DNA from: Calditrichia bacterium
GTDB lineage: Bacteria; Calditrichota; Calditrichia; Calditrichales; Calditrichaceae
Assembly: GCA_026983775.1 (NCBI GenBank)
Contig: JALSTK010000062.1
Coordinates: forward strand, 1-64,000
Direction of reading: 5' to 3'
Length of the DNA stretch: 64,000 bases
This document shows, in pieces, positions 1 through 64,000 of the stretch. How positions within the stretch are numbered: position 1 is the first letter of the stretch; every line of letters starts with the position of its first letter. Position numbers and translations under genes: made by a program. The notes under the pieces were generated by a model. That model ran no database searches. It saw only the letters and a list, made by a program, of their open reading frames with translations, and was not told the origin of the DNA.

Positions 1-999
1 GGCTGTATCTCCGCTTAAACTAAAGTCCGTACCGCGCGGCATGCCACCGTCTATGTCGCCTTCCCAGTGCAAACTATCTACGATGGTATCATTTTTCGTA
101 TCAATCGCATACCAGGAACCTTCACTATAGCCTTTGCCGTCATTGCGGCTGCCGACCCACAGATAACCGGTCTTGGGATTCCAGTTGCCGGTTTCTACGG
201 CCAGGCCCGGAAAAAGGGAATCAACTCTGGACAGATAGTCGCCGTCAATTCCGTTATCGCTATGAAAACGAATCAATCCGTAACTACCGCCAAAATTGCA
301 GAAATAGATATCGTTACCGTCCGGAGATACGTTAATATTTCTGGAGTAACCGGATAACTGTTCAACAGGAACCACATCATCAATAAAATCCAGATCCGAA
401 TCAAATGCTTTGATCGGGCCTTTACTAGCTACAACCGCATTAACGAACATATCACCGTCCGCGTCAAAGTCACAGGCCACAATGGATTCCCCATCCCAGG
501 GGTCTTCCGTATCGGGTCTTGGATAGGGTAATAGTTTGCCCATCCCTTCTCCTGTTTCATGATTAATCAGGTAATAAACGCACCAGGAACCGGCCATGAT
601 GTCACCGTCCGGGTTCCTGCGCAGACCGCGGTTACTGTTCCATAGGGTATCTGTAACGCCATCGACCGTGACCGACTTAATGGGTGAAAAAGAAAGCGGC
701 GTGCCGTCCGGCTTAAAAACATAAATGGCACGGCATTTGTGATAGGCGGCGGCGATCACCGTATCGGCACCTGTTGCCGTTGTGTCATGATGTTCGGGAA
801 CCAGCATGGAATCTGATGCATAATATGATGTATACCAGATGTTGCCGGCACCGTCGACGGCCAGGCCCTGGCCATATGTTTGCGGCTGAAGGCTGGTATC
901 AGCAGGAAAATTGGTAACAAACTGATACGATTCTGTCTGAGCAAAGGCAAAACTCGCCATTACCAGAAGCGCGATTATAAATGTAAATACTTTGGTCAT
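1..999 (-). CDS. Secreted beta-propeller-like protein, C-terminus outside the window
   Basis: The frame is open for 333 codons from the ATG at 999 to the window edge, so the 3' part is missing. The N-terminus (MTKVFTFIIALLVMASFAFAQ) is a clear signal peptide. The mature part has repeating short blocks such as GLAVDGAGNIWYT, NPDGDIMAGSW, DFDADGDMFVNA and VSPDGNDIYF, which resemble NHL/SMP-30-type beta-propeller blades. A good ribosome site (AGGGAGGT, about 1005-1012) precedes the start. Similar proteins in this window end in a FlgD-like sorting module, so one is expected in the missing part. That is inference. The gene follows the lipoprotein gene at 1286-2545 on the same strand after a 286-bp gap. 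The ligand is unknown. Confidence 0.8.
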   Translation of the reverse strand, partial: MTKVFTFIIALLVMASFAFAQTESYQFVTNFPADTSLQPQTYGQGLAVDGAGNIWYTSYYASDSMLVPEHHDTTATGADTVIAAAYHKCRAIYVFKPDGTPLSFSPIKSVTVDGVTDTLWNSNRGLRRNPDGDIMAGSWCVYYLINHETGEGMGKLLPYPRPDTEDPWDGESIVACDFDADGDMFVNAVVASKGPIKAFDSDLDFIDDVVPVEQLSGYSRNINVSPDGNDIYFCNFGGSYGLIRFHSDNGIDGDYLSRVDSLFPGLAVETGNWNPKTGYLWVGSRNDGKGYSEGSWYAIDTKNDTIVDSLHWEGDIDGGMPRGTDFSLSGDTA

Positions 1000-1185
1000 A
1001 AAAACCTCCCTTAAATGTTTTGTGATTGGGTTAGTATATTTTCTTAACAAACGTCAAATCGCTATGAAGATAAACATATTATTTCAATGTTTCAAGAAAA
1101 TATTGCCTTTCTTTTCGTTTTTCCGATGACTGTTCTTTCCTCTTCTTAATCTTCCGAAAGCAATACATTCTATTCCTGCCTTCTT

Positions 1186-1198
1186 TCGCCTCCTTTTT
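1186..1198 (-). promoter_or_regulatory. Extended Shine-Dalgarno-like element without a start codon at normal spacing
   Basis: In the 286-bp gap 1000-1285, the minus strand reads AAAAAGGAGGCG about 190 nt upstream of the ATG at 999, which has its own SD. No start codon lies within 5-12 nt; the nearest ATG (1168) is about 20 nt away and opens only 29 codons. The arrangement resembles 5' mRNA-stabilising SD elements (STAB-SD of Bacillus cry3A). The rest of the gap is AT-rich with no clear terminator. Confidence 0.35.
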
Positions 1199-1285
1199 TA
1201 AAACGAGGTATTCTATTTTACACTTTTTTTATACCGGACACGCAATCTATTTAAATTAATAGACCCTGGGTCTATTCCCGTTTCT

Positions 1286-2545
1286 TCATTGCGTCGCCCC
1301 TTTTTTAAGAGTGTTGACCCTTAAAATAACCGCCGGAGAGGTGATATTTCCGGTCGCATCTCTTATTTCGGTTCTACTTATAAAAAGATTGGTACCGTTC
1401 GCCATACCCCATGTCAGAGAATTGTTTTTACGTTCGGGTGAGAATAAAACCGGATACATATCTTCAAAGGAAGCACCTCCCGGAGCAATGGCGATTACAG
1501 CCGGACTATTCGGTGCCGAGGGATCATCCTGACAGGAAATATAGAGATAGCCGTCCTGACTGAAGCTCATACCCGCCACCCGGTCTTCCAGAATGGTGGT
1601 CATGTCAAAAATCTGTGACAAATCAAAATATTCTTCTTCCGGAGCCAAACTATCGGCCGAAACGATATGTCGTCTATAAATTTTATGGGTATCATTGCGT
1701 TTTGTCGCCAAATAAATATCACCGTTATATATTTTTACAGCGGTTACCTGACCGGGAAAGTCGAAATTAGTCACGCTTTTATCATTTAAATTGATTTCCA
1801 CGATGACATCCGCTTTACCGGCACCCCATAAATTTTGATTGGGACCGAAATCAAAATCATATATTTTACTCTTTAAAGTATGCCGATCTATAATAACTTC
1901 CGGTTCACCGCCTTCCTCAGGATACCTGTAGATCGTTTTACGTGTTCCATGAAGGGCATATAGCTGGTTGGAGGGTCCGACCCTCATGGCGTCATATTGT
2001 TTTAGTGCCGGGCCGAATCCTTTTCTAATACCGGTCTTATAATTTAATACATAAACCGAATCGGCCAGATTACCATTGTCGAACATCGTGAAATAAATAT
2101 TTCCGGTATTGTCAGCAGCCAGCTTTTGTGGTACCTCGGATGGTTTAAACCCATACATACTTTCCACGGCAGCCATCAATTTATAGACCACAGGATCACT
2201 AAATTTATCGGAACCCTGAACGGCAATCTTAATCTTCACCGAATCGGAAACAACCGGCGGAGCCACTACGGTCAATTCGGTTGTAGTCGCCTCGGTAATC
2301 GTTCCCTGTTTTTTATCAAAATAGACCCAGTTCTGGGACGGATCCGCAATGAAATTTTTTCCGGTAATGGTCAGAATACCGATTCCCGCAAAAGCGCTAT
2401 CCGGGCTGATATCCGTGATTACCGGTTGTGGGCCGGAAACATAATTCGGATCAAACAGACTCGGTTCCGGTTTTACTTTGCAGGAATTAACTACAAAGAT
2501 TGTAGCCAACAGTAAAAAGCTTACAGAAAAAAGATATTTTTTCAT
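1286..2545 (-). CDS. IPT/TIG-domain lipoprotein with propeller-like C-terminal region
   Basis: The N-terminus carries a lipoprotein signal (lipobox around VVNSC, Cys22). Residues about 40-120 form an IPT/TIG Ig-like domain (ITDISPDSAFAGIGILTITG, then FDKKQGTITEATTTELTVVAP), a fold known from cell-surface proteins. The rest, with blocks such as KLAADNTGNIYFT, FGPNQNLWGAG and GMSFSQDGYLYISC, looks like a six-bladed propeller. It is probably an outer-membrane or surface lipoprotein. It is the last gene of the TBDR-exported protein-PorV module at 2586-8869, 40 bp after the PorV gene, so it is likely co-transcribed. An SD (AAGGGGA) precedes the ATG. The ligand is not identifiable. Confidence 0.82.
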   Translation of the reverse strand: MKKYLFSVSFLLLATIFVVNSCKVKPEPSLFDPNYVSGPQPVITDISPDSAFAGIGILTITGKNFIADPSQNWVYFDKKQGTITEATTTELTVVAPPVVSDSVKIKIAVQGSDKFSDPVVYKLMAAVESMYGFKPSEVPQKLAADNTGNIYFTMFDNGNLADSVYVLNYKTGIRKGFGPALKQYDAMRVGPSNQLYALHGTRKTIYRYPEEGGEPEVIIDRHTLKSKIYDFDFGPNQNLWGAGKADVIVEINLNDKSVTNFDFPGQVTAVKIYNGDIYLATKRNDTHKIYRRHIVSADSLAPEEEYFDLSQIFDMTTILEDRVAGMSFSQDGYLYISCQDDPSAPNSPAVIAIAPGGASFEDMYPVLFSPERKNNSLTWGMANGTNLFISRTEIRDATGNITSPAVILRVNTLKKGATQ

Positions 2546-2585
2546 CTTTGATTCCCCTTAAATCGAACTTATTAGTGAACTTCAT

Positions 2586-3578
2586 TTACATAGCAAATCG
2601 CAAAGCAAAGCGTTGAACATTGTTGAACACTCCAAACGGGATATAGGCATAATCGAAGTGCAGACCGAATTTGTGCACACCAAAACCAAAGGTAAAATTT
2701 TTCTCATCGGTGTTAGACATATATCCCATTCTTAAATCCAGCAAACTTAATAAACGATATTCCAAACCTATTTTAATGTACTCCGGGTGAGAACGCGGAT
2801 GAACCGCATCCATGGTAACGAGTAAATAATCCGTCTTGTATTTTTTAGGAACAAAATCCATAACATTTGCCGATACCCCAATGTTAAATGTCAAGGGAAG
2901 CTGAAAACCTTCTTCAGCATATTTTATTTCCTCGGAAAAATTTCTCACCGACATGCCGAAGACAATACTTTTCCAGCCGGTTTTATAGTGGGTACCAATA
3001 TCAAAAGCTAAACCGGATGCTTTCATATTTTTAATTTCGAATTGATTGCTTTCCTTCACATACGAGGTTATGGCAGGGCCCAGATATTGTTGCGCCCATT
3101 TTACCTGTCCCCCCACAGAAAACTTATTGGTTAACTCACGCGCATATCCCAGGCTAAACAGAAAGGCGAAGGGTTTAATAATACCCGTCTCTATATAGCC
3201 TTGTTTATTATAGGCGACTTGTGTTCCCTCCACGTCCCCATAATCAACATACTGAAGACTTATTCCCAAAACACCGTATTCTCCCTGCGAGGGCCTGAAG
3301 GACGCGCTTAACCCGTTATGAACAATCCCGGCGATCCATCGATTCATATAAAGAGAGACTTCAATGCTTTTTCCCGATTCGCTAAGCATAGCCGGATTTG
3401 CCCATAAAGCCCCGGAGAAATTAGCCACCGTTGTCATGGCACCGGCCAATGCGCTGGCCCTGGCGTCCGGATTAACACTTAAAAACTGAAACCCGGTTTG
3501 GGCCAATTTTTGTTGCCCGAAAAGACTACCAACCAGTACCGAAACGATGATGAAAAAAATTCTGACTCTGTTTAACAT
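2586..3578 (-). CDS. PorV/PorQ-family outer-membrane protein (module 2)
   Basis: A signal peptide is followed by the family signature near the mature N-terminus: KLAQTGFQFL, PDARASALAGAMT and ALWANPAML, matching the G-x-x-A-x-A-(M/L)-G-G-A ... W-N-P-A-x-L pattern of PorV/PorQ/UPF0164 FadL-like barrels. The length (330 aa) is typical. The end (QRFALRFAM) is a beta-strand with terminal aromatic/hydrophobic pattern. In type IX secretion PorV shuttles C-terminal-domain substrates at the outer membrane; a similar role here is inferred. I start at the ATG 3578 rather than the TTG 3581, because AAAGG lies upstream at proper spacing. It is 11 nt after the gene at 3590-5746, whose product it probably handles. 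Confidence 0.85.
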   Translation of the reverse strand: MLNRVRIFFIIVSVLVGSLFGQQKLAQTGFQFLSVNPDARASALAGAMTTVANFSGALWANPAMLSESGKSIEVSLYMNRWIAGIVHNGLSASFRPSQGEYGVLGISLQYVDYGDVEGTQVAYNKQGYIETGIIKPFAFLFSLGYARELTNKFSVGGQVKWAQQYLGPAITSYVKESNQFEIKNMKASGLAFDIGTHYKTGWKSIVFGMSVRNFSEEIKYAEEGFQLPLTFNIGVSANVMDFVPKKYKTDYLLVTMDAVHPRSHPEYIKIGLEYRLLSLLDLRMGYMSNTDEKNFTFGFGVHKFGLHFDYAYIPFGVFNNVQRFALRFAM

Positions 3579-3589
3579 CAATTTACCTT

Positions 3590-5746
3590 TTATCGGATTA
3601 TGATAAACTTTTTATTAATTGACTGCCCTTTTTTAAAAACAATTTCCCCCGTTTTAGAATCGAGGATGTTCTTGGTTACTTCTATGTGGGCAATATATAA
3701 ACCGCTGACAATCACCTGTCGGTAGCTGGTAACCGAATTCCATGCTTCGTCGCCGCTACCATCGGTATGATGGATTGTTTTTATCAAATCACCCCGCTCC
3801 GTAAATATTTTAATATCACATTGTGCGGGAATATTATAAAACATAATCTTGTCAAACTCTTTTGGAAACTGTACTTCCCTGGCTTTGATATAAAAGGGGT
3901 TTGGTACAATACGGATAGTTTTCAGGTCTTGCCCCGGCGCACGTCGAAGATAGGCGGGTTCCGTTGTGCGGGTATAATAACTGCTGCTCATCAGCGGACC
4001 ATGGGGATTAGCCTGAGTATTATTGTTGGATCCGTCATTGAAGGCCACAATATAATAATAATAGGAGAAACCACGAACCGCTTTTTCATCATCATAACTA
4101 TGAACAATTCCCGGATGATTCGTACCAAACCCACAGGCAAATATTTCCTGGGAAACCGTATCAGGTTTTCCTACGGCTCGGAATATACGGTACCCCCCGA
4201 AATCACCATCGGTTTCCGATTCGCTGGCATTCCATTTAAGGCTGATTCTATCACCGCCGGAAATAACCTCGAATAAGGAAGGGGGCTTCGGAGGCTGCGG
4301 AATATGAAAACCGAGATCATAATTTCTTTTAGCCCTGCTGAAGGTAAGCAGAATAGAATCTTTTCCAGTGTAAACCCATTGATCTTTATAGGTATCTTTA
4401 TCACTGGTTTTGGATCCATCCGGTAATATAAAGGGGCCTTTATCCGACGAATTTTTGTAAGCGGCTTCCCAGCGTTTACCAATTTTACTGCACATGGTTT
4501 TACTTAAACCGCTAACCCCTTCTGCTTCCACAATGGTAATACTTTCTCCATGTTTCAAATCGAAGGGGCCATAGGCAACCCAGAGATTGGTCCCACCGCC
4601 ATCGTTATGCACCTTATAAGCGATCTTATAGTCCGCCATATATTTTTCATCAAATCGTTCATTACCACCCAGGCCTTTGTACGGCACACCACTCAAAATG
4701 GTATTATACAGCAAGGCCATATTTTGCTCTTGACCATAAGACATATCACTGAAAGAAGGATACGTATCCCCGGCGTGCCATCCGATAACAACGGGTTGAT
4801 TCGGATCATCCGTACTATCCGTCGGGCTTTTATCCACATGTAAGATGGCCACTCCCGCATGCTGAGGCGCTCGTAATTTACCCGTTCTCGTATAGTCCGG
4901 TGCGCCGATATTATCAAAGGTATTCCCCTCGCCCTGGCCGGCCCATTCAAATCCGCAACGCAGCCAGTCTACAATGGGATTATCCAGAGTAATGCTTTCA
5001 TTGGCATGTTGAGCATACTCTTCACCACGTTTAGTAACCCAACTATATTTACCATAAGTCTGAGCTCCGCCGATTACAAAAGCGCCGTCCCAGCAGACGC
5101 TGTAGCGGGTTCCCCAGCTGATTCTCAGGCCTTTAAGCTCTCCGTTCAGCTCAATATCATCGTCATAATCCGTATTGCCGGTATTTGTATAGGTAAATAT
5201 TTTGATAAAATAATTATCATGATATTGCTGGCTAAAGGCATAAACGGTTCGCTTAAGAGTGAGGCCCATGGACGTATTTACCACATTGGTAACAATACGA
5301 TCGGGTATTTGGTCCGGAACAATTTCATCAATATCATCCGAATAAGAAGAAGTAAGATTATAACCGTCCACAAAAACATTGGGTGGATCATACTTGGCTG
5401 TTTCTTTTAGCTCAACGGGAAAGAGAGACTCCCCCACAAAACCGGCAGTTACATGAATCGCATAATGATCCCAATGATGATGGGTTTCATCGGTAAAATC
5501 CTGTACACCCAGCCAGTATCTTTTGATCACCGCGTTATCCTGGCGGGGATATTCCGCAGGCCAACGCAACCCTTCGTAATAACTGTTGTTCCAGGCTCGC
5601 TCCGAACCATAAGCAGAAAAATGGCTCTGTAGAGAACCGATTCGTATATAACGCTTATCCGTTGCCTGTACTTGTGGAAATACCGACTTAACGGGCAATA
5701 ATATACAAATCATGAATAATACGAAAATCGAAGCAATATTTTTCAT
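3590..5746 (-). CDS. Exported protein with FnIII-like domain and class I C-terminal module (module 2)
   Basis: 718 aa. A signal peptide (residues 1-25) is followed by a large all-beta region of unknown fold, a fibronectin III-like domain around 500-600 (GDRISLKWNASESETDGDF ... YYYYIVAFND) and a C-terminal module of about 100 residues starting at RIVPNPFYIK and ending KFIIIR. The C-terminal module resembles FlgD/T9SS sorting domains but lacks the usual NYPNPFNP motif, having VPNPF instead. It is a clear homologue of the 705-aa protein at 9950, sharing blocks such as DGLQWPA/EGLRWPA and DIDEI. It sits between its TBDR (5759-8869) and PorV gene with gaps of 11-12 nt. Ligand or enzyme function is unknown; a surface partner of the receptor is the best guess. 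Confidence 0.82.
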   Translation of the reverse strand: MKNIASIFVLFMICILLPVKSVFPQVQATDKRYIRIGSLQSHFSAYGSERAWNNSYYEGLRWPAEYPRQDNAVIKRYWLGVQDFTDETHHHWDHYAIHVTAGFVGESLFPVELKETAKYDPPNVFVDGYNLTSSYSDDIDEIVPDQIPDRIVTNVVNTSMGLTLKRTVYAFSQQYHDNYFIKIFTYTNTGNTDYDDDIELNGELKGLRISWGTRYSVCWDGAFVIGGAQTYGKYSWVTKRGEEYAQHANESITLDNPIVDWLRCGFEWAGQGEGNTFDNIGAPDYTRTGKLRAPQHAGVAILHVDKSPTDSTDDPNQPVVIGWHAGDTYPSFSDMSYGQEQNMALLYNTILSGVPYKGLGGNERFDEKYMADYKIAYKVHNDGGGTNLWVAYGPFDLKHGESITIVEAEGVSGLSKTMCSKIGKRWEAAYKNSSDKGPFILPDGSKTSDKDTYKDQWVYTGKDSILLTFSRAKRNYDLGFHIPQPPKPPSLFEVISGGDRISLKWNASESETDGDFGGYRIFRAVGKPDTVSQEIFACGFGTNHPGIVHSYDDEKAVRGFSYYYYIVAFNDGSNNNTQANPHGPLMSSSYYTRTTEPAYLRRAPGQDLKTIRIVPNPFYIKAREVQFPKEFDKIMFYNIPAQCDIKIFTERGDLIKTIHHTDGSGDEAWNSVTSYRQVIVSGLYIAHIEVTKNILDSKTGEIVFKKGQSINKKFIIIR

Positions 5747-5758
5747 CCATTATCCTCG

Positions 5759-8700
5759 TTAATCAAATCCCGGTAAAGCCAAATTTATCTTTAAGCCGAC
5801 CATCACATTGCGGGGATTAAGAAAGGTGAAGGCCTTAATATTCGGCATATCGATATAAGATTTGCTTTCTTTCCTTTTTTTATTTCTGGCCGCAATCCCG
5901 GGATCATTATCCGGATTCGGCTCTAAAGGGTCATAGGCAACGCCAACAGGACGATAGTCGCCGATTTTATCATTCCCATGTTCCACACCCTCTTCCCATG
6001 AAAAATTTAGTGAACGAAGGTAATCCTCACGATCGTAACGGTCCGAGAAACCGGCCCAACTCATATATTTTACATTAAAAGCATTGGTTACATCCAGAAA
6101 AAACTGAACATCATAGTTCAAACCAAAGCTTTTAAGTTGAAAGGTCTTACTCAACCTAAAATCAACATTATGATAATCACGCCATTGAGTATTGTATAAA
6201 ACGCCGGGTTTATTATACGGATTATAGGTATAATAGCTTCCGGAGCGCCAATATGCCAGGATACTTAAGTTCCAATTATTTATTACGCCGAGGCCGTTCC
6301 ACTGAGGGCCAAAATCTACAGGAGTTCTGAAATTAAGATTCATCCGGGCATACGGTTGCGGTCGCGGTTTGGATTGATAGGGATTTAAGCGCAAATATTC
6401 GCGCTGCTGTGTGGGATCCTCGTAATATTGGCCCAGTCCGAAATAACCGGAAGTATGTACATCATATGTATAGTTAATAAAACCGGAAACCCATCTGCCG
6501 CTGCGTTTACGGAGGGTTATTTCCAACCCCCTGATATCTTCGTAATTTCTGTTTTCCATTCTGTAATAACTAACGGAACCTTTGATGTTTTGGTAATGAA
6601 CCCAACCGGGCTGATCGTTAACATCTTTATAGTAGGCGGCAACCTTAAAAAGAAAAGTATTGAATAAATTTTGTTCGAAGCCTAATTCGTAGGCAACTGT
6701 TTTTTCAAGCTTCATATCGGGATTGCCGATATAGGTCACCATCCCATTGGATTCTCTTTGCAATCTAAAGCGGTAAGAAGAGACCGGCTCCGTATAAAAA
6801 TGCCCGTAATTAAAATACAATTTGGAATTTTCCGTAATCGGATGTGAAACACCTAAGCGGGGACTGACCACTAATTGTGCCTTCGACTTTTCGCCGGGGA
6901 CCTCTTTTTCGATTAAATCTCCGTATCCCGCACTCAGATATTTATCATAATCACTCAATTTAGATTTACGGGCATTGGCATTGGAATAATCAATACGTGC
7001 TCCAACATTTGCTATAAACCCTTCGAATTCAATTTTATCCTGGGCATACAGTCCTACCCGGTAAGGATGCACATTATAAATCATGCTCCTTGTCCATGTA
7101 CTCATGGAAGGACTATAGGTAGAAGAGTTTATATCATAATTATTATAGATAATACGGACACCTGTTTTAATTTGGTTCCTGGTCGTGATCTGACTGCTTA
7201 CATCCAGATTAAAGGTTACGGTAGAATTCTTACTCTTATCGCGTCCCAGATTCATCCATCCGCCCATACTCATTCCATTCACGCCGGCAACTCCATGGCC
7301 CCAATAACCAAATGGGGCTTCGTCCACGAAATAACCGGGAACAGGCTGGTATTTACGCGTCGTATCTCGGGTAGCCATTTGGAAAGTATGGTATTTACTT
7401 TTCTTATATTGCAGGCCGGCTTCGAGAAAAGTATTCGGCGAGAGTGTATGCGTAAGTTTGACCCCTAACATACTTCGAAATATGGTTCCGGGACTGTAAT
7501 AACCGGGCATATAAAGTACACTGCTTCCGCTACTGCTATTCAGTAAATTTGCAATTTCCGACTGGGAGACCAGTAACCGACCGGTTGGTGTAGTTGTCCA
7601 ACTGTACGGACTTACGGAATACACTTCTCCATACAGACCATTTGCCACTATTTTGGTAGAGGATGACGGGTTAATCGAATATTTCAGTTGGGTTTGATTT
7701 TCCGTATAGCTTTTTCTGGACAAAGGAAAAATGAACATGTCTTTATTTTTATAATACGTAAGATAAAAACGTGATTTGTATTTTTTCAACGATGGTATAA
7801 AGGCAGAAATAGGATCAGGACCGCCCAGGCTGGCATCAATCACATAATCCGGTTCGGTGATATCACCCTGTCGGCGGTGTTGCCATTCATATAACCGTTT
7901 GGCTCCTTCGGGAGTCAGATCATTATTAGGATTATCATCCTGCATGGTTGCTTCCGAGACCGCATTCCACCCTTCGAATTTTGGATACTGTCTTTGCATA
8001 TAATCGTCCCAGGCACCGTTTGCCGTTCCGGTCCACATCACATCCGGATCCAGATAAGGCCTGTTGAAATAAGAATATTTATCATAAATAGACGGGCCAA
8101 AATTTTTCCTTGCGCTGCCCAGATACTTGATGTCTCGTATCTGCCCGTTAAAACTAATCGTATAATGCTTTACATTGCCGTCTTTGGTAATCAGGTTCAC
8201 CAGCCCGGATCGTAAATCACCATATTCAGCATTAAAACCGCCGGTTTGCACCTGTATTTCCTTCAGGTTGGTTATATTTTTGGAAGTATAGGGTATATTG
8301 GACCTTTCATCATTGGCAGAAAACCCGTTAATTAAATAGAGGGTCTGACGAGCGCTGCCGCCGCGAATGATGGGGCCGTCACGTCCGGATTCGATACCCG
8401 CCTGAAGAGCGAGAACCTGATTAATATTCGTAACAGGAAGGGCATCCGCCATTTCTGCGCTAATATTTGTAGTGCTATTGGAAATATCTTTTACAACGAC
8501 CGGGCGCTTTGCCTCTACCAAGATTGTTTCAAGCCCCATTACTTCCGGTTTCATAGTAAAGTTGACCTTCGTTGTCAGATCAATATTAACAACCGTATTT
8601 TTGGCTACCACGGCGGTATAACCGATATAGGTTGCTTTCAATTGATAGGTGCCGGGCGGGACATTTAGAATCGTATAATAACCGTCTCCGTCCGTAGCCG

Positions 8701-8869
8701 CCCCTAACATCATACCTTCTATCACTACATTCACACCGGGCAATGCTTCACCGGTTTGCGCATCGGTTATACGTCCCGCGATTTTACCGGTTGTCCCGGC
8801 CGAAACTTCGCTTATCACTAAAAAAGCAACCATAAAAATGTAACGGACACTGAGAAGTTTTTTTCTCAT
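5759..8869 (-). CDS. TonB-dependent receptor with carboxypeptidase-regulatory-like domain (module 2)
   Basis: 1036 aa. The signal peptide (1-24) is followed directly by a CarboxypepD_reg-like/transthyretin-like domain (about 26-110; GKIAGRITDAQTGEALPG ... YYTILNVPPGTYQLKA), a linker with EAKRPVVVKD, a plug domain (about 130-240; QAGIESGRDGPIIRGGSA, GGFNAEYGDLRSG) and a long barrel ending in FLNPRNVMVGLKINLAL. This is the SusC-like arrangement of active outer-membrane importers. The ATG at 8869 is preferred over the TTG at 8881 because it begins a normal signal peptide, although neither has a strong SD. It is closely related to the receptor at 13096 and heads module 2. The substrate is unknown. 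Confidence 0.9.
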   Translation of the reverse strand: MRKKLLSVRYIFMVAFLVISEVSAGTTGKIAGRITDAQTGEALPGVNVVIEGMMLGAATDGDGYYTILNVPPGTYQLKATYIGYTAVVAKNTVVNIDLTTKVNFTMKPEVMGLETILVEAKRPVVVKDISNSTTNISAEMADALPVTNINQVLALQAGIESGRDGPIIRGGSARQTLYLINGFSANDERSNIPYTSKNITNLKEIQVQTGGFNAEYGDLRSGLVNLITKDGNVKHYTISFNGQIRDIKYLGSARKNFGPSIYDKYSYFNRPYLDPDVMWTGTANGAWDDYMQRQYPKFEGWNAVSEATMQDDNPNNDLTPEGAKRLYEWQHRRQGDITEPDYVIDASLGGPDPISAFIPSLKKYKSRFYLTYYKNKDMFIFPLSRKSYTENQTQLKYSINPSSSTKIVANGLYGEVYSVSPYSWTTTPTGRLLVSQSEIANLLNSSSGSSVLYMPGYYSPGTIFRSMLGVKLTHTLSPNTFLEAGLQYKKSKYHTFQMATRDTTRKYQPVPGYFVDEAPFGYWGHGVAGVNGMSMGGWMNLGRDKSKNSTVTFNLDVSSQITTRNQIKTGVRIIYNNYDINSSTYSPSMSTWTRSMIYNVHPYRVGLYAQDKIEFEGFIANVGARIDYSNANARKSKLSDYDKYLSAGYGDLIEKEVPGEKSKAQLVVSPRLGVSHPITENSKLYFNYGHFYTEPVSSYRFRLQRESNGMVTYIGNPDMKLEKTVAYELGFEQNLFNTFLFKVAAYYKDVNDQPGWVHYQNIKGSVSYYRMENRNYEDIRGLEITLRKRSGRWVSGFINYTYDVHTSGYFGLGQYYEDPTQQREYLRLNPYQSKPRPQPYARMNLNFRTPVDFGPQWNGLGVINNWNLSILAYWRSGSYYTYNPYNKPGVLYNTQWRDYHNVDFRLSKTFQLKSFGLNYDVQFFLDVTNAFNVKYMSWAGFSDRYDREDYLRSLNFSWEEGVEHGNDKIGDYRPVGVAYDPLEPNPDNDPGIAARNKKRKESKSYIDMPNIKAFTFLNPRNVMVGLKINLALPGFD

Positions 8870-8903
8870 TTTAAATTCCAATAAAAAATATTTTTAATTT
8901 TTT

Positions 8904-9929
8904 TTAAAACGAAAACTGAACTGAAATTCTATGCACACTATCAAACACACCAAAGGGTGTATACGCATAGTCTATACCAAAATTGAGACCCATCAGTTCT
9001 TTATTCAATCCGGCACCGATATTAATTCCCTCTTCATCGGTAGGCGTCGTATATCCAAGGCGTAAGGCAACCGTTCTCATAAATTCATATTCCAGACCAA
9101 ATTCAAGCTGTTCATTATAATCACGGGGATGGACATAATCAAAAGACAGAAACAGAGAATGATCGGATGATTCGCCGGGGAAAAAATCCATCATGTTCAT
9201 GGCCATACCCATTCGAAAGGTAAGCGGTAACTGGAAGGACTCGCGAATATATTTTATTTCTTGTGAAAAATTACGAACATTCATACCCAGACTCAGACTT
9301 TTATAGCCCGTCTTATATAAGACACCGAAATCATACGCCAATACGCCAAGGTCAAACTCTTTCGCTTCCGGAGTCTCACCGGCGTCAAAACTAATGATAC
9401 CGCCGGTTAGATTTTGTTTAACATATTTTACCTGCCCGCCTACAGAAAACTTATCCGTTAGGGCCTTGGCATATCCAAGACCGAATGTATAGGCGGTAGG
9501 TTGAAAAATACCCGTATCAATAAAGCCCTGAGAATTATCGGCACGAATAGTACCTAAAAAATCTCCATAATCTATGGATAAAAAACTAATCCCGAATACT
9601 CCGTACATTCCTCCGGCCGGTTTGTAGGCCATAGAGCCATAGAGATAATTAATATCAGCGATCCATTTTACCCTGCCCAAGGAAGCCTGGAAGGTCGGCG
9701 CCATGCGGGCCATACCCGCAGGATTATAAAAGAGCGAAGCCGATGTCCCCTCCATAGCTGTCAGGGCACTGCTTAAAGCACTGGAACGCGCATCCGGAGC
9801 AACTACGAGGAATTTCATTCCGGTTTGGGCTAATTTCCTGTTCCCGGCCAGCCCCGGCTGGACCGTCAGTCCAACCATAAAAAATAAAAATCCTAATATT
9901 ATGATGTTTTTTCTCATGGTCTTTTCCAT
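8904..9929 (-). CDS. PorV/PorQ-family outer-membrane protein (module 1)
   Basis: 341 aa. A signal peptide is followed by the conserved KLAQTGMKFL, PDARSSALSSALT and LFYNPAGMARM segments of the PorV/PorQ family, then alternating amphipathic strands ending in HRISVQFSF, a typical barrel terminus. It is a paralogue of the 2586 gene; both share FSVGGQVK and NFSxEIKY segments. It lies 20 nt after its cognate exported protein gene (9950-12067) and 34 nt before the TBDR of module 2. The function at the outer membrane is inferred from the family. An alternative start is the ATG at 9917 (MRKN...). Confidence 0.85.
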   Translation of the reverse strand: MEKTMRKNIIILGFLFFMVGLTVQPGLAGNRKLAQTGMKFLVVAPDARSSALSSALTAMEGTSASLFYNPAGMARMAPTFQASLGRVKWIADINYLYGSMAYKPAGGMYGVFGISFLSIDYGDFLGTIRADNSQGFIDTGIFQPTAYTFGLGYAKALTDKFSVGGQVKYVKQNLTGGIISFDAGETPEAKEFDLGVLAYDFGVLYKTGYKSLSLGMNVRNFSQEIKYIRESFQLPLTFRMGMAMNMMDFFPGESSDHSLFLSFDYVHPRDYNEQLEFGLEYEFMRTVALRLGYTTPTDEEGINIGAGLNKELMGLNFGIDYAYTPFGVFDSVHRISVQFSF

Positions 9930-9949
9930 CTTTATATGATTCTTAAATT

Positions 9950-12067
9950 TTAACGAATGATTACAAACTTCAGGATTTTTGTATCGCCCTTATTGAATAA
10001 TTTCTTTCCGTTCGATTGATCTATAATATCTTGGGTTACTTCAAAATGTGCTATATAAACCCCGCTGACAACTACCTGATTCGACGAGGTGGTCGCCTTC
10101 CAGTAATCATCCCCGCTGCCGTCGGTATGCTCAATCGTCTTAATCAATTCGCCGCTTTCTGTGTATATGCGGATACGACATTGACCGGGAATATTCAGAA
10201 AGGCCAGCTTATCCGGTTCTCCGGAGAACCTTAATCGATTGGTGGACGAAGAGATGATGTAAGGATTGGGCACGATCCGAATCTTATCCAGCGCAGAGCC
10301 CTGAGGACGTTTGAGAAAAGCGGCATCATAGGTTTGAGTATAATAGCGGCTGCTTTGCAGCCCATTGCTGCCAACGGTAACAATATAATAATAATAGCCC
10401 ACACCGCGTACCGGCGAAAGATCATCATAGCTTCTGGCCGTCGGGCCGGCTTCATAAATTAATTGCGGAGGTTTAAAAGGGTTATTATATTCACCGGCAC
10501 TGCGGTATATTTTAAAACCGGCAATATCATCGGATTCGTCATACACTTCCCATTTTAAGCTGATTCTGTCACCTCCGCCGCTTACTTCAAATATTTTTAC
10601 CGGTTTTGGCGGACGCGGTATATCATAATCGGCATTGTAATTAGCGATGGCATTGCGGAAGGTCTTAAACAGCGAATCTTTTCCCGTCAACACGTATTTG
10701 TTTTTGGTATACGCGTCGATCAGTCCCTTTTTGTATTGTTCACCGTATTCAATACATTTTTCCGTACTTAGACCGTTGGCTCCCTCGGCCAGTATCAAAT
10801 GAATCGATTCTCCCGGTCCAAGAGTATAGGGACCGTACCCATTACCAATGGAGAATCCACCCGGTTTTCCGGCCATGGGAGGGCTAAGGTCCAGATTCGG
10901 CCCTGTTTTTTGGGCGGCAAAATCACCGCTCGGTTCCACTGCCCAGGCATGACGCGGAGTCATATGACCATAGGCCATCCAAGCGTATTCATTTTGCATC
11001 TTTTTAACATTATACGGATCGTTATTTGAGGTTTCCGGCAAATCGGAACCGTACCATCCGGTAGTGGATGGTTCGGACGGATCGTCCACTTTTTCCGTAG
11101 GACTTTTATCCGCATAGATGGTTAATATACCCACAAATTGCGGAGCTCCCAGCCTCCCGACCGTGTCATATTCGGTTGTATAAGGTTTGTGTACACTCCA
11201 GATCGGGCCGCCGATATTATCATAGCGTTTATCAACCCTGTCCGGAAAATAACCGTGCCAGGCGAACTGGGCCCGAAAATTTTCATCCGGGGGGTCGCCA
11301 TAAGTTACCGGGTTATTGGGGCCGTCGCCGCGGGCATCAATCATGGTATTCATTCCCCAACCCGTACCATTGCCAATGACATAGCGGGTTTGGAAACAGG
11401 ATGCATAGCGATATTGAAAGAAGATGTAAAAACCGGTCAGTGTTTGATTAGGCAACTCGATATCCGCATCATCATCAATATTACCCGTATTGGTAAAGGT
11501 ATAATCATAAATCATGTAATTATCATTCCCGGGTATGCTGAACTGCATAATTTTGCGGGTCATGGTTACCCCAAGCTGCGAATTGGAAACATTCACTATC
11601 ATCCGATCAGCAGGAATGGTGGGATCGATTTCGTCGATATCCACATGCTTGTTTTCGGACAGCAGGCCATCTACAAATATACGGGGGGCATCAAAGCGAC
11701 TGACCATTTTAAACTCAACGGGATAAAATTCGCCTTCGCCGGTAACCCTGGGACCGATATGTACTACTTTATAAGGATAGAGATCTCCACGCTCATCCGT
11801 AAAATTGGTGGCGCCAATCCACAGAGCTTTGGCTGCCTGGCTATCCTGGTAGGGTAAAATGGCCGGCCATTGCAAACCGTCCTGCTGATTGGCCGAAGAA
11901 GAACGCCCCTCCTCCACTTCACAGCCGACTTCTGAGAACCAGTTATGCAATGAACCTACATCCATCCATTGATATCTGAACTGGGCCTGTCCTTTAAACG
12001 GCCAACTTAATATGATCAGGACGAGCAACAAAATAATAGCTTCTGTTCCTGTTTTGTCTCTTTTCAT
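9950..12067 (-). CDS. Exported protein with FnIII-like domain and class I C-terminal module (module 1)
   Basis: 705 aa, homologous along its length to the 718-aa protein of module 2. A signal peptide is followed by a large beta-rich region with aromatic- and Asp-rich loops, a fibronectin III-like domain around 490-580 (GGDRISLKWEVYDESDDIAG, YYYYIVTVGS) and a C-terminal module running from KIRIVPNPYI through GQCRIRIYTESGELIKTIEH to the tail KFVIIR. An SD (GAGGA) lies upstream of the ATG. It is placed between a lipoprotein gene and its PorV gene. No catalytic motif is recognised. Most likely a surface-exposed protein exported by a type IX-like route, but this is inference. Confidence 0.8.
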   Translation of the reverse strand: MKRDKTGTEAIILLLVLIILSWPFKGQAQFRYQWMDVGSLHNWFSEVGCEVEEGRSSSANQQDGLQWPAILPYQDSQAAKALWIGATNFTDERGDLYPYKVVHIGPRVTGEGEFYPVEFKMVSRFDAPRIFVDGLLSENKHVDIDEIDPTIPADRMIVNVSNSQLGVTMTRKIMQFSIPGNDNYMIYDYTFTNTGNIDDDADIELPNQTLTGFYIFFQYRYASCFQTRYVIGNGTGWGMNTMIDARGDGPNNPVTYGDPPDENFRAQFAWHGYFPDRVDKRYDNIGGPIWSVHKPYTTEYDTVGRLGAPQFVGILTIYADKSPTEKVDDPSEPSTTGWYGSDLPETSNNDPYNVKKMQNEYAWMAYGHMTPRHAWAVEPSGDFAAQKTGPNLDLSPPMAGKPGGFSIGNGYGPYTLGPGESIHLILAEGANGLSTEKCIEYGEQYKKGLIDAYTKNKYVLTGKDSLFKTFRNAIANYNADYDIPRPPKPVKIFEVSGGGDRISLKWEVYDESDDIAGFKIYRSAGEYNNPFKPPQLIYEAGPTARSYDDLSPVRGVGYYYYIVTVGSNGLQSSRYYTQTYDAAFLKRPQGSALDKIRIVPNPYIISSSTNRLRFSGEPDKLAFLNIPGQCRIRIYTESGELIKTIEHTDGSGDDYWKATTSSNQVVVSGVYIAHFEVTQDIIDQSNGKKLFNKGDTKILKFVIIR

Positions 12068-12099
12068 TATTATCCTCGAGCTAATGATTTAAATGTTCC

Positions 12100-13077
12100 T
12101 CATTCATAGATTTCAATATTGAATTTTAGTTGTCCTTCCGGAAGCTGAGCCACATTGTTTAAGTCATAAACAACATTGGCCTTTGCTGTGGCCGGGACAG
12201 TAGCTGAAAACAAGGTTACCGTATAGGGTGCTTCAGCCCCAGGTGGATAGGGAGGAATAAGATTCACCCCAACCTCGAGCCCCAAAAGATTAGCCGGTAA
12301 TTGTGTGGTGACCGTATCGGGGATGATAAAATCTTCACCGGGAAAGGGGAAAGCCTCCCCGGTCGAATCCCCATATTTCGAACTTTTGTCGGCCGCTGCC
12401 GGCTTGGTGAATTTACCGGTAGAAAAAACCGTACCGTTATAGTTTACCCAGCCTTCATAATTCCAGTTGGCCGGTAAATCGGGTAAATTCAGTCCCTGGA
12501 TAACCGCCCCTGTGGTATCTTTATTCACGAACCAAATACCTCGGGTAGGATCGGTATTATTGCTATCTGTGGGTGTCGCTAATATATAGGTACCTGCAGC
12601 GGCGGAAAAGTCCGTATTTAACAAAAAGGCATCTCCTACGGAGAGGGTTCCGTCGTTGGCATTGACCGTTGCCGCTAAAATCTGATAACCGCTGGGCGCA
12701 AAAATCGTATCTACAACCGAACTGTCTTGTGTAATTTGCCGGGTATTAAAACGCATTCCCGGTACATCATCATTTTCTATGGTAATGATACAACCCTTGG
12801 CCAGTTGCAGGTATCCCAGGTTAACATTGAAAGCGGATTTAGACATGGTTCCGTTGTCATCGACGGTAAAAATCCCAACACTTTTCTTAACACTACTTTT
12901 GCCTTCATCATAGATAAGCCATGCCTCATACCAGAATCCGGGGCCTAAATTATGGAGACCCTGCACATTAATTTCAACTTGCGTAATACGCTGTTCGGGA
13001 CTTAAAATTTTATGTTCCTTACAGCTAAACAAAAGTGATAAAATAAGCAGAATAAAAATAAAATTTAGTTTTTTCAT
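12100..13077 (-). CDS. Module 1 lipoprotein with two anti-sigma-C-terminal-like domains
   Basis: 325 aa. Lipoprotein signal with lipobox LLFSC near residue 19. The body contains two related beta-domains: one around FWYEAWLIYDEGKSSV ... GIFTVDDNGTM, the other around WNYEGWVNYNGTVFSTGKFT followed by FPGEDFI. The Y-E-x-W-(L/V) ... S-x-G-x-F pattern resembles small domains sometimes annotated as anti-sigma-factor-like in secreted proteins, but I am not certain of the family. It is inserted between the TBDR (13096-16296, gap 18 nt) and the exported 705-aa protein (gap 32 nt), so it is probably part of the same complex on the periplasmic or outer face. An SD (GGGGA) precedes the ATG. Confidence 0.72.
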   Translation of the reverse strand: MKKLNFIFILLILSLLFSCKEHKILSPEQRITQVEINVQGLHNLGPGFWYEAWLIYDEGKSSVKKSVGIFTVDDNGTMSKSAFNVNLGYLQLAKGCIITIENDDVPGMRFNTRQITQDSSVVDTIFAPSGYQILAATVNANDGTLSVGDAFLLNTDFSAAAGTYILATPTDSNNTDPTRGIWFVNKDTTGAVIQGLNLPDLPANWNYEGWVNYNGTVFSTGKFTKPAAADKSSKYGDSTGEAFPFPGEDFIIPDTVTTQLPANLLGLEVGVNLIPPYPPGAEAPYTVTLFSATVPATAKANVVYDLNNVAQLPEGQLKFNIEIYE

Positions 13078-13095
13078 CAGAGCTTTTTCCCCTTT

Positions 13096-16000
13096 TTATA
13101 GATCAAAAGAAATTCTGATTCCCCAAAAAATATTACGGGGATCCAAAAATGTAAAATACGTTTGATTAGGCATATCGATATAAGATTTATCTTTCAGGAT
13201 CTTATTAACCGTGCTTTTACTCTCTGGTGTCCAGGTACCGCTTTGGGAATGATAACGATAATAACCCGTGCCATGAACGCCTTCTGCCGCACTGGCAAAA
13301 TAATACAGATCATTATCATTGGGATTACTCACCGACTGATAAGAATCCCTGGCAATGATCGGAACAAAGGGTACACCCGGCTTACGATAATCGCCGGGTC
13401 GATCGTGACCCGGAATATTTGTGTAGCCGAATTGATCAATACCCTCTGTACTGGATGGCAAGTGTAACGAAGTCATATACGAACGACGATCATTATAATC
13501 TATAAAACCGTAATTGGTCATGTGTTTAAAATTAAAAGCATTATACAGATCTACAAAAAATTCGATTTTTGCACTCTTGCCTAATTGAAAATTTTTACTC
13601 AGACGGAAGTCGACATTCCAGTAATCCGGCCATTGTACATTGGCAAAAAGTCCGGGGATGGAACTTCCGCCGGCCCAGGTTTCATATCTTCCGGTTTTCC
13701 AACTTGCCAGCAGGTTAATCCGTAAATTCCCCAACGGATAAAACCTTGAAAAATGAGGGCCAAAATCCTCGGGGGAGAAGAAATCCAGATTGGCGCGCGC
13801 ATAGGGTCGCGGTTTGGGCTTATTCTGATAATAATAGGTTGAGGTTTTTTCATAATCCCGCTGCTGGGCAGGATTTTCATAATAGATGCCGTAACCAAAA
13901 TAACCATAAGTAGAAACCATATACGTATAATTTACGAATCCCCGGAACCACCTACCGCGGTTTTTCCTAAGTGTGATTTCAAAGCCGCGTATATCCTCGT
14001 AAGAATTGGGCTCTGCTCGTTGGTAAGAAACAGAACCGTCAAAATTTTCATATCTTACTAATTTGGGTTGTTCCGAAATGTCTTTATAATAACCGGCCAC
14101 ACGCAACAGGTACTGATCGAACAGATTATGTTCATATCCCAATTCATAGGCAATGGTCTTGGGAAGAGGATTATTGGGCATGGCAATACGATTAACCTGA
14201 TTGCTAAATCCGGATTTACCGAGCAGATATAAATCTTCCGGTATAGGTAACTGACGAAAATGGCCGTAATTAAAATACAGCTTACTATTTTCAGAAATCG
14301 GGAAAGAGATCGCCAGTCGCGGACTCAATGTAAAAATATGTTTGGTAGGTTTCTTTTGGAGTAAGGTATCTATACCGTTCGAATACACGGAGCTGAAGGC
14401 CTTGTTGTATGGGTCATACACATACCATTTACCGCCGGCATGAGAATAATCCAGTCGTAAGCCGGCCTGAGCAACCATGCCTTTAAACTCCAATTTGTCC
14501 TGGACATAAATAGCTCCCCGGACCGGATTTCGATTCCATTTAACCTGTCGATTCCAGCGCGGCAGGAATTCATCAAAACGGGCATAGTTCACATTACTCC
14601 ATGAATAATTAAATTCAGCGCCCATTTTAAAGTTATTAAAACGATTGAACTGATCGGTAAAATCATACTTCAAATTAAGATATGACACCTTACTACTGTC
14701 TCTGGCGTCGCTCATACCGGCCCCCATACGCATACCGTCGATGCCGGCGACAGAAGCCGGTTCAAATCCAAAAGGTGCTTCATCTACATAATAATTATTT
14801 CCGAATTTATAAATTCTTGAAGTATCACGTCGAGCCGCCGGATTGGTGTTATAGCGCGACTCGAAATAGTGAATACTTCCTTCATGAAATCCTTTTTCAC
14901 TAAAAGCATGCGTAAATTTCATACCGATGCTGGTATAATCGACCCGGCTGGGACCCCAATAATCCGTTCCGAACATGCGGGCATCAATATATTTAGGGCC
15001 ATTGCTTAAGGCACTGGCAATACGCCAGGTGGAATTAAACATTCCCGGATAGCCGTTATTATTGCGATCCGTCCCTGTCGTGCGGCCCAGCATAGTAGAA
15101 AACATCACCTTAACTCTGTTTTTTATTCCCGGGAGTTTCATGTCCGAAGTCAGTTTAAGCTGCCAGTTATAGTTACGGTGCGCGTCTTCGGAAAGGGGGA
15201 TCAGATAAGCGTTTTGATCTTGTGTATAAGAGGTAAAAAATCGTAGATTCCCCAGATCTTTAGAAATAAAAGGTACCGGACCGCCAAAAGAGGCATCGAT
15301 ACTATAATCCGGTTTTTGAATATCGAGCTGACGACGATGCTGCCATAAAAAAACCTGCTGGGCAGCCTGCGGGGTTAAATCGTCATTTGGATCATCATTC
15401 TGCAATGTTTCCCGCGAAATCTGATTCCATCCTTTAAACTCCGGATACTGGTCTTGTATATGTTTATCCCACGCACCGTTTTTGGTACCAACCCAGCAAA
15501 CAGCATCATCCACAAAAGGGCGGATCCAATACGCATTCGGACTGTTAGGAGAAATACCAAAATGTTTGGGAGCCGGGGCACGGTATCTTCCGAGAAAAGC
15601 AAAGTTGTACTTGTTTTTGCTACCCTCTTTTGTTACCACGTTTACAATACCGGACCGGATATTGCCAAACTCGGCACTAAAACCACCGGCCTGAATCTGA
15701 ATCTCATCTACCGAGGTCAGGCTGACCGTGGTATAAGGCTGATTGGTTCGTTCATCGCGCATAGTTAAACCGTCCACGACAAAAGCCACCTGATCCAACC
15801 CGCCGCCACGAATGCTCATTCCCTCCACACCTGCTTGTAGGGCAACCACATTAGGCACCGAAATCACCGGAAGATTTTCCACATCTTTTATATTTAAATT
15901 AGCCCGGCTGGCGGCTACATCCCGTTCTACAATCGGCCGTTTGGCAATGACCGTTATTTCCTGCCCCATTTGCAGCGTTTCTTCTTTAAGCTTAAAATTA

Positions 16001-16296
16001 ATCGTGGTGGTCTGATCGATATTTACGCGAACATCCGTTACAGACAGCGGAGTATATCCGACAAAGGTTGCCGTTAATTTATATGATCCCGGAGGAATAT
16101 TAAGGATCACATAATAACCGTCCGGGTCCGTGGCCGCCCCCAGATAAGTGCCTTCGATAAAAACATTTACACCGGCCAGCGGTTCTTTGGTAGTAGCATC
16201 GGTTATTCTCCCGGCAATTTTTCCGGTTGTACCTGCAAAGAGGTTGATAAGCGGTAAAAAAATCAACCACACAAGCAGGCGCTTTTCCATTCTCAT
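13096..16296 (-). CDS. TonB-dependent receptor with carboxypeptidase-regulatory-like domain (module 1)
   Basis: 1066 aa. Signal peptide 1-22, CarboxypepD_reg-like domain about 23-105 (GKIAGRITDATTKEPLAG ... GYYVILNIPPGSYKLTA), linker IAKRPIVERD, plug (SIRGGGLDQVAFVVDG, GGFSAEFGNIRSG) and a beta-barrel ending FLDPRNIFWGIRISFDL. It is a close paralogue of the module 2 receptor; both contain a WQHRRQ segment and the block PDY-x-IDAS-x-GGP. The start at 16296 has AAGGAGAG at good spacing; a second ATG is at 16290. It is the first gene of a probable operon running to about position 1286 or beyond, divergent from the 16642 receptor. The substrate is unknown. Confidence 0.9.
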   Translation of the reverse strand: MRMEKRLLVWLIFLPLINLFAGTTGKIAGRITDATTKEPLAGVNVFIEGTYLGAATDPDGYYVILNIPPGSYKLTATFVGYTPLSVTDVRVNIDQTTTINFKLKEETLQMGQEITVIAKRPIVERDVAASRANLNIKDVENLPVISVPNVVALQAGVEGMSIRGGGLDQVAFVVDGLTMRDERTNQPYTTVSLTSVDEIQIQAGGFSAEFGNIRSGIVNVVTKEGSKNKYNFAFLGRYRAPAPKHFGISPNSPNAYWIRPFVDDAVCWVGTKNGAWDKHIQDQYPEFKGWNQISRETLQNDDPNDDLTPQAAQQVFLWQHRRQLDIQKPDYSIDASFGGPVPFISKDLGNLRFFTSYTQDQNAYLIPLSEDAHRNYNWQLKLTSDMKLPGIKNRVKVMFSTMLGRTTGTDRNNNGYPGMFNSTWRIASALSNGPKYIDARMFGTDYWGPSRVDYTSIGMKFTHAFSEKGFHEGSIHYFESRYNTNPAARRDTSRIYKFGNNYYVDEAPFGFEPASVAGIDGMRMGAGMSDARDSSKVSYLNLKYDFTDQFNRFNNFKMGAEFNYSWSNVNYARFDEFLPRWNRQVKWNRNPVRGAIYVQDKLEFKGMVAQAGLRLDYSHAGGKWYVYDPYNKAFSSVYSNGIDTLLQKKPTKHIFTLSPRLAISFPISENSKLYFNYGHFRQLPIPEDLYLLGKSGFSNQVNRIAMPNNPLPKTIAYELGYEHNLFDQYLLRVAGYYKDISEQPKLVRYENFDGSVSYQRAEPNSYEDIRGFEITLRKNRGRWFRGFVNYTYMVSTYGYFGYGIYYENPAQQRDYEKTSTYYYQNKPKPRPYARANLDFFSPEDFGPHFSRFYPLGNLRINLLASWKTGRYETWAGGSSIPGLFANVQWPDYWNVDFRLSKNFQLGKSAKIEFFVDLYNAFNFKHMTNYGFIDYNDRRSYMTSLHLPSSTEGIDQFGYTNIPGHDRPGDYRKPGVPFVPIIARDSYQSVSNPNDNDLYYFASAAEGVHGTGYYRYHSQSGTWTPESKSTVNKILKDKSYIDMPNQTYFTFLDPRNIFWGIRISFDL

Positions 16297-16641
16297 TGAT
16301 ACTCTCCTTAAAAAAATTTAGAAGAAAAAATGTATAGTACAACCCGAGTTAGTGCGCAAAGTTAACAAACTTTAATTAAAAAGAGGCTCTTCACTCAATT
16401 AAAGAGCCAATTACATTACGAATTATAAAAACTTATATGAAACATTTCAACAAAAAAATGAAAAAAAATGAAAAAATCAACATAAAATCAAATAAGTAAG
16501 TCCGCTTCCCGAACAAACTTGTATTTACAATAAATATTTTTTATCTTGAATTAAAATTTACCCTAAGACTACTACTATGTTGAAACATGATGCAACCGGT
16601 CGATTTAATTTTATCCATTATACCACTTGCGGGAGGTCCGT
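16297..16641. promoter_or_regulatory. Divergent intergenic region between two TonB-receptor genes
   Basis: This 345-bp AT-rich stretch must hold promoters for both diverging modules. An inverted repeat GGCTCTT/AAGAGCC (16385-16408, 10-nt loop) lies about 90 nt upstream of the minus-strand start. It has no T-tract, so it is more likely a 5'-UTR structure or operator than a terminator. A-tracts around 16450-16485 suggest bent DNA. For the plus strand, TTGAAT (16546-16551) could be a -35 box, but the -10 is poor. The SD GGGAGG (16631-16636) fixes the plus-strand start at ATG 16642. Confidence 0.4.
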
Positions 16642-19455
16642 ATGCCCAAAAAATTTTTACCGATTATTTTCATTCTCGTTTTCAGTACTTGGCTGATAGC
16701 CGGAGTTACCGGTAAAATAGCCGGCACGGTTATTGATGCCAAAACGCATGAACCCTTAGCCGGTGTTAATGTGGTCATCGAGGGCACCTATTTAGGTGCT
16801 TCCAGTGATGGCGACGGCTATTTTGTTATTTTAAACATTCCGCCCGGTTCCTACAAATTACAGGCGATGTATGTGGGATATCAAACCGTACAAATTACCG
16901 ATGTTCAGGTTTCCGTGGATATCACCACCAAAATCGACATTATGATGCATGAGACGACTCTTGAAACCTCAGATGAAATTACCGTTGTTGCCAAGCGTCC
17001 CATCATCCGCAAAGATGCCGTAGCAACCAGACATTTTGTTAATTCCGATCAAATTGAAATCCAACCGGTGAACAGTTTCCAGCAAATAGCCCAAAACCAG
17101 GCGGGAGTGGTCGGTTCTCATTTCCGGGGAGGACGTCCCGGCGAGGTTCTGGTAATGATTGACGGTGTGGCTGTTCGCGATCCTGCCGGAGCCTATGCAG
17201 GAAATATGGGCGGTTTTACCGGGGATGTACCGGAATATGCTATTGAAGAAATGGAAGTGACGCTCGGCGGATTCAGTGCGGAATACGGTAATGTACAATC
17301 CGGCATATTGAATCTAGCTCTCAAAGAAGGTACACCAAAAATCAGAGGTCGGCTACGTTTTACCAATACACCAAAATTCGGATCGAGTGAGTCCTTCACG
17401 GAAAATAATTACACCTTCCATCGTTTTCAGCCTCAAGAAAATATTTATGAAGTAAACCTCAGCGGGCCCCTCATTTTCAAAAAACTCGGCTTCTCGGCAT
17501 CCGCTGAAGTAACCGACCGGAAACAAGGCCTGTATCTCAATGAGAACTCTTTTGACCAGGCCTATCAGGGTAAACTCTCTTACCGTTTTACTCCGCAGCA
17601 TAAATTAACCATTGGTGGAATCTTTAACCGCAGCGACTGGGATAACTTTTATTTTCCCGCTTCCCGCTACGGACCGGGGAAAGGTTATGTAACCGATACC
17701 TATATCAAAGGGCTGGACCCCAGTAAAGATACCTTAATGGTCTACAAATATGTGGATGATAAGAGCCTTTACGGTACAATCAAAACCGATGATACCCCTA
17801 ATTCCGTTACTGCCCAGGGTGATACCTTTAATGTAACCAAAACCTTTTATATGGCCGGTATGGAAGATTACTTATGGAACAATCATAAAGAAACCAACTT
17901 AGCCTATCTGAATTGGACGCATTCTTTAAGTAGCCGCACCTATTACGAAATACGGTTAAGCACTTTCTTATCCAACTATCATTATGCTCCGGTCGATGTG
18001 GATGATCGTGACCATGATGGGAATCGTAGTGAAGATTTGCAATGGGATTTAAGCAAGCCCGGGCCTCATCCCATTTATCGCGAACGGGAACAAAATTACT
18101 GGTGGGTACGCGGAGATGATCCCGGCTATCTCGATGAACGTTCTTGGACCCATAGTCTAAAATTTGATATGGTTTCTCAGGTTACCAGAAATCACCTTAT
18201 TAAGGGTGGCCTACAAGCCCACTTAAACAGATCCGACGTTCAAAACATCAGCTGGACTTTAGGGGTCGGTACTTTCCGCAAAGATATCTGGAAACAAAAT
18301 TATTTTGACCTGGGTGCCTATGTCCAAGATAAGTTGGAGTTTCAAGGTATCATTGCTTTAGTCGGTCTGCGGTTTGATATGTTTGATCCCAATGGATTCG
18401 GATCACCGGTTTATTATCCCGGGGATTACGGTGCACCCTATTCTCAAATCGGCCCCGATGGCCGGCCTGTTTTCCTGAATCCTAAAAAAGCCAAAGCCAC
18501 TTATCAGCTCAGTCCAAGAATCGGTATTTCCCATCCGATTACGGAGCGAAGCGTTTTACATTTCACGTACGGACACTATTTTCAAAGGCCCGACGGTTAC
18601 TATCTTTTCCGGAACCATTATATTCAATCACTGACCAAAGTCGGTAATTTTATCGGTAATCCCAGCCTGGCTCCGGAAAAGACAGTAGCTTATGAATTAG
18701 GTATTGAACAACAATTTTTTTCCGATATACGTTTCACTGTAACCGGCTACTATAAAGACGTTACGAATTTGCTGAACTGGCGTAAATATGTGGGCCGTAC
18801 CATCCAAAATTTTGAACTAAATGTTTATACCAACGCCGATTATGGAAACATCAAAGGTCTGGAATTCACACTGGAGAAACGGATCGGTAAATTCTTCGGC
18901 GGTAATATTAATTATACGTTTTCAATTGCCAAAGGGAGAAGTTCCAATGCAACCGGCGGTTCGGGTTCCTTCACCAGCGTAAAGCGAATGAATCTGTTGA
19001 ATTTTGATCAAACCCATACCGTTAACGCTAATATTTTATTGCGTACGCCACAGGACTTCGGCCCGCAATTAGCCGGTGTGCATCCTCTGGGTGGCTTTAA
19101 GGCAAGTATCCTGTTCAAATACGGAAGCGGCCTGCCCTATAGTTCCTATGGAACCAGGAAAATAAACGATGAACGTATGCCATGGACCAGTACTACGGAT
19201 ATCAAGCTCTTGCGGAGCTTTACTCTTTCCAGATACAAACTGAACCTGTTTATGGATATTTTTAATCTGTTCGACAAGAAAAACATCCGTTTCATCGGCA
19301 ACAGTCTGTATTATGATAGCGGCGATCCCAACGATCCCAGCATCAAAGGCGATCCTTCCGTTGTCCGCCGGGATGTAGCTCAGAATTATTATAGAAACCC
19401 TCAGGCTTATAGCGCAGGGAGACAGATTCGCTTCGGCCTGGGTTTAAATTTTTAA
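16642..19455 (+). CDS. TonB-dependent receptor with carboxypeptidase-regulatory-like domain (module 3)
   Basis: 937 aa. Signal peptide 1-21, CarboxypepD_reg-like domain about 22-105 (GKIAGTVIDAKTHEPLAG, YFVILNIPPGSYKLQA), linker VVAKRPIIRKD, plug (HFRGGRPGEVLVMIDGVAV, GGFSAEYGNVQSG) and a barrel ending in AGRQIRFGLGLNF. A TTG at 16627 in the same frame would give five extra residues, but it overlaps the SD, so ATG 16642 is chosen. It heads a plus-strand operon with the exported protein at 19480 and the PorV gene at 21533. It belongs to a different subfamily from the 13096 and 5759 receptors and is nearer to the 30370 receptor. The substrate is unknown. Confidence 0.9.
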   Translation: MPKKFLPIIFILVFSTWLIAGVTGKIAGTVIDAKTHEPLAGVNVVIEGTYLGASSDGDGYFVILNIPPGSYKLQAMYVGYQTVQITDVQVSVDITTKIDIMMHETTLETSDEITVVAKRPIIRKDAVATRHFVNSDQIEIQPVNSFQQIAQNQAGVVGSHFRGGRPGEVLVMIDGVAVRDPAGAYAGNMGGFTGDVPEYAIEEMEVTLGGFSAEYGNVQSGILNLALKEGTPKIRGRLRFTNTPKFGSSESFTENNYTFHRFQPQENIYEVNLSGPLIFKKLGFSASAEVTDRKQGLYLNENSFDQAYQGKLSYRFTPQHKLTIGGIFNRSDWDNFYFPASRYGPGKGYVTDTYIKGLDPSKDTLMVYKYVDDKSLYGTIKTDDTPNSVTAQGDTFNVTKTFYMAGMEDYLWNNHKETNLAYLNWTHSLSSRTYYEIRLSTFLSNYHYAPVDVDDRDHDGNRSEDLQWDLSKPGPHPIYREREQNYWWVRGDDPGYLDERSWTHSLKFDMVSQVTRNHLIKGGLQAHLNRSDVQNISWTLGVGTFRKDIWKQNYFDLGAYVQDKLEFQGIIALVGLRFDMFDPNGFGSPVYYPGDYGAPYSQIGPDGRPVFLNPKKAKATYQLSPRIGISHPITERSVLHFTYGHYFQRPDGYYLFRNHYIQSLTKVGNFIGNPSLAPEKTVAYELGIEQQFFSDIRFTVTGYYKDVTNLLNWRKYVGRTIQNFELNVYTNADYGNIKGLEFTLEKRIGKFFGGNINYTFSIAKGRSSNATGGSGSFTSVKRMNLLNFDQTHTVNANILLRTPQDFGPQLAGVHPLGGFKASILFKYGSGLPYSSYGTRKINDERMPWTSTTDIKLLRSFTLSRYKLNLFMDIFNLFDKKNIRFIGNSLYYDSGDPNDPSIKGDPSVVRRDVAQNYYRNPQAYSAGRQIRFGLGLNF

Positions 19456-19479
19456 ATTAGCCTTTCAGGAGATCTTTTA

Positions 19480-21510
19480 ATGAGAGTAAAGAAATTCTTT
19501 TATCTGTTTTTAACATTTGTCCTTGTAAGTATGACCGGTTTGTATGGAGCTGATCTGTATAAAAAGCCACATATCAACAATAAAACCACCGGCATTATGG
19601 ATCAAGGACCGATTGTACCCGATAATTGGAAATTCCATAAAATTGGTACGCTCTGGTCCAGAGTAACTAATTTTGGGAAGACCGGCGACGATGCCTATCA
19701 GGGGCGTACCCCCTCCTGTGACTGGCCGGGAGGTTCCGGGAATTCCTATCTGTACCGGGGTTCTTTATGGCTGGCCGGAAGGGTTGACGGAGAAATGCGT
19801 GTAACCGAGCCGGAAGATCAGGAATATGCCCCGATCGATTCCGTACATATTTTATTTAACGGCGACCGGGCCGGGGAAGAAACCTGGACCAAATATTACG
19901 ATGTTATGGCACCCCTGGCCGGTGGTCATGTACCGTTGGGTTTGCAGGTTACCGAACGAACTTATAGCTGGAGCGAAAGCTTCAGGGATGATTTTATAAT
20001 TTACGAATATACCATTAAAAATGTCGGTATCGATACCGATGGGGATGGCTATCCGGACACACCCCGGGATCTTCCGGAATTTTATTTTACATACCGTCTC
20101 GACGGCGACGTATCCAAGCCACCTGATTGGCCTGCAGAATATAAATTCTCCAATCAGGATGATCTGGCCGGCGTTAATTCTTCCTGGGGATTACTGGATC
20201 TTTATCCGGCCTGGAAAGAGGTAACCGGCTCCACCGAAAGTGAAATTGAAGAACATTTAGGTGCCCCGGATAGTGCTCTTTTCTTTATGTGGGACGGCGA
20301 TAATCCAAGTTACCCGGCCTATGTGGATACCCTTAACGATACCACCGTTCTTGACGATTCTTTTAATCCCAGCATTAACGGCGGTTTTATTTCACCCGGT
20401 TTTCTCGGCATCCGTATTTTAAAGACCCAACCCTCTTCTTTGAAACCGCACGCTTTTCACACGAATCATATCTATAATGACCCGAAGACAGACAAAGAAG
20501 CATACGAGCGTTTTATGAAAGTCAAAGAGTTTGAATCTCAGGGGCCATCCGGAGTGGTTATTAATCCTTCTACCGGCGCACCTTTTCCAAATGACTACCG
20601 GGCCGTGCTAACCCTGGGCCCGCTCGATACCTTGAAAGCCGGAGACTCGGTAGTGGTCACCCTGGCCCTGGGAGTCGGTGCCGATACAGCCCGCGCCGGA
20701 GTATACAGCCTTATGGAGTTGACTAAAATAATGAAAGTAGCCCAGATGATGGTCGACAATGACTATCAACTGACTTCAACAGCGGCTCCCGCTCCACAAC
20801 TGGATATTGAAGATTTTGCAGAGCATGGCATTACGAAAGGTTTGCGCATCCGCTGGGATAAAACGCCTGAAGCTTCTTCCTCTTTTCTGGGTTACAAAGT
20901 TTGGAAAAGCGCAGGACGTACTTCGAGCAATGAATTCGATTGGAAACTGATGGGAGTCTTTGAAACGGACAGTACTACCTGGCCGCCTCCCGTTGCATCG
21001 GACGATACATCCTGGTATGAAATCGTAGATAAAGATATTACCAAAGGGATTGATTATTACTATTCCGTACAATCTCTTTCCGATGATCCGATTTTCGGTT
21101 ACTCCGAAAGCAATATCCTTAGCAATATCCAAACCATTATCCCGGCCAATCCACCGGCTGCCAATTTGAATGATGTAAAAGTAGTCCCAAATCCATATAT
21201 AGGTAGTGCACGATGGAATAATCCCAGACCCGGTGATTCCGATCCCTGGGAGCATCGTCTGCAATTTACCCATCTGCCTCCGGATGCAACCGTTAAAATC
21301 TTTACTTTGGATTTGGATTTTGTCGCAGAAGTGAAATCCGGTGACATAGCCCGGGTTTCTTCCGATTTTCAGGCTCCGGTGAATAAAAGTGTGGCCGAAT
21401 GGAATTTAATCACACGCAATAATCAGGATGCTGCGCCAGGGGTTTATATTTATGTAGTGGATTCTCCGACTGCAGGGAAGAAAGTCGGTAAATTTGTCAT
21501 CATTCGATAA
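19480..21510 (+). CDS. Exported protein with class I C-terminal module (module 3)
   Basis: 676 aa. Signal peptide (about 1-23) followed by a large beta-rich domain (FHKIGTLWSRVTNFGKTGD, SLWLAGRVDGE), a fibronectin III-like segment (LRIRWDKTPEASSSFLGYKV ... DYYYSVQSLSDD) and a C-terminal module with VKVVPNPYIGSA, a short sheet (ATVKIFTLDLDFV) and the tail KVGKFVIIR. An SD (CAGGAGA) precedes the ATG. It lies 24 nt after its receptor gene and 22 nt before the PorV gene. It is the counterpart of the 718-, 705-, 1132- and 1249-aa proteins of the other modules. Its biochemical activity is not visible. Confidence 0.82.
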   Translation: MRVKKFFYLFLTFVLVSMTGLYGADLYKKPHINNKTTGIMDQGPIVPDNWKFHKIGTLWSRVTNFGKTGDDAYQGRTPSCDWPGGSGNSYLYRGSLWLAGRVDGEMRVTEPEDQEYAPIDSVHILFNGDRAGEETWTKYYDVMAPLAGGHVPLGLQVTERTYSWSESFRDDFIIYEYTIKNVGIDTDGDGYPDTPRDLPEFYFTYRLDGDVSKPPDWPAEYKFSNQDDLAGVNSSWGLLDLYPAWKEVTGSTESEIEEHLGAPDSALFFMWDGDNPSYPAYVDTLNDTTVLDDSFNPSINGGFISPGFLGIRILKTQPSSLKPHAFHTNHIYNDPKTDKEAYERFMKVKEFESQGPSGVVINPSTGAPFPNDYRAVLTLGPLDTLKAGDSVVVTLALGVGADTARAGVYSLMELTKIMKVAQMMVDNDYQLTSTAAPAPQLDIEDFAEHGITKGLRIRWDKTPEASSSFLGYKVWKSAGRTSSNEFDWKLMGVFETDSTTWPPPVASDDTSWYEIVDKDITKGIDYYYSVQSLSDDPIFGYSESNILSNIQTIIPANPPAANLNDVKVVPNPYIGSARWNNPRPGDSDPWEHRLQFTHLPPDATVKIFTLDLDFVAEVKSGDIARVSSDFQAPVNKSVAEWNLITRNNQDAAPGVYIYVVDSPTAGKKVGKFVIIR

Positions 21511-21532
21511 CCATAACCAGAGGGCTATATAT

Positions 21533-22525
21533 ATGTTACAAAAAATATTTCTTTCTCTTCTGGCCGTCGTTTTCATTTTTAATTTGAAAAGTCAGGCCCA
21601 GGAATTTGCTCCGGTAGGGACAGCGGTGGCTCAATTTCTCGAGATTGGTATGGGTGCCCGCGGAACTGCTATGGGCGAAGCATATACCACCTTATCTGAT
21701 GACGCCGGTGCTGCCTTTTGGAATCCGGCCGGTTTAGTAAACGTTAAGAATCGAAATTTCTTCTTAGCTTACAACAAATGGCCCGCCGATATTTCCGTAG
21801 GCGGTGTCTCCTTGGCCTGGAACCTGGGTAATGTGGGAACTGTTGCCGTAAGCAGCGTTTTCATTAACACCGGGAATATGGTCGTTACCACGGTAGATGA
21901 CCCGGAAGGAGAATCCGGACAAACTTTTGCAATTAGTAATTATTCGTTTGGAATCAGCTACTCCCGCTTCCTGACAGATCGGTTGTCCGTGGGAGGCACT
22001 GTAAAAATGGTGCATGAAGGATATATGGATTACGGATATACCAGTTGGGCCCTTGATCTGGGAACCCTCTATCGCACTGGATTCCACGGCCTTATGCTCG
22101 GTATGTCTATTTTGCATTTCGGACAGGATATCCAGTTTAGCGGAACTTACTTCGATTACAGTGACCCTGAACTTGCCAAAGGACAACAGAAAAATTTTGA
22201 ACATTACTCTCTGCCTATTAACTTTCGGGTGGGGCTTTCTATGGATATTTGGCAAAAAGGTATACATAAAATCATTACTGCTGCCGATATGGTTCATCCC
22301 AACAATAATCTGGAACAATACAATTGGGGGATTGAATACGGGTTTAAACAGATGTTCTTTCTGAGAGCCGGATATAAGTTCAGAGCCGATGAGGGTGGAA
22401 TTGCTTTAGGTACGGGTGTTAGATATAGCATGAGCAATAATTTAAGTGCAATGATCGATTATTCATACAGTGATGAAGGAGTTTTACCCGCCATTCATCG
22501 TTTGTCGGTAGGGTTTTCATTTTAA
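21533..22525 (+). CDS. PorV/PorQ-family outer-membrane protein (module 3)
   Basis: 330 aa from the ATG at 21533 (AGAGGG upstream). An upstream in-frame ATG at 21494 overlaps the previous gene and lacks a signal peptide, so it was not used. After the signal peptide come VAQFLEIGMGARGTAMGEA and AAFWNPAGL, the standard PorV/PorQ signature, then barrel strands ending HRLSVGFSF. In type IX systems PorV binds C-terminal domains of substrates; here it probably serves the 676-aa protein encoded just upstream. It is followed by a 220-bp gap with an extended SD-like element and then the FG-GAP surface protein at 22746. Confidence 0.87.
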   Translation: MLQKIFLSLLAVVFIFNLKSQAQEFAPVGTAVAQFLEIGMGARGTAMGEAYTTLSDDAGAAFWNPAGLVNVKNRNFFLAYNKWPADISVGGVSLAWNLGNVGTVAVSSVFINTGNMVVTTVDDPEGESGQTFAISNYSFGISYSRFLTDRLSVGGTVKMVHEGYMDYGYTSWALDLGTLYRTGFHGLMLGMSILHFGQDIQFSGTYFDYSDPELAKGQQKNFEHYSLPINFRVGLSMDIWQKGIHKIITAADMVHPNNNLEQYNWGIEYGFKQMFFLRAGYKFRADEGGIALGTGVRYSMSNNLSAMIDYSYSDEGVLPAIHRLSVGFSF

Positions 22526-22590
22526 AATTTTTTAAAATGTTTAAGATATACTATATTTCAATCATCTTTTTTTGTAAAAGGTGCTAACAA

Positions 22591-22603
22591 AGAAAGGAGG
22601 TGG
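22591..22603 (+). promoter_or_regulatory. Extended Shine-Dalgarno element (STAB-SD-like) far from the start codon
   Basis: AGAAAGGAGGTGG is an almost complete complement of the usual 16S rRNA 3' end, yet no start codon follows at usable distance; the next ATG is 46 nt away. The gene it precedes (22746) has its own GAGGAGGT site. It contains GAAAGGAGG, the same core as the STAB-SD of Bacillus cry3A, where 30S binding stabilises the mRNA. A nearly identical element is at 59165-59177, also between a PorV gene and an exported-protein gene. The function is inferred. Confidence 0.5.
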
Positions 22604-22745
22604 CTTAAAAAACGAACAAACCTTTATTAACCTACGCAAGATATTGATGAATAATCCTGCCAAAAAGCATTCATTCCAACATATCGGTACGGATTATTCA
22701 CAATTTTTTGTGGGAACCACTATCTATTTGAAATGAGGAGGTAAC

Positions 22746-24425
22746 ATGACTAAGAAATTACTTAGTACATTTGCAATTTTATTAATTATTTCTTTTACCG
22801 CATACGCATCCAACTGGTCGAGGATCAGTACCATTCCGGTACCGGATACGGAGCATAATAATGGCGGTTCGGGGGCTATGATTTCCGGTGTTGATCTGGA
22901 TGGCAACGGCAACCCTGAAATTTATCTCGTTAACGACAATTGGAATGACACAGAAGGTGATTATGAACTTATTCCCAGAATTTATAAGCTGGAATTACAA
23001 GATGGTGTCTGGAAGGTAGTTTGGAATGCAGTTGCCCCAATTATTGCTCAGAATACCTGGCCGCAACTGGCTGTTACCGATTTGGATAAAGACGGTAAAC
23101 CCGAGCTGACCTGGGCTGTTATCAATAACGGCAATGCCGGTGCAAATCCTCCGCGGGTGTTTGTGTATGAATCACAAGATGGTGGAAAAACATTCGGCAT
23201 CGCCACAACCGATACCAACGAATATGGTGAAAAACTAAACTATTTGCCGAATTCCAAATGGACGATCGTTTCCGAAGATAATATAAATCTTCGTCCTATG
23301 GATTGGCAGATCGCCGATATAGACGATGACGGTACACCGGAAATCATCTTTGCAGATCGAAAAGGTGGTTCCGGAAGTGGTTATTACTTCGGTGTTATGT
23401 CTGTTGATAACATCCCTGATAATGGGGACGGCTCCGAAACCTGGACTCTGGAGATGAGTGGTAAAGATTTTTCTCTGGGATCAAATATTCAGAATAAATG
23501 GGATGTTGCTGTTATCGGAAACAATTTTTACGCATTTGACGAAGGCGAAATTTCCAAATTATCCTGGGATGGTTCTGCCTGGAATTATACGGCTCTACCT
23601 CCGCTTCCTGGCGGTTCTCCCAACCAATCGGCCCGCGCGGTTGATCTGGATAAGGACCAAACACAGGAAATTCTTATGGTTACCTATGATTGGGGTGACG
23701 ATACTCAAAAAGGACTTATACTGTTACAGGAATCCGGTGACAGTCTGAAATCCACCATGCTGATGAATATCTCCAGCTACTGGGAAAGCCGCGGTGCCTG
23801 GGGAAGCGCCGTAGGTGATGTGGATGGTGACGGTTATCTGGATTATGTTTTCGGCTCCAGAGGTGGCACTAAAAACGGCCGTATATTCCTGGCTTCTTAT
23901 CGCGGCGGAGATATTACCGATCCGGCCAATTATACCCTTACTGTAGTTGATTCTGCCTTCGATTCTTTAGGTGGAATTTGGAATATCGTTAATGTGGGAA
24001 ATATTGATAGCGATCCCGCTCTTGAAATTCTGTATACATCCAGTACTCCTTTCGGCGGCAGTCTGTTTGTTCCGGACACGACCGGCCCGATCGTTGTCGT
24101 GGATATGGTAGGAACAGCCATCGGCGACCAAAGAGGATTTCTGGCCAGCGGTTACCAGCTTGATCAGAATTACCCGAATCCTTTCAATCCTACAACGACC
24201 ATACCCTTTAATCTACAAAAAGCCGGACAGGTTCAGCTGATCGTTTATGATATTCTCGGCAATAAAGTAAGAACCCTGGTTAACGGTAATATGGCAGCCG
24301 GCCTTCATACCGTAACCTGGAACGGCTTAAACAATGCAGGACAAGCGGTAGCCAGCGGCATGTATATTTACAAATTGGTTACGAATGGGATTTCCATAAG
24401 TAAAAAGATGCAACTCTTACGATAA
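22746..24425 (+). CDS. FG-GAP/VCBS-repeat surface protein with class II sorting module
   Basis: 559 aa. Signal peptide 1-22. At least five Ca-loop-containing FG-GAP/VCBS-type repeats are visible (GVDLDGNGNPEIYLV, VTDLDKDGKPELTWA, IADIDDDGTPEIIFA, GDVDGDGYLDYVFG, NIDSDPALEILYT), which together form a beta-propeller. The C-terminus is a FlgD-like T9SS type A module (NYPNPFNPTTTIPF, VYDILGNKVRTLVNG, VASGMYIYKL) ending KKMQLLR. Such proteins are surface-anchored adhesins or binding proteins. The long 5' region with an extended SD element, the strong own SD and the terminator directly after it suggest high expression. It is probably partly independent of module 3. Confidence 0.87.
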   Translation: MTKKLLSTFAILLIISFTAYASNWSRISTIPVPDTEHNNGGSGAMISGVDLDGNGNPEIYLVNDNWNDTEGDYELIPRIYKLELQDGVWKVVWNAVAPIIAQNTWPQLAVTDLDKDGKPELTWAVINNGNAGANPPRVFVYESQDGGKTFGIATTDTNEYGEKLNYLPNSKWTIVSEDNINLRPMDWQIADIDDDGTPEIIFADRKGGSGSGYYFGVMSVDNIPDNGDGSETWTLEMSGKDFSLGSNIQNKWDVAVIGNNFYAFDEGEISKLSWDGSAWNYTALPPLPGGSPNQSARAVDLDKDQTQEILMVTYDWGDDTQKGLILLQESGDSLKSTMLMNISSYWESRGAWGSAVGDVDGDGYLDYVFGSRGGTKNGRIFLASYRGGDITDPANYTLTVVDSAFDSLGGIWNIVNVGNIDSDPALEILYTSSTPFGGSLFVPDTTGPIVVVDMVGTAIGDQRGFLASGYQLDQNYPNPFNPTTTIPFNLQKAGQVQLIVYDILGNKVRTLVNGNMAAGLHTVTWNGLNNAGQAVASGMYIYKLVTNGISISKKMQLLR

Positions 24426-24445
24426 AAATCCTATTTCTTGTGATT

Positions 24446-24476
24446 AAGGGTACCTGTTGACAGGTACCCTTTTTTA
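24446..24476. terminator. Bidirectional rho-independent terminator
   Basis: The stem AAGGGTACCTG / CAGGTACCCTT (11 bp, loop TTGA) is followed by TTTTTATTTTTT on the plus strand, and A-tracts give a T-run on the other strand as well. It lies between converging genes 22746-24425 (+) and 24474-25847 (-), whose stop codon sits in the T-tract. Confidence 0.9.
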
Positions 24477-25847
24477 TTTTTTAAGAAGGCTGTCGGGCAA
24501 AAGGACCGGCTTTAAAGCCGGGGCAATATAGCGTTCCGGGAAATTAGTTTTATAAACGAACATATCGGTTCGGGATAAAGATAAAGTATCCAAAAGAGCG
24601 TAATTTATATAAACTTTAGCTTTTTTTATTTCCGGAGCCATTTCCTTCAACAATAATTTTTGGCGTTTCTCCGGATTTGTTTCCCCCTGCCAAATGCACG
24701 TTTTTTCCATTTCTGACAGGATATAATCCATCCACATTTGTTGTTGGGCTTGGACATAATCAGTTTTATCCAGACCAAGCCGCTGCGCTTCACCTGCTAT
24801 TAGTTCATCATCGAGTATATGCTTAACAGCCGCTATCATGCTCATCCTGAAACGGCCCCGCTTTTTAAAATCAATAGGATAGGGTGCTATTTCGATGCGG
24901 CGTAACAATTCCTTAACAGTCCATTGCTTTCCGTTTTTAAAGTGTACAATCGGCTTCTGCCATATAGCTCCCAAAGCGCTGTTTTTTTCCAGATCTGCTC
25001 TAAAAAAGTCCTTATAGATTTTATTTTTTCTAAAAATCTGTCCGTCCAGAAGTTGAACCAGCCTTTTAAATAGAGTTTTATTAATCGAATACGGAGCCTC
25101 TTTAAAATGGCGATGGAGGTAAGCCCGGTATACCTTATAACTTTTTCTCAAGCGCAGTATTTTTTCCAGCTTGTGCCGATGTTGATCCAAGTCCGCTTTC
25201 GATCGGAATATATTTTCTACAGTATCGACCAGTTTTAAGATAAAATAATGTCCCCCCTCCAAAACAGGGGGGCTTATCTGATTCAATCTCATCTTAAAAA
25301 CCTGGCTTCGAATGGCCGGCAAACGAGATTCGAAAGTGATCGTATCGATTCCTGCATCCTTTAAAATGCCAAAATTTGTACCCTTTTTCAGTTGATGAAA
25401 AACCTGCCAGGCCTGTGCCGAATCGGCAAAAGACAGGAATCGCACAACCCGCTTTTCTTTAGAGGCCCGGTAAGCTATTCTCAGTTCCTTTTTAGTGATC
25501 CTGATTTGGCTAAAAATCGAATTCTGCCAGAACTTTTCGATTAGGGCTTCTCTTTTGAATTCATTCTTATAGGCTTTAAGCATGGGCCGGTTCATCATGC
25601 CGCTTCTCTCGGCCATAGCGGCCAGAAGCTTTTCCACGATAAGGGCATTTAACAATAATTTCTTTGCAGATTTCGAATTTTTAATTTGAGCCAGATTGGG
25701 ATTAAACCGGTAGATGTCGCTGAACTCTGCCAGTGTAATATTTTTATCTCCTACCCTTCCGACTAATGGCTTCGAATGTTTGGATCGACAGCTGTATATA
25801 AAAAAAAGTATGACCAACAAGGGCCATACTTTATTAAATCTTTTCAT
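24474..25847 (-). CDS. SurA/parvulin-like periplasmic chaperone lipoprotein
   Basis: 457 aa from ATG 25847; an upstream ATG at 25874 would add nine residues and begins 3 nt after the PorV stop. The lipoprotein signal ends at FFIYSC. The architecture is like SurA/PrsA: an N-terminal helical part (VGRVGDKNITLAEFSDIY, a typical foldase start; LLNALIVEKLL), then a PpiC-like segment (FLSFADSAQAWQVF, GTNFGILKDAGI, FKMRLNQISPPV, GGHYFILKLVD) and a second helical part. The PpiC region looks degenerate, so it may be a chaperone rather than an active prolyl isomerase. It ends the module at 25878-33117 and probably helps fold its outer-membrane or exported partners. No good SD is visible; translational coupling to the PorV gene is likely. 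Confidence 0.72.
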   Translation of the reverse strand: MKRFNKVWPLLVILFFIYSCRSKHSKPLVGRVGDKNITLAEFSDIYRFNPNLAQIKNSKSAKKLLLNALIVEKLLAAMAERSGMMNRPMLKAYKNEFKREALIEKFWQNSIFSQIRITKKELRIAYRASKEKRVVRFLSFADSAQAWQVFHQLKKGTNFGILKDAGIDTITFESRLPAIRSQVFKMRLNQISPPVLEGGHYFILKLVDTVENIFRSKADLDQHRHKLEKILRLRKSYKVYRAYLHRHFKEAPYSINKTLFKRLVQLLDGQIFRKNKIYKDFFRADLEKNSALGAIWQKPIVHFKNGKQWTVKELLRRIEIAPYPIDFKKRGRFRMSMIAAVKHILDDELIAGEAQRLGLDKTDYVQAQQQMWMDYILSEMEKTCIWQGETNPEKRQKLLLKEMAPEIKKAKVYINYALLDTLSLSRTDMFVYKTNFPERYIAPALKPVLLPDSLLKK

Positions 25848-25877
25848 CGTCTTTTGCTTGCTTTTTAAGCACATAAT

Positions 25878-26915
25878 TTAAAATTGAATACTCAAAGAGA
25901 AACGTTCGGATTTCTGTAAACGTCCCATACTGGCATAGGCATAATCCAATAATAATTTGGTCGTTCCCATTAATCTGATTTTCAGGCCGAATCCTGCCGT
26001 AAATCCTTCTTCCGAATCGGTTTGAAACAGGGACTTATAACCTGCCCGCAAAAAGACCATTTCTTTCCATCCGTATTCCATGCCGGTATTGACCGCTTCG
26101 TAATTATCATTGGGAGTAATCGCATCCACGGCCACAGTGAAACGATTATTTTCACTATGGACCAAATCTTTAGCCAGACCTACCTGAAAGTAGAGCGGCA
26201 ATGGATAGTATTGCATTTCGTATTCGGAGTTCACAACAAAAACATTGCCCGTATTCTGGTTATCCGGATCCATGGCAAATTTTGCATCCCGTCCGTCTAA
26301 GCGCAGTTTTGAACCAAAATTTCGGATACTGGCCCCAAAATTAATTCCCCAAAAAGGGGTCTTATACAATAAACCCACATCAAAGGCCATTGTACCGGAG
26401 GCCATATGCCACAATCTTTGATGGATATACTTGGCTGTGAATCCCATAGAAAAATTGGTAGTTAATTTTCGGGCATAAGCCAGACCTAATGCGAAATCCT
26501 GTGTGGAAAAACGTTCGCCCGTCCCTTCCGGCTGTTCCACGGTAGTCACATCCATCTCCCCGGAGGAGAATGAAGAAACCATGAAAGCCAGGGTACCCAT
26601 ATCGTATAAATCAAGGGACAGAGCGCCGAAATCGTAGTTGGTGCCTGCAATCCAGTTGGTGTGGGTGAATTGAGCTTCGTAACCGTTAATACGGGCCAAA
26701 CCGGCCGGATTCAAATAAATGGCGCTGGCGTCATTGGCAATAGCCACAAAAGCACCGCCCATACCGATGGAACGGGCACTAACGCCAATTTTCAAAAATT
26801 GAGCTACGGTCGTACCCGTTTTTGATATCGATGCAGACGACAAACGTTGAGCATGCAGCCCTGTTTGACCGAATAGCATAAGCAATGTTACAAAAAGTAT
26901 GAATTTACCCTTCAT
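25878..26915 (-). CDS. PorV/PorQ-family outer-membrane protein (module 4)
   Basis: 345 aa. Signal peptide, then KTGTTVAQFLKIGVSARS, GMGGAFVAIANDASAIYLNP and AGLARI, a textbook PorV/PorQ signature, with barrel strands to the end (ERFSLSIQF). It is more similar to the 59191 paralogue (SKTGTT/TKTGTT, ITPNDNYEAVNTG versus THPNDNTEYVNLG) than to those in modules 1 and 2. The SD GGTGGAG precedes the ATG. It is 26 nt after the 1132-aa exported protein gene and directly before the SurA-like gene. Its proposed role is export or anchoring of the 1132-aa protein. Confidence 0.88.
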   Translation of the reverse strand: MKGKFILFVTLLMLFGQTGLHAQRLSSASISKTGTTVAQFLKIGVSARSIGMGGAFVAIANDASAIYLNPAGLARINGYEAQFTHTNWIAGTNYDFGALSLDLYDMGTLAFMVSSFSSGEMDVTTVEQPEGTGERFSTQDFALGLAYARKLTTNFSMGFTAKYIHQRLWHMASGTMAFDVGLLYKTPFWGINFGASIRNFGSKLRLDGRDAKFAMDPDNQNTGNVFVVNSEYEMQYYPLPLYFQVGLAKDLVHSENNRFTVAVDAITPNDNYEAVNTGMEYGWKEMVFLRAGYKSLFQTDSEEGFTAGFGLKIRLMGTTKLLLDYAYASMGRLQKSERFSLSIQF

Positions 26916-26941
26916 TAAAGCTCCACCTTATATATCTATTT

Positions 26942-29900
26942 TTATTTTATGATCACAAATTTCCCCACTTTTTGTCCAATTCCCGGAGCATCCACATGGA
27001 AAAAATAAAGTCCGTAGGCCACTTCCATATTATCCCTGGTCAGAAGATCCCAGAATTCCTTACCATCATCGATCGTTGTATTGTGCTCGAGGACTTTTAC
27101 CAATTCACCGGCCTGCGTATAGATGCGAATGGTACATTGGGCCGGGAGATTGTCAAAATAGAGACGCCTATATCCACGCTGCGTACGGGAAACTTTGTTA
27201 CTGGGTTCAATTACGTTTGTGGCCACATAGGGATTGGGTACTACCCGGATTTTATCCAGGCTGGATTTAGCTTTTTGCAAATCGACCTTTGCCGCAATGG
27301 TCGTAAAGGAAAAAACATCACCGGAGGCAAAGGGTTTATCTGTGGCCAGGTAAAACACATCTCCGTCCGTTGGCGGTACATAATTCGAATCCGGAATCGG
27401 GAAATAGACCTCCCAGGCTACATCATTAATGGTTGTGCCTCCGCTGAAAAGCCAGATCTTTTCATCCGGTTCCCAAATATTATCTTTGGGAATCGTATCG
27501 TGTTTTACATCGAAAACGTAGTATTCGGCTTTTTTATTGGCCATTACATCCGTTATGGTAAAATTGGTTAAGACACCGTTAATACTGGTATCCACGATTG
27601 AGGAACTGAATGTAAATTCATAATCTTTTAAATCTCGTTTTTTATTCAACACAAAATAATCAAGGTTCGTGTGGCTTGAGGTACTCCAACCGGTTAGCTT
27701 TTTATTTAATTTGAAGGAAGCTTCCGTCACGGATAGACGCAATCCGTCAAAGATCGGATTGGTTAGCTCTCCATGCAGAGCCTTGCTTCGATAAACCGGA
27801 TAGTATTTAAAACTTATTCTATAATCGGTATTGTCTTCCATCCGGGCTCCCGAAACCAGCGTGGGATCAAATACTTTTATGGCTCCCAAAACAGGGTCCA
27901 GTTCGTAGTCCGTGCCTGCCGTAAATACCGTTGAACCGCTCATATCCGTTATAACCACACTACTGTCAATTAAATGCTGGTGCGACAATTCAATAAAGTT
28001 ATCATAAAAGGAGGTAAATACTTCGTGCTGTTCCTGCATATCTTCCACCGAATATTCGGTACCCGCAGTATCCGAAAAAACAATATGGTAAGTATTATCG
28101 GCCTTAACCTTACGTTCGTCCAGAATATTTACCTGAATATTGCCCGTAGAATATCCTGAAATACGCTTGACACCATTATTCATATCGGCATCCTTTAAAG
28201 CGGGGGGCACATACCCTGCTGCTCTGGTTCGGGGTACGACTTTTGCCGTATTCACATCAAAAGTATATTCGTTGGTCGTCGGATCGTAGGTAATGATCTT
28301 TGAACATTCGGAGGGGGGGATACCAAGAGAATCGCTACCATGATCATAGGACACTACCGCATAAAAATAGGTTTGTCCGTTAATCACATTATTGGAATCT
28401 ACGAAAACATGACGTAGGCCCGTGTCGTCGCCTAAATAAAATGACATGCCTCTACCCTGATAGAGGACTTTGCTGGCTCCCACTATACCGTTTTCCAGGT
28501 CGAATTGAGCCCGGCCTCCGGAACTGGTTCGCAACGGTTCGAATAAAAATTTATTGCCATTCATATCCGTAATGGTTTGTTGATCCAGAAATCCCGGATC
28601 GAGGCTTCGATAGATGATATATCCTTCAAAATCTTCTTCCTTGGAAATCGGATCCACGGACTTTTCAGCCCCATCATCCCAGTAAAGGGTCACTTTTTTA
28701 TCTCCGGGTATGGCAGTCAGGTGCGGTTTGGCCGGTGGTTTGGCAAATTGGTATCCTGAATTATAAATACGCTGTACGGTTTTTGCATTCAAGACAAGGT
28801 CATCTTTATCCTCGCCAAGGATAAGGGCAATCGAAAAACGTTTGATGGCATTGCTCAATTCACTTTCGGTTACGGAGTGCACCGAACTCAGCGTAAAGAT
28901 GCCGGATCCGTATAAAAATACATAATCTCCCTGGACCTGAGTCGTATCGAAATGGCCCGGTTGGATATGATCGCGCCACATCATTTCATCGTCGCTAATA
29001 TGCAACCCGCTAAACTCCGGTTGGGAAAAACTGGTCAGACCGATCATATCGGATTCATCGATATCCGTAAATTCAAAATTCGGCTCACCGGGTTTAGTAA
29101 TATCAAAGGGATCACCGGCCGTGGGCAGACCGTCCTTTTCACCTTTGTCGCCGGTATTGGGAATACCGTCGACCCCCACATCATCCGTTTCGGGATCCCA
29201 GTCATGATCGTTATCGATGCCGTCGGTCCAGCTTTCATCGATCATACCGTCATCATCATTATCGATTCCATCGGTAGAGTTCCCGGGACTCTCCAGAAAT
29301 TTATAGCCCAAATATCCGGGAACGATATTAGGATTATCAACGCTCTTCCCGTCGTTATCCCAGGCAAAGGTCATTTCCAGTTTCTTATCAAAATTAGCCC
29401 AATCATCCCGCCAGTCATCCGGCCCGCCGATATGAGGATCGCCCCACATGCCGAAAATCGCCTTATCCAGAGCATAGTAACCTTTGTTTTTAATTTTATA
29501 AATCAGAAAAATGGCATCTTCGGCTTCCACATTGGACCATTGGTAGATTCGGGCCTCCACTTCCAGTCCCAATCCCTGCCGTGCCGAATCATCCGGATAG
29601 GGATAGTATTGAAATTCTTTATTATCCCGGTCATCCATCACAAAAAAGGCTTCTTTATCGGCATTGGTGGCTCCCTGTCCCAGGGCACCGGGCCAGACAT
29701 AAGATCTTATATTGGCATTATACCAGCTATCCGGCCAGCTATCCGGTTTACCATCCCCGTCACGATCGCGGTCATCACTGGTAGGGATATGGGCGGACTG
29801 AGGGTTCATAAAGTCATTCAGACCGTCGTCACTGCGTAATAAGGGCTCCCAGCCCCAGCGTACCAATCCGTCCGGAGAGACTTCGCCGCCGTTTGATTTT

Positions 29901-30340
29901 AAACCGTCGGAAATGATGTGAGCCACCCACACCGTATCTCCGTTGGCATCGGTAACCACATTGCCGTTGGCATCTCGTTTCATCTGGACATCGGGATGGC
30001 TACCTTTGGGCACCGGTACTTCGGCACCTACAAAAGGTCCGAATTCATAGCCGTAACCCAAACCTTCCCAAACTATATCCGTGATGTGGTTTCCGGGAGC
30101 GGAAATAGAACCGAAATTCCATATCTCGGTGGTTATCTTATTACCGTTCATGATCGCATTCTGGCGAACAGCTCCGGCCGAAGGTTTTTTAAAATGAGTC
30201 GCTTCCCACTGTTTATAAGCATCAATCTGTTCCACAGACCAGTCTTTTTGAATACCCCAGCGATATAAGCTATCCAGATTATCCTGGGCAAAAAGCAGGA
30301 ATGGAAATAAAAAAATGATGAGCTTCACAATTTTGTTCAT
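26942..30340 (-). CDS. Large exported protein with Asp-rich loops and class I C-terminal module (module 4)
   Basis: 1132 aa. Signal peptide 1-19, then a beta-rich region, an Asp-rich calcium-loop segment around 360-420 (DGIDNDDDGMIDES, DGIDNDHDWDPETDD), a domain with FnIII-like features (KVTLYWDDGAEKSVD ... YFYAVVSYDHG) and a C-terminal module (KIRVVPNPYVATN, AQCTIRIYTQAGELVKVLEH, tail VGKFVIIK). It is clearly homologous to the 1249-aa protein at 60237; both share the Asp-rich loops and the segment DVGVDGI. An SD (CAGGAGA) is present. It lies between its receptor (gap 29 nt) and PorV gene. The function is unknown, but Ca-stabilised surface location is likely. Confidence 0.83.
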   Translation of the reverse strand: MNKIVKLIIFLFPFLLFAQDNLDSLYRWGIQKDWSVEQIDAYKQWEATHFKKPSAGAVRQNAIMNGNKITTEIWNFGSISAPGNHITDIVWEGLGYGYEFGPFVGAEVPVPKGSHPDVQMKRDANGNVVTDANGDTVWVAHIISDGLKSNGGEVSPDGLVRWGWEPLLRSDDGLNDFMNPQSAHIPTSDDRDRDGDGKPDSWPDSWYNANIRSYVWPGALGQGATNADKEAFFVMDDRDNKEFQYYPYPDDSARQGLGLEVEARIYQWSNVEAEDAIFLIYKIKNKGYYALDKAIFGMWGDPHIGGPDDWRDDWANFDKKLEMTFAWDNDGKSVDNPNIVPGYLGYKFLESPGNSTDGIDNDDDGMIDESWTDGIDNDHDWDPETDDVGVDGIPNTGDKGEKDGLPTAGDPFDITKPGEPNFEFTDIDESDMIGLTSFSQPEFSGLHISDDEMMWRDHIQPGHFDTTQVQGDYVFLYGSGIFTLSSVHSVTESELSNAIKRFSIALILGEDKDDLVLNAKTVQRIYNSGYQFAKPPAKPHLTAIPGDKKVTLYWDDGAEKSVDPISKEEDFEGYIIYRSLDPGFLDQQTITDMNGNKFLFEPLRTSSGGRAQFDLENGIVGASKVLYQGRGMSFYLGDDTGLRHVFVDSNNVINGQTYFYAVVSYDHGSDSLGIPPSECSKIITYDPTTNEYTFDVNTAKVVPRTRAAGYVPPALKDADMNNGVKRISGYSTGNIQVNILDERKVKADNTYHIVFSDTAGTEYSVEDMQEQHEVFTSFYDNFIELSHQHLIDSSVVITDMSGSTVFTAGTDYELDPVLGAIKVFDPTLVSGARMEDNTDYRISFKYYPVYRSKALHGELTNPIFDGLRLSVTEASFKLNKKLTGWSTSSHTNLDYFVLNKKRDLKDYEFTFSSSIVDTSINGVLTNFTITDVMANKKAEYYVFDVKHDTIPKDNIWEPDEKIWLFSGGTTINDVAWEVYFPIPDSNYVPPTDGDVFYLATDKPFASGDVFSFTTIAAKVDLQKAKSSLDKIRVVPNPYVATNVIEPSNKVSRTQRGYRRLYFDNLPAQCTIRIYTQAGELVKVLEHNTTIDDGKEFWDLLTRDNMEVAYGLYFFHVDAPGIGQKVGKFVIIK

Positions 30341-30369
30341 TTGTATTTATTCTCCTGATAATGAGATCA

Positions 30370-33117
30370 TTACATTTCGATACTTAGTCCTAAGCGGATT
30401 TCCCTGGGAGCACGATAATAGTTCGGACGGATGTTATATTCGTCATAAGTATGTACCCCGGGCTCTCCATAATGTTTTTTAAAACGCTCAGGTTCATCAA
30501 TACTGCGTGTGGCAAAGGTGTAAGTAGCGCGACCCGTATCGTCGAACACATAACGTTCATTCAAAGTGTCAAACAGATTATAAATCTTGGCAAATAGCAT
30601 GAATTTAAACTTTCCCACCGGAAAACGGTACGATACTTTGGCATCTAAATTCTTCTGCCAGGGCTTGCGATCCTGATTCGGTTCCGCATCGTAGTTTGTT
30701 TCAAACAGGCGCGGCGTATAAGGATATCCCGAAGATAATTTCCCTATCATGCTGATGACCAGACCATCTGAGGGAGCAATGGTGATGGAGGCATAGAGGT
30801 TATGCGTTTGATCCCAATCCAGAGGAATGATTCTTTTGATGGTTTCCAGTCCGGAAAGAGCATTGTAGTAAAAAGCAGAGGGATTATTATCATTCCCTTC
30901 GGCTACCTGAAAAGTATAATCGATTTTGGCCGATACCGGGCTATTCGATTGCATTCGCTTTTCTAAAGACAAAGTAATCCCTTTAATGTTTGCATAATCC
31001 TGATTGCGACGCACACGGTAATTCTGGCGGTCTCCGTCCAGGCGGGTGAAGGTGATGGTTTGCCAGGCTAACAAATCACGGATATCTTTATAGAAACCGG
31101 TTACATCCAGGGCGAACATTCCCCCGAATTGCTGCTGAAGACCGATTTCGTAACTGATGGTTTTTTCGGGATTTAAGTTGGCATTCCCGAAACGCGGTGT
31201 ACCATTTGCCGGCAGCAGAAACTCCGGATTGGTATATAAGCTGGAAAGAGGGGGCATCTGATAAAAATGGCCGTAAGAGAGATGTATGATGCCTTTTTCA
31301 GTAATAGGGAAGGATATACCCAAACGCGGGGCCACCATATTTTTCGGTTTTGCTTTGGCCCGTTTTCCGTCCGGTTGTAGTTCATTTACCGCATACTCGG
31401 CATCGGAATAAAAATAATCATAACGAACCCCGGCGTTTATGATAACATCTTTGTATTCAAATTTATCCTGGGCATAGGCGGATATCTGACGCGGATACCG
31501 GGTGTAAATGCCGCCGTAAACTTTGGTCGGTACTTTATAAGTATTGCGGTCATAGCCCACCGTATAGTATTCACGATCCAGTATATTAAGGCGTCCCTCA
31601 ACCCCAACTTTAACCAGATTGCGGGTATTCATCTGACTGGTCATATCAAATTTACCCTGGAAGGTTTTCGATTTCTGATAATCATGTCCGTTTCGTTGCC
31701 CTCCGAATACAAACGTCACGCCTCCCGGACTCCCTTTGATTTTATTGGAAGGCGCATAGCGGGGGTCATTGTAGTTTTTAAACACATATTGCTCATAATT
31801 CCGGGTATTATAAGCCCCTCTCAACTGAAAAAATGTTCTTGGAGACAGGGTATGGGTCAGTTTAAATGAATGGCTGAAACTGTTTGAAAAATTCTGATAA
31901 ATACCGTCCGGATCATATTTATAAGCATGATTATAAGTTTTATACCAGCCATTTTGAAAAAGAGTTTGGATACGCAAGGAGGTGCTTGATCCTAACTGAA
32001 ACTTCATCTTACCCAACAGATTTAAACCCCGGCTGGGGTTCATCGGTACAAATGTATGGTCTCCGTTCTGTTCGATATACCACTCATCCAGATAATCGAT
32101 CTGAGTTACCAATTTATCTTCGTCATTTTTATATTGAGTTATATGGGGTTTTAAATCAAAATTTGATGAATCGGTTGTCAAATGTTCGCGGATGCCATAA
32201 AGATACCCCTCGGATTTATGGTAACGTGCCGATAAGAAAAATGTATTTTCCTGCCGATTTAAGCCCAGAAAAGACAAAGGGCCTGACAGAGTCCCCTCAA
32301 TATTATATTTGGTAGTCGGACTGATGTAATCGATATGCGTAAAAATATCTTTATGCGAACTGACATAGTCCCCGCTGTAAAAACTAATATAGGGATGAAA
32401 ATTAGGCGTGCCGTCCTTAGTAGTAAAATTAACCACACCGCTCATAGCATTTCCATACTCTGCGTTAAAGGCACCACTTACCACCGTCATTTCCTGGATG
32501 GCATTGGTAGCCACACTGGTAGCCAGGCCATTCGTGTTGTAAGGATTCGAAACCGAGATGCCATCCACCAAATAAGCGATTTCCGTGGAACGACCGCCGC
32601 GGATATGCAGAGCTCCGTTGGCACCCTGGGTAACACCGGCCTGAGTTAACATAATACCCGCGTATGTTTCTACCGGTAGGGCTTTGATTTCTTCACTGGT
32701 GGTTACTTTTTTTGAAGCGGTCAGATCTTTTTGCACCAAAGGACGGGTGGCAACCACCTCTATCTGCTCACCAAGTTCCATAGTCTGTTCTACTAATTGA
32801 AAATTAAGCGAGGTGGTTTGATCGGAAAAAATTTGTACATCTTTCATGATGACCGTTTGGTAACCCACATAGGAACATTCAACTGTATAGGTACCGGGAG
32901 GAATATTGAGGATAAAAAATTCCCCGTTTTCGTCGGTGGAGGCACCCATATATGTATTTTTCAATATAATGTTTACACCGACCAGTGGCTCATTGCTGTT
33001 CTTATCTATAACCGTTCCGTATATTTTACCGGTGTTTCCGGCATACACAAAGGTAGTCAAAAAAACAAGCCCTATAGCCAATAACTTCGCATAAAAAGAC
33101 ACCTTCATCCGCTTCAT
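30370..33117 (-). CDS. TonB-dependent receptor with carboxypeptidase-regulatory-like domain (module 4)
   Basis: 915 aa. Signal peptide about 1-27, CarboxypepD_reg-like domain about 28-110 (GKIYGTVIDKNSNEPLVG, FFILNIPPGTYTVEC), linker VVATRPLVQKD, plug (LHIRGGRSTEIAYLVDGISV, SGAFNAEYGNAMSG) and a barrel ending APREIRLGLSIEM. ATG 33117 is used; an in-frame ATG at 33108 is equally possible, since neither has a strong SD. It heads the module that continues with the 1132-aa exported protein, PorV and the SurA-like lipoprotein. It belongs to the same subfamily as the 16642 receptor. The substrate is unknown. Confidence 0.9.
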   Translation of the reverse strand: MKRMKVSFYAKLLAIGLVFLTTFVYAGNTGKIYGTVIDKNSNEPLVGVNIILKNTYMGASTDENGEFFILNIPPGTYTVECSYVGYQTVIMKDVQIFSDQTTSLNFQLVEQTMELGEQIEVVATRPLVQKDLTASKKVTTSEEIKALPVETYAGIMLTQAGVTQGANGALHIRGGRSTEIAYLVDGISVSNPYNTNGLATSVATNAIQEMTVVSGAFNAEYGNAMSGVVNFTTKDGTPNFHPYISFYSGDYVSSHKDIFTHIDYISPTTKYNIEGTLSGPLSFLGLNRQENTFFLSARYHKSEGYLYGIREHLTTDSSNFDLKPHITQYKNDEDKLVTQIDYLDEWYIEQNGDHTFVPMNPSRGLNLLGKMKFQLGSSTSLRIQTLFQNGWYKTYNHAYKYDPDGIYQNFSNSFSHSFKLTHTLSPRTFFQLRGAYNTRNYEQYVFKNYNDPRYAPSNKIKGSPGGVTFVFGGQRNGHDYQKSKTFQGKFDMTSQMNTRNLVKVGVEGRLNILDREYYTVGYDRNTYKVPTKVYGGIYTRYPRQISAYAQDKFEYKDVIINAGVRYDYFYSDAEYAVNELQPDGKRAKAKPKNMVAPRLGISFPITEKGIIHLSYGHFYQMPPLSSLYTNPEFLLPANGTPRFGNANLNPEKTISYEIGLQQQFGGMFALDVTGFYKDIRDLLAWQTITFTRLDGDRQNYRVRRNQDYANIKGITLSLEKRMQSNSPVSAKIDYTFQVAEGNDNNPSAFYYNALSGLETIKRIIPLDWDQTHNLYASITIAPSDGLVISMIGKLSSGYPYTPRLFETNYDAEPNQDRKPWQKNLDAKVSYRFPVGKFKFMLFAKIYNLFDTLNERYVFDDTGRATYTFATRSIDEPERFKKHYGEPGVHTYDEYNIRPNYYRAPREIRLGLSIEM

Positions 33118-33346
33118 CCTTTTATATGTTTAACGAATTTAAGTTTGTCCACTTTCTTTACTAATAAGATTTTTAAATATAAAAAATTCAAAGTCAATTG
33201 AAAAATATTTTTTGTCCGTTTTCTGTTAACTCCCAAAAGATTAGGCTAAAATAAAAAAGTATGTTGATTTTCCGCATCGATTTATTTTTTGGGAGAGAAA
33301 AGCGGACTATTTATAATCTATTCCGTTGCTGTCGTTTCAATTTTTT

Positions 33347-33375
33347 TTGGAATTTTTCCTTTTAATATATTATCT
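33347..33375 (+). promoter_or_regulatory. Candidate promoter for the 33427 gene in a divergent intergenic region
   Basis: TTGGAA (33347-33352), a 17-bp spacer and TTATCT (33370-33375) resemble sigma-70 boxes; transcription would begin near 33382. The whole gap 33118-33426 is very AT-rich, must also carry the minus-strand promoter of module 4, and shows no other clear structure. The SD AAGGAGG lies at 33413-33419. Confidence 0.35.
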
Positions 33376-33426
33376 TAGGAGTCATAATTAACCGAATCTT
33401 TTATAAAATTTTAAGGAGGATGCTCT

Positions 33427-35061
33427 ATGAGACTAAAGTCTTTGTTACCAATTTTAGGTTTTTTAGTTCTGTTCATGGGATTGGTTTTCGCCCAGGATGG
33501 CAATAACACAACCTTTGCCATGGTGGCCGGCAATACCAGTTCTTCGGTTGATTCCATGAATCAATTTTCCCGTCATATCCTTTCCGGCACTGATCTGGAT
33601 CAGGATGGTAAACCGGAAATTATCGTGACCCAATACGGCAATGGAGGTCATGTTATTATCTATGAAGTTCAGGGTGACAATACGCTGGAACAGGTTTGGG
33701 AATCACAAAATTACGGGTCCAGCTATGGCTCGCCGGTTCGTTCTCTTGCTGCCGGGAAACTGGATGATAATGACAAAACCGATCTGGTCGTATATGTCGG
33801 TTCCACTGCGGCTAATGACTCCATCGCCGGCTTATATGTCTATGAATGGGACGGAGTTAACGACAACGGTTTTCAGCAAGTCTCCTGGCTTTATTTCGCT
33901 GCCTATGACTCCGGTTATTATAAAACCGAAGATATGGCTGTGGCTGACTTTGATGCAGACGGTACAGATGAAGTCGCTTTTGCCAACTGGGGGGGTGCTG
34001 CTTATAAACCCTCTCGTGCGATCAGTATTTGGTCTGTTACCGGAGAATTCAGCAGCGGTTTTTATACCTGGAACAGGGAATTTAAAGCCACCCGTGAGGA
34101 TATGGGTGTAGGAGGCAGCTTAACCGGTGCTTTTTACGGAGATATCGATAATGACGGACATCCCGAATGCTGGGTTGGCGTCTATGATAAGCTCAGTCTG
34201 GCTGTGATCGAATCCGACGGCCCGGATTCTTACCATTTTGCCAATTATATTTCTCAAATAGACACGATCCGCGACTCTTACATTATTAAGGGATTGGTTA
34301 CGGGCGATATGAACAACGACGGTTCCAATGAGCTGTTTGTAGAGTCCACTTATACCGGTATGACGTTCATGGTCACGGCGCCCACCGGCTCGGTGGATGA
34401 CTCTTTGCTGGTTCAACCGGCTCCTTTCAATTTAGGCGCTTTTACTACCATGAGCCTGGGCGATCAGGATCATGGCACCGGCTCCGACGGGATGGATTTA
34501 TACAGCGGCGGTACCTCCGAAGGGGTGATCGATTATGAATATCAGAGCGGGCCCTTGACTGATACTACCAGCTACACCCGTACCGTGATCTATGACGATT
34601 CGGTAGGTGCTTCCTGGTACGTCAGCGTTCCTTCTCCCAATAATGATCTGGATGGCGACGGGAATCGTGAAGTGGTAGCCGCCTGGGTTGGTTTGGTGGA
34701 TTCTATTCCTCAAAATTGGTTCCGGGTTATTGAATTCGGCCAGACTACCGGTATAAGTGAATGGAAAGTGATCACTCCGGATCAATATGTTTTAAAACAA
34801 AACTATCCGAATCCTTTCAATCCAACGACCAATATCGAATTTTTCCTGCCCATCAGGAAACAGGTAAGCTTAACGATCTACAATGCTCTGGGACAAAAAA
34901 TCAGAACGCTTGTTAATAATCAGGAATTGCAAGCCGGAAATCACGTCGCTCAGTGGGACGGAACCAACGAGGCCGGTGCCAAAGTTGCTTCCGGAATGTA
35001 TATCTACGAGCTTAAATACGGAAACTATAAATTGGTCAAGCGTATGACTTTGATGAAATAA
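33427..35061 (+). CDS. FG-GAP/VCBS-repeat surface protein with class II sorting module
   Basis: 544 aa. Signal peptide 1-22. FG-GAP-like repeats with Asp loops (GTDLDQDGKPEIIV, VADFDADGTDEVAFA, GDIDNDGHPECWVG, GDMNNDGSNELFV, NNDLDGDGNREVVAA) build a beta-propeller. The C-terminal type A sorting module (NYPNPFNPTTNIEF, IYNALGQKIRTLVNN, VASGMYIYEL) ends KRMTLMK. A strong SD (AAGGAGG) and its own terminator mark it as a single-gene unit. It is similar in design to the 22746 protein. Probably a surface-exposed binding protein; the ligand is unknown. Confidence 0.87.
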   Translation: MRLKSLLPILGFLVLFMGLVFAQDGNNTTFAMVAGNTSSSVDSMNQFSRHILSGTDLDQDGKPEIIVTQYGNGGHVIIYEVQGDNTLEQVWESQNYGSSYGSPVRSLAAGKLDDNDKTDLVVYVGSTAANDSIAGLYVYEWDGVNDNGFQQVSWLYFAAYDSGYYKTEDMAVADFDADGTDEVAFANWGGAAYKPSRAISIWSVTGEFSSGFYTWNREFKATREDMGVGGSLTGAFYGDIDNDGHPECWVGVYDKLSLAVIESDGPDSYHFANYISQIDTIRDSYIIKGLVTGDMNNDGSNELFVESTYTGMTFMVTAPTGSVDDSLLVQPAPFNLGAFTTMSLGDQDHGTGSDGMDLYSGGTSEGVIDYEYQSGPLTDTTSYTRTVIYDDSVGASWYVSVPSPNNDLDGDGNREVVAAWVGLVDSIPQNWFRVIEFGQTTGISEWKVITPDQYVLKQNYPNPFNPTTNIEFFLPIRKQVSLTIYNALGQKIRTLVNNQELQAGNHVAQWDGTNEAGAKVASGMYIYELKYGNYKLVKRMTLMK

Positions 35062-35080
35062 TTCTTTTTATTTTATCCGA

Positions 35081-35116
35081 AAAGGCGTTCCCGGCTTTGG
35101 TGAACGCCTTTTTTAT
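35081..35116 (+). terminator. Rho-independent terminator after the 33427 gene
   Basis: The stem AAGGCGTTC / GAACGCCTT with an 11-nt loop is followed by TTTTTTATTT, starting 20 nt after the stop codon at 35061. Confidence 0.9.
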
Positions 35117-35292
35117 TTACTTCCGATTAAATTAGGGAAGTAGAGCTTAACAAATCGGCCTTTATTTTACCGGATAATCCTACTGTTCCATCAAGAGGCT
35201 CTACTGGTTTTTTATGGTTAAACGCCGCAAAAATGTCATCCTTAAATCATTTTTCTAAAAAATTAAATTTACTTCATATCCTATCTTTAAAT

Positions 35293-35547
35293 CATCACGA
35301 AGTGATGTAATATGAGTAGCCACACCCGTCAGCCGCCGGGCCTGAGCGAAACCTGTGGGCAAGATGCAACCGAATAGGGTTACCGCAAAGCGGTAAAATA
35401 AATCAAGCCTTTCAATGTATATGGTCTCCTATTTCGTTATAATGCTATTATTAGCTACACATTTGACGCCTTCAGCGTCACGCTCGCTTTTACCGCTTTA
35501 CCACAGGCTTTGCCTGTGGCTACTTACATTAGTATCCTTCGGATACT
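35293..35547. repeat. Palindrome-rich intergenic element with imperfect terminal inverted repeats
   Basis: Within the 707-bp gap 35062-35768 there is a run of short perfect hairpins: CATCAC-GAA-GTGATG (35293), TACCGC-AAA-GCGGTA (35381), TGACGC-CTTCA-GCGTCA (35464), CCACAGGC-TTT-GCCTGTGG (35501) and AGTATCC-TTC-GGATACT (35531). The block 35305-35529 is bounded by ATGTAA(TATGA)GTAGCCACA and TGTGGCTACTTACAT, an imperfect inverted repeat. This looks like a MITE or a REP/BIME-like element. The flanking part 35548-35768 holds no convincing gene; a 50-codon open minus-strand frame ends at 35615. Confidence 0.55.
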
Positions 35548-35768
35548 TTTATTATTAAATGCAAATAAACGAAGCAATAAAATCATATTGTCAGTCTTTA
35601 TTTAATATACGACTTCACAAGAATCCCAGTAGAGCCCCATCAAGAAAAGGATATTTCCGACCAATACTCTTTACTTGTTTTACAGCCCCACGACCGGGAA
35701 GAATAAAGTGTCTGGAATGGTATTCACACGATTTGGCAAAGTTATGGGACGGGTGTTCACCATTATAT

Positions 35769-37958
35769 TTAACGCATAAGTATCAATTTCAAAAATACCG
35801 ATTTCGTACCATAGGTAAAGCGGCAAAAATAGAGGCCGCTACTGACAGGTTGACCTCGCCCATTTCGGCCGTTCCATACAATTTCATACTGTCCGGCCGA
35901 TTGCTTTTGATCCATCAGGGAACGAATATGTTTTCCACGAATGTCAAAAATATCCAGACCGACCCTCAGCAACTTGCCGGGTGGGATTGGAATTCTGTAT
36001 CGAATACGGGTCATTGAGGAATGTATTCCTGCAGTGCCCGGGCCAAAGGGATTGGGATAACTCATGAGCAGCCGGAGATCCTTTGGAATAATGACTTCCG
36101 GCCCGCTTCCGATAGCGGTCACGGGAATCCCAAAGAAGGTTAAAGCCTGATCAAATAGAATTTGGCGGGACTCTGCCGGTTCGATGAGCTCGAAGGGAAA
36201 GGCACAAAAAACAAGCTGAGCCGGGCGGGCAGAGGAATCCGTATAGCCACTGAATTGAATGGCAGCCACCGACCCGTTTCCGTATTCAATAAAATCCCGG
36301 GCCGGATCCAGGAAGGTAATTACATCATTTGCCGCCATATGGTTAAAGGGCTGACTAACCGAGCCTGTTTCGGAATCGGTTTGAATTTCAGCCGTAGTTG
36401 CGGAATCACTAACAAGGATCACATGAAGGTCTTCCTTCACAAAAGCGGTATCACCGCAACGAATGGCTCCCGAAACAATATTGGATCCGGAAAGAAAAAG
36501 CTGCCCGCCGCTATCCAGATACTCCCGGATTAACTCTCTTTCCTGAAGGGACAGAGTTGAATCATCTCCTGTAAAATAAAATACCGTTTTATAATCTTTT
36601 AAATCAACCTGTCCGCCAATCAGTCCGCCAACCGAACAGCTGTTAAAGGCCAAATCATGCTTTAAAAGCATATCCGCATAAGACCGTACAAAATCGTGGC
36701 GCCCGGATTGCCAATACCCATCGGAACGGGAGAATCCGTCTACAATTAAAATGGAAGCCGTATCCGGTGAAAGCTTAATTACATAGGTATTGGAAAATGC
36801 CGAATAATTGGTGATCGGTGCCGTATCGTAAGCTCTGAGCCGTACATACAAGGGATAATCGTATCCGAAATTGTTCCAGATATAACTGGTATCCGAGGGT
36901 AATAAAGCATTTGATATTGTGTTTTGTAGATTAAAACTGGTTCCGGTAAGCGAAAAATAAAATTCATAACCGGCCACATCGGATGAATCGTTGGGCAGCC
37001 ACCTCAGGCGCCAATCGCCGTTGGCCTGACCCGTAAACGATGTAACGTTTGGCTTCGCCGGGGGACTGACATCCTGTTTAACCACTTTAACTTTTTGCCA
37101 ATATTCATCCCGATTATCCCTCGTATCCCCGGTAAAAACCTTAATCTGATATTGACCGGGAGGGTAATCGCGCGTATCCCAGTAACTGTTTCCGGTTATC
37201 TTGTTACTAAGGATATAGATATAAGTGGAAAGATCACTTCCTTTGAAATACACATTCCGGATATAATCGTTGCTTGGTCGCACATCAAATTGATAGGGAA
37301 TAATCGGCTGAGTAAGTGCTTCCGTCCCGGATGAATCATAAATCTGGTAGCCTGCCAGATAGATTCCGTTATTGCTGCCCAATGGCCCGTTATCGGTACG
37401 ATCATACAAGCGGGAGACTATGTCCACCAGACCGCTGACTTTATTATTTGTAAATTGGGTGGTCGTACCATCTTTGTAGAACTGAACATATCCTACGGTA
37501 GGCAGATAGGAGTCCTCAAAGGGAGCGATGCCGTCTTTGCGCAGAGGATTGATATAGTCCGGATAATAGCCGTCAATCAAATGAATATGTCCGGCATAAT
37601 TGGTATGACCGACTAATTGTCCCTTATCCACATGATCATTTACACTGAGACTGGCCAGCGGAGTTACATGCAGATAGTTATAGCGTCCCACCCGAATCCA
37701 GGCCGAATAGCCGGTACGGGTAATACTGACAACCGAGCCGGATTCGATCGCATAAACTTCTCCCCCTTCGGCCAAAGGAATATCAATGGCATTATGAAAA
37801 TGATCGATGGGATTACTGCCGTCGCTGGAAGGACGGTTTTCGCAAAAAGTAGCACTGACATCGTGTTGCCGGTCAAAGGGCTTTAACGGCCACTGATAGG
37901 CCCCATGCCCGAGGTCTATCAGTAGAAACAAAACAGATAAGACAAATTTAATTTTCAT
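35769..37958 (-). CDS. Secreted M23 peptidase-like chimera with class II sorting module
   Basis: 729 aa from ATG 37958, overlapping the upstream gene by 11 nt; the longer reading to 38003 lacks a signal at its N-terminus. Signal peptide 1-19. Residues about 20-140 are an M23/LytM-type metallopeptidase: HNAID (His55, Asp59), YLHV (His97) and GHIH (His124, His126) match the zinc and catalytic positions. Then come Ig/FnIII-like regions, a Rossmann-like segment about 400-600 (ILIVDGFSRSDGYW, FYFTGDDSTLSLQE, LDSGGQLFLSGSN) resembling glutamine-amidotransferase-like folds, and a FlgD-like module (SYPNPFGPG, VSSGLYFCRF, ending LKLILMR). It probably acts on peptidoglycan or another peptide at the cell surface. 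Operon with 37948-39093 and the LpxH-like gene. Confidence 0.8.
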   Translation of the reverse strand: MKIKFVLSVLFLLIDLGHGAYQWPLKPFDRQHDVSATFCENRPSSDGSNPIDHFHNAIDIPLAEGGEVYAIESGSVVSITRTGYSAWIRVGRYNYLHVTPLASLSVNDHVDKGQLVGHTNYAGHIHLIDGYYPDYINPLRKDGIAPFEDSYLPTVGYVQFYKDGTTTQFTNNKVSGLVDIVSRLYDRTDNGPLGSNNGIYLAGYQIYDSSGTEALTQPIIPYQFDVRPSNDYIRNVYFKGSDLSTYIYILSNKITGNSYWDTRDYPPGQYQIKVFTGDTRDNRDEYWQKVKVVKQDVSPPAKPNVTSFTGQANGDWRLRWLPNDSSDVAGYEFYFSLTGTSFNLQNTISNALLPSDTSYIWNNFGYDYPLYVRLRAYDTAPITNYSAFSNTYVIKLSPDTASILIVDGFSRSDGYWQSGRHDFVRSYADMLLKHDLAFNSCSVGGLIGGQVDLKDYKTVFYFTGDDSTLSLQERELIREYLDSGGQLFLSGSNIVSGAIRCGDTAFVKEDLHVILVSDSATTAEIQTDSETGSVSQPFNHMAANDVITFLDPARDFIEYGNGSVAAIQFSGYTDSSARPAQLVFCAFPFELIEPAESRQILFDQALTFFGIPVTAIGSGPEVIIPKDLRLLMSYPNPFGPGTAGIHSSMTRIRYRIPIPPGKLLRVGLDIFDIRGKHIRSLMDQKQSAGQYEIVWNGRNGRGQPVSSGLYFCRFTYGTKSVFLKLILMR

Positions 37959-39093
37959 CACTGTTTTCTTCCTGGTATTGGATGGAAAGCAGTGCCGTTT
38001 CACAGCCTACAAGCACCCTGTGATTTCCAGCGAATCGAAAGGCGGACGGCAAATATCGCCGGTCCCCGAGGTCTATCTGATCCCGCAAATTTCCATCCTT
38101 ACTATGAAATAGAGAAACCCGGGCCCTCGTGTAAAAGAGACGTCCGGATTTATAACCGGCCTTCCCCTGAATGATGCCGATCGTTTTTGCTCCGTCAAAA
38201 ATGATATCATCAAAAATGAAATTCTTATCCGCTACTTTTTGAACCCAGCGGGATTTGACTGCTTGCAGACTAAATGATAGAACCTGTTGTTTTTGCTGAA
38301 CTACAAAGTTTGAATCATTTAAAAAGATAATTTTTCGAAAACCAATATCTTTTTGCCAGACCTTTGAGCCCATGTTGTCGAAGATCATTGATCGGGGGGC
38401 CAAACCGGGTACGGTTGCGTTATGCAGCATCAATGCCAGATATTTCCCATCCGGACTGAAGGCGGCCTGCAGCGCCTGCATTTCTGCCAATGGAACCCGT
38501 TTTAAAATTCGGCCTTTGTTATTGAGGATTACATACATGGTTTTAAAACCTGCCAATCGGCCGGAACGGGGATAAGATAGAACAACCATGAGCCTATTAT
38601 GAGCCATAGCGGCAAAATAGGTATTCTCATAGGTAAAAATATAGTCTTCAACGAGCGATTTTTGCCAAAGTCGTTGTCCCTTAAAATTATAAGCCGTCAT
38701 TTTTCCGCCGATATCTATGAGGTAGATCTGCCGATCTACCTTGTTTAATAAAGGTTTGGGAACCGGAAGGTCTATATTCCAGGAGAGATAAATTGACGCC
38801 CGCCGAATTCCCCGTTTCTCCGTTAGAATATAATCAATCCTATTCCGATGGGGTTGGACGATGAAAAAATACTGTCCTGTTTCTGCCTTGAAGATCAAAT
38901 CCGGTGAAGAAGCTTTTATCTCCTCCACCCCTTTAATCCGGCCGTTGATCAGGGGCAAAGGAGACGAGCTCATCAGCCAACGGGAGACCGGTACGGAAAA
39001 AGATCTTACTGAGACTGCCTTTTGCGGAGGATTACCGGATAGAGCGACTATCGGAACCAACGTTAAAAACATAATGAAGTTTTTGAACTGCAT
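37948..39093 (-). CDS. Exported beta-propeller-like protein of unknown function
   Basis: 381 aa. Signal peptide about 1-20 (MQFKNFIMFLTLVPIVALSG). The remainder contains repeating strands typical of PQQ- or WD-like propellers (IYLIDIGGKMTAYNFKGQRL, AAFSPDGKYLALML, MIFDNMGSKVWQKDIG). No sorting module and no lipobox, so it is probably periplasmic. It lies 13 nt after the LpxH-like gene and overlaps the start of the M23 gene by 11 nt, pointing to translational coupling and a shared function at the envelope. The SD GGCGGAG precedes the ATG. The ligand is not identifiable. Confidence 0.72.
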   Translation of the reverse strand: MQFKNFIMFLTLVPIVALSGNPPQKAVSVRSFSVPVSRWLMSSSPLPLINGRIKGVEEIKASSPDLIFKAETGQYFFIVQPHRNRIDYILTEKRGIRRASIYLSWNIDLPVPKPLLNKVDRQIYLIDIGGKMTAYNFKGQRLWQKSLVEDYIFTYENTYFAAMAHNRLMVVLSYPRSGRLAGFKTMYVILNNKGRILKRVPLAEMQALQAAFSPDGKYLALMLHNATVPGLAPRSMIFDNMGSKVWQKDIGFRKIIFLNDSNFVVQQKQQVLSFSLQAVKSRWVQKVADKNFIFDDIIFDGAKTIGIIQGKAGYKSGRLFYTRARVSLFHSKDGNLRDQIDLGDRRYLPSAFRFAGNHRVLVGCETALLSIQYQEENSDEN

Positions 39094-39106
39094 GCGGCTC
39101 TCCGCC

Positions 39107-39844
39107 TTATTTTTCTTTTAAAGGGTAATATTCCAATTGCAACATTTTCCCATCAAAAACGGCATAAGAAAATTTATCGATCCAGTCTCCCAGGTTGATA
39201 TACTTATGGCCGTCTATTTCATGTACCAGGGGATTATGGCGGTGCCCCATCAATACATAATCGAATCCTTCCTTAAACTTTTGCCGCGCAAAATCAAAAT
39301 AATCCTGCTCATCGCGCTTCCAATTAAGTTGATTCGTATATTTTCTACTGGAGCCGGAAATGATTCGAGCCAGCTTAAAACCCACATCAGGATGGATCCA
39401 GCCAAATAATCTTTGATTAAAACGATTACGTAAAATCCGCTTTAAAAACCGATAACCGGAATCCTTGCGGGCCAGTCCGTCCCCATGAAACAGATAAAAT
39501 TTCTTTCCTTCCAGCGTACAGGTATAGTCATCCAGATAGACAGGGATATCCAACTCCCGGGGAAAGAATGTCCCCAAAGCAAAATCGTGGTTTCCGGCCA
39601 GATAGACAATGTTCGTTCCCGCTTCGCGCATCTCTTTTAAAGCGATCAGGAAGCGAAAATAGACCCGGGGAATAACCGTTTTATATTCAAACCAGAAATC
39701 GAACAGATCCCCTACAATAAAAAGGTGTGTTGCCTGCCGAGAAATATCTTTTAAAAACCGTAAAATATGATCCTGTTTTTCGATTTCACGGGCATCCAAA
39801 ACCGTATCGATATGCAGATCGGAAATAAAAAACGCTTTAACCAT
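39107..39844 (-). CDS. lpxH: UDP-2,3-diacylglucosamine diphosphatase-like metallophosphatase
   Basis: 245 aa from ATG 39844 (AGAGGA upstream; the ORF can be read from 39862). All calcineurin-like metal motifs are present in order: DLH near residue 9, GDLFDFW around 45, GNHD around 88, HGD around 120 and GHRH around 195. The GDLFDFW form and the length (about 240 aa) match LpxH, which cleaves UDP-2,3-diacylglucosamine to lipid X in lipid A synthesis at the cytosolic membrane face. It implies an LPS-bearing outer membrane, consistent with the receptors here. The LpxH family contains paralogues of other function, so the exact substrate is likely but not proven. Confidence 0.85.
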   Translation of the reverse strand: MVKAFFISDLHIDTVLDAREIEKQDHILRFLKDISRQATHLFIVGDLFDFWFEYKTVIPRVYFRFLIALKEMREAGTNIVYLAGNHDFALGTFFPRELDIPVYLDDYTCTLEGKKFYLFHGDGLARKDSGYRFLKRILRNRFNQRLFGWIHPDVGFKLARIISGSSRKYTNQLNWKRDEQDYFDFARQKFKEGFDYVLMGHRHNPLVHEIDGHKYINLGDWIDKFSYAVFDGKMLQLEYYPLKEK

Positions 39845-40154
39845 GGATTCCTCTGATTTCAATTAACCCGTCATCTGACGGACAAAAGCAAAATACACAT
39901 TTAGGGCTTTTTAAGCAATTCAGCCTGCGAAAACCATATATCTGACGATCATTCGCTTTCTGCTTTTAATAACCTCGTTTGTATCCATAAATGCTTTCTC
40001 TTAAATTCACGGTTAAGTAATCTCAGCCATGAAGGAATGACAAATGAAAATAAGGCAGAGTATCATTTTAGCCTTTTAAAACTACGTTTTTAGCACAGAG
40101 TTTGAGTTGTTTCACACATAAATTCAATTCTTTGTTTTTAATGAGGAGGGTATT
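39845..40154. promoter_or_regulatory. Divergent intergenic region between lpxH-like and DJ-1 genes
   Basis: This 310-bp AT-rich gap has a short perfect palindrome CCGTCA-TC-TGACGG at 39868-39881, about 24 nt upstream of the lpxH-like start, which could be an operator. The SD GAGGAGGG precedes the plus-strand ATG 40155. I see no small gene or RNA in it. Confidence 0.3.
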
Positions 40155-40703
40155 ATGTCCAGCGCGCTCGTTTTACTATCACCCGGATTTGAAGAGATCG
40201 AAGCGGTCACCATTATCGATTTGCTACGTCGCGGCGACATTGAGGTAACGGTTGCAGGGCTGCAAAAGGAATGGGTCGGCGGCTCGCATCATATAGCCAT
40301 CCGACCCGATGTATACTATCTGAATGTTAATCCGAATGATTTTGATTGGCTCATTTTACCCGGCGGGCAGCCCGGTACGAACCATTTAAAGGAAGATTCC
40401 CATGTATTGCAGTGGGTTAAGCAACGTTTCGGGTCAGAGAAAAAACTGGCCGCTATCTGTGCCGCTCCGACCGTTTTTGCAACAGCCGGTATTGCCGACG
40501 GATTGAAACTGACCAGCTACCCTTCCGAAAGAGAGATCTTTAAAAACAGCCGGTATCTGGAAGAATCTGTGGTGCGGGACGGAAACATTTTGACCAGTCG
40601 CGGGGTCGGTACGGCTATTGAATTCAGTCTGGCCCTCATCGCCGATCTGAAAGGTAAAGAAAAAGCCGATGAGGTAAGACGGCGTATTTTATACCGTGAA
40701 TAA
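40155..40703 (+). CDS. DJ-1/PfpI family protein (YajL-like)
   Basis: 182 aa, the normal length for the DJ-1/YajL branch. The nucleophile elbow AAICAAPT has Cys102 aligned with DJ-1 Cys106, and the helper Glu16 in GFEEIEAVT aligns with Glu18. The segment WLILPGGQPGTNHL is typical. These proteins act in the cytosol in protection against carbonyl and oxidative stress; glyoxalase or deglycase activity has been described but is debated. Strong SD GAGGAGGG. It converges with the RecQ gene, with only 5 nt between stop codons and no visible terminator. Confidence 0.9.
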   Translation: MSSALVLLSPGFEEIEAVTIIDLLRRGDIEVTVAGLQKEWVGGSHHIAIRPDVYYLNVNPNDFDWLILPGGQPGTNHLKEDSHVLQWVKQRFGSEKKLAAICAAPTVFATAGIADGLKLTSYPSEREIFKNSRYLEESVVRDGNILTSRGVGTAIEFSLALIADLKGKEKADEVRRRILYRE

Positions 40704-40708
40704 ACGGA

Positions 40709-42160
40709 TCAGCTTTCCCGCTTCTGGCTTAAGTCATTATCGCAGGCATGGCAACGCTCGGCATGGGGTAGACCGAAGTATTCATGGATAAAAGCCTTCC
40801 GACACGTGGATAGTTTGGCATATTGAAGCATTTTGTAGAGTTTCTGTTGTTCATTTTTCAGCTTGCGGTTTAAATAGTTCTGATCGGTCAGTTTTTGGGG
40901 CAAATGGGAAATAACCCGTATATTTTTACGGCCGATCGACCCTTCAATCACTCCCCAGCGATCGAATAAGGACAGAACCGTTTCCGCCCGGTAATCCCGA
41001 CGATTCTTAAAGGTCAATTGCTCTTTGAAATATTCCATCCCTTCCCCATTAACCCGATCCAGATCCGAGACCAGAAGCTGGTAAGCTCGATAGAAAAAGT
41101 CGGCCGATGGATTTCCCCATTTAATAAACTCCATCTGAATATTCAGATCCTGCTCGTCATAAAGCAATGTGCAAAGCGAGGGTAAGCCGTCTCGCCCGGC
41201 CCGGCCGATTTCCTGATAGTACGATTCCAGCGTGCCGGGAATCTGAGCATGGATTACAAAGCGAATATCTTCTTTGTCGATCCCCATGCCAAAGGCATTG
41301 GTGGCCAGTACCAATTGATTCTTACCGGACATAAAGGTATCCTGCACCTTTCGGCGCTGGCGGGTCTCCAGATCTCCGTGATATACCAAATGAGGGATTC
41401 CCTTGCGATGTAAAAGATCACTCATGCTGTGCAGGTCTTTGATCAGGGCAAAATAGACGATACCGCTGCCCGGGTGTTCTTTGATTATCTTAAGGATAGC
41501 GGCCAGCTTTTCATCTTCTCCCCAAAGAGACTGCACGGATAGAAAAAGATTTGAGCGTTCAATACCTTCGTGAAAAAGACGAACTTCACCGGTCTGTAAT
41601 CCCAATTGAAAAATAATATCTTTTTGTACATCCGGGGTAGCTGTCGCCGTTAAGGCAATGGTCAGCGGATTGCCCATCAGCCGGCGAAACTCCTTTAATC
41701 GCGTATAGTCGGGACGAAAATCATGGCCCCATTCACTGATACAATGCGCCTCGTCTACCGCCAACATGGAAACCGTTCGCTTCTGAATAATCTCAATAAA
41801 ATCCTTTTTACGAAAACGTTCGGGAGTTACATAAAGCAGTTTATACTTACCGTTTCGCACCTCATTATAACGCTTCTCCCGCTGGGTCCGCGTTAGCGAG
41901 GAATTTATAAAAGTAGCATCAATGCCCTTCTTACGTAAAGCATCCACCTGATCCTTCATCAAGGAAATCAGCGGGGAAATTACGAGAGTCAAATCGGGAA
42001 GCAACAAAGCCGGCAGCTGATATAAAATAGATTTACCGGAACCGGTAGGCATAATGATCAGGGCATGTTTTTCCTGTAAAATATGATCCACCATCTCTTT
42101 TTGCCGGCCACGAAAAGTCCGGTGTCCGAAATATTTCTGCAGGGCTTCTTCAGGTTTCAA
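40709..42160 (-). CDS. recQ: Short RecQ-family ATP-dependent DNA helicase
   Basis: 483 aa, TTG start at 42160 with AGGAGAG at good spacing; no in-frame ATG is near. Helicase motifs are complete: PTGSGKS (Walker A), DEAH followed by CISEWGHDFRPDY (aromatic-rich loop), TATAT (motif III) and QEIGRAGRDG (motif VI). A C-terminal RecQ zinc-type segment follows (CRKAFIHEYFG ... RCHACDND), but the fourth Cys expected in CxxCxxC is Asp. There is no HRDC domain, and the protein is shorter than E. coli RecQ (about 610 aa). It unwinds DNA 3'-5' in recombination and repair. It is divergent from the AMMECR1 gene across 168 bp. Confidence 0.9.
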   Translation of the reverse strand: MKPEEALQKYFGHRTFRGRQKEMVDHILQEKHALIIMPTGSGKSILYQLPALLLPDLTLVISPLISLMKDQVDALRKKGIDATFINSSLTRTQREKRYNEVRNGKYKLLYVTPERFRKKDFIEIIQKRTVSMLAVDEAHCISEWGHDFRPDYTRLKEFRRLMGNPLTIALTATATPDVQKDIIFQLGLQTGEVRLFHEGIERSNLFLSVQSLWGEDEKLAAILKIIKEHPGSGIVYFALIKDLHSMSDLLHRKGIPHLVYHGDLETRQRRKVQDTFMSGKNQLVLATNAFGMGIDKEDIRFVIHAQIPGTLESYYQEIGRAGRDGLPSLCTLLYDEQDLNIQMEFIKWGNPSADFFYRAYQLLVSDLDRVNGEGMEYFKEQLTFKNRRDYRAETVLSLFDRWGVIEGSIGRKNIRVISHLPQKLTDQNYLNRKLKNEQQKLYKMLQYAKLSTCRKAFIHEYFGLPHAERCHACDNDLSQKRES

Positions 42161-42328
42161 AAAATGTCTCTCCTGTTAACGTTTTTCCAACTTAAAACTA
42201 TGATCAACAAGAAACAAAAAAATTGCTCAAAAGCGGGGGTTTAATTGATCTATTGCGCTTTTATCAGAAAAACTTTCTTAACGGTAGCGGAAATCGTAAA
42301 TTAGTTAAACCTTATGAGGAGCTATGCA

Positions 42329-42895
42329 ATGGACTTTCAACTGAATGACGATGAAAAAAAATTTCTGTTACGTTTGGTGCGTACAACGATCTCCGACTTT
42401 TTAGAAGAACGACCTTTGCAGAAACAGAGTTACTTTTCCGAGACGCTCAAAACAAAGTGCGGAGCCTTTGTAACTCTGCATATACGGGGCCAATTGCGGG
42501 GCTGCATCGGATATGTAACGGCAATTAAACCCTTGCAGGAGGCTGTTGCCGATCTGGCCATTTCCGCAGCCTTTAATGATCCTCGTTTTCCACCGCTTCG
42601 GAAAACGGAATTCGATCAAATTGATATAGAAATTTCCGTTCTTACCCCCCTGCAAAAAGTTACCCATATTGATGAAATTCTTGTGGGACGGGACGGACTG
42701 GTCATTAAACAGGGAGTTTATCAGGGTTTACTTCTTCCTCAGGTAGCAACGGAATACGGATGGGATACGCTTACCTTCCTTCAGGAAACCTGCCATAAGG
42801 CGGGCCTTCCGGCCGATGCCTGGCAAGATGACCGTACGGAAATTTTCAGATTTCAGGCTCTTATTTTCAGTGAAAACGATTTCCCGGACTTATAG
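42329..42895 (+). CDS. AMMECR1-domain protein (AmmeMemoRadiSam system protein A-like)
   Basis: 188 aa from ATG 42329, which has GAGGAG at correct spacing; an upstream ATG at 42314 overlaps that SD. The AMMECR1 hallmark GQLRGCIGYV is present, together with AFNDPRFPPL and the central ISVLTPL strand. In many genomes this family occurs with a Memo-like and a radical SAM protein, but neither partner is in this window. The biochemical role of the family is not established; it is cytosolic. It is directly followed by a CDF transporter gene with no gap, suggesting coupling of expression. Confidence 0.88.
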   Translation: MDFQLNDDEKKFLLRLVRTTISDFLEERPLQKQSYFSETLKTKCGAFVTLHIRGQLRGCIGYVTAIKPLQEAVADLAISAAFNDPRFPPLRKTEFDQIDIEISVLTPLQKVTHIDEILVGRDGLVIKQGVYQGLLLPQVATEYGWDTLTFLQETCHKAGLPADAWQDDRTEIFRFQALIFSENDFPDL

Positions 42896-43804
42896 ATGGC
42901 TGAAAGCAAATCTTCCCGGATAAATCAGGTTAACCGAATTACCCACTGGAGTATTTTCTGGAACATTATCCTCAGTATATTCAAACTGACGGTCGGTTTT
43001 ATCGGTAAAAGTAATGCTTTGCTGGCCGACGGAGTCCATTCTTTTTCCGATCTGATTTCGGATTTTATTGTACTTGGCGGGGTTCGCATGGCGGAACGTC
43101 CCCAAGATCAGACCCATCATTACGGACATGGCAAATTTGAAACACTATCCGCTTTAATACTGGCCCTTTTTCTATTATTGGCCGCTCTGGCTATTTTGTA
43201 CGAAGGTGCTTTTTCGATCTATTCCTTTTATAAAGGACATTATCTGAGTTCCCCTTCGATGAGCGCTTTATTCATTGCCTTAATCGCAATCGTGATTAAA
43301 GAAATTCTTTTCCGCTACACAATTCGCATCGGAAAACAACAAAACAGCCCGGCCCTGGTTGCCAATGCCTGGCACCATCGTACGGATGCCTATTCATCTG
43401 TGGCTGCTTCAATCGGCATTGCCGGTGCCTTATTCCTGGGGCCTAAATGGCGAATTTTGGATCCTGTTGCCGCTATCTTAGTTAGCCTGCTGATTTTGCG
43501 CTTTGCCATTCCCTCTTTTAAAGATTCCCTGAACGAATTGTTGGAGGCCTCATTAGATTCGAAGACCAATCAACAAATATTGGATATCGCCGGAAAAGTC
43601 GCCGGCGTGCTGAATCCTCACAATTTGCATACCCGTAAGATCGGAAATTCTATTGCCATAGAAATGCATATCAATGTCCGACCTTCTCTGACTATTGTCG
43701 AGGCTCATGATATTTCTACTGCCCTGGAAAAAACGCTGAAAGAAAATTTCGGGGAAAATGCGTTCATATCCATCCATGTAGAGCCGGATGAGGCCGCGGA
43801 ATAA
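42896..43804 (+). CDS. Cation diffusion facilitator (CDF) family metal transporter
   Basis: 302 aa. Six predicted membrane segments are visible in the first 200 residues, with the metal-site motifs HSFSD (H-x3-D) in TM2 within LLADGVHSFSDLIS and HHRTD (H-x3-D) in TM5 within NAWHHRTDAYSSV. A cytosolic C-terminal ferredoxin-like domain (about 205-300) ends in ISIHVEPDE. These proteins export Zn, Fe or Mn by proton antiport across the inner membrane. The ATG follows the previous TAG immediately and has no clear SD, so translation is probably coupled. The H-x3-D pair does not settle which metal is carried. Confidence 0.9.
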   Translation: MAESKSSRINQVNRITHWSIFWNIILSIFKLTVGFIGKSNALLADGVHSFSDLISDFIVLGGVRMAERPQDQTHHYGHGKFETLSALILALFLLLAALAILYEGAFSIYSFYKGHYLSSPSMSALFIALIAIVIKEILFRYTIRIGKQQNSPALVANAWHHRTDAYSSVAASIGIAGALFLGPKWRILDPVAAILVSLLILRFAIPSFKDSLNELLEASLDSKTNQQILDIAGKVAGVLNPHNLHTRKIGNSIAIEMHINVRPSLTIVEAHDISTALEKTLKENFGENAFISIHVEPDEAAE

Positions 43805-43839
43805 GGGTTGGTCATGGCAGGATCCGTACTCCGATATTT

Positions 43840-44265
43840 TTAAGAGATTCCCAATCCATTTGGGCCTGTGGGCCAGCCGATATCCATATCCAAAGCCTGA
43901 TCAAGATTCACAAAAACAACCTGCTCGCTGTTGCCCGGTAAAGTATATTTCCAGTCTCCTTTTTCGTTGCGTACTACCGATCCCCACAGTTTACGCTTCC
44001 GTTTTGTGGAAAACACCTCCCAAAATACATATCCGAAGATTACCATTCTGCCCTGGATATAAAAGGCCGGGGCCCGTTGACCCACCTTAATTTCTATTTC
44101 ATAAACAGGCTGAGGACGATATTTATAGAGTTGCAGGCGTTGGATGAATAAATCGACATATAACTTGCCGTCGTACTCGATATCGTGTATGGAACGTTTT
44201 ACACCGCGTCCCAGAATGATATCATCCAGTACCTCTGTGATATCCCAATCATCATTAAAAAACAT
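43840..44265 (-). CDS. Hypothetical protein, 141 aa
   Basis: I do not recognise a family. The protein is soluble, mixed alpha/beta and rich in aromatic and charged residues (DDIILGRGVKRSIHDIEYDG, YRPQPVYEIEIKVGQRAP, VIFGYVFWEVFSTKRKRKLW), without signal peptide or membrane segment. It converges with the CDF gene (35-nt gap). A perfect 10-bp inverted repeat lies about 60 nt upstream (44327-44367). The start ATG 44265 has no strong SD. The opposite strand also has an open frame of 100 codons here, but it is rich in Pro, Cys and Arg and looks like a shadow. Confidence 0.6.
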   Translation of the reverse strand: MFFNDDWDITEVLDDIILGRGVKRSIHDIEYDGKLYVDLFIQRLQLYKYRPQPVYEIEIKVGQRAPAFYIQGRMVIFGYVFWEVFSTKRKRKLWGSVVRNEKGDWKYTLPGNSEQVVFVNLDQALDMDIGWPTGPNGLGIS

Positions 44266-44326
44266 AGAACCCGGACAGATTAAATAATGGCGAACCTAAC
44301 CACTATCTCAAACAGGTCAGGCAGGA

Positions 44327-44367
44327 AAGGTTGTATTTTAAACGTACGCCGGAATTCATACAACCTT
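44327..44367. promoter_or_regulatory. Inverted repeat upstream of the 141-aa hypothetical gene
   Basis: AAGGTTGTAT (44327-44336) and ATACAACCTT (44358-44367) form a perfect 10-bp inverted repeat with a 21-nt spacer, in the 167-bp gap between the amylase stop and the hypothetical gene. No T-tract follows on either strand, so it may be an operator or mRNA structure. Confidence 0.35.
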
Positions 44368-44412
44368 CTTCGAGCTCAATCTAAGCAATTTTCACTAAAA
44401 ATTCTATTCCGT

Positions 44413-44433
44413 TTAAAAAAAGCCCGCCGGGTT
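44413..44433 (-). terminator. Weak terminator at the end of the alpha-glucan operon
   Basis: On the minus strand, directly after the amylase stop codon, CCCGGCGGG is followed by CTTTTTTT. The stem is short (3-4 GC pairs) but the T-tract is good. Confidence 0.4.
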
Positions 44434-47330
44434 TAATGTAAGAGCAGCATCTTCCGTATCCGTACCTGACCTCCGACCTGTAATTGATAAAAATAAATAC
44501 CGCTGGCCAGACCCCGCGCATCGAATTTAACGTGATACTTTCCTCGTGGCTGATTGCGGTCCACGATCGTTCGCACCTTTTGCCCCAGAGAATTAAAGAC
44601 CGTTAACTGCACGCGGCAGAAACGGGGCAGCCGGTAGGTGATCACCGTGTAACGATTGTTCCCGGAAGCTGCCCTGCCATCCCCAAACGGATTGGGATAA
44701 TTTTGCGACAAAGAAAAGGTTTTAACAGGGCCGGTTGTGGAGAAAGGAAGAGCGTTGATCAAATCCTCATCCGGAGTGGTCAGCTTTTGATCGGTATAGA
44801 TATGAAATTCACCGGCATGTAATGCGATTGCAGCATGGACATCATTGATAATCAGGGTATCTCCCGTAAAATAATCGTACCAGTCGCCCGCATGCTGAAA
44901 AGACGGATCGATGGAAAGAGCACCGACCCCGAAATTGCCCACAATACTTGCATTAAGGGTCGCATAGGATATTTTGATGCGTTTAACGACTCCTGCCAGA
45001 GTCTGTTCAACGCTGGAATAGGGACTTCGGAACGCCTCATTTTCGGCCCGCAAATGAATTAAGGCCGCAAACGTTTTATAAAGTAATTTTCGTTTTGCAT
45101 CCTGCAGATAATCCCAACGGATCGGTTTGTTACCCACCCGTCCGTTGTATTCAATACTGTAATCATAACCCAGCTCTCCGAATTGCCAGATCATTTTAGG
45201 CCCGGGCAGAGTAAAAAAGAAAGCGGCAGCCATTTTCATGCGGTTTAGGGCCGTCGGTAATTCTTTAATATTATAAGCTCCGTTACTATTACCGTATTGC
45301 AGATTTTTATACATCAACCGTTCTTCGTCATGGCTTTCCATATAAGTAACCAGACCCGGAAGGGACCAGCCGCGCTCTTTGTAAAAACCCCAGCTAAAAT
45401 CCGATTTGTTGTTATCATGGTAACCCATAGTAGCTTCATTATAATTATAATTCATATTGCCCCACAGCATCATGCCATAATCGGCCAGAACCGTTTCCTC
45501 ACTGTTATCCGTGAAATGTTCTAAAATAACATAGGCCGCAGGATCGGTTTGCCAGATCCGATCGGCCATACGTTCTAAAATATGAATCCGGCTGGCATCA
45601 TAGGCCCCGCCGTCTCCCGGTTTGTTGGTAAATCCTTTGGTAAAATCAAACCGAAAACCATCCACTTTATATTGAGTCAGCCAGTAGCGATTAATGCGGT
45701 CGACTAAATTCTGCGTTGCCTTGCTTTCGTGGTTAAAATCGTAGAACCAATTGTAGGTGGGGTTAGGAGATTCCACATTATACCACGGGTTTTGCGGGGT
45801 CGGTTTCCCGTAAATACCTTCATTATAGAGGCGGACAAAGGGAGACTGGCCGGTGGAATGATTGAGCACCATATCCAGAATCACCGCTATACCCCGCTGG
45901 TGACAGGCATCGATGAAGCGCTTCAAATCATTTTTAGGACCATAATACTTATCCGGAGCAAAATAAAAGGAAGGATTGTAGCCCCAGCTCTCATTGCCTT
46001 CAAATTCATTGATCGGCATCAATTCAATGGCATTGACGCCCAGATTTTGCAAATAATCCAAAGAATCGATCAAGGTTTTGTAATCATGTTTGGCCACAAA
46101 GTCGCGGATCAATAATTCGTAAATAACCAGGTCCCTGGAGAGTGGGCGCTGATACGAAGTCGCCTGCCACTCAAACGGTTCCTGGGCTGTTTGAAATGTG
46201 GATACAATATAATCCGTCTTTCCCGAAGGATAGGGCTTTAGATTCGGATAAGTAGCGGGTTTAATGGCTGAGTCGTTCCAGGGGTCCAGAACTTTATCGG
46301 TATAAGGATCGGCAATGCGAATCTCACCGTCGACCAGATATTGGAAGGCATACTCTTCTCCGGGGGTAAGTCCCGTTAATGTAATCCAGTAGTGGGTGGT
46401 GTCCCGGTCGACGGAGTCTTTGTGCATCTGAAAAGCCTGGTCAATTTTCCAGTCGTTGAAATCTCCGATTACATAAACAAATTTTTTATGAGGCGCAAAA
46501 AGAGATAGGGTAACCTGTGTATCGCTATCATAATTGATACCGTCTTTTTCTCCAGCCGGCAAAGCGGAAAGATCGGGTGGAGCATTTACCATTATAAAAA
46601 CCGATTGGCTGTCAATGAGGCCTCCCGAACCATAAGCTATGCTGGTCAGCCAGTTATTCCCCTGTTGATTTGCATCCGGCCGGAACAGGTAGGATAAGGT
46701 ATCTCCACTTGTGACTGCTGTTTTCTGACCATTTACCTTTAGCACGATGGAATCGGCGGTAACCCCAATGGCCGCTGCCGTGGAAATAAAACTCAAAGTA
46801 TCTCCCGGATTCATAAAAACAGGGCTGCGCTGAGCATTCCCGTATTTTATATCGACTGCAGGGTTGATGATCACAGAAGTAATTCCGGGCTCATATAACG
46901 TATAAAAAATATCGGCGCCCCCTTCATCACGCCCGGTTTGGCTGCCATCCGCATTGCGAAAAACAAAAGCCAGTTTAAGAATCTTCTCGCCGCTATCCGT
47001 CAGACCGTAATAGATTCTGGGATAACCGAGAACCAATTTGTAAAGATCCGTATCCATTCGTTCTAATTTTGCTTTGGCAAGATTTTCATCCCAGGCGGCA
47101 ATCACATGTTTCCAGTCATGAGCATCCGTACTGTAATTGGTAATAACGCCGGTATGGGCATACACATCCCCCGTATAGCCCTGCAAACCTTTATCTCCCC
47201 GGTCGGCATGAAAATAAATAACAATACTGTCTTGCTCGGTGGCATAGGAGGGGGCAGTGGTAACCACCTGGGCACTGAGAAAATTAATCAGGACGACGCC
47301 TGCTAAAATGATCTTTACAATATATCTCAT
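44433..47330 (-). CDS. Secreted GH13 alpha-amylase-family enzyme with class II sorting module
   Basis: 965 aa. Signal peptide 1-20, Ig-like N-terminal regions, a CBM48-like E-set domain about 265-345 (FVYVIGDFNDWKID, YAFQYLVDGEIRIADPY), a GH13 catalytic barrel about 400-770 and a FlgD-like sorting module about 870-965 (NYPNPFGDG, VFNSLGQKVRTIVDR, ending RKMLLLH). Catalytic residues are in place: Asp562 in GFRFDF, Glu604 in VILEH and Asp668 in MESHDEE. It should cleave alpha-1,4 (or branch) linkages in starch or glycogen at the cell surface. It is the last gene of the sugar operon, 15 nt after the second GH13 gene. The exact GH13 subfamily cannot be fixed by eye. Confidence 0.92.
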   Translation of the reverse strand: MRYIVKIILAGVVLINFLSAQVVTTAPSYATEQDSIVIYFHADRGDKGLQGYTGDVYAHTGVITNYSTDAHDWKHVIAAWDENLAKAKLERMDTDLYKLVLGYPRIYYGLTDSGEKILKLAFVFRNADGSQTGRDEGGADIFYTLYEPGITSVIINPAVDIKYGNAQRSPVFMNPGDTLSFISTAAAIGVTADSIVLKVNGQKTAVTSGDTLSYLFRPDANQQGNNWLTSIAYGSGGLIDSQSVFIMVNAPPDLSALPAGEKDGINYDSDTQVTLSLFAPHKKFVYVIGDFNDWKIDQAFQMHKDSVDRDTTHYWITLTGLTPGEEYAFQYLVDGEIRIADPYTDKVLDPWNDSAIKPATYPNLKPYPSGKTDYIVSTFQTAQEPFEWQATSYQRPLSRDLVIYELLIRDFVAKHDYKTLIDSLDYLQNLGVNAIELMPINEFEGNESWGYNPSFYFAPDKYYGPKNDLKRFIDACHQRGIAVILDMVLNHSTGQSPFVRLYNEGIYGKPTPQNPWYNVESPNPTYNWFYDFNHESKATQNLVDRINRYWLTQYKVDGFRFDFTKGFTNKPGDGGAYDASRIHILERMADRIWQTDPAAYVILEHFTDNSEETVLADYGMMLWGNMNYNYNEATMGYHDNNKSDFSWGFYKERGWSLPGLVTYMESHDEERLMYKNLQYGNSNGAYNIKELPTALNRMKMAAAFFFTLPGPKMIWQFGELGYDYSIEYNGRVGNKPIRWDYLQDAKRKLLYKTFAALIHLRAENEAFRSPYSSVEQTLAGVVKRIKISYATLNASIVGNFGVGALSIDPSFQHAGDWYDYFTGDTLIINDVHAAIALHAGEFHIYTDQKLTTPDEDLINALPFSTTGPVKTFSLSQNYPNPFGDGRAASGNNRYTVITYRLPRFCRVQLTVFNSLGQKVRTIVDRNQPRGKYHVKFDARGLASGIYFYQLQVGGQVRIRKMLLLH

Positions 47331-47345
47331 AACTTCTCCTGAATT

Positions 47346-48680
47346 TCAATGGCCAGGTTTAAGTATGAATGCCTGGTAGGGTAAAATGGCTTCTTTATTA
47401 AATAATCTTTCAGAATTAAACAGAATTTCGTAGGAGGAAAATCGGGGTACGATTTCGGATGAAAGGGTTTCATCCCCAAAATGAATCACTACTCTCAGCT
47501 CCTCCTTATCATAGATAAGAAGTGTATCTTCATGCGGATGATCAACCGGCTGCAGCTTTTTGGAGGAGAGGGCCGGATATTCTTTCCGCAATCGGACGAG
47601 GCGCTTAATAAGATCCATCATCCGGCGGTCCACACGCTGCCAGTCGATGGTATCCTTTTCAAACAGGGACAGGTATCGATCGGCGCCTGTTTCCTGACCG
47701 TTATATATCAAGGGTATGCCGTCGATGGTAAAAATAAATGTCAAATATGCAGGCAGGGCTTCTCTGCCGAAAACCTCCATGGCCCGCGGTTTATCATGAT
47801 TCTCTAAAAAACGTAAAAAAATACTATTTTGAGGATAGGTTTGGGATTTCAAAAGCACCCAATCCGTTAAAATTTTAGCCTTTTTTTGTCCCTGAGCCAC
47901 CATTTTCATTAATTCATACAGGCTCCAGTCATAGGTGGCATGAAAAGCCTGTTGGTGAAGAAAGGGACTTTCCCATTCTGCCAAAAGAAAAACATCCTTT
48001 TTCACTTTCCTGATCCGGGGAACAGCCCATTCCCAGAATTCAATCGGGACCATTCCGGCCACATCACAACGATACCCATCCACATCAAATTTTTCAATCC
48101 AGTAGCGCATAATTTTAAGAACATGGCGCCAGGTGGCCTGGCTGGAGTAGTTCAGATCAGCCACATCGGACCAGTCGGCAATTTTTCGTTTGGCCGCTCC
48201 CTGCCGATCATACTGTACCAACTCCGGTTTGGCGGCCAATTCTTTATAATCGGGAGCTATGTGATTCAATACCATGTCGAGGATGACTTTCATGTTTAAA
48301 TCATGGGCCTTGCGTACCAACTGTATAAATTCATCCTCGCTGCCGTATTCGGGGTTCACATGGAAATAATCCCGAACGGCATAAGGGCTGCCCAGGCTTC
48401 CTTTTCTTCCTTTATGACCGATGGGATAGATCGGCATAAGCCAGATCAGATCGATACCCATGGCTTGCAATTCATCCAGGCGCCGGGTTAGCCCTTTAAA
48501 ATCACCTTGTTGTGAATAGGCCCTTACATAGACTTCGTAGAGCGTTTTTCCTGCCAGCCATTCCGGCAATTGGGGACCGGGATATTGAGACAGATCATGA
48601 AATTCCTTTTCCATGCCAAATAAGCTGATACCGGAAACAACGGATTTAAATATAGATTCTCTTTTAGCGGCCATGGCCAT
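47346..48680 (-). CDS. GH13 glycoside hydrolase, probably intracellular or periplasmic
   Basis: 444 aa from ATG 48680 (or 442 from 48674), overlapping the TrmB gene by up to 17 nt; no clear SD, so translation is probably coupled. The catalytic barrel starts with YEVYVRAYSQQGDFKGL and carries IDLIWLMPIYPIG, DMVLNH, GYRCDVAG (Asp nucleophile), LLAEWE (Glu acid/base) and LENHDKPRA (Asp). A short C-terminal beta-domain follows. There is no evident signal peptide. It likely degrades imported maltodextrins to smaller sugars. Maltogenic amylase, alpha-glucosidase and trehalose-related activities are all possible in this branch. Confidence 0.87.
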   Translation of the reverse strand: MAMAAKRESIFKSVVSGISLFGMEKEFHDLSQYPGPQLPEWLAGKTLYEVYVRAYSQQGDFKGLTRRLDELQAMGIDLIWLMPIYPIGHKGRKGSLGSPYAVRDYFHVNPEYGSEDEFIQLVRKAHDLNMKVILDMVLNHIAPDYKELAAKPELVQYDRQGAAKRKIADWSDVADLNYSSQATWRHVLKIMRYWIEKFDVDGYRCDVAGMVPIEFWEWAVPRIRKVKKDVFLLAEWESPFLHQQAFHATYDWSLYELMKMVAQGQKKAKILTDWVLLKSQTYPQNSIFLRFLENHDKPRAMEVFGREALPAYLTFIFTIDGIPLIYNGQETGADRYLSLFEKDTIDWQRVDRRMMDLIKRLVRLRKEYPALSSKKLQPVDHPHEDTLLIYDKEELRVVIHFGDETLSSEIVPRFSSYEILFNSERLFNKEAILPYQAFILKPGH

Positions 48681-49533
48681 TGTGTTTACCGTAATTACCG
48701 TTAGACAGGATTTCCAATGCATCCTGATTATATTCATTTAATAATAGGCCTAAATTCTCGAATCCGCTGCTTTCCATGCTGGTTACTACCGAGCCCACAT
48801 CCACGTTCTGACGCAAGCCGAAAAGAGTTATATCCAGGATCAGATGATTGGTAGCAATATCTACGATGGCTTTGTTATCGGTCCAGGCCGTCTTTTTCAG
48901 ATGTTTATCGTCCGCTTCTCCCATCAACAATTCATGCTGATCAATAACTAATATAATCTTGCGATCCCATATTCTTGCCAATTCTTTATCGGGTATATTA
49001 TAGCTGTATACGGTCGCTTTTTTTATCTTGAGCGGTGTGAAGGAGAAGGCAATAACCCGGACTCCCCTGCGAATCGCTTCTTCTAAGTCCTCCTCAAGTT
49101 TCTTGCACTCCCGTTCCCACAAAGAAACATAGATCGAATTTTTGGCCCGTCCGATCATTTCCCGCGCCTTATGCAGTAAATTGCGATATCCGACGATGTT
49201 CCATAAATGCCCCGGTTCTATTTCGGTGTGAAATTTCTTAAGCGATTCTTTGGCTTCTTCGATTCGTTCTTTGAATTGTCTGCCTAATAATTCAAAAAGC
49301 TGGTCCGGAGGCAAAGGAACGTAGCGTTCCGGTTTGGTATATAAGGCATTTACCGCACCAATCCGTTCCAACTTGCGGATAATATCATAAATCGCTGAAC
49401 GGGGAACACCCGAATTTTTACTTAACTCGTAGCGGGTAACCGGACTGTTTTGCAGAAGGGCCAGATAAGCCTTGGCCTCATATGTAGTAAAGCCCAATTT
49501 TTTAATTTTTTCGGCAATTCTTTCATCAGTCAT
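48664..49533 (-). CDS. TrmB-family sugar-responsive transcriptional regulator
   Basis: 289 aa. An N-terminal TrmB winged helix-turn-helix (about 5-75: KLGFTTYEAKAYLALLQN, RYELSKNSGVPRSAIYDII, KLERIGAV) is followed by a coiled-coil (PPDQLFELLGRQFKERIEEA) and a phospholipase-D-like effector domain (about 105-250: AREMIGRAKNSIYVSLWE, AIRRGVRVIAFSFTP). TrmB proteins are best known from archaea, where they control maltose/trehalose ABC transporter genes by binding sugars. Its position inside a MalFG/GH13 operon fits the same job. A candidate palindromic operator is at 55616-55638. The SD GAGGTGA is 3 nt after the esterase stop. Confidence 0.92.
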   Translation of the reverse strand: MTDERIAEKIKKLGFTTYEAKAYLALLQNSPVTRYELSKNSGVPRSAIYDIIRKLERIGAVNALYTKPERYVPLPPDQLFELLGRQFKERIEEAKESLKKFHTEIEPGHLWNIVGYRNLLHKAREMIGRAKNSIYVSLWERECKKLEEDLEEAIRRGVRVIAFSFTPLKIKKATVYSYNIPDKELARIWDRKIILVIDQHELLMGEADDKHLKKTAWTDNKAIVDIATNHLILDITLFGLRQNVDVGSVVTSMESSGFENLGLLLNEYNQDALEILSNGNYGKHNGHGR

Positions 49534-49536
49534 AAT

Positions 49537-50673
49537 TCACCTCGTTAAAAGAAACGTTAAAGCCCCTGACAGATGAGCCCGCCAGTTCCCCCAGTTGTGG
49601 CCTTCGTGAAAGGGTTTTATTTCGAATAGTACATTTTTCTTTTGCAGAATTTTTTGCAGACGAGTCTGGACAACTTGTTGATTTTCAAAGGTACCGTAGT
49701 CCGAATAAATCCGCAATCCTTTTTTGAAAGAGGTTGCTTTTAGCACGTCAAGCACCTTTTCCTGTTCAACCCAGATGGAGGCCGATTGGGCAAAGATTCC
49801 ACTCAAGCTGCGTTGATAATCCTTTAAGGAATAGAGTGCCGTCAAACCACCCAATGAAGCGCCACCCATGAATAACGGTTCGCGTCCACTGATATGTTTC
49901 TCTTTTTTCAGAAAAGGCAGTAACTCTTTAAAAACCATTTTTAAGTAGGCATCGTCCAACCCATATTCGTGCATTCGTTTTACAGGATTTATAAAGACGG
50001 CCTTAAGGGCCGGAATTTGATTTTGTCCGATCAGGTTATCCAGAATAATATTGGCACCGGCCAATTGCAGATAATCCTGCCCGTCATTGAACAAAATCAG
50101 CGGTGCGTTTGGTCCGGCCGAAGGATGATGGTAAAATAGTATTTCCCGTTGATTATGCAAAAATTTGCTTTCAAATTGAATGCTGTCCAGTGGGGTTACC
50201 CCGCTTTTTTTTCTTAGCAGAATTTCCTGCGGAAAGTGATAGTCGGGCATGGTTAACACGGAATTGTATCCATACCCTCCCCTATCCCGAAGCGGGTTTA
50301 GAGGATCAAGAAGATACTTTTTATCCAGTACAAACTTATACTCCAGCCGGCTATCCGTAGGATAAACCTGACGAATATACCAGTACATCGTTCCCACAAT
50401 ATGCTTCATCGGCAGAGAGTCCGGCTTCCAGGAAGTCATATCTCCGCTAAGGTAAACCGTCTTTTCACTATTGTTTTTAAAAACAAAGTAAACCACACTG
50501 TCTTTTTTAACGGGAATTTCCCGCTGGGCCCGAATATATTTTTCGATTTTACTTTCCCGCTGCGTTTTCTGGGAATCCTTTAAGTCCGATAACATACGGA
50601 CGAATTCATCCTGTCCGGCAGAACAGGCCATAAAGAGAAAAATAAAAAAACCGAATAATAGTATATTCCTCAT
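49537..50673 (-). CDS. Esterase-family lipoprotein (enterochelin esterase-like, with E-set domain)
   Basis: 378 aa. Lipoprotein signal with lipobox LFMAC near residue 17. Residues about 60-145 form a CBM48/E-set-like Ig domain (VYLSGDMTSWKPDS, RLEYKFVLDKKYLLDPLN). An alpha/beta-hydrolase of the Fes/esterase D type follows from about 170, with the nucleophile elbow GGASLGG, a probable acid Asp in YSDYG and the histidine in FHEGHNWGNW. Substrates in this family include acylated sugars and siderophores; the operon suggests an esterified glucan or maltodextrin. It is placed between MalG and TrmB with 3-nt gaps, so it is fully embedded in the operon. Confidence 0.82.
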   Translation of the reverse strand: MRNILLFGFFIFLFMACSAGQDEFVRMLSDLKDSQKTQRESKIEKYIRAQREIPVKKDSVVYFVFKNNSEKTVYLSGDMTSWKPDSLPMKHIVGTMYWYIRQVYPTDSRLEYKFVLDKKYLLDPLNPLRDRGGYGYNSVLTMPDYHFPQEILLRKKSGVTPLDSIQFESKFLHNQREILFYHHPSAGPNAPLILFNDGQDYLQLAGANIILDNLIGQNQIPALKAVFINPVKRMHEYGLDDAYLKMVFKELLPFLKKEKHISGREPLFMGGASLGGLTALYSLKDYQRSLSGIFAQSASIWVEQEKVLDVLKATSFKKGLRIYSDYGTFENQQVVQTRLQKILQKKNVLFEIKPFHEGHNWGNWRAHLSGALTFLLTR

Positions 50674-50676
50674 CGT

Positions 50677-51522
50677 TTATCCTTTAACGCTGCCTAAAGT
50701 TAATCCGGAAACCAGCCAACGACTCAAGCTGAGAAATAAAATAACAACCGGAATACTGACCACGATAGCCCCTGCCGAGTAAAGCCCCCAGGCTACTTCC
50801 ATGTTGGAAGAGAACATCTTTAATCCCATGGGCAGGGTAAACAGATCCTGATCCTGAATAAGTACGGCTGCCACCAGATATTCCGACCAGGCGGTCATGA
50901 AAGAAAACAGAGCCGTAATGGCTAAAGCGGGTAAGGCCAACGGTAAAATCACCCGGTAAAAAGTTACCAGAGGGCCGGCTCCGTCGATTGTTGCCGCTTC
51001 TTCCAGACTGAACGGAATCGTATCGTAATAGCCCTTCATCTGCCAGACGGTAAAGGGCAAGGCAGTGGCCGAATAGGCAATAATCAATCCCCAGTAACTA
51101 TCGTAAGCACCGATATGAATCAGCATGATAAAAAGCGGTAGTAAAAGCATGGTTACCGGAAACATCTGGGTCATGATCAAACCCATCATGGAGGCATCAC
51201 GTAATTTGAATGCATAGCGGGAGAAGGCGTAACCCGCCGTGGCGGCCAGAGAAACCGCAAATACGGTTACGGCAACGGAAATGATCAGGCTGTTCATCAT
51301 CCAACGTAAAAAAGGCTGATGAACGAACAGATCCACATAGGTCTGAAAGGTGTAATTATGAGGAATAATAGCCAGAGATTTGCTCAGCAAACGGTCTCCC
51401 GGACGAAGGGAGATGGAAAAAACCACCAAAATGGGATAGATACTGAATAAGGAAAACAGACTCAGCACAGCATAAGCGATTACTTTACGAATTCCCGATA
51501 ATTTCTTGACTCCCGCTGCCAT
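50677..51522 (-). CDS. Carbohydrate ABC transporter permease, MalG-like
   Basis: 281 aa with six membrane segments. The cytoplasmic EAA loop reads EEAATIDGAGPLVTFYRV, followed by LPLALPALAITALF, which is the coupling-helix motif of CUT1 sugar permeases. Length and topology match MalG. It pairs with the permease at 51546 (gap 23 nt) and the binding protein at 52438 to import malto-oligosaccharides across the inner membrane. No ATPase gene is found in the operon; a shared MsmX/MalK-type ATPase elsewhere is expected. The SD GAAGGAA precedes the ATG. Confidence 0.93.
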   Translation of the reverse strand: MAAGVKKLSGIRKVIAYAVLSLFSLFSIYPILVVFSISLRPGDRLLSKSLAIIPHNYTFQTYVDLFVHQPFLRWMMNSLIISVAVTVFAVSLAATAGYAFSRYAFKLRDASMMGLIMTQMFPVTMLLLPLFIMLIHIGAYDSYWGLIIAYSATALPFTVWQMKGYYDTIPFSLEEAATIDGAGPLVTFYRVILPLALPALAITALFSFMTAWSEYLVAAVLIQDQDLFTLPMGLKMFSSNMEVAWGLYSAGAIVVSIPVVILFLSLSRWLVSGLTLGSVKG

Positions 51523-51545
51523 TGAAAATATTCCTTCAATTTAGT

Positions 51546-52436
51546 TTAATAGACATTTTCCGTTGCTTTGGTACGGTTGATAAATTTCCAGCCGAAAATC
51601 AGCAATGTACCAAAAATAATCATGGAAAAGGCCGCGGCATATCCCATTCGAAAATAGGTAAATCCCGCCTTATAGACCCAGGATACTAAAATATGAGTCG
51701 TATCAGCCGGCTCGCCTCCGTTACTGACCAGCCAAACCACGTTAAAATTATTGAATGTCCAGATCACACCCAGTGTTATGGCCGGAACCATTACCGGTTT
51801 CAGCAAAGGAACGGTAATATTTTTAAACTGGGTCCAGCGTGAAGCGCCGTCTATTTCCGCAGCTTCGTATAAACTGGATGGGATACTTTGCAAACCTCCC
51901 AGGGCGATGATCATCATAAAGGGAAAGCCCAGCCAGATATTGGTAATCAGACAGGCGGCAAAAGCCCCCCATTCCGTTGATAACCAGGGTACCTGAATAC
52001 CGACCAGCTTATCCAACAGCAAGTTAATCGCTCCGTATTCACTATTGAACATTCCCCGCCAGGTCAGGGCGGTAATATACTGCGGTACAGCCCAGGGTAA
52101 AATAAGCAGGGTTCTAAAAACCGATTTGCCCTTTATATTTTCATTAATAATCAAGGCCAGCATGACTCCGATCCCTACATGAAAGATCAGGTTCAGAACC
52201 GTCCAAAGCACGGTTTTAAAGAAAAAGTACCAAAAGGTCGACTCGGTAATGACTCCTATATAATTGCGTAAACCGGAGAAATGATAGTCTTTGAAATGCG
52301 TCAGATTCATATCGGTAAAAGAGATGACCACATTATAAATAAATGGATATAAGACAACCAGGGCCATAACGATCATGGCCGGCATGACATACAGATAGAT
52401 CAACCGGTTATTTTTAGTATAAGATAGAGTATTCAT
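51546..52436 (-). CDS. Sugar ABC transporter permease, MalF-like
   Basis: 296 aa with six membrane segments, the compact form of MalF that lacks the large periplasmic P2 loop of enteric MalF. The EAA motif is EAAEIDGASRWTQFKNI followed by TVPLLKP. An N-terminal segment RLIYLYVMPAMIVMALVV and the conserved LILPWAVPQYI are typical of CUT1 permeases. It starts 1 nt after the binding-protein stop, with its SD inside that gene, and is followed by MalG. It forms the heterodimeric channel of a maltodextrin importer. Confidence 0.93.
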   Translation of the reverse strand: MNTLSYTKNNRLIYLYVMPAMIVMALVVLYPFIYNVVISFTDMNLTHFKDYHFSGLRNYIGVITESTFWYFFFKTVLWTVLNLIFHVGIGVMLALIINENIKGKSVFRTLLILPWAVPQYITALTWRGMFNSEYGAINLLLDKLVGIQVPWLSTEWGAFAACLITNIWLGFPFMMIIALGGLQSIPSSLYEAAEIDGASRWTQFKNITVPLLKPVMVPAITLGVIWTFNNFNVVWLVSNGGEPADTTHILVSWVYKAGFTYFRMGYAAAFSMIIFGTLLIFGWKFINRTKATENVY

Positions 52437-52437
52437 C

Positions 52438-53697
52438 CTATTCCCTGTTTTCCCGGATTAATTTCTCGGCCAGATCCTGCATCTTTTGTGCTGCCTCTTT
52501 TGGAGATAGCCTGCCGGTGAAGATACTCTGATAAGCCGGACGCATGGCATCGAAAATCCAGCGCATTTCCGTCACTACCGGCATCCGTTTGCCAACCATC
52601 ATTTGATCGATGGAATGCTGAATGAGAGAATCATTTTTAACAAGAGGGCTGTTGTAGGCCTGAGTAAGCGAAGGTATGGAGGCGCCCAATCTGGTAAATC
52701 GTAATTCAGTATCAACGCTGGTTAAAAAACGGACCAATTTTACAACCATCTTCAGCTTCGCTCCCTTTAGATTTTTATTGATCGAATACCCCATGGGAGA
52801 AACCAGAGGGGTCGGCCAGAGACCCGTTTCATCGATCCTGGGAATCCGACTGATACCGATATGCATACCGGCTTTTAAATAGGTTCCCCATGACCAGGGA
52901 CCGTTAATGATCATCGCCGAAAGACCATCTTTGAATAGGGCGTTGGCCACTTCGTAATCACATTCTTTGGGAATAATTTTGTACTTGTTGGCCAGATCGT
53001 AAATCAATTGTGCCGCTTTAACCGTAGCCGGAGTGTTCAGCGTCGGGTGAAATTGACTGTCAAAAATCCAGCCTCCGTAACCGCCGATAAAAGGGATCGC
53101 AAAAAAGGGTTCGGTATAATTCCAGGCCAGGGCATAGTGATCGGGTTTCCCATCATGATTGTCATCCCGGGTAAGTTTTTTGCCCATAGCAATTAATTCG
53201 GAAAAAGTCTGTGGGGGTTTCTTAATAATATCTTTATTGTAAACCAGACATAAATGATTACCGATCCGATCGGCGATTTGATATAAATGTCCCCGAAACC
53301 AGGTATTGGCCGGAAACGGCTTTTCTAAAAACCGGGACAGATAGGACTGATCAAATAAATCTTCCATGGGACGAATCACATCCAGCTCAACCATAGGTCC
53401 GATATTATCACTGGCCCCATGAAGTAAAGCCGGCCCTTTTCCGGCCAATGAAGAGATAATGAAATTGGTCCTGGCCTCTTCCGGAGCATAGAACAGTTGC
53501 CGGAAAGAGTATTGTGGATAACTTGTGGAAAACTTGTGTAAAAGTGAGTCCAGCAGGCTTCTTTCAATAGGCCGCATGGAGCTCCAGATGGTGATTTTTT
53601 CTTTTTTGGGGCCACAACCCGTTGATATTAATATGGTTAGCAAAATCAGGGATAAGAGCGGCAGCCGTTTATTCTTTGTTAAGTTTCTATTAGACAC
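52438..53697 (-). CDS. Maltose-type ABC transporter substrate-binding lipoprotein
   Basis: 419 aa. GTG start at 53697 and lipobox ISTGC around residue 28. The mature part is a family 1 solute-binding protein: ITIWSSMRPIERSLLDSLLH at the N-terminus, KGPALLHGASDNIGPM, the ANALFKDGLSAMIINGPWSW segment (standard A-F-x-x-G-x-A-A-M-x-I-x-G-x-W) and VSPMGYSINKN. It captures malto-oligosaccharides in the periplasm for the MalFG-like permease that follows 1 nt later. It is 46 nt after the symporter gene; only a weak SD (TAAGTGAG) is seen. Confidence 0.92.
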   Translation of the reverse strand: MSNRNLTKNKRLPLLSLILLTILISTGCGPKKEKITIWSSMRPIERSLLDSLLHKFSTSYPQYSFRQLFYAPEEARTNFIISSLAGKGPALLHGASDNIGPMVELDVIRPMEDLFDQSYLSRFLEKPFPANTWFRGHLYQIADRIGNHLCLVYNKDIIKKPPQTFSELIAMGKKLTRDDNHDGKPDHYALAWNYTEPFFAIPFIGGYGGWIFDSQFHPTLNTPATVKAAQLIYDLANKYKIIPKECDYEVANALFKDGLSAMIINGPWSWGTYLKAGMHIGISRIPRIDETGLWPTPLVSPMGYSINKNLKGAKLKMVVKLVRFLTSVDTELRFTRLGASIPSLTQAYNSPLVKNDSLIQHSIDQMMVGKRMPVVTEMRWIFDAMRPAYQSIFTGRLSPKEAAQKMQDLAEKLIRENRE

Positions 53698-53743
53698 TCA
53701 CTTAAGCCGATTTTTAATTTTGTTGATAAGTTATGATCGTACA

Positions 53744-55558
53744 CTAATCTTCCACTTTGACCTCGGAAGAGAGGTGACGAAACCAGTTAAAATATAAGCC
53801 GATCGATAATAAGATCAGAATTCCCGATAACCAGAGCATTTCATCCCATCTTTTTAAAATAATCGTCATGCCCGTTAAAAATAAAACAACCTGCCAGGGC
53901 ACGGCAAAAAATGTAGAAAGAATATCACGACGATTTTCTTTATTGATCTGTTTCATGGTTTCGGGAATGATCTCTTTGCGTACAGGTTTCCAAAAGCCGA
54001 AGGGCCTGGTGCGCTTATAAAATTCGGACAGAACTTTTATATCGGTTGGCTGCGAAGCATAGGTTGCGATGATCATACCGATTAATGAAAATGATGTGGC
54101 AATGATAAAGGCGTAATATTCCGGAATATGGGGCAAAAAGAGTCTCTGTAAAACAGCTGCCGTCATACCGGTAATCGTCCCAGCGGCAAAACCGTATCCG
54201 TTCATACGCCACCAGTACCAGCGAGCCATAGTGGGAATCAGTAAACCGGCGCCCAGGCTGGAAGTAATCCAGCCCCAGATTTCATTGATATTTTTAATCA
54301 GCAGCATAAACCCCAAACCCAGGATCACAATTATAATGGAGGACCATCTGCTATGGCGCAACAATTGTTTCTCTGTGGCTTTGGGATTCAGATAAGTTTG
54401 ATAGATATCTTTTACCCAGTAAGCGGCGCCGGCATTTACGGTGGAATCGAAGGTGGACATGGCGGCTGCCATCAGGCCCGCAACCAGCAAACCTTTTAAT
54501 CCGAAAGGAACCATTTCGTTGATAACCACCGGCAGAACCTTTTCCGGGTCCTGAATAACCCCCTGCTGTGTTCCCAGAACCACTCCCATGATGGCAATAG
54601 CGGCAATAAACGGCCAGCGGAAGGATAGTAAGAAGGTCCAGAACAGAGAGAGCAGCCCGGACTCACGGTCACTTCTGGAAGCAAAGAAGCGCTGAATCAT
54701 ATATTGTGAAGTACCGCCGCTACCTTCGATTATCACCTTGATGAGATAAAATAGGATAACAATCCCAAACAAGTTGTAAATGGAATAGGCCGAATTCGCC
54801 GGAAGATTCAGACTCCAATGCGGAATGACACTGGTCCAGGCTTCCCTCGTGGTATTCAGAGCCATAAAACCTCCCTCACGTAAGGGTACGGATACCTGGA
54901 AGGCCTCGGGAAGATTAAATTTAAAAAAGGCCACGGCACAGATATAGAAAATCGTACCGAAAATAAGCAACCCCTGGAAGACATCGGTCCAGACCACTCC
55001 GTACAGTCCGCTTGCCACGGTGTAGATCATAGCCAGCACAATCATCAGAGTTGCAGCCCAAAATTGAGAAGACAAACCCAAATAGTCGGGAATTCCCAGG
55101 AATTCTCCCACAAATTTCCCTGATCCGATGGCAAAATAGGTAATCATGGCGATGGTGACGATGATGATTGAAAAAGCTGCGACCAGGCGGGCCACATCGC
55201 CCTGTTTTCCTTTTCCAAAACGGAAATGCATCCATTCCGCCAAAGTCATCACTTCGGCCCGCCGATTCCATTTTCCCTGGAAAATCATCAGAAAGGCCAT
55301 GATCAAAGTGACGCCGCCGCGAATTTCAATAAAAAATCCACTGGCACCTAATGCGAATACGAATGCCGTATTAATCATCGTCCCGCTGACATCCAGGTTG
55401 GAAGACATACCCGATGCACCGAGAGCCCACCAGGGCAAAGTCCGTTTACCTAGGAAGTAAGAATCAATGCCGCTCGAAGCCTTTTTCTGAAAGTAAAGGC
55501 CGACAAAAATCATTCCGATCAGATACAGTACGACGATTCCATAGTCAAAGAAAGACAT
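53744..55558 (-). CDS. Sodium/solute symporter (SSS family)
   Basis: 604 aa with about 13-14 membrane segments. The SSS signature region GRRTLPWWALGASGMSSNLD-type start (here GKRTLPWWALGASGMSSN), MTLAEWMHFRFGK, GLYGVVWTDVFQG and AAMSTFDSTVNAGAAYWVKD are all recognised. It imports a small solute, likely a sugar such as glucose or maltose given the operon, driven by Na+. It is the first gene of the sugar operon, with a strong SD (GAGGAGA), a TATAAT box at 55580-55585 and a palindrome at 55616-55638 upstream. An extended C-terminal part (about 500-604) adds two more membrane spans. Confidence 0.9.
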   Translation of the reverse strand: MSFFDYGIVVLYLIGMIFVGLYFQKKASSGIDSYFLGKRTLPWWALGASGMSSNLDVSGTMINTAFVFALGASGFFIEIRGGVTLIMAFLMIFQGKWNRRAEVMTLAEWMHFRFGKGKQGDVARLVAAFSIIIVTIAMITYFAIGSGKFVGEFLGIPDYLGLSSQFWAATLMIVLAMIYTVASGLYGVVWTDVFQGLLIFGTIFYICAVAFFKFNLPEAFQVSVPLREGGFMALNTTREAWTSVIPHWSLNLPANSAYSIYNLFGIVILFYLIKVIIEGSGGTSQYMIQRFFASRSDRESGLLSLFWTFLLSFRWPFIAAIAIMGVVLGTQQGVIQDPEKVLPVVINEMVPFGLKGLLVAGLMAAAMSTFDSTVNAGAAYWVKDIYQTYLNPKATEKQLLRHSRWSSIIIVILGLGFMLLIKNINEIWGWITSSLGAGLLIPTMARWYWWRMNGYGFAAGTITGMTAAVLQRLFLPHIPEYYAFIIATSFSLIGMIIATYASQPTDIKVLSEFYKRTRPFGFWKPVRKEIIPETMKQINKENRRDILSTFFAVPWQVVLFLTGMTIILKRWDEMLWLSGILILLSIGLYFNWFRHLSSEVKVED

Positions 55559-55579
55559 CTATTTCTCCTCTGGATGAAC

Positions 55580-55585
55580 ATTATA
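55580..55585 (-). promoter_or_regulatory. -10 promoter box of the alpha-glucan operon
   Basis: A perfect TATAAT on the minus strand lies 21 nt upstream of the symporter ATG. The matching -35 position (TAATCT, 17-bp spacer) is poor, which fits a promoter that needs an activator. Confidence 0.5.
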
Positions 55586-55615
55586 CCAAGGGCAGAAAGG
55601 ACAGATTACCTGACT

Positions 55616-55638
55616 GACCAATTAAAAATTAATTGGTC
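55616..55638. promoter_or_regulatory. Perfect palindrome, candidate TrmB operator
   Basis: The arms GACCAATTAA and TTAATTGGTC are exact inverted copies separated by 3 nt. The site is about 30 nt upstream of the TATAAT box of the sugar operon, which encodes a TrmB regulator. It has no T-tract and follows a separate terminator, so it looks like an operator rather than a terminator. The link to TrmB is inference. Confidence 0.5.
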
Positions 55639-55663
55639 GGTATGATAATCTGATTCATATAAA

Positions 55664-55694
55664 ATATGCCGATCCCAAAAAGGGACCGGCATAT
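55664..55694 (-). terminator. Rho-independent terminator after the 55713 gene
   Basis: On the minus strand ATATGCCGGTCCC, loop TTTTT, GGGATCGGCATAT (13-bp stem with one G-T pair) is followed by TTTATAT. It separates the surface-protein gene from the downstream sugar operon. Confidence 0.85.
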
Positions 55695-55712
55695 AGCATA
55701 AAAGATTCCCGA

Positions 55713-58700
55713 TTATTTCATCAGAATCATCTTTTTAACAGCCGTAAATTTTCCGGCTTGCAATTTGTAGAAATAAACACCGGAAGCTACGCTATGGCCG
55801 TTACCATCCAACCCGTTCCATTTAGTCATATGTGTACCGGCCGTCATCTGTTCGTTGTTCAACAGAGTAACCACTTTCTGACCGATCACATTATAAACGG
55901 TTAAATTAACTTTACCCGTTTTAACCAAAGCAAAACTAATCGTAGTAGAGGGGTTAAAGGGGTTCGGATAATTCTGATTCAGGCTGTACGCCTTGGGCAG
56001 TACTTCTTTTTCATCGCCGATAGAAGTAAGCGATGTAAAAGGATCTTTTTCCTGATCCGTTTTAATCTCCGCATTGGTCCAGGTATCCATCGGCATTTCC
56101 CAGGGATTGATCGGAAAATGACGGGCTTGATCCTGTCCGGCATAACGAACCCGATAAGCGAAATTGGAAAAACCCGACGGTTCCAGCTGCCAATCGCCGC
56201 TGGATTTGGAAATATAGCCGTACCGATAGACAAAGGCATTCCACGAAGGTTCTGTTACCGTTAGAGTCCCGGAGAAAATATGGTCTCCATCCGGATCGGT
56301 TAACTGCAGGACTTTCATATGATCCGTATCTTCCCAACCCTGAGTGACCACAAAAGAGGGTTGTTCGGCGACCCAGTACAAAGTATCGTTGGCCGGATCA
56401 AACGGGATGGCCTGTAACAAGGGATCCATGGCCGGGCTCATATCTACATTAAACGTAACCTGTAGATTCGTACCATTGGGAATCACCCAATCGGGATTAA
56501 TATCATCGTAATAAGCAGGATCCACTTCCTGGTCGGTTGTACCGGCAAAGGCAACGGCACGGTTACCGCCACCGGTGGAAGTGGGACGTTCCCAACCGTC
56601 CGCCCAGGTAACTCCGTTCACCTGATCATTGGCTAACTGTACGTAATACTTATAATCCTGCTCATCTCCCACGGCAACCTGAACAAACGGTACATTCAGG
56701 AACCAATTCAACGGATTACTGAAATTACGTTCCATATGAGACTTGGCGGCATCGCTTCCGTTCCAACCGTTAAAACCGCCTCTTACCTGAACGGAATCCA
56801 CGGAGGGATTGAAAATACCGACTTCGGTCATCACATCCATATTAACGATGAATTTGATGTTACCGTCTTTGATTTCGCTAACTACGCTGTCATTATCAAA
56901 ATAAACCACCGGCAGGGTTGTATCGGCATTCGCAAGATGCAGAAAACGACTATTGGTTTCCCATCCCGCATTGGGATCCGTGCCCATCTTGAACTTATAT
57001 TCATAATCCACATTCATGGGCATCTTTATATCGGCGGTATACACACTGTCTCCGTCCGTATCGGTCATGGTAGGCGCAGCATCCTGATTCCAGCCGTTAA
57101 ACTGACCGACCGGTCTGACCACCCCGGTTGAAGGATCGAAGAAACCTTCCAGTATTTTAACGCGCATATCAACCTGAAAGGTTACCCTGGCCGAATCACC
57201 GCTAAAATTGGGATCATACGGTTCATTATTAAAATAGACCGGCAACAGAGCCGTATCCGCGGTTACGGTAATGGTACGGTTATCCTGTCCCTGCAATTCA
57301 TCCCGACCCCAGGCGCTGCCTAATAGATATTTATATTCATAATCGCCGGGAGCGACCTGCAGGGTCGTTGTATAGACCATATTTCCGTCATTATCATCCA
57401 GAATCGGGGCAGTAGCCGGATCCCAGGTGGGGTCGGTAATCGTACCGGTAACGCGCACCGTATCCTTGGCCGGATCAAAGGCACCGATCTGGCGCTGACG
57501 AGTCATGTTGACATTGAGCATTACATTGACCAGGCCGGCCGGAGGCTCGTTAAACGGCACGCTTTCCATATTGTTGAAATAAACAGGATCCAGCACGGCA
57601 TCACCACTTACGGTTAAGGTCCGATTTGGCTGACCTTGAAATTCATCCTGGCCCCAGGCATCACCGATCAGATATTTATACTCATAACTACCGGGATCCA
57701 AAGTAAGCGTGGTGGCATAGATATAATTGGTGCTATCCACCAGTTTCAGAATCGGGGCAGAACCCGGATCCCAGTTGGGATTCACCAGGTTGCCCGTTAC
57801 CCGGACATGCTGAGTCATGGGGTCGAATTCACCCATGCGCACCTTGACGCTCATGTTTACCTGGAAAGTAACATCAAACGGCCCGCTGACAAAACCGTCC
57901 ATGGTATGTGAACCCAGATAATCAAAGGTATTTTTATCATAAACATTCCATTCTGAGGTAGCTGAATCCGTACCGGCGATCGAATTCCAATCCAATTCGC
58001 CCATAAATACGGAACTCTTACGCACCAGGGAATGATCTTTGGTAGCCGTACTAACACCGGCCACATCCCAGCCGCTGCCGGGATCATGGTTGGGATCGCC
58101 GAACATATCGATCCAGGTCGTATCACCGTCTACAATTTTAACCAGAGCACGGGCGTCATCGCCGTTAAAATGAACGACACTGGGATAGGCCAGAACCTCA
58201 TTGGCCTTGGCCGTATCAAATAAGGCCGGATCTATTGCATCGGCCACCATCACCCATACCGCGCCCGGATCCAGGGTGGCTCCGGCCGGGAAGGTATGCC
58301 AATATTGCCAACCACCGCCATTGACGGCCTGGGCAATCTGATATTGGGTCAAATCAACCGTGTCATAAGTGGGATTGAAAATTTCCAGGGCCTTGTTATT
58401 GCTGGAGCCCTCATCGTATTCCGAGAAAAACAGATCGGGAGTGCTGACCATGAAATTGTCAAACATAACGGTTCCCAATCCGGAGTTATATTTGTAAATA
58501 CCGGGGTAGCCTTCGGTCAGGAAAGGATCATCGTCGGTGTAGGGACAGCCGGGCAGCATCTGGCCGTCTATATAAGCCCAGAATTTAGCGCCGTTCACTT
58601 TAATTTTAAAATTATGCCAGCCGGTTTGCAGGGTGTCAAAATCCACACCCGGATTCCATTTCTTGCTAATATGCCAGTTACTTCCGTCATAACCCTGGAG

Positions 58701-59096
58701 TTTGAGTTGGCCATTGGAACTGCTGGAATTCCGATAGACGAAACGATAATACTTTATATCATCCGAGGCCATTTTAATTCCGATTCCGCTGTATAAGGGC
58801 GCTTCGGATGAAGTCGGACCGTAAATATAGACATCCGCTTCAATCGTATAATTGGTGAGCAGCAGATTCTGGGCATAGGCTAAACCCGTGTAGCCCGAAT
58901 CCGTAAAAGCAAGCACATAGCTGCCCCAGGCACTGGATGTGGAATCAACCACTTCCATGGTTGCACCACCTGCTGCCGAGTTAGTCGCCCACTGAAGGTC
59001 CATGGTCCCGTCTGTGGCTTTTTCTGTCCACTGGTCGGCGAAGACAATGCCCGTGACCAAAAACAAAATTGTGGACAATGTAAGCAATAGCTTCAT
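55713..59096 (-). CDS. Multi-domain surface protein with lamin-tail and carbohydrate-binding-like repeats
   Basis: 1127 aa from ATG 59096, which has AAGGAGGT; a reading from 59138 lacks an SD. Signal peptide 1-20, a LamG/DUF1080-like jelly-roll about 25-210 (GYPGIYKYNSGLGTVMFDNF), a lamin-tail domain about 215-365 (LFFSEYDEGSSNNKALEIFN), five tandem beta-domains about 385-960 with V-x-F-x-V-(N/D)-M ... G-x-F-(D/N)-P and V-x-G-x-F-N-G-W motifs (seen in starch-binding E-set and SusE-like modules) and a type A sorting module (NYPNPFNPSTTISF, ending KKMILMK). It probably captures glucans at the cell surface. It has its own terminator and an extended SD element 68 nt upstream. Confidence 0.85.
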   Translation of the reverse strand: MKLLLTLSTILFLVTGIVFADQWTEKATDGTMDLQWATNSAAGGATMEVVDSTSSAWGSYVLAFTDSGYTGLAYAQNLLLTNYTIEADVYIYGPTSSEAPLYSGIGIKMASDDIKYYRFVYRNSSSSNGQLKLQGYDGSNWHISKKWNPGVDFDTLQTGWHNFKIKVNGAKFWAYIDGQMLPGCPYTDDDPFLTEGYPGIYKYNSGLGTVMFDNFMVSTPDLFFSEYDEGSSNNKALEIFNPTYDTVDLTQYQIAQAVNGGGWQYWHTFPAGATLDPGAVWVMVADAIDPALFDTAKANEVLAYPSVVHFNGDDARALVKIVDGDTTWIDMFGDPNHDPGSGWDVAGVSTATKDHSLVRKSSVFMGELDWNSIAGTDSATSEWNVYDKNTFDYLGSHTMDGFVSGPFDVTFQVNMSVKVRMGEFDPMTQHVRVTGNLVNPNWDPGSAPILKLVDSTNYIYATTLTLDPGSYEYKYLIGDAWGQDEFQGQPNRTLTVSGDAVLDPVYFNNMESVPFNEPPAGLVNVMLNVNMTRQRQIGAFDPAKDTVRVTGTITDPTWDPATAPILDDNDGNMVYTTTLQVAPGDYEYKYLLGSAWGRDELQGQDNRTITVTADTALLPVYFNNEPYDPNFSGDSARVTFQVDMRVKILEGFFDPSTGVVRPVGQFNGWNQDAAPTMTDTDGDSVYTADIKMPMNVDYEYKFKMGTDPNAGWETNSRFLHLANADTTLPVVYFDNDSVVSEIKDGNIKFIVNMDVMTEVGIFNPSVDSVQVRGGFNGWNGSDAAKSHMERNFSNPLNWFLNVPFVQVAVGDEQDYKYYVQLANDQVNGVTWADGWERPTSTGGGNRAVAFAGTTDQEVDPAYYDDINPDWVIPNGTNLQVTFNVDMSPAMDPLLQAIPFDPANDTLYWVAEQPSFVVTQGWEDTDHMKVLQLTDPDGDHIFSGTLTVTEPSWNAFVYRYGYISKSSGDWQLEPSGFSNFAYRVRYAGQDQARHFPINPWEMPMDTWTNAEIKTDQEKDPFTSLTSIGDEKEVLPKAYSLNQNYPNPFNPSTTISFALVKTGKVNLTVYNVIGQKVVTLLNNEQMTAGTHMTKWNGLDGNGHSVASGVYFYKLQAGKFTAVKKMILMK

Positions 59097-59164
59097 ACAT
59101 ACCTCCTTAAAAAATGTTAATAATTTACCGTTTTCCAAAAGTTTACATCTTTACTTGCCGGCTA

Positions 59165-59177
59165 CCACCTCCTTTCG
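59165..59177 (-). promoter_or_regulatory. Extended Shine-Dalgarno element (STAB-SD-like) upstream of the surface protein
   Basis: The minus strand reads CGAAAGGAGGTGG, starting 14 nt after the PorV stop codon and ending 68 nt before the ATG at 59096. No usable start codon follows; ATG-TAA is the only short frame. It shares GAAAGGAGGTGG with the element at 22591-22603, in the same PorV-to-surface-protein position. Confidence 0.5.
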
Positions 59178-59190
59178 GACACCATTAATT

Positions 59191-60216
59191 TTAAAAAGAA
59201 ATAAGAAAACCGAACGTATGAACATCGCCTAAATGTACGAAATCCTGAAAGGCATAGTCAATTGCCAAATTAAAGTTTCCTATTTTTGGAGTACGGTAAC
59301 CGGCGCCGAGGGTCAGGCCCTCTTCACGATCCTTCATGAAGAGACTCTTGAAACCGGCCCGTAAAAACACCATATCATGGAAAAGGGCCAGTTCACCGCC
59401 CAGGTTTACATATTCCGTATTATCGTTGGGATGAGTAGCGTCCGCGGCGAGCGTTAAACGTTGACCTTCCAGAATCCGAATATCTTTGGCCAGACCTATT
59501 TGCAACCTGAGCGGCATATCATAGCTGTCGGTCTGGTAATAGGCATTTATATTCGAATTATCACCGAATACATTCGGATTCGGATCATGCTGGATGAGCA
59601 GATCATCGCCGGTCATGCGCATTTTCGTCCCGAAATTAGTGATGCTGCTGGAAAAGCGAATACCGTAAAACGGGGTGGTGAATATGGTACCGATATCCAG
59701 AGCCAGACCCTGAGCAGAAGAATTGGAGATATCCTCCCGCACATATTTAATATTGGCTCCTAAAATAAAATTTTGGGTCAGATATCTGGCGAAACTAAAA
59801 CCCAGGGCGTACATCCCGGCCGAAAAGGTATCGCCCGTTCCTTCCGGATTCACTTCGGTGGTTATTTTCATATCACCCATGCTCATGGCGGTGATACTGA
59901 TCCCTGCATTTCCCAGATCACCCAGATTAAACACGGCGCCAAGGTAATTGAGTTTAATATCCACCAGCCAGTTGGTCTGGGCGAAAATCAATTGATTCCT
60001 TTTTAATGAGGCAATGCCTGCAGGATTCCAGTACATGGAAGAGGCATCATTAGCCACGGCTGTATAAGCTCCTCCCATGGCAATCGCCCGGGGACCAATT
60101 CCCATACTTAAAAATTTTGAGGCTGTCGTGCCTGTTTTGGTTACTCCACCGGCAAAACCGATACTCTGCCAGCAAACCAAAACCATGATCATACCAAGTA
60201 TCTTAAAATTATGCAC
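59191..60216 (-). CDS. PorV/PorQ-family outer-membrane protein (module 5)
   Basis: 341 aa, GTG start at 60216 with AGGGAG at good spacing. After the signal peptide come KTGTTASKFLSMGIGPRAIA, MGGAYTAVANDASSMYWNP and AGIASL, the PorV/PorQ signature, then barrel strands to GFLISF. It is the closest relative in the window of the 25878 protein. It lies 20 nt after the 1249-aa exported protein gene, repeating the exported protein-PorV order of the other modules. It may also serve the 1127-aa surface protein downstream. Confidence 0.88.
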   Translation of the reverse strand: MHNFKILGMIMVLVCWQSIGFAGGVTKTGTTASKFLSMGIGPRAIAMGGAYTAVANDASSMYWNPAGIASLKRNQLIFAQTNWLVDIKLNYLGAVFNLGDLGNAGISITAMSMGDMKITTEVNPEGTGDTFSAGMYALGFSFARYLTQNFILGANIKYVREDISNSSAQGLALDIGTIFTTPFYGIRFSSSITNFGTKMRMTGDDLLIQHDPNPNVFGDNSNINAYYQTDSYDMPLRLQIGLAKDIRILEGQRLTLAADATHPNDNTEYVNLGGELALFHDMVFLRAGFKSLFMKDREEGLTLGAGYRTPKIGNFNLAIDYAFQDFVHLGDVHTFGFLISF

Positions 60217-60236
60217 TGTAAGCTCCCTGTAAAAAT

Positions 60237-63200
60237 TTATTTAATGACTGCAAATTTTCCTACTTTCTCTCCGATACCCGGAGCCTGAATATGGTAAATA
60301 TAAATACCATAGGAAATCGAAAGATTATCTTTGGTTAGCATATCCCAATAGGCTGTTCCGTTATCATCCGGATTGTCCACATCAATGGTTTTTACCAATT
60401 CTCCGTTTATGGTAAAAATACGAATAATGCACTTTTTCGGCAAATGGGTAAAGTGCAACGAACGGGGTCCTCTTCCGGAATTGTATGGATTTTTGGGTTC
60501 CCAGGCAGCCGTGGCCACATAAGGATTGGGAACTACTTTAATCTGATCCATATCCGTTTTGGCCCGACGTATATCGGTTTTGGCTTCCGAAGCCGTAAAG
60601 GAATAGATATCCGTAGAAAGGAAAGGCTTTTTGATGATAATCGTCGCCGTATCCCCGGCCTGAGGCAGACGCTGTGTGAGCGAGTCCGGGGCATTGGCCA
60701 ACAAGAACTGCCAGGTAAATATCAGCGAATCATTTTTATCCGGTTCCAAAAAGGCAATTTTATCGAATTGTGGAAATTTAATGTTTGGAAACTGTGGAAA
60801 CGGTACATAATAGCGGGCAGAAAACACACCCCGTCCGCCACCGGAAACCGTATCAATCTCCCCGAATCCGAATTTAACCTCTTTCCCTGTATTTTTATTG
60901 ATAATTTTAAAATTAACATCCTCTCCTGGATAGTCGATGCCTTCAAGCACCACATCCTCGGAATGGCCGAATCCTACATCGCCGAAAACGATTAAATAAT
61001 CATTTGTCCTGAACTCCCCTTCCGGGCCTGTGCTCTGGGTTAATTTTTTAAATTCAAAAGGCGGTATGGCCGGATCGTTCCAACCCGACTCTTTTTTGTT
61101 AAGCTCTAATTGCTTTTCATTGCTGAATGTAAGACGAAAACCGTCTATTAAAGGTTGCTCATAGTCCGGATTCATATGCGTGCTTTTATCAATCAGGGTC
61201 GTATCCGCCGTAGAATCACGTAAAGTAAAATTCAAGGTAGTCAACGTATCGGGCTTTCCGTTCCGGCCCGGCTTTAGCGTATCCTCAAAAGTGATGGTAT
61301 ACAGATGGCCATCTTTTATTTTATGGGGATCAATCACTTCATATGAAATTTTTCCGGTAGATGAGCCCTCTTCATGGCGGATATTTCCCAGAGTGGCCGG
61401 TACAAATCCTGCGGGAGGCGCTTCCGGAGTCACCCGGGTTACATTCGGGCCGAATTCAGCCGTGCCATCCGGCCGCAAACTGACCCGAATCGGACATTCG
61501 GTCGGTAAAATATCGCCCGGAGTATAGCCGAAATCGTAGCTGGTAATGGCATAATAATAGGTAAAGCCGTTTTTAACCGTACTATCCACCCAGGAATGGC
61601 GCAGCCCCGTATCTTTTCCTAGATAAAAATGAGCCCCGTCCAGCCCGACCGAATCCAATCCCGTTATTCCGTCAATAAGATCAAATTGAGCAATAGGGGT
61701 TTTGAACTTTAAAGTACCGAAGGCATCGGTAATATTCAGATCGTCTTCGAAAGCGGCATCGGAGGCCCGATAGATACGATAGCCTTCAAAGTCATTGGGA
61801 TTGCCGCCGATTTTATAAATATAATTGTCGAACGATTGCTCGGCCAGATCGTCCCAATAGAGGGTAACTTTATTATCACCCGCTATAGCGGTCAGGTGCG
61901 GAGTCACCGGTGCATTGGCAAATTGATAGTCATTATTATATGTTTCCTGAGCCCGTACCCGTTTCTGAAGCACGGCTTTCTTGCGGATCTCACCGTTCGG
62001 ATCATCTTTCGGACCATTGGCCAAAATAACGGCCATGGAAATGGGTTCGGTTTGACCGGAACGAATCGGGAAATACCCGGAAGTAACCCATAAATCATAT
62101 TCACCGGCAACAACCGTGCGCGGATCGTAGTATTTTCCGGGAATCATAAAATCGAACCACATGGTGGCGTCGCTGTTGATATTTAAACCCCCGGCCGGTG
62201 TTCGGGCCGCGCTGGTAATACCGATCTGATCCGTCTCGGAAACATCGGTCACATCAATTCCCGGCTCGCCGGGGCTGGCCGTTCCGGCTCCGGATGTAGG
62301 CATACCGTCACCTTCCCCGCGATCATGCGTGCCGGCAATACCGTCCACTCCGACATCATCCAGCAAGGGGTCCCAATCACCGTCGTTATCGATAAAATCA
62401 TCCCGTCGTTCATCAATCATCTCATCGATGCCTTCATCGATATTTTCGTCGACCGCTCCGTCACCGTCATTGTCTATACCGTCTGCATATTTTTTGCCTA
62501 AATCTTCCTGTTTGACATTATAAAGAATAATTTTTGTCCCCGGAAGTTTATAGCGAAAATAAGGAGAATCGGTAGCGGCCGCAGTAATCATATCCCGGGT
62601 AACAACCGGGCTGCTGTCTTCGCCATCATCGTCGTTATCGATATTATCCTTATAAGCATGACCGATATCGCCGGTTTCAACCATAATCAAATTAATGACA
62701 CTATCCTGTAAAGCGTCCTGCTCACAATTAATGGGCCAGCGATGCCAGTTATAGGTTTGGCCGTTCACCGTCACCGCATCATTATCCGCCAGGTCCACCA
62801 TTTCCTGAGTAACAACGGGACTGCCCTCTTCCGCATTCCCGTTGGCATCGATATGATCGGCATATCCCACACCCACCTGATCACCGAATGGGACGTAAGT
62901 TTCATTTTCATCCACCAAACCGTTACGGTTATTATCGATTCCGTCACTGCGCCGCGGATCATTTTCAGGGACATTGTCGTCGCCTTCACCGGCTAACATT
63001 TCCTGGGTTACCTTTTTATCGTCTTCGCCGTCACCATCATTATCGATGCGATCTTTGGCGTTTCCCGGAGTTTCCAGTAACGAAACTCCCACAATACCCA
63101 CCGGATCATTGCCGAAGGTGGGAGCCTTATTGTCGTTATCCCGGCTCCACATAATATCGTTCAAGATATCAAAATCCGAAATATCATCCTGCGAATCCCC

Positions 63201-63986
63201 GTCGCCGCCCACAAAATCGGCCACACCGATGGTCACGGCAAATTTTTTAAGATCTCTGGTACCATCATTTTTTAAATTTTGTAAAATATAGATGGCATCG
63301 CTGACCAGTATCTGAGACCAGGCCATGACCCGAACATCCATGATAATACCCAGACCGTGACGGGTTAAATCCGTACTATCCGGAAAGTAGAGATAATTAT
63401 CATAGCGATCGTCGGAGGCCCGATAAAAGATTTCCTGATCGGCATTAAATTTATTTTCACCGAAATATCCGTTCCAAGCTCCGGGCCATCCCGGCTCGGC
63501 GCCGCTGTTCGGGTCTATATCCATCTTATCGGGCCAAAAAGCGGGCCAGGAGTTGGGATCCACCGAATTGGCAATGGATTGCTGGTTGGGATTAAAATAG
63601 CCCGGGACAGGTTCGATATTCCAGGTTTTACCCTGATCCGACTGGCGGCCGTTGTCTACAATGACGATATGTTGTAAATCGCCGTTTTCATCCGTTACTT
63701 CCGCTCCAAAGAATATGGTAGTCTGAGCCAGGTAAACCTTACCCGTATTCTTCGGCCATTCATACGGTGTTTCTTCATAAATCGGCACAGCACCCGTTCG
63801 ACCGGTATGGCCGAAATTAAAGATTGTAGTACGGATGTTATTACCCTCCATCTGGGTTTTACGGCGATACTTAGGGTCACCGCGCTCTTTGCCGGGTACA
63901 TACGGATGATTAACCTGAGCAATCAGGCCGATCGAAAAAAACATGCTGATAAGAAATAATAAAATTATTTTGAACAAAAATTTCAT
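60237..63986 (-). CDS. Very large exported protein with repeated Asp-rich loops and class I C-terminal module (module 5)
   Basis: 1249 aa, complete: ATG at 63986 with AGAGGAG upstream. Signal peptide 1-24. Residues about 310-550 contain at least five calcium-type loops of the form D-x-I-D-N-D-G-D-G (RIDNDGDGEDD at 313, DGIDNNRNGLVDE at 348, DNIDNDDDGEDSS at 447, DGIDNDGDGAVDE at 502, DFIDNDGDWDPLLDD at 530). Three are followed by a V-T-(Q/R)-(E/D)-M segment. An FnIII-like domain (KVTLYWDDLAEQSFDNY, YYYAITSYDFG) and a class I module (IKVVPNPYVATA, KCIIRIFTINGELVKTID, tail VGKFAVIK) follow. It is homologous to the 1132-aa protein of module 4. The function is unknown. Confidence 0.83.
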   Translation of the reverse strand: MKFLFKIILLFLISMFFSIGLIAQVNHPYVPGKERGDPKYRRKTQMEGNNIRTTIFNFGHTGRTGAVPIYEETPYEWPKNTGKVYLAQTTIFFGAEVTDENGDLQHIVIVDNGRQSDQGKTWNIEPVPGYFNPNQQSIANSVDPNSWPAFWPDKMDIDPNSGAEPGWPGAWNGYFGENKFNADQEIFYRASDDRYDNYLYFPDSTDLTRHGLGIIMDVRVMAWSQILVSDAIYILQNLKNDGTRDLKKFAVTIGVADFVGGDGDSQDDISDFDILNDIMWSRDNDNKAPTFGNDPVGIVGVSLLETPGNAKDRIDNDGDGEDDKKVTQEMLAGEGDDNVPENDPRRSDGIDNNRNGLVDENETYVPFGDQVGVGYADHIDANGNAEEGSPVVTQEMVDLADNDAVTVNGQTYNWHRWPINCEQDALQDSVINLIMVETGDIGHAYKDNIDNDDDGEDSSPVVTRDMITAAATDSPYFRYKLPGTKIILYNVKQEDLGKKYADGIDNDGDGAVDENIDEGIDEMIDERRDDFIDNDGDWDPLLDDVGVDGIAGTHDRGEGDGMPTSGAGTASPGEPGIDVTDVSETDQIGITSAARTPAGGLNINSDATMWFDFMIPGKYYDPRTVVAGEYDLWVTSGYFPIRSGQTEPISMAVILANGPKDDPNGEIRKKAVLQKRVRAQETYNNDYQFANAPVTPHLTAIAGDNKVTLYWDDLAEQSFDNYIYKIGGNPNDFEGYRIYRASDAAFEDDLNITDAFGTLKFKTPIAQFDLIDGITGLDSVGLDGAHFYLGKDTGLRHSWVDSTVKNGFTYYYAITSYDFGYTPGDILPTECPIRVSLRPDGTAEFGPNVTRVTPEAPPAGFVPATLGNIRHEEGSSTGKISYEVIDPHKIKDGHLYTITFEDTLKPGRNGKPDTLTTLNFTLRDSTADTTLIDKSTHMNPDYEQPLIDGFRLTFSNEKQLELNKKESGWNDPAIPPFEFKKLTQSTGPEGEFRTNDYLIVFGDVGFGHSEDVVLEGIDYPGEDVNFKIINKNTGKEVKFGFGEIDTVSGGGRGVFSARYYVPFPQFPNIKFPQFDKIAFLEPDKNDSLIFTWQFLLANAPDSLTQRLPQAGDTATIIIKKPFLSTDIYSFTASEAKTDIRRAKTDMDQIKVVPNPYVATAAWEPKNPYNSGRGPRSLHFTHLPKKCIIRIFTINGELVKTIDVDNPDDNGTAYWDMLTKDNLSISYGIYIYHIQAPGIGEKVGKFAVIK

Positions 63987-64000
63987 CTATGGCTCCTCTT

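Follow-up and report, generated by a model that had tools for sequence, protein, structure and literature searches.

An array of paired TonB-dependent receptors, exported partner proteins and PorV-family proteins in a Calditrichia bacterium, a candidate SusD-free glycan-uptake system

The SusCD systems or utilisomes of Bacteroidota, as described in PMC7618045, associate a TonB-dependent receptor carrying a carboxypeptidase-like extension with a surface partner protein, and accessory lipoproteins and secreted glycan enzymes are linked to them in the same locus. The same features occur in the array presented here, which lies near the start of the window, i.e., the whole stretch of 64,000 nucleotides from a Calditrichia bacterium that was analysed. 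With respect to the partner, however, the array differs from the SusCD systems, the putative partner being a protein with a predicted supersandwich domain; the SusD family PF07980 gave no match genome-wide, and no SusD-type Pfam match occurs on the eight array proteins. In addition, the array comprises a PorV-family gene in each triad and two paralogous receptor-partner pairs. Both receptors possess the Plug domain PF07715 (41.7 and 27.1 bits, cut-off 23.9), which identifies them as TonB-dependent receptors, but they remain far under the cut-off of the SusC/RagA model TIGR04056 (66.1 and 54.6 bits versus 368). SusD is not missing from the whole group, since Melioribacter roseus, a relative, has been reported with SusC, SusD and SusE (PMC3534657).

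The type IX secretion system (T9SS; e.g., PMC8564354) is the second described system that the array resembles. Here too, SprA (a total of 880 bits along the frame) and PorU (799 bits) are present in the genome, together with 127 Por_Secre_tail and 27 Plug matches (E 0.001), and the V proteins of the array belong to the PorV/PorQ family (NF033709, cut-off 90; 191.2 bits for V1 and 179.8 bits for V2). Compared to the PorV of type IX secretion, as many as 20 family genes exceed the cut-off in this single genome, the receptor triads of the window containing at least four, and V1 and V2 do not reach the T9SS PorV equivalog NF033710 (83.4 and 75.7 bits versus 250). Within the literature collection searched, no report links the PorV family and a TonB-dependent receptor to T9SS or to Calditrichaeota, nor does one join Marinimicrobia, TonB-dependent and type IX, although such reports may exist outside it; the accessible part of PMC11129491 (peptidoglycan, necromass, Marinimicrobia) holds nothing on the present system.

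The array consists of eight minus-strand genes, R1-L1-E1-V1 followed by R2-E2-V2-T2, all of them open reading frames located as in the original prediction:

13096..16296, minus strand: R1, gamma-class TonB-dependent receptor with CarboxypepD_reg, Plug and barrel (Pfam; gamma clade)
12100..13077, minus strand: L1, gamma-specific lipoprotein with an invariant Cys19 and no clear known fold (alignment; occurrence; weak structure matches)
9950..12067, minus strand: E1, gamma-class exported surface protein (E tree; homologue of E2)
8904..9929, minus strand: V1, PorV/PorQ-family outer-membrane protein (NF033709; V tree)
5759..8881, minus strand: R2, beta-class TonB-dependent receptor with CarboxypepD_reg and Plug (Pfam; beta clade)
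3590..5746, minus strand: E2, beta-class exported surface protein with a predicted supersandwich (residues ~25-484), an Fn3-like domain (~490-590) and a C-terminal tail domain
2586..3581, minus strand: V2, PorV/PorQ-family outer-membrane protein (NF033709; V tree)
1286..2545, minus strand: T2, TIG and beta-propeller lipoprotein, a shared array component (TIG match; propeller matches; alignment)
1..1050, minus strand: X0, secreted protein truncated by the contig start
16297..16626: intergenic region common to the R1 side and a divergent triad, R3-E3-V3

A near copy of X0 (96% over 650 bp) opens another contig, C58. Owing to the gaps of 8-40 bp that separate all eight genes, the array looks like a single transcription unit. 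The best promoter-like sequence of the scan, a consensus match of 11/12 at 16450-16422 on the minus strand, falls in the intergenic region upstream of R1, and the promoter and terminator scan as a whole barely exceeds shuffled sequences (48 versus 38, and 21 versus 16). The explanation retained here, to which a probability of roughly 0.55 is given as a whole, is that the eight-gene block would form one operon of an old and widespread surface uptake system.

The two modules had been considered the product of a tandem duplication of an entire receptor unit, and the resemblance underlying this idea is genuine. The R, E and V genes are adjacent, collinear and pairwise homologous, with identities of 45.9% over 1001 aligned positions for R1/R2 (nearly the full length), 41.0% over 671 positions for E1/E2 and 46.1% over 330 positions for V1/V2; since identities to the other triads of the window are only 24-36%, this pairing exceeds the family background. 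If the complete R-E-V unit had recently been duplicated in place in this lineage and its lipoproteins exchanged afterwards, such an arrangement could result, but this scenario is extremely improbable in view of the low identity of the modules (41-46%), the saturation of their synonymous sites and the distribution of their closest relatives, which occur in other genomes (70% identity for E1, 72% for E2). In both the R and E trees, module 1 belongs to a gamma group inside an alpha+gamma clade and module 2 to beta, a separate old clade. The AU test rejects a gamma+beta grouping for R (p 0.0058) and, more weakly, for E (p 0.037); an alpha+beta clade without gamma is likewise weakly rejected for E (p 0.026), these p-values being flattering because the groups were named after the first tree had been inspected. 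Separate old clades with nearest relatives in other genomes, the very outcome that the original prediction had regarded as contrary to it, are thus what is found for R1/E1 versus R2/E2. The dN/dS comparison proposed to follow the duplication is uninformative, as synonymous sites are saturated between the modules (pS 0.74-0.77) and also between orthologues, and dates nothing.

R and E have one common history, their distances being correlated at 0.91 over 62 modules. The V proteins have another: no split between alpha/gamma and beta occurs (within/between distances of 0.518/0.526), and locus L094 contains two Vs that are 95% identical, yet its Rs share 40% and its Es 36%. This departure of V from the R-E split excludes a single duplication of the whole unit and is a further argument against a recent one. 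The trees comprise E of at least 480 aa, R of at least 700 aa and V of at least 290 aa, and rows with identical last 250 residues were left out, which drops one of the two near-identical L094 Vs. A neat-looking tandem duplication in a single genome can accordingly be a much older paired array.

The lipoproteins had been regarded as the exchangeable part of the duplicated unit. L1 does lie between R1 and E1 in module 1, and one small accessory lipoprotein varies with the class of the module, L1 in gamma and K in alpha. T2, which displays PF01833 (51.2 bits, cut-off 20.9), a lipobox and a Cys22 invariant in 30 aligned sequences, has no BLAST match to L1, and the TIG and beta-propeller signatures occur in T2, not in L1; it does not represent an insertion peculiar to module 2, however, as a TIG lipoprotein (T) is shared by 49 of the 52 other paired arrays. 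A relationship between K and L1 was considered and discarded, the profile comparison aligning the lipobox alone. The model of L1 (pLDDT 75) has no Foldseek match at E 0.001, and a C2-like sandwich was also dropped, its best VIA Z of only 6.8 not being interpretable. Both T and L1 could act as surface glycan-binding helpers.

Among 113 distinct loci fetched by E similarity, 52 combine a module of the alpha/gamma type with an adjacent beta module, a proportion that is not a natural frequency since all loci were selected for a match to E1 or E2. One step of the fetching took the best 80 of 99, near-identical relatives were retained, and L036 was scored as paired via an R-beta remnant; duplicate rows (L069, L075, L077, L110, L117) were dropped and L001-L028 unused. 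The strict count of 53/114 rows became 52/113 once L055 and L056, a single array, were merged, and it supersedes a looser count of 63 which admitted tail-only matches. Paired loci occur in Calditrichia-class kin, KSB1, Fidelibacterota, Ignavibacteriota and records titled Bacteroidetes; the sequences show R-E pairs of the two ancient clades, alpha/gamma and beta, as repeated neighbours in several lineages. The pairing is not obligatory: no E with at least 50% identity to E2 was found in the gamma-bearing genomes G001, G009 and G012 (fragmented, 93-97% completeness), and L036 has deleted its beta cassette.

The place occupied by the beta module varies: in gamma arrays it separates V from T, and elsewhere it follows V-T-X or directly V, with beta first in five arrays (L072, L078, L084, L085 and L088). 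This variation speaks for the gamma and beta modules having been joined here by recombination or transfer, as an assembled array that would not descend directly from an alpha/beta tandem of the ancestor, a possibility that deserves attention even if it is on balance doubtful. It is also suggested by the gamma modules devoid of beta in L034 and L035, L034 branching deepest among the seven family rows in the tree of E, but not in that of R, by the Melioribacteraceae beta pair (L072), which groups with Calditrichota beta pairs in both trees, and by G005, which holds a gamma+beta as well as an alpha+beta array. On the other hand, alpha/gamma beside beta is common in several lineages, and the E tree places L035 and L036 within gamma rows that do possess beta, a position more suggestive of loss than of a late acquisition.

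The GH94 and GH116 enzymes consist of a supersandwich linked to an (alpha/alpha)6 barrel. In the AlphaFold2 model of E2 (718 aa, pLDDT 91.9), the predicted N-terminal domain displays the same supersandwich fold; it matches TxGH116 (VIA: Z 19.0, rmsd 3.8, 288 aligned), disaccharide and oligosaccharide phosphorylases, which we take to be of the GH94 kind (Z 14.8-17.8), and the putative mutarotase 3mwx (Z 13.3). In contrast to these GH94/GH116 enzymes, the model has no catalytic helical barrel: past residue 484 it consists of strands and one four-residue helix, organized in Fn3-like and tail domains. Foldseek alone ranks Fn3-type receptors first and gives the phosphorylases TM-scores of just 0.22-0.26, so the supersandwich assignment depends on VIA. 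A supersandwich devoid of catalytic barrel, as predicted by the model, would make E a protein that most likely binds glycans rather than cleaves them; supersandwich domains can also be catalytic, and a common fold proves no function. With respect to export, no Pfam/NCBIfam sorting domain exceeds its cut-off in either E protein (the best match being CHU_C in E1, E 0.025), and T9SS export of E therefore hangs on the homology of the E1/E2 tail to the tails of the E proteins of other triads.

Taken together, the R-E-V arrays would constitute, with a somewhat better than even chance, a SusD-free system for the uptake of glycans, perhaps of peptidoglycan fragments. E would cross the outer membrane via type IX secretion, V serving as its shuttle or partner, and would sit on R as a capture module or lid, in the place held by SusD in the SusCD systems. 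Each R-E pair would use its own or a shared V, in addition to the shared T and the class-specific lipoprotein, L1 in the present case. A surface structure devoted to adhesion or sensing seems improbable: T9SS-tailed propeller and Ig-like proteins do occur close by, but a TonB plug, a carboxypeptidase-like domain and linked hydrolases better suit nutrient import. Uptake thus remains the preferred function, and the array offers a concrete set of genes and a partner-swap hypothesis, a T9SS-delivered supersandwich protein replacing SusD, for the way T9SS-bearing bacteria could import large glycans without SusD, with a named candidate substrate.

This candidate comes from the gene neighbourhood. 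T9SS-tailed GHL10 and amidase genes occur downstream of many arrays: GHL10 in 10 of 11 array regions holding beta or gamma (C58 being included by inferred adjacency), versus 1/4 alpha-only modules and 0/14 control regions, i.e., other stretches of related genomes, and amidase in 6/11, 0/4 and 0/14, respectively, the GHL10 HMM favouring the array-adjacent kind because it was made from six such proteins. L173-L176 include the surroundings of more distant E matches, L175 being the far side of the gamma-clade module L040, where neither GHL10 nor amidase was found; the same holds for the 19.8 kb downstream of the alpha+beta array of G005 (L151). In the DNA covered, which ends early for many arrays, at least 22 of the 52 paired arrays possess GHL10 and at least 6 an amidase. 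According to Pfam, GHL10 (14/74) and Amidase_3 (6/74) are the commonest enzyme families among the downstream proteins, and both are missing from the 25 families listed for 100 control proteins. The 74 proteins comprise 70 of 80 downstream genes, ten module or edge parts being removed, and four C58 genes past the 11 kb limit; two of these four are GHL10, which gives 12/70 without them. Other parts of these genomes carry GHL10 genes as well.

Amidase_3, going by its family name, has peptidoglycan-acting members, and a GHL10 enzyme from Deinococcus is said, in the title of a study (PMC9967864), to use starch. Cwp19, a GHL10 protein, is a peptidoglycan lytic transglycosylase (PMC6016235); the array-adjacent enzymes share the domain of such peptidoglycan enzymes (also PMC5765458) but differ in architecture, with Big_5 or fn3 and a sorting tail. 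Cell-wall debris, i.e., peptidoglycan, would thus be the most specific substrate candidate, a tentative one with a little less than an even chance. The same uptake machine could serve another polymer such as beta-glucans, starch-like or other polysaccharides, the GHL10 and amidase enzymes acting on those or being functionally unlinked, an alternative we hold possible but are inclined to doubt: glucosides are handled by the folds that E matches, those of GH116 and the phosphorylases, one or two GH92, GH94, GH2_N and CBM9 domains each are present among the 74 downstream proteins, and growth on starch, cellobiose, glucomannan and xyloglucan has been reported for Caldithrix abyssi (PMC5317091). 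In the favoured reading, the neighbouring T9SS-tailed GHL10 and amidase enzymes would generate the fragments to be taken up, and the two receptors would serve two fragment classes of a single polymer. A rather unlikely extension would be a SusD-free peptidoglycan (necromass) utilisome common to several phyla, in which two ancient receptor classes operate as a pair, each capped by a T9SS-delivered, enzyme-derived supersandwich protein that has lost its catalytic barrel; a PorV-family protein would be the dedicated shuttle, and GHL10 and amidase enzymes at the surface would feed the receptors. The predominance beside the arrays of GHL10 and Amidase_3, two families with peptidoglycan-acting members, argues against another polymer, as does the C58 amidase, which retains a GHGG...E...SIHSN pattern presumably resembling the zinc site of its family. 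On C58, sorting tails occur in five of eight proteins.

The window forms the opening of contig C62, in a genome of 4.03 Mb distributed over 179 contigs, and carries on its minus strand eight head-to-tail genes, R1, L1, E1, V1, R2, E2, V2 and T2, separated by gaps of 8-40 bp. According to family searches, the R proteins are TonB receptors with CarboxypepD_reg and Plug domains, the V proteins belong to the PorV/PorQ family and T2 contains a TIG domain, whereas no family above cut-off was found for the exported partners E1 and E2. Profile comparison with solved structures identifies T as a TIG and beta-propeller lipoprotein; L1 is a small lipoprotein. The pairwise homology and common order of both modules were correctly anticipated: over nearly their full length R1/R2, E1/E2 and V1/V2 share 45.9%, 41.0% and 46.1% identity, compared to only 24-36% with the same genes of the other triads in the window. 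These further loci are the following:

16627-22525, plus strand, R3-E3-V3, a comparable R-E-V triad
25878-33117, minus strand, comparable R-E-V triad or E-V pair
59191-63986, minus strand, comparable R-E-V triad or E-V pair

The original prediction of a tandem duplication of the whole module does not agree with the phylogeny. In the E tree of 158 rows, E1 and E2 belong to two clades on opposite sides, comprising 73 and 79 rows. The careful E tree (63 rows) separates beta (99/96), which contains module 2, from alpha+gamma (100/97), with module 1 in gamma (100/100), and the careful R tree (52 rows) similarly recovers beta (100/99), gamma (100/99) and alpha+gamma (98/96 without locus L137, 82/83 with it). 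All closest relatives occur in other genomes (E1-L035 70%, E2-L049 72%, R1-L036 66%, R2-L050 66%). The grouping of gamma with beta was rejected for R (AU p 0.0058) and weakly for E (p 0.037). The proposed alignments of the modules were obtained (41.0-46.1%), but the dN/dS comparison fails on saturated synonymous sites. On these grounds, the R-E duplication is old and predates its spread over the lineages sampled. Some match to E2 exists in 39 of 40 genomes (own included), many via the common tail alone, and in 16 of the 40 it reaches at least 53% over at least ~260 residues. The best 79 named loci include Calditrichota, KSB1, Neomarinimicrobiota (Fidelibacterota), Ignavibacteria/Melioribacteraceae, Delongbacteria and Bacteroidetes-titled records, these names being record titles of possibly misassigned bins. 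The spread may represent some mixture of descent and transfer; L072 (Melioribacteraceae), which clusters with Calditrichota beta rows in both trees, is an example bearing on transfer.

Duplication of the whole R-E-V unit is contradicted by V. In the 62 of 117 full R-E modules that carry a V of their own (41 alpha, 15 beta, 6 gamma), distances correlate at 0.908 for R-E, 0.637 for V-E and 0.745 for V-R, and mean distances within/between beta and non-beta are 0.527/0.580 for R, 0.512/0.617 for E and 0.518/0.526 for V, which displays no such split. Vs following E-alpha and E-beta are intermixed in the V tree, with V1 inside a gamma clade (95/85) and V2 inside a clade of after-E-beta Vs (99/98). 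The R-E pair is the coherent unit, and V multiplies and relocates independently. In L094, two Vs are 95% identical, compared to 40% for its R and 36% for its E, which suggests a recent V duplication or conversion; one V lies between K (ending at 5893) and R-beta (starting at 6917), the other starts at 12139. A tandem pair of closely related alpha-class E genes precedes a single V in L099 (1332-5771).

Using strict labels, alpha/gamma and beta R or E genes occur together in 53 of 114 locus rows, or 52 of 113 distinct loci once L055 and L056 are merged as one array; the others comprise 18 alpha/gamma alone, 37 beta alone and 6 with neither, many single-class loci ending at contig or fetch edges. 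The TIG lipoprotein, previously regarded as a module-2 insert, belongs to 49 of the 52 paired arrays. A small lipoprotein gene, K, occurs in 36 of 46 alpha arrays, usually after E-alpha, with an additional copy after E-beta in L102. L1 is absent from all 46 alpha arrays and present in five of six gamma arrays (the other, L122, being truncated ahead of R), as well as in the window and in two gamma-only loci, L034 and L035; it was not found in L040, a long-branch gamma locus. K and L1 have solely the lipobox in common. K lies between E-alpha and V in loci such as L051, L057, L060 and L086 (54 stretches, duplicates included). The beta cassette R-E-V sits between V and T in the gamma arrays L049, L050, L053, L054 and the window, and in L034 and L035, devoid of this cassette, T begins 9 and 5 bases past the end of V. 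L036 follows the L050 array up to R-beta residue 255, and resumes at roughly the final 20 residues of V2, a clean loss of the cassette. No E with at least 50% identity to E2 was found in genomes G001, G009 and G012. Since paired arrays are common, yet gamma loci without beta exist, pairing is favoured but not obligatory.

The predicted E2 model (60 aligned rows, pLDDT 91.9) matches over residues ~25-484, up to ~530 in some alignments, the N-terminal portion of GH116 (Z 19.0 and rmsd 3.8, with 288 residues aligned) and also that of GH94-type phosphorylases; the next match is the putative mutarotase 3mwx (Z 13.3). Foldseek alone gave weak matches, Fn3-type receptors first and phosphorylases at TM-scores of 0.22-0.26. 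Beyond this supersandwich the model contains an Fn3-like part and a strand-rich tail, and no helical barrel. Because profiles relate E1/E2 to E3 of the neighbouring triad over 465 columns and to E4 over the tail, they belong to a larger partner family. The genome encodes SprA, PorU and 127 Por_Secre_tail matches, with no PF07980 SusD match.

The window edge falls inside X0, a secreted-protein gene; another contig of this genome, C58, likewise starts within a nearly identical copy (96% over 650 bp). The copies occupy positions 1-650 of both the window and L148, at the C62 and C58 ends, and are perhaps a tandem repeat that broke the assembly; C58 presumably adjoins C62. X0 is followed on C58 by GHL10, a PD40 protein, Amidase_3, NAGPA, GHL10, a C39-like protein, YkuD and a third GHL10 truncated where the contig stops; a sorting tail is present on five of the eight proteins. 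Among 74 proteins from 15 downstream regions, 14 matched GHL10, 6 Amidase_3 and 27 Por_Secre_tail; both GHL10 and Amidase_3 are missing from the 25 families listed for 100 control proteins. By HMM, GHL10 occurs in 10 of the 11 regions that follow arrays with beta or gamma (the exception, L151, is the second array of G005), in one of four after alpha-only modules (L161, ~18 kb off) and in 0 of 14 controls; the amidase counts are 6/11, 0/4 and 0/14. Across the available DNA of the 52 paired arrays, GHL10 occurs in 22 and the amidase in 6. Cwp19, a GHL10 protein, is described as a peptidoglycan lytic transglycosylase (PMC6016235), which reportedly acted less rapidly than lysozyme on cells and showed no activity towards 11 other carbohydrates (PMC5765458, PMC6016235).

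Gene content, phylogeny and linkage of the block are observed and the fold of E is predicted; contacts, export route and substrate are inferred. It would constitute a SusD-free glycan uptake locus, in which surface enzymes would cut the polymer, T and L1 (or K) would bind the glycan, E would ensure its capture and cap R, R would import it, powered by TonB, and V would assist the placement of E. Peptidoglycan debris is the most specific substrate candidate, other polymers being also possible.

The C-terminus of T2 (window 1286-1310) reads KKGATQ, without the GAPYYGR-like motif kept by most aligned homologues. As consensus matches only, one hairpin directly follows T2 (1258-1276) and another, of possible leader control, lies at 16408-16385, flanked by the best promoter-like match and R1.
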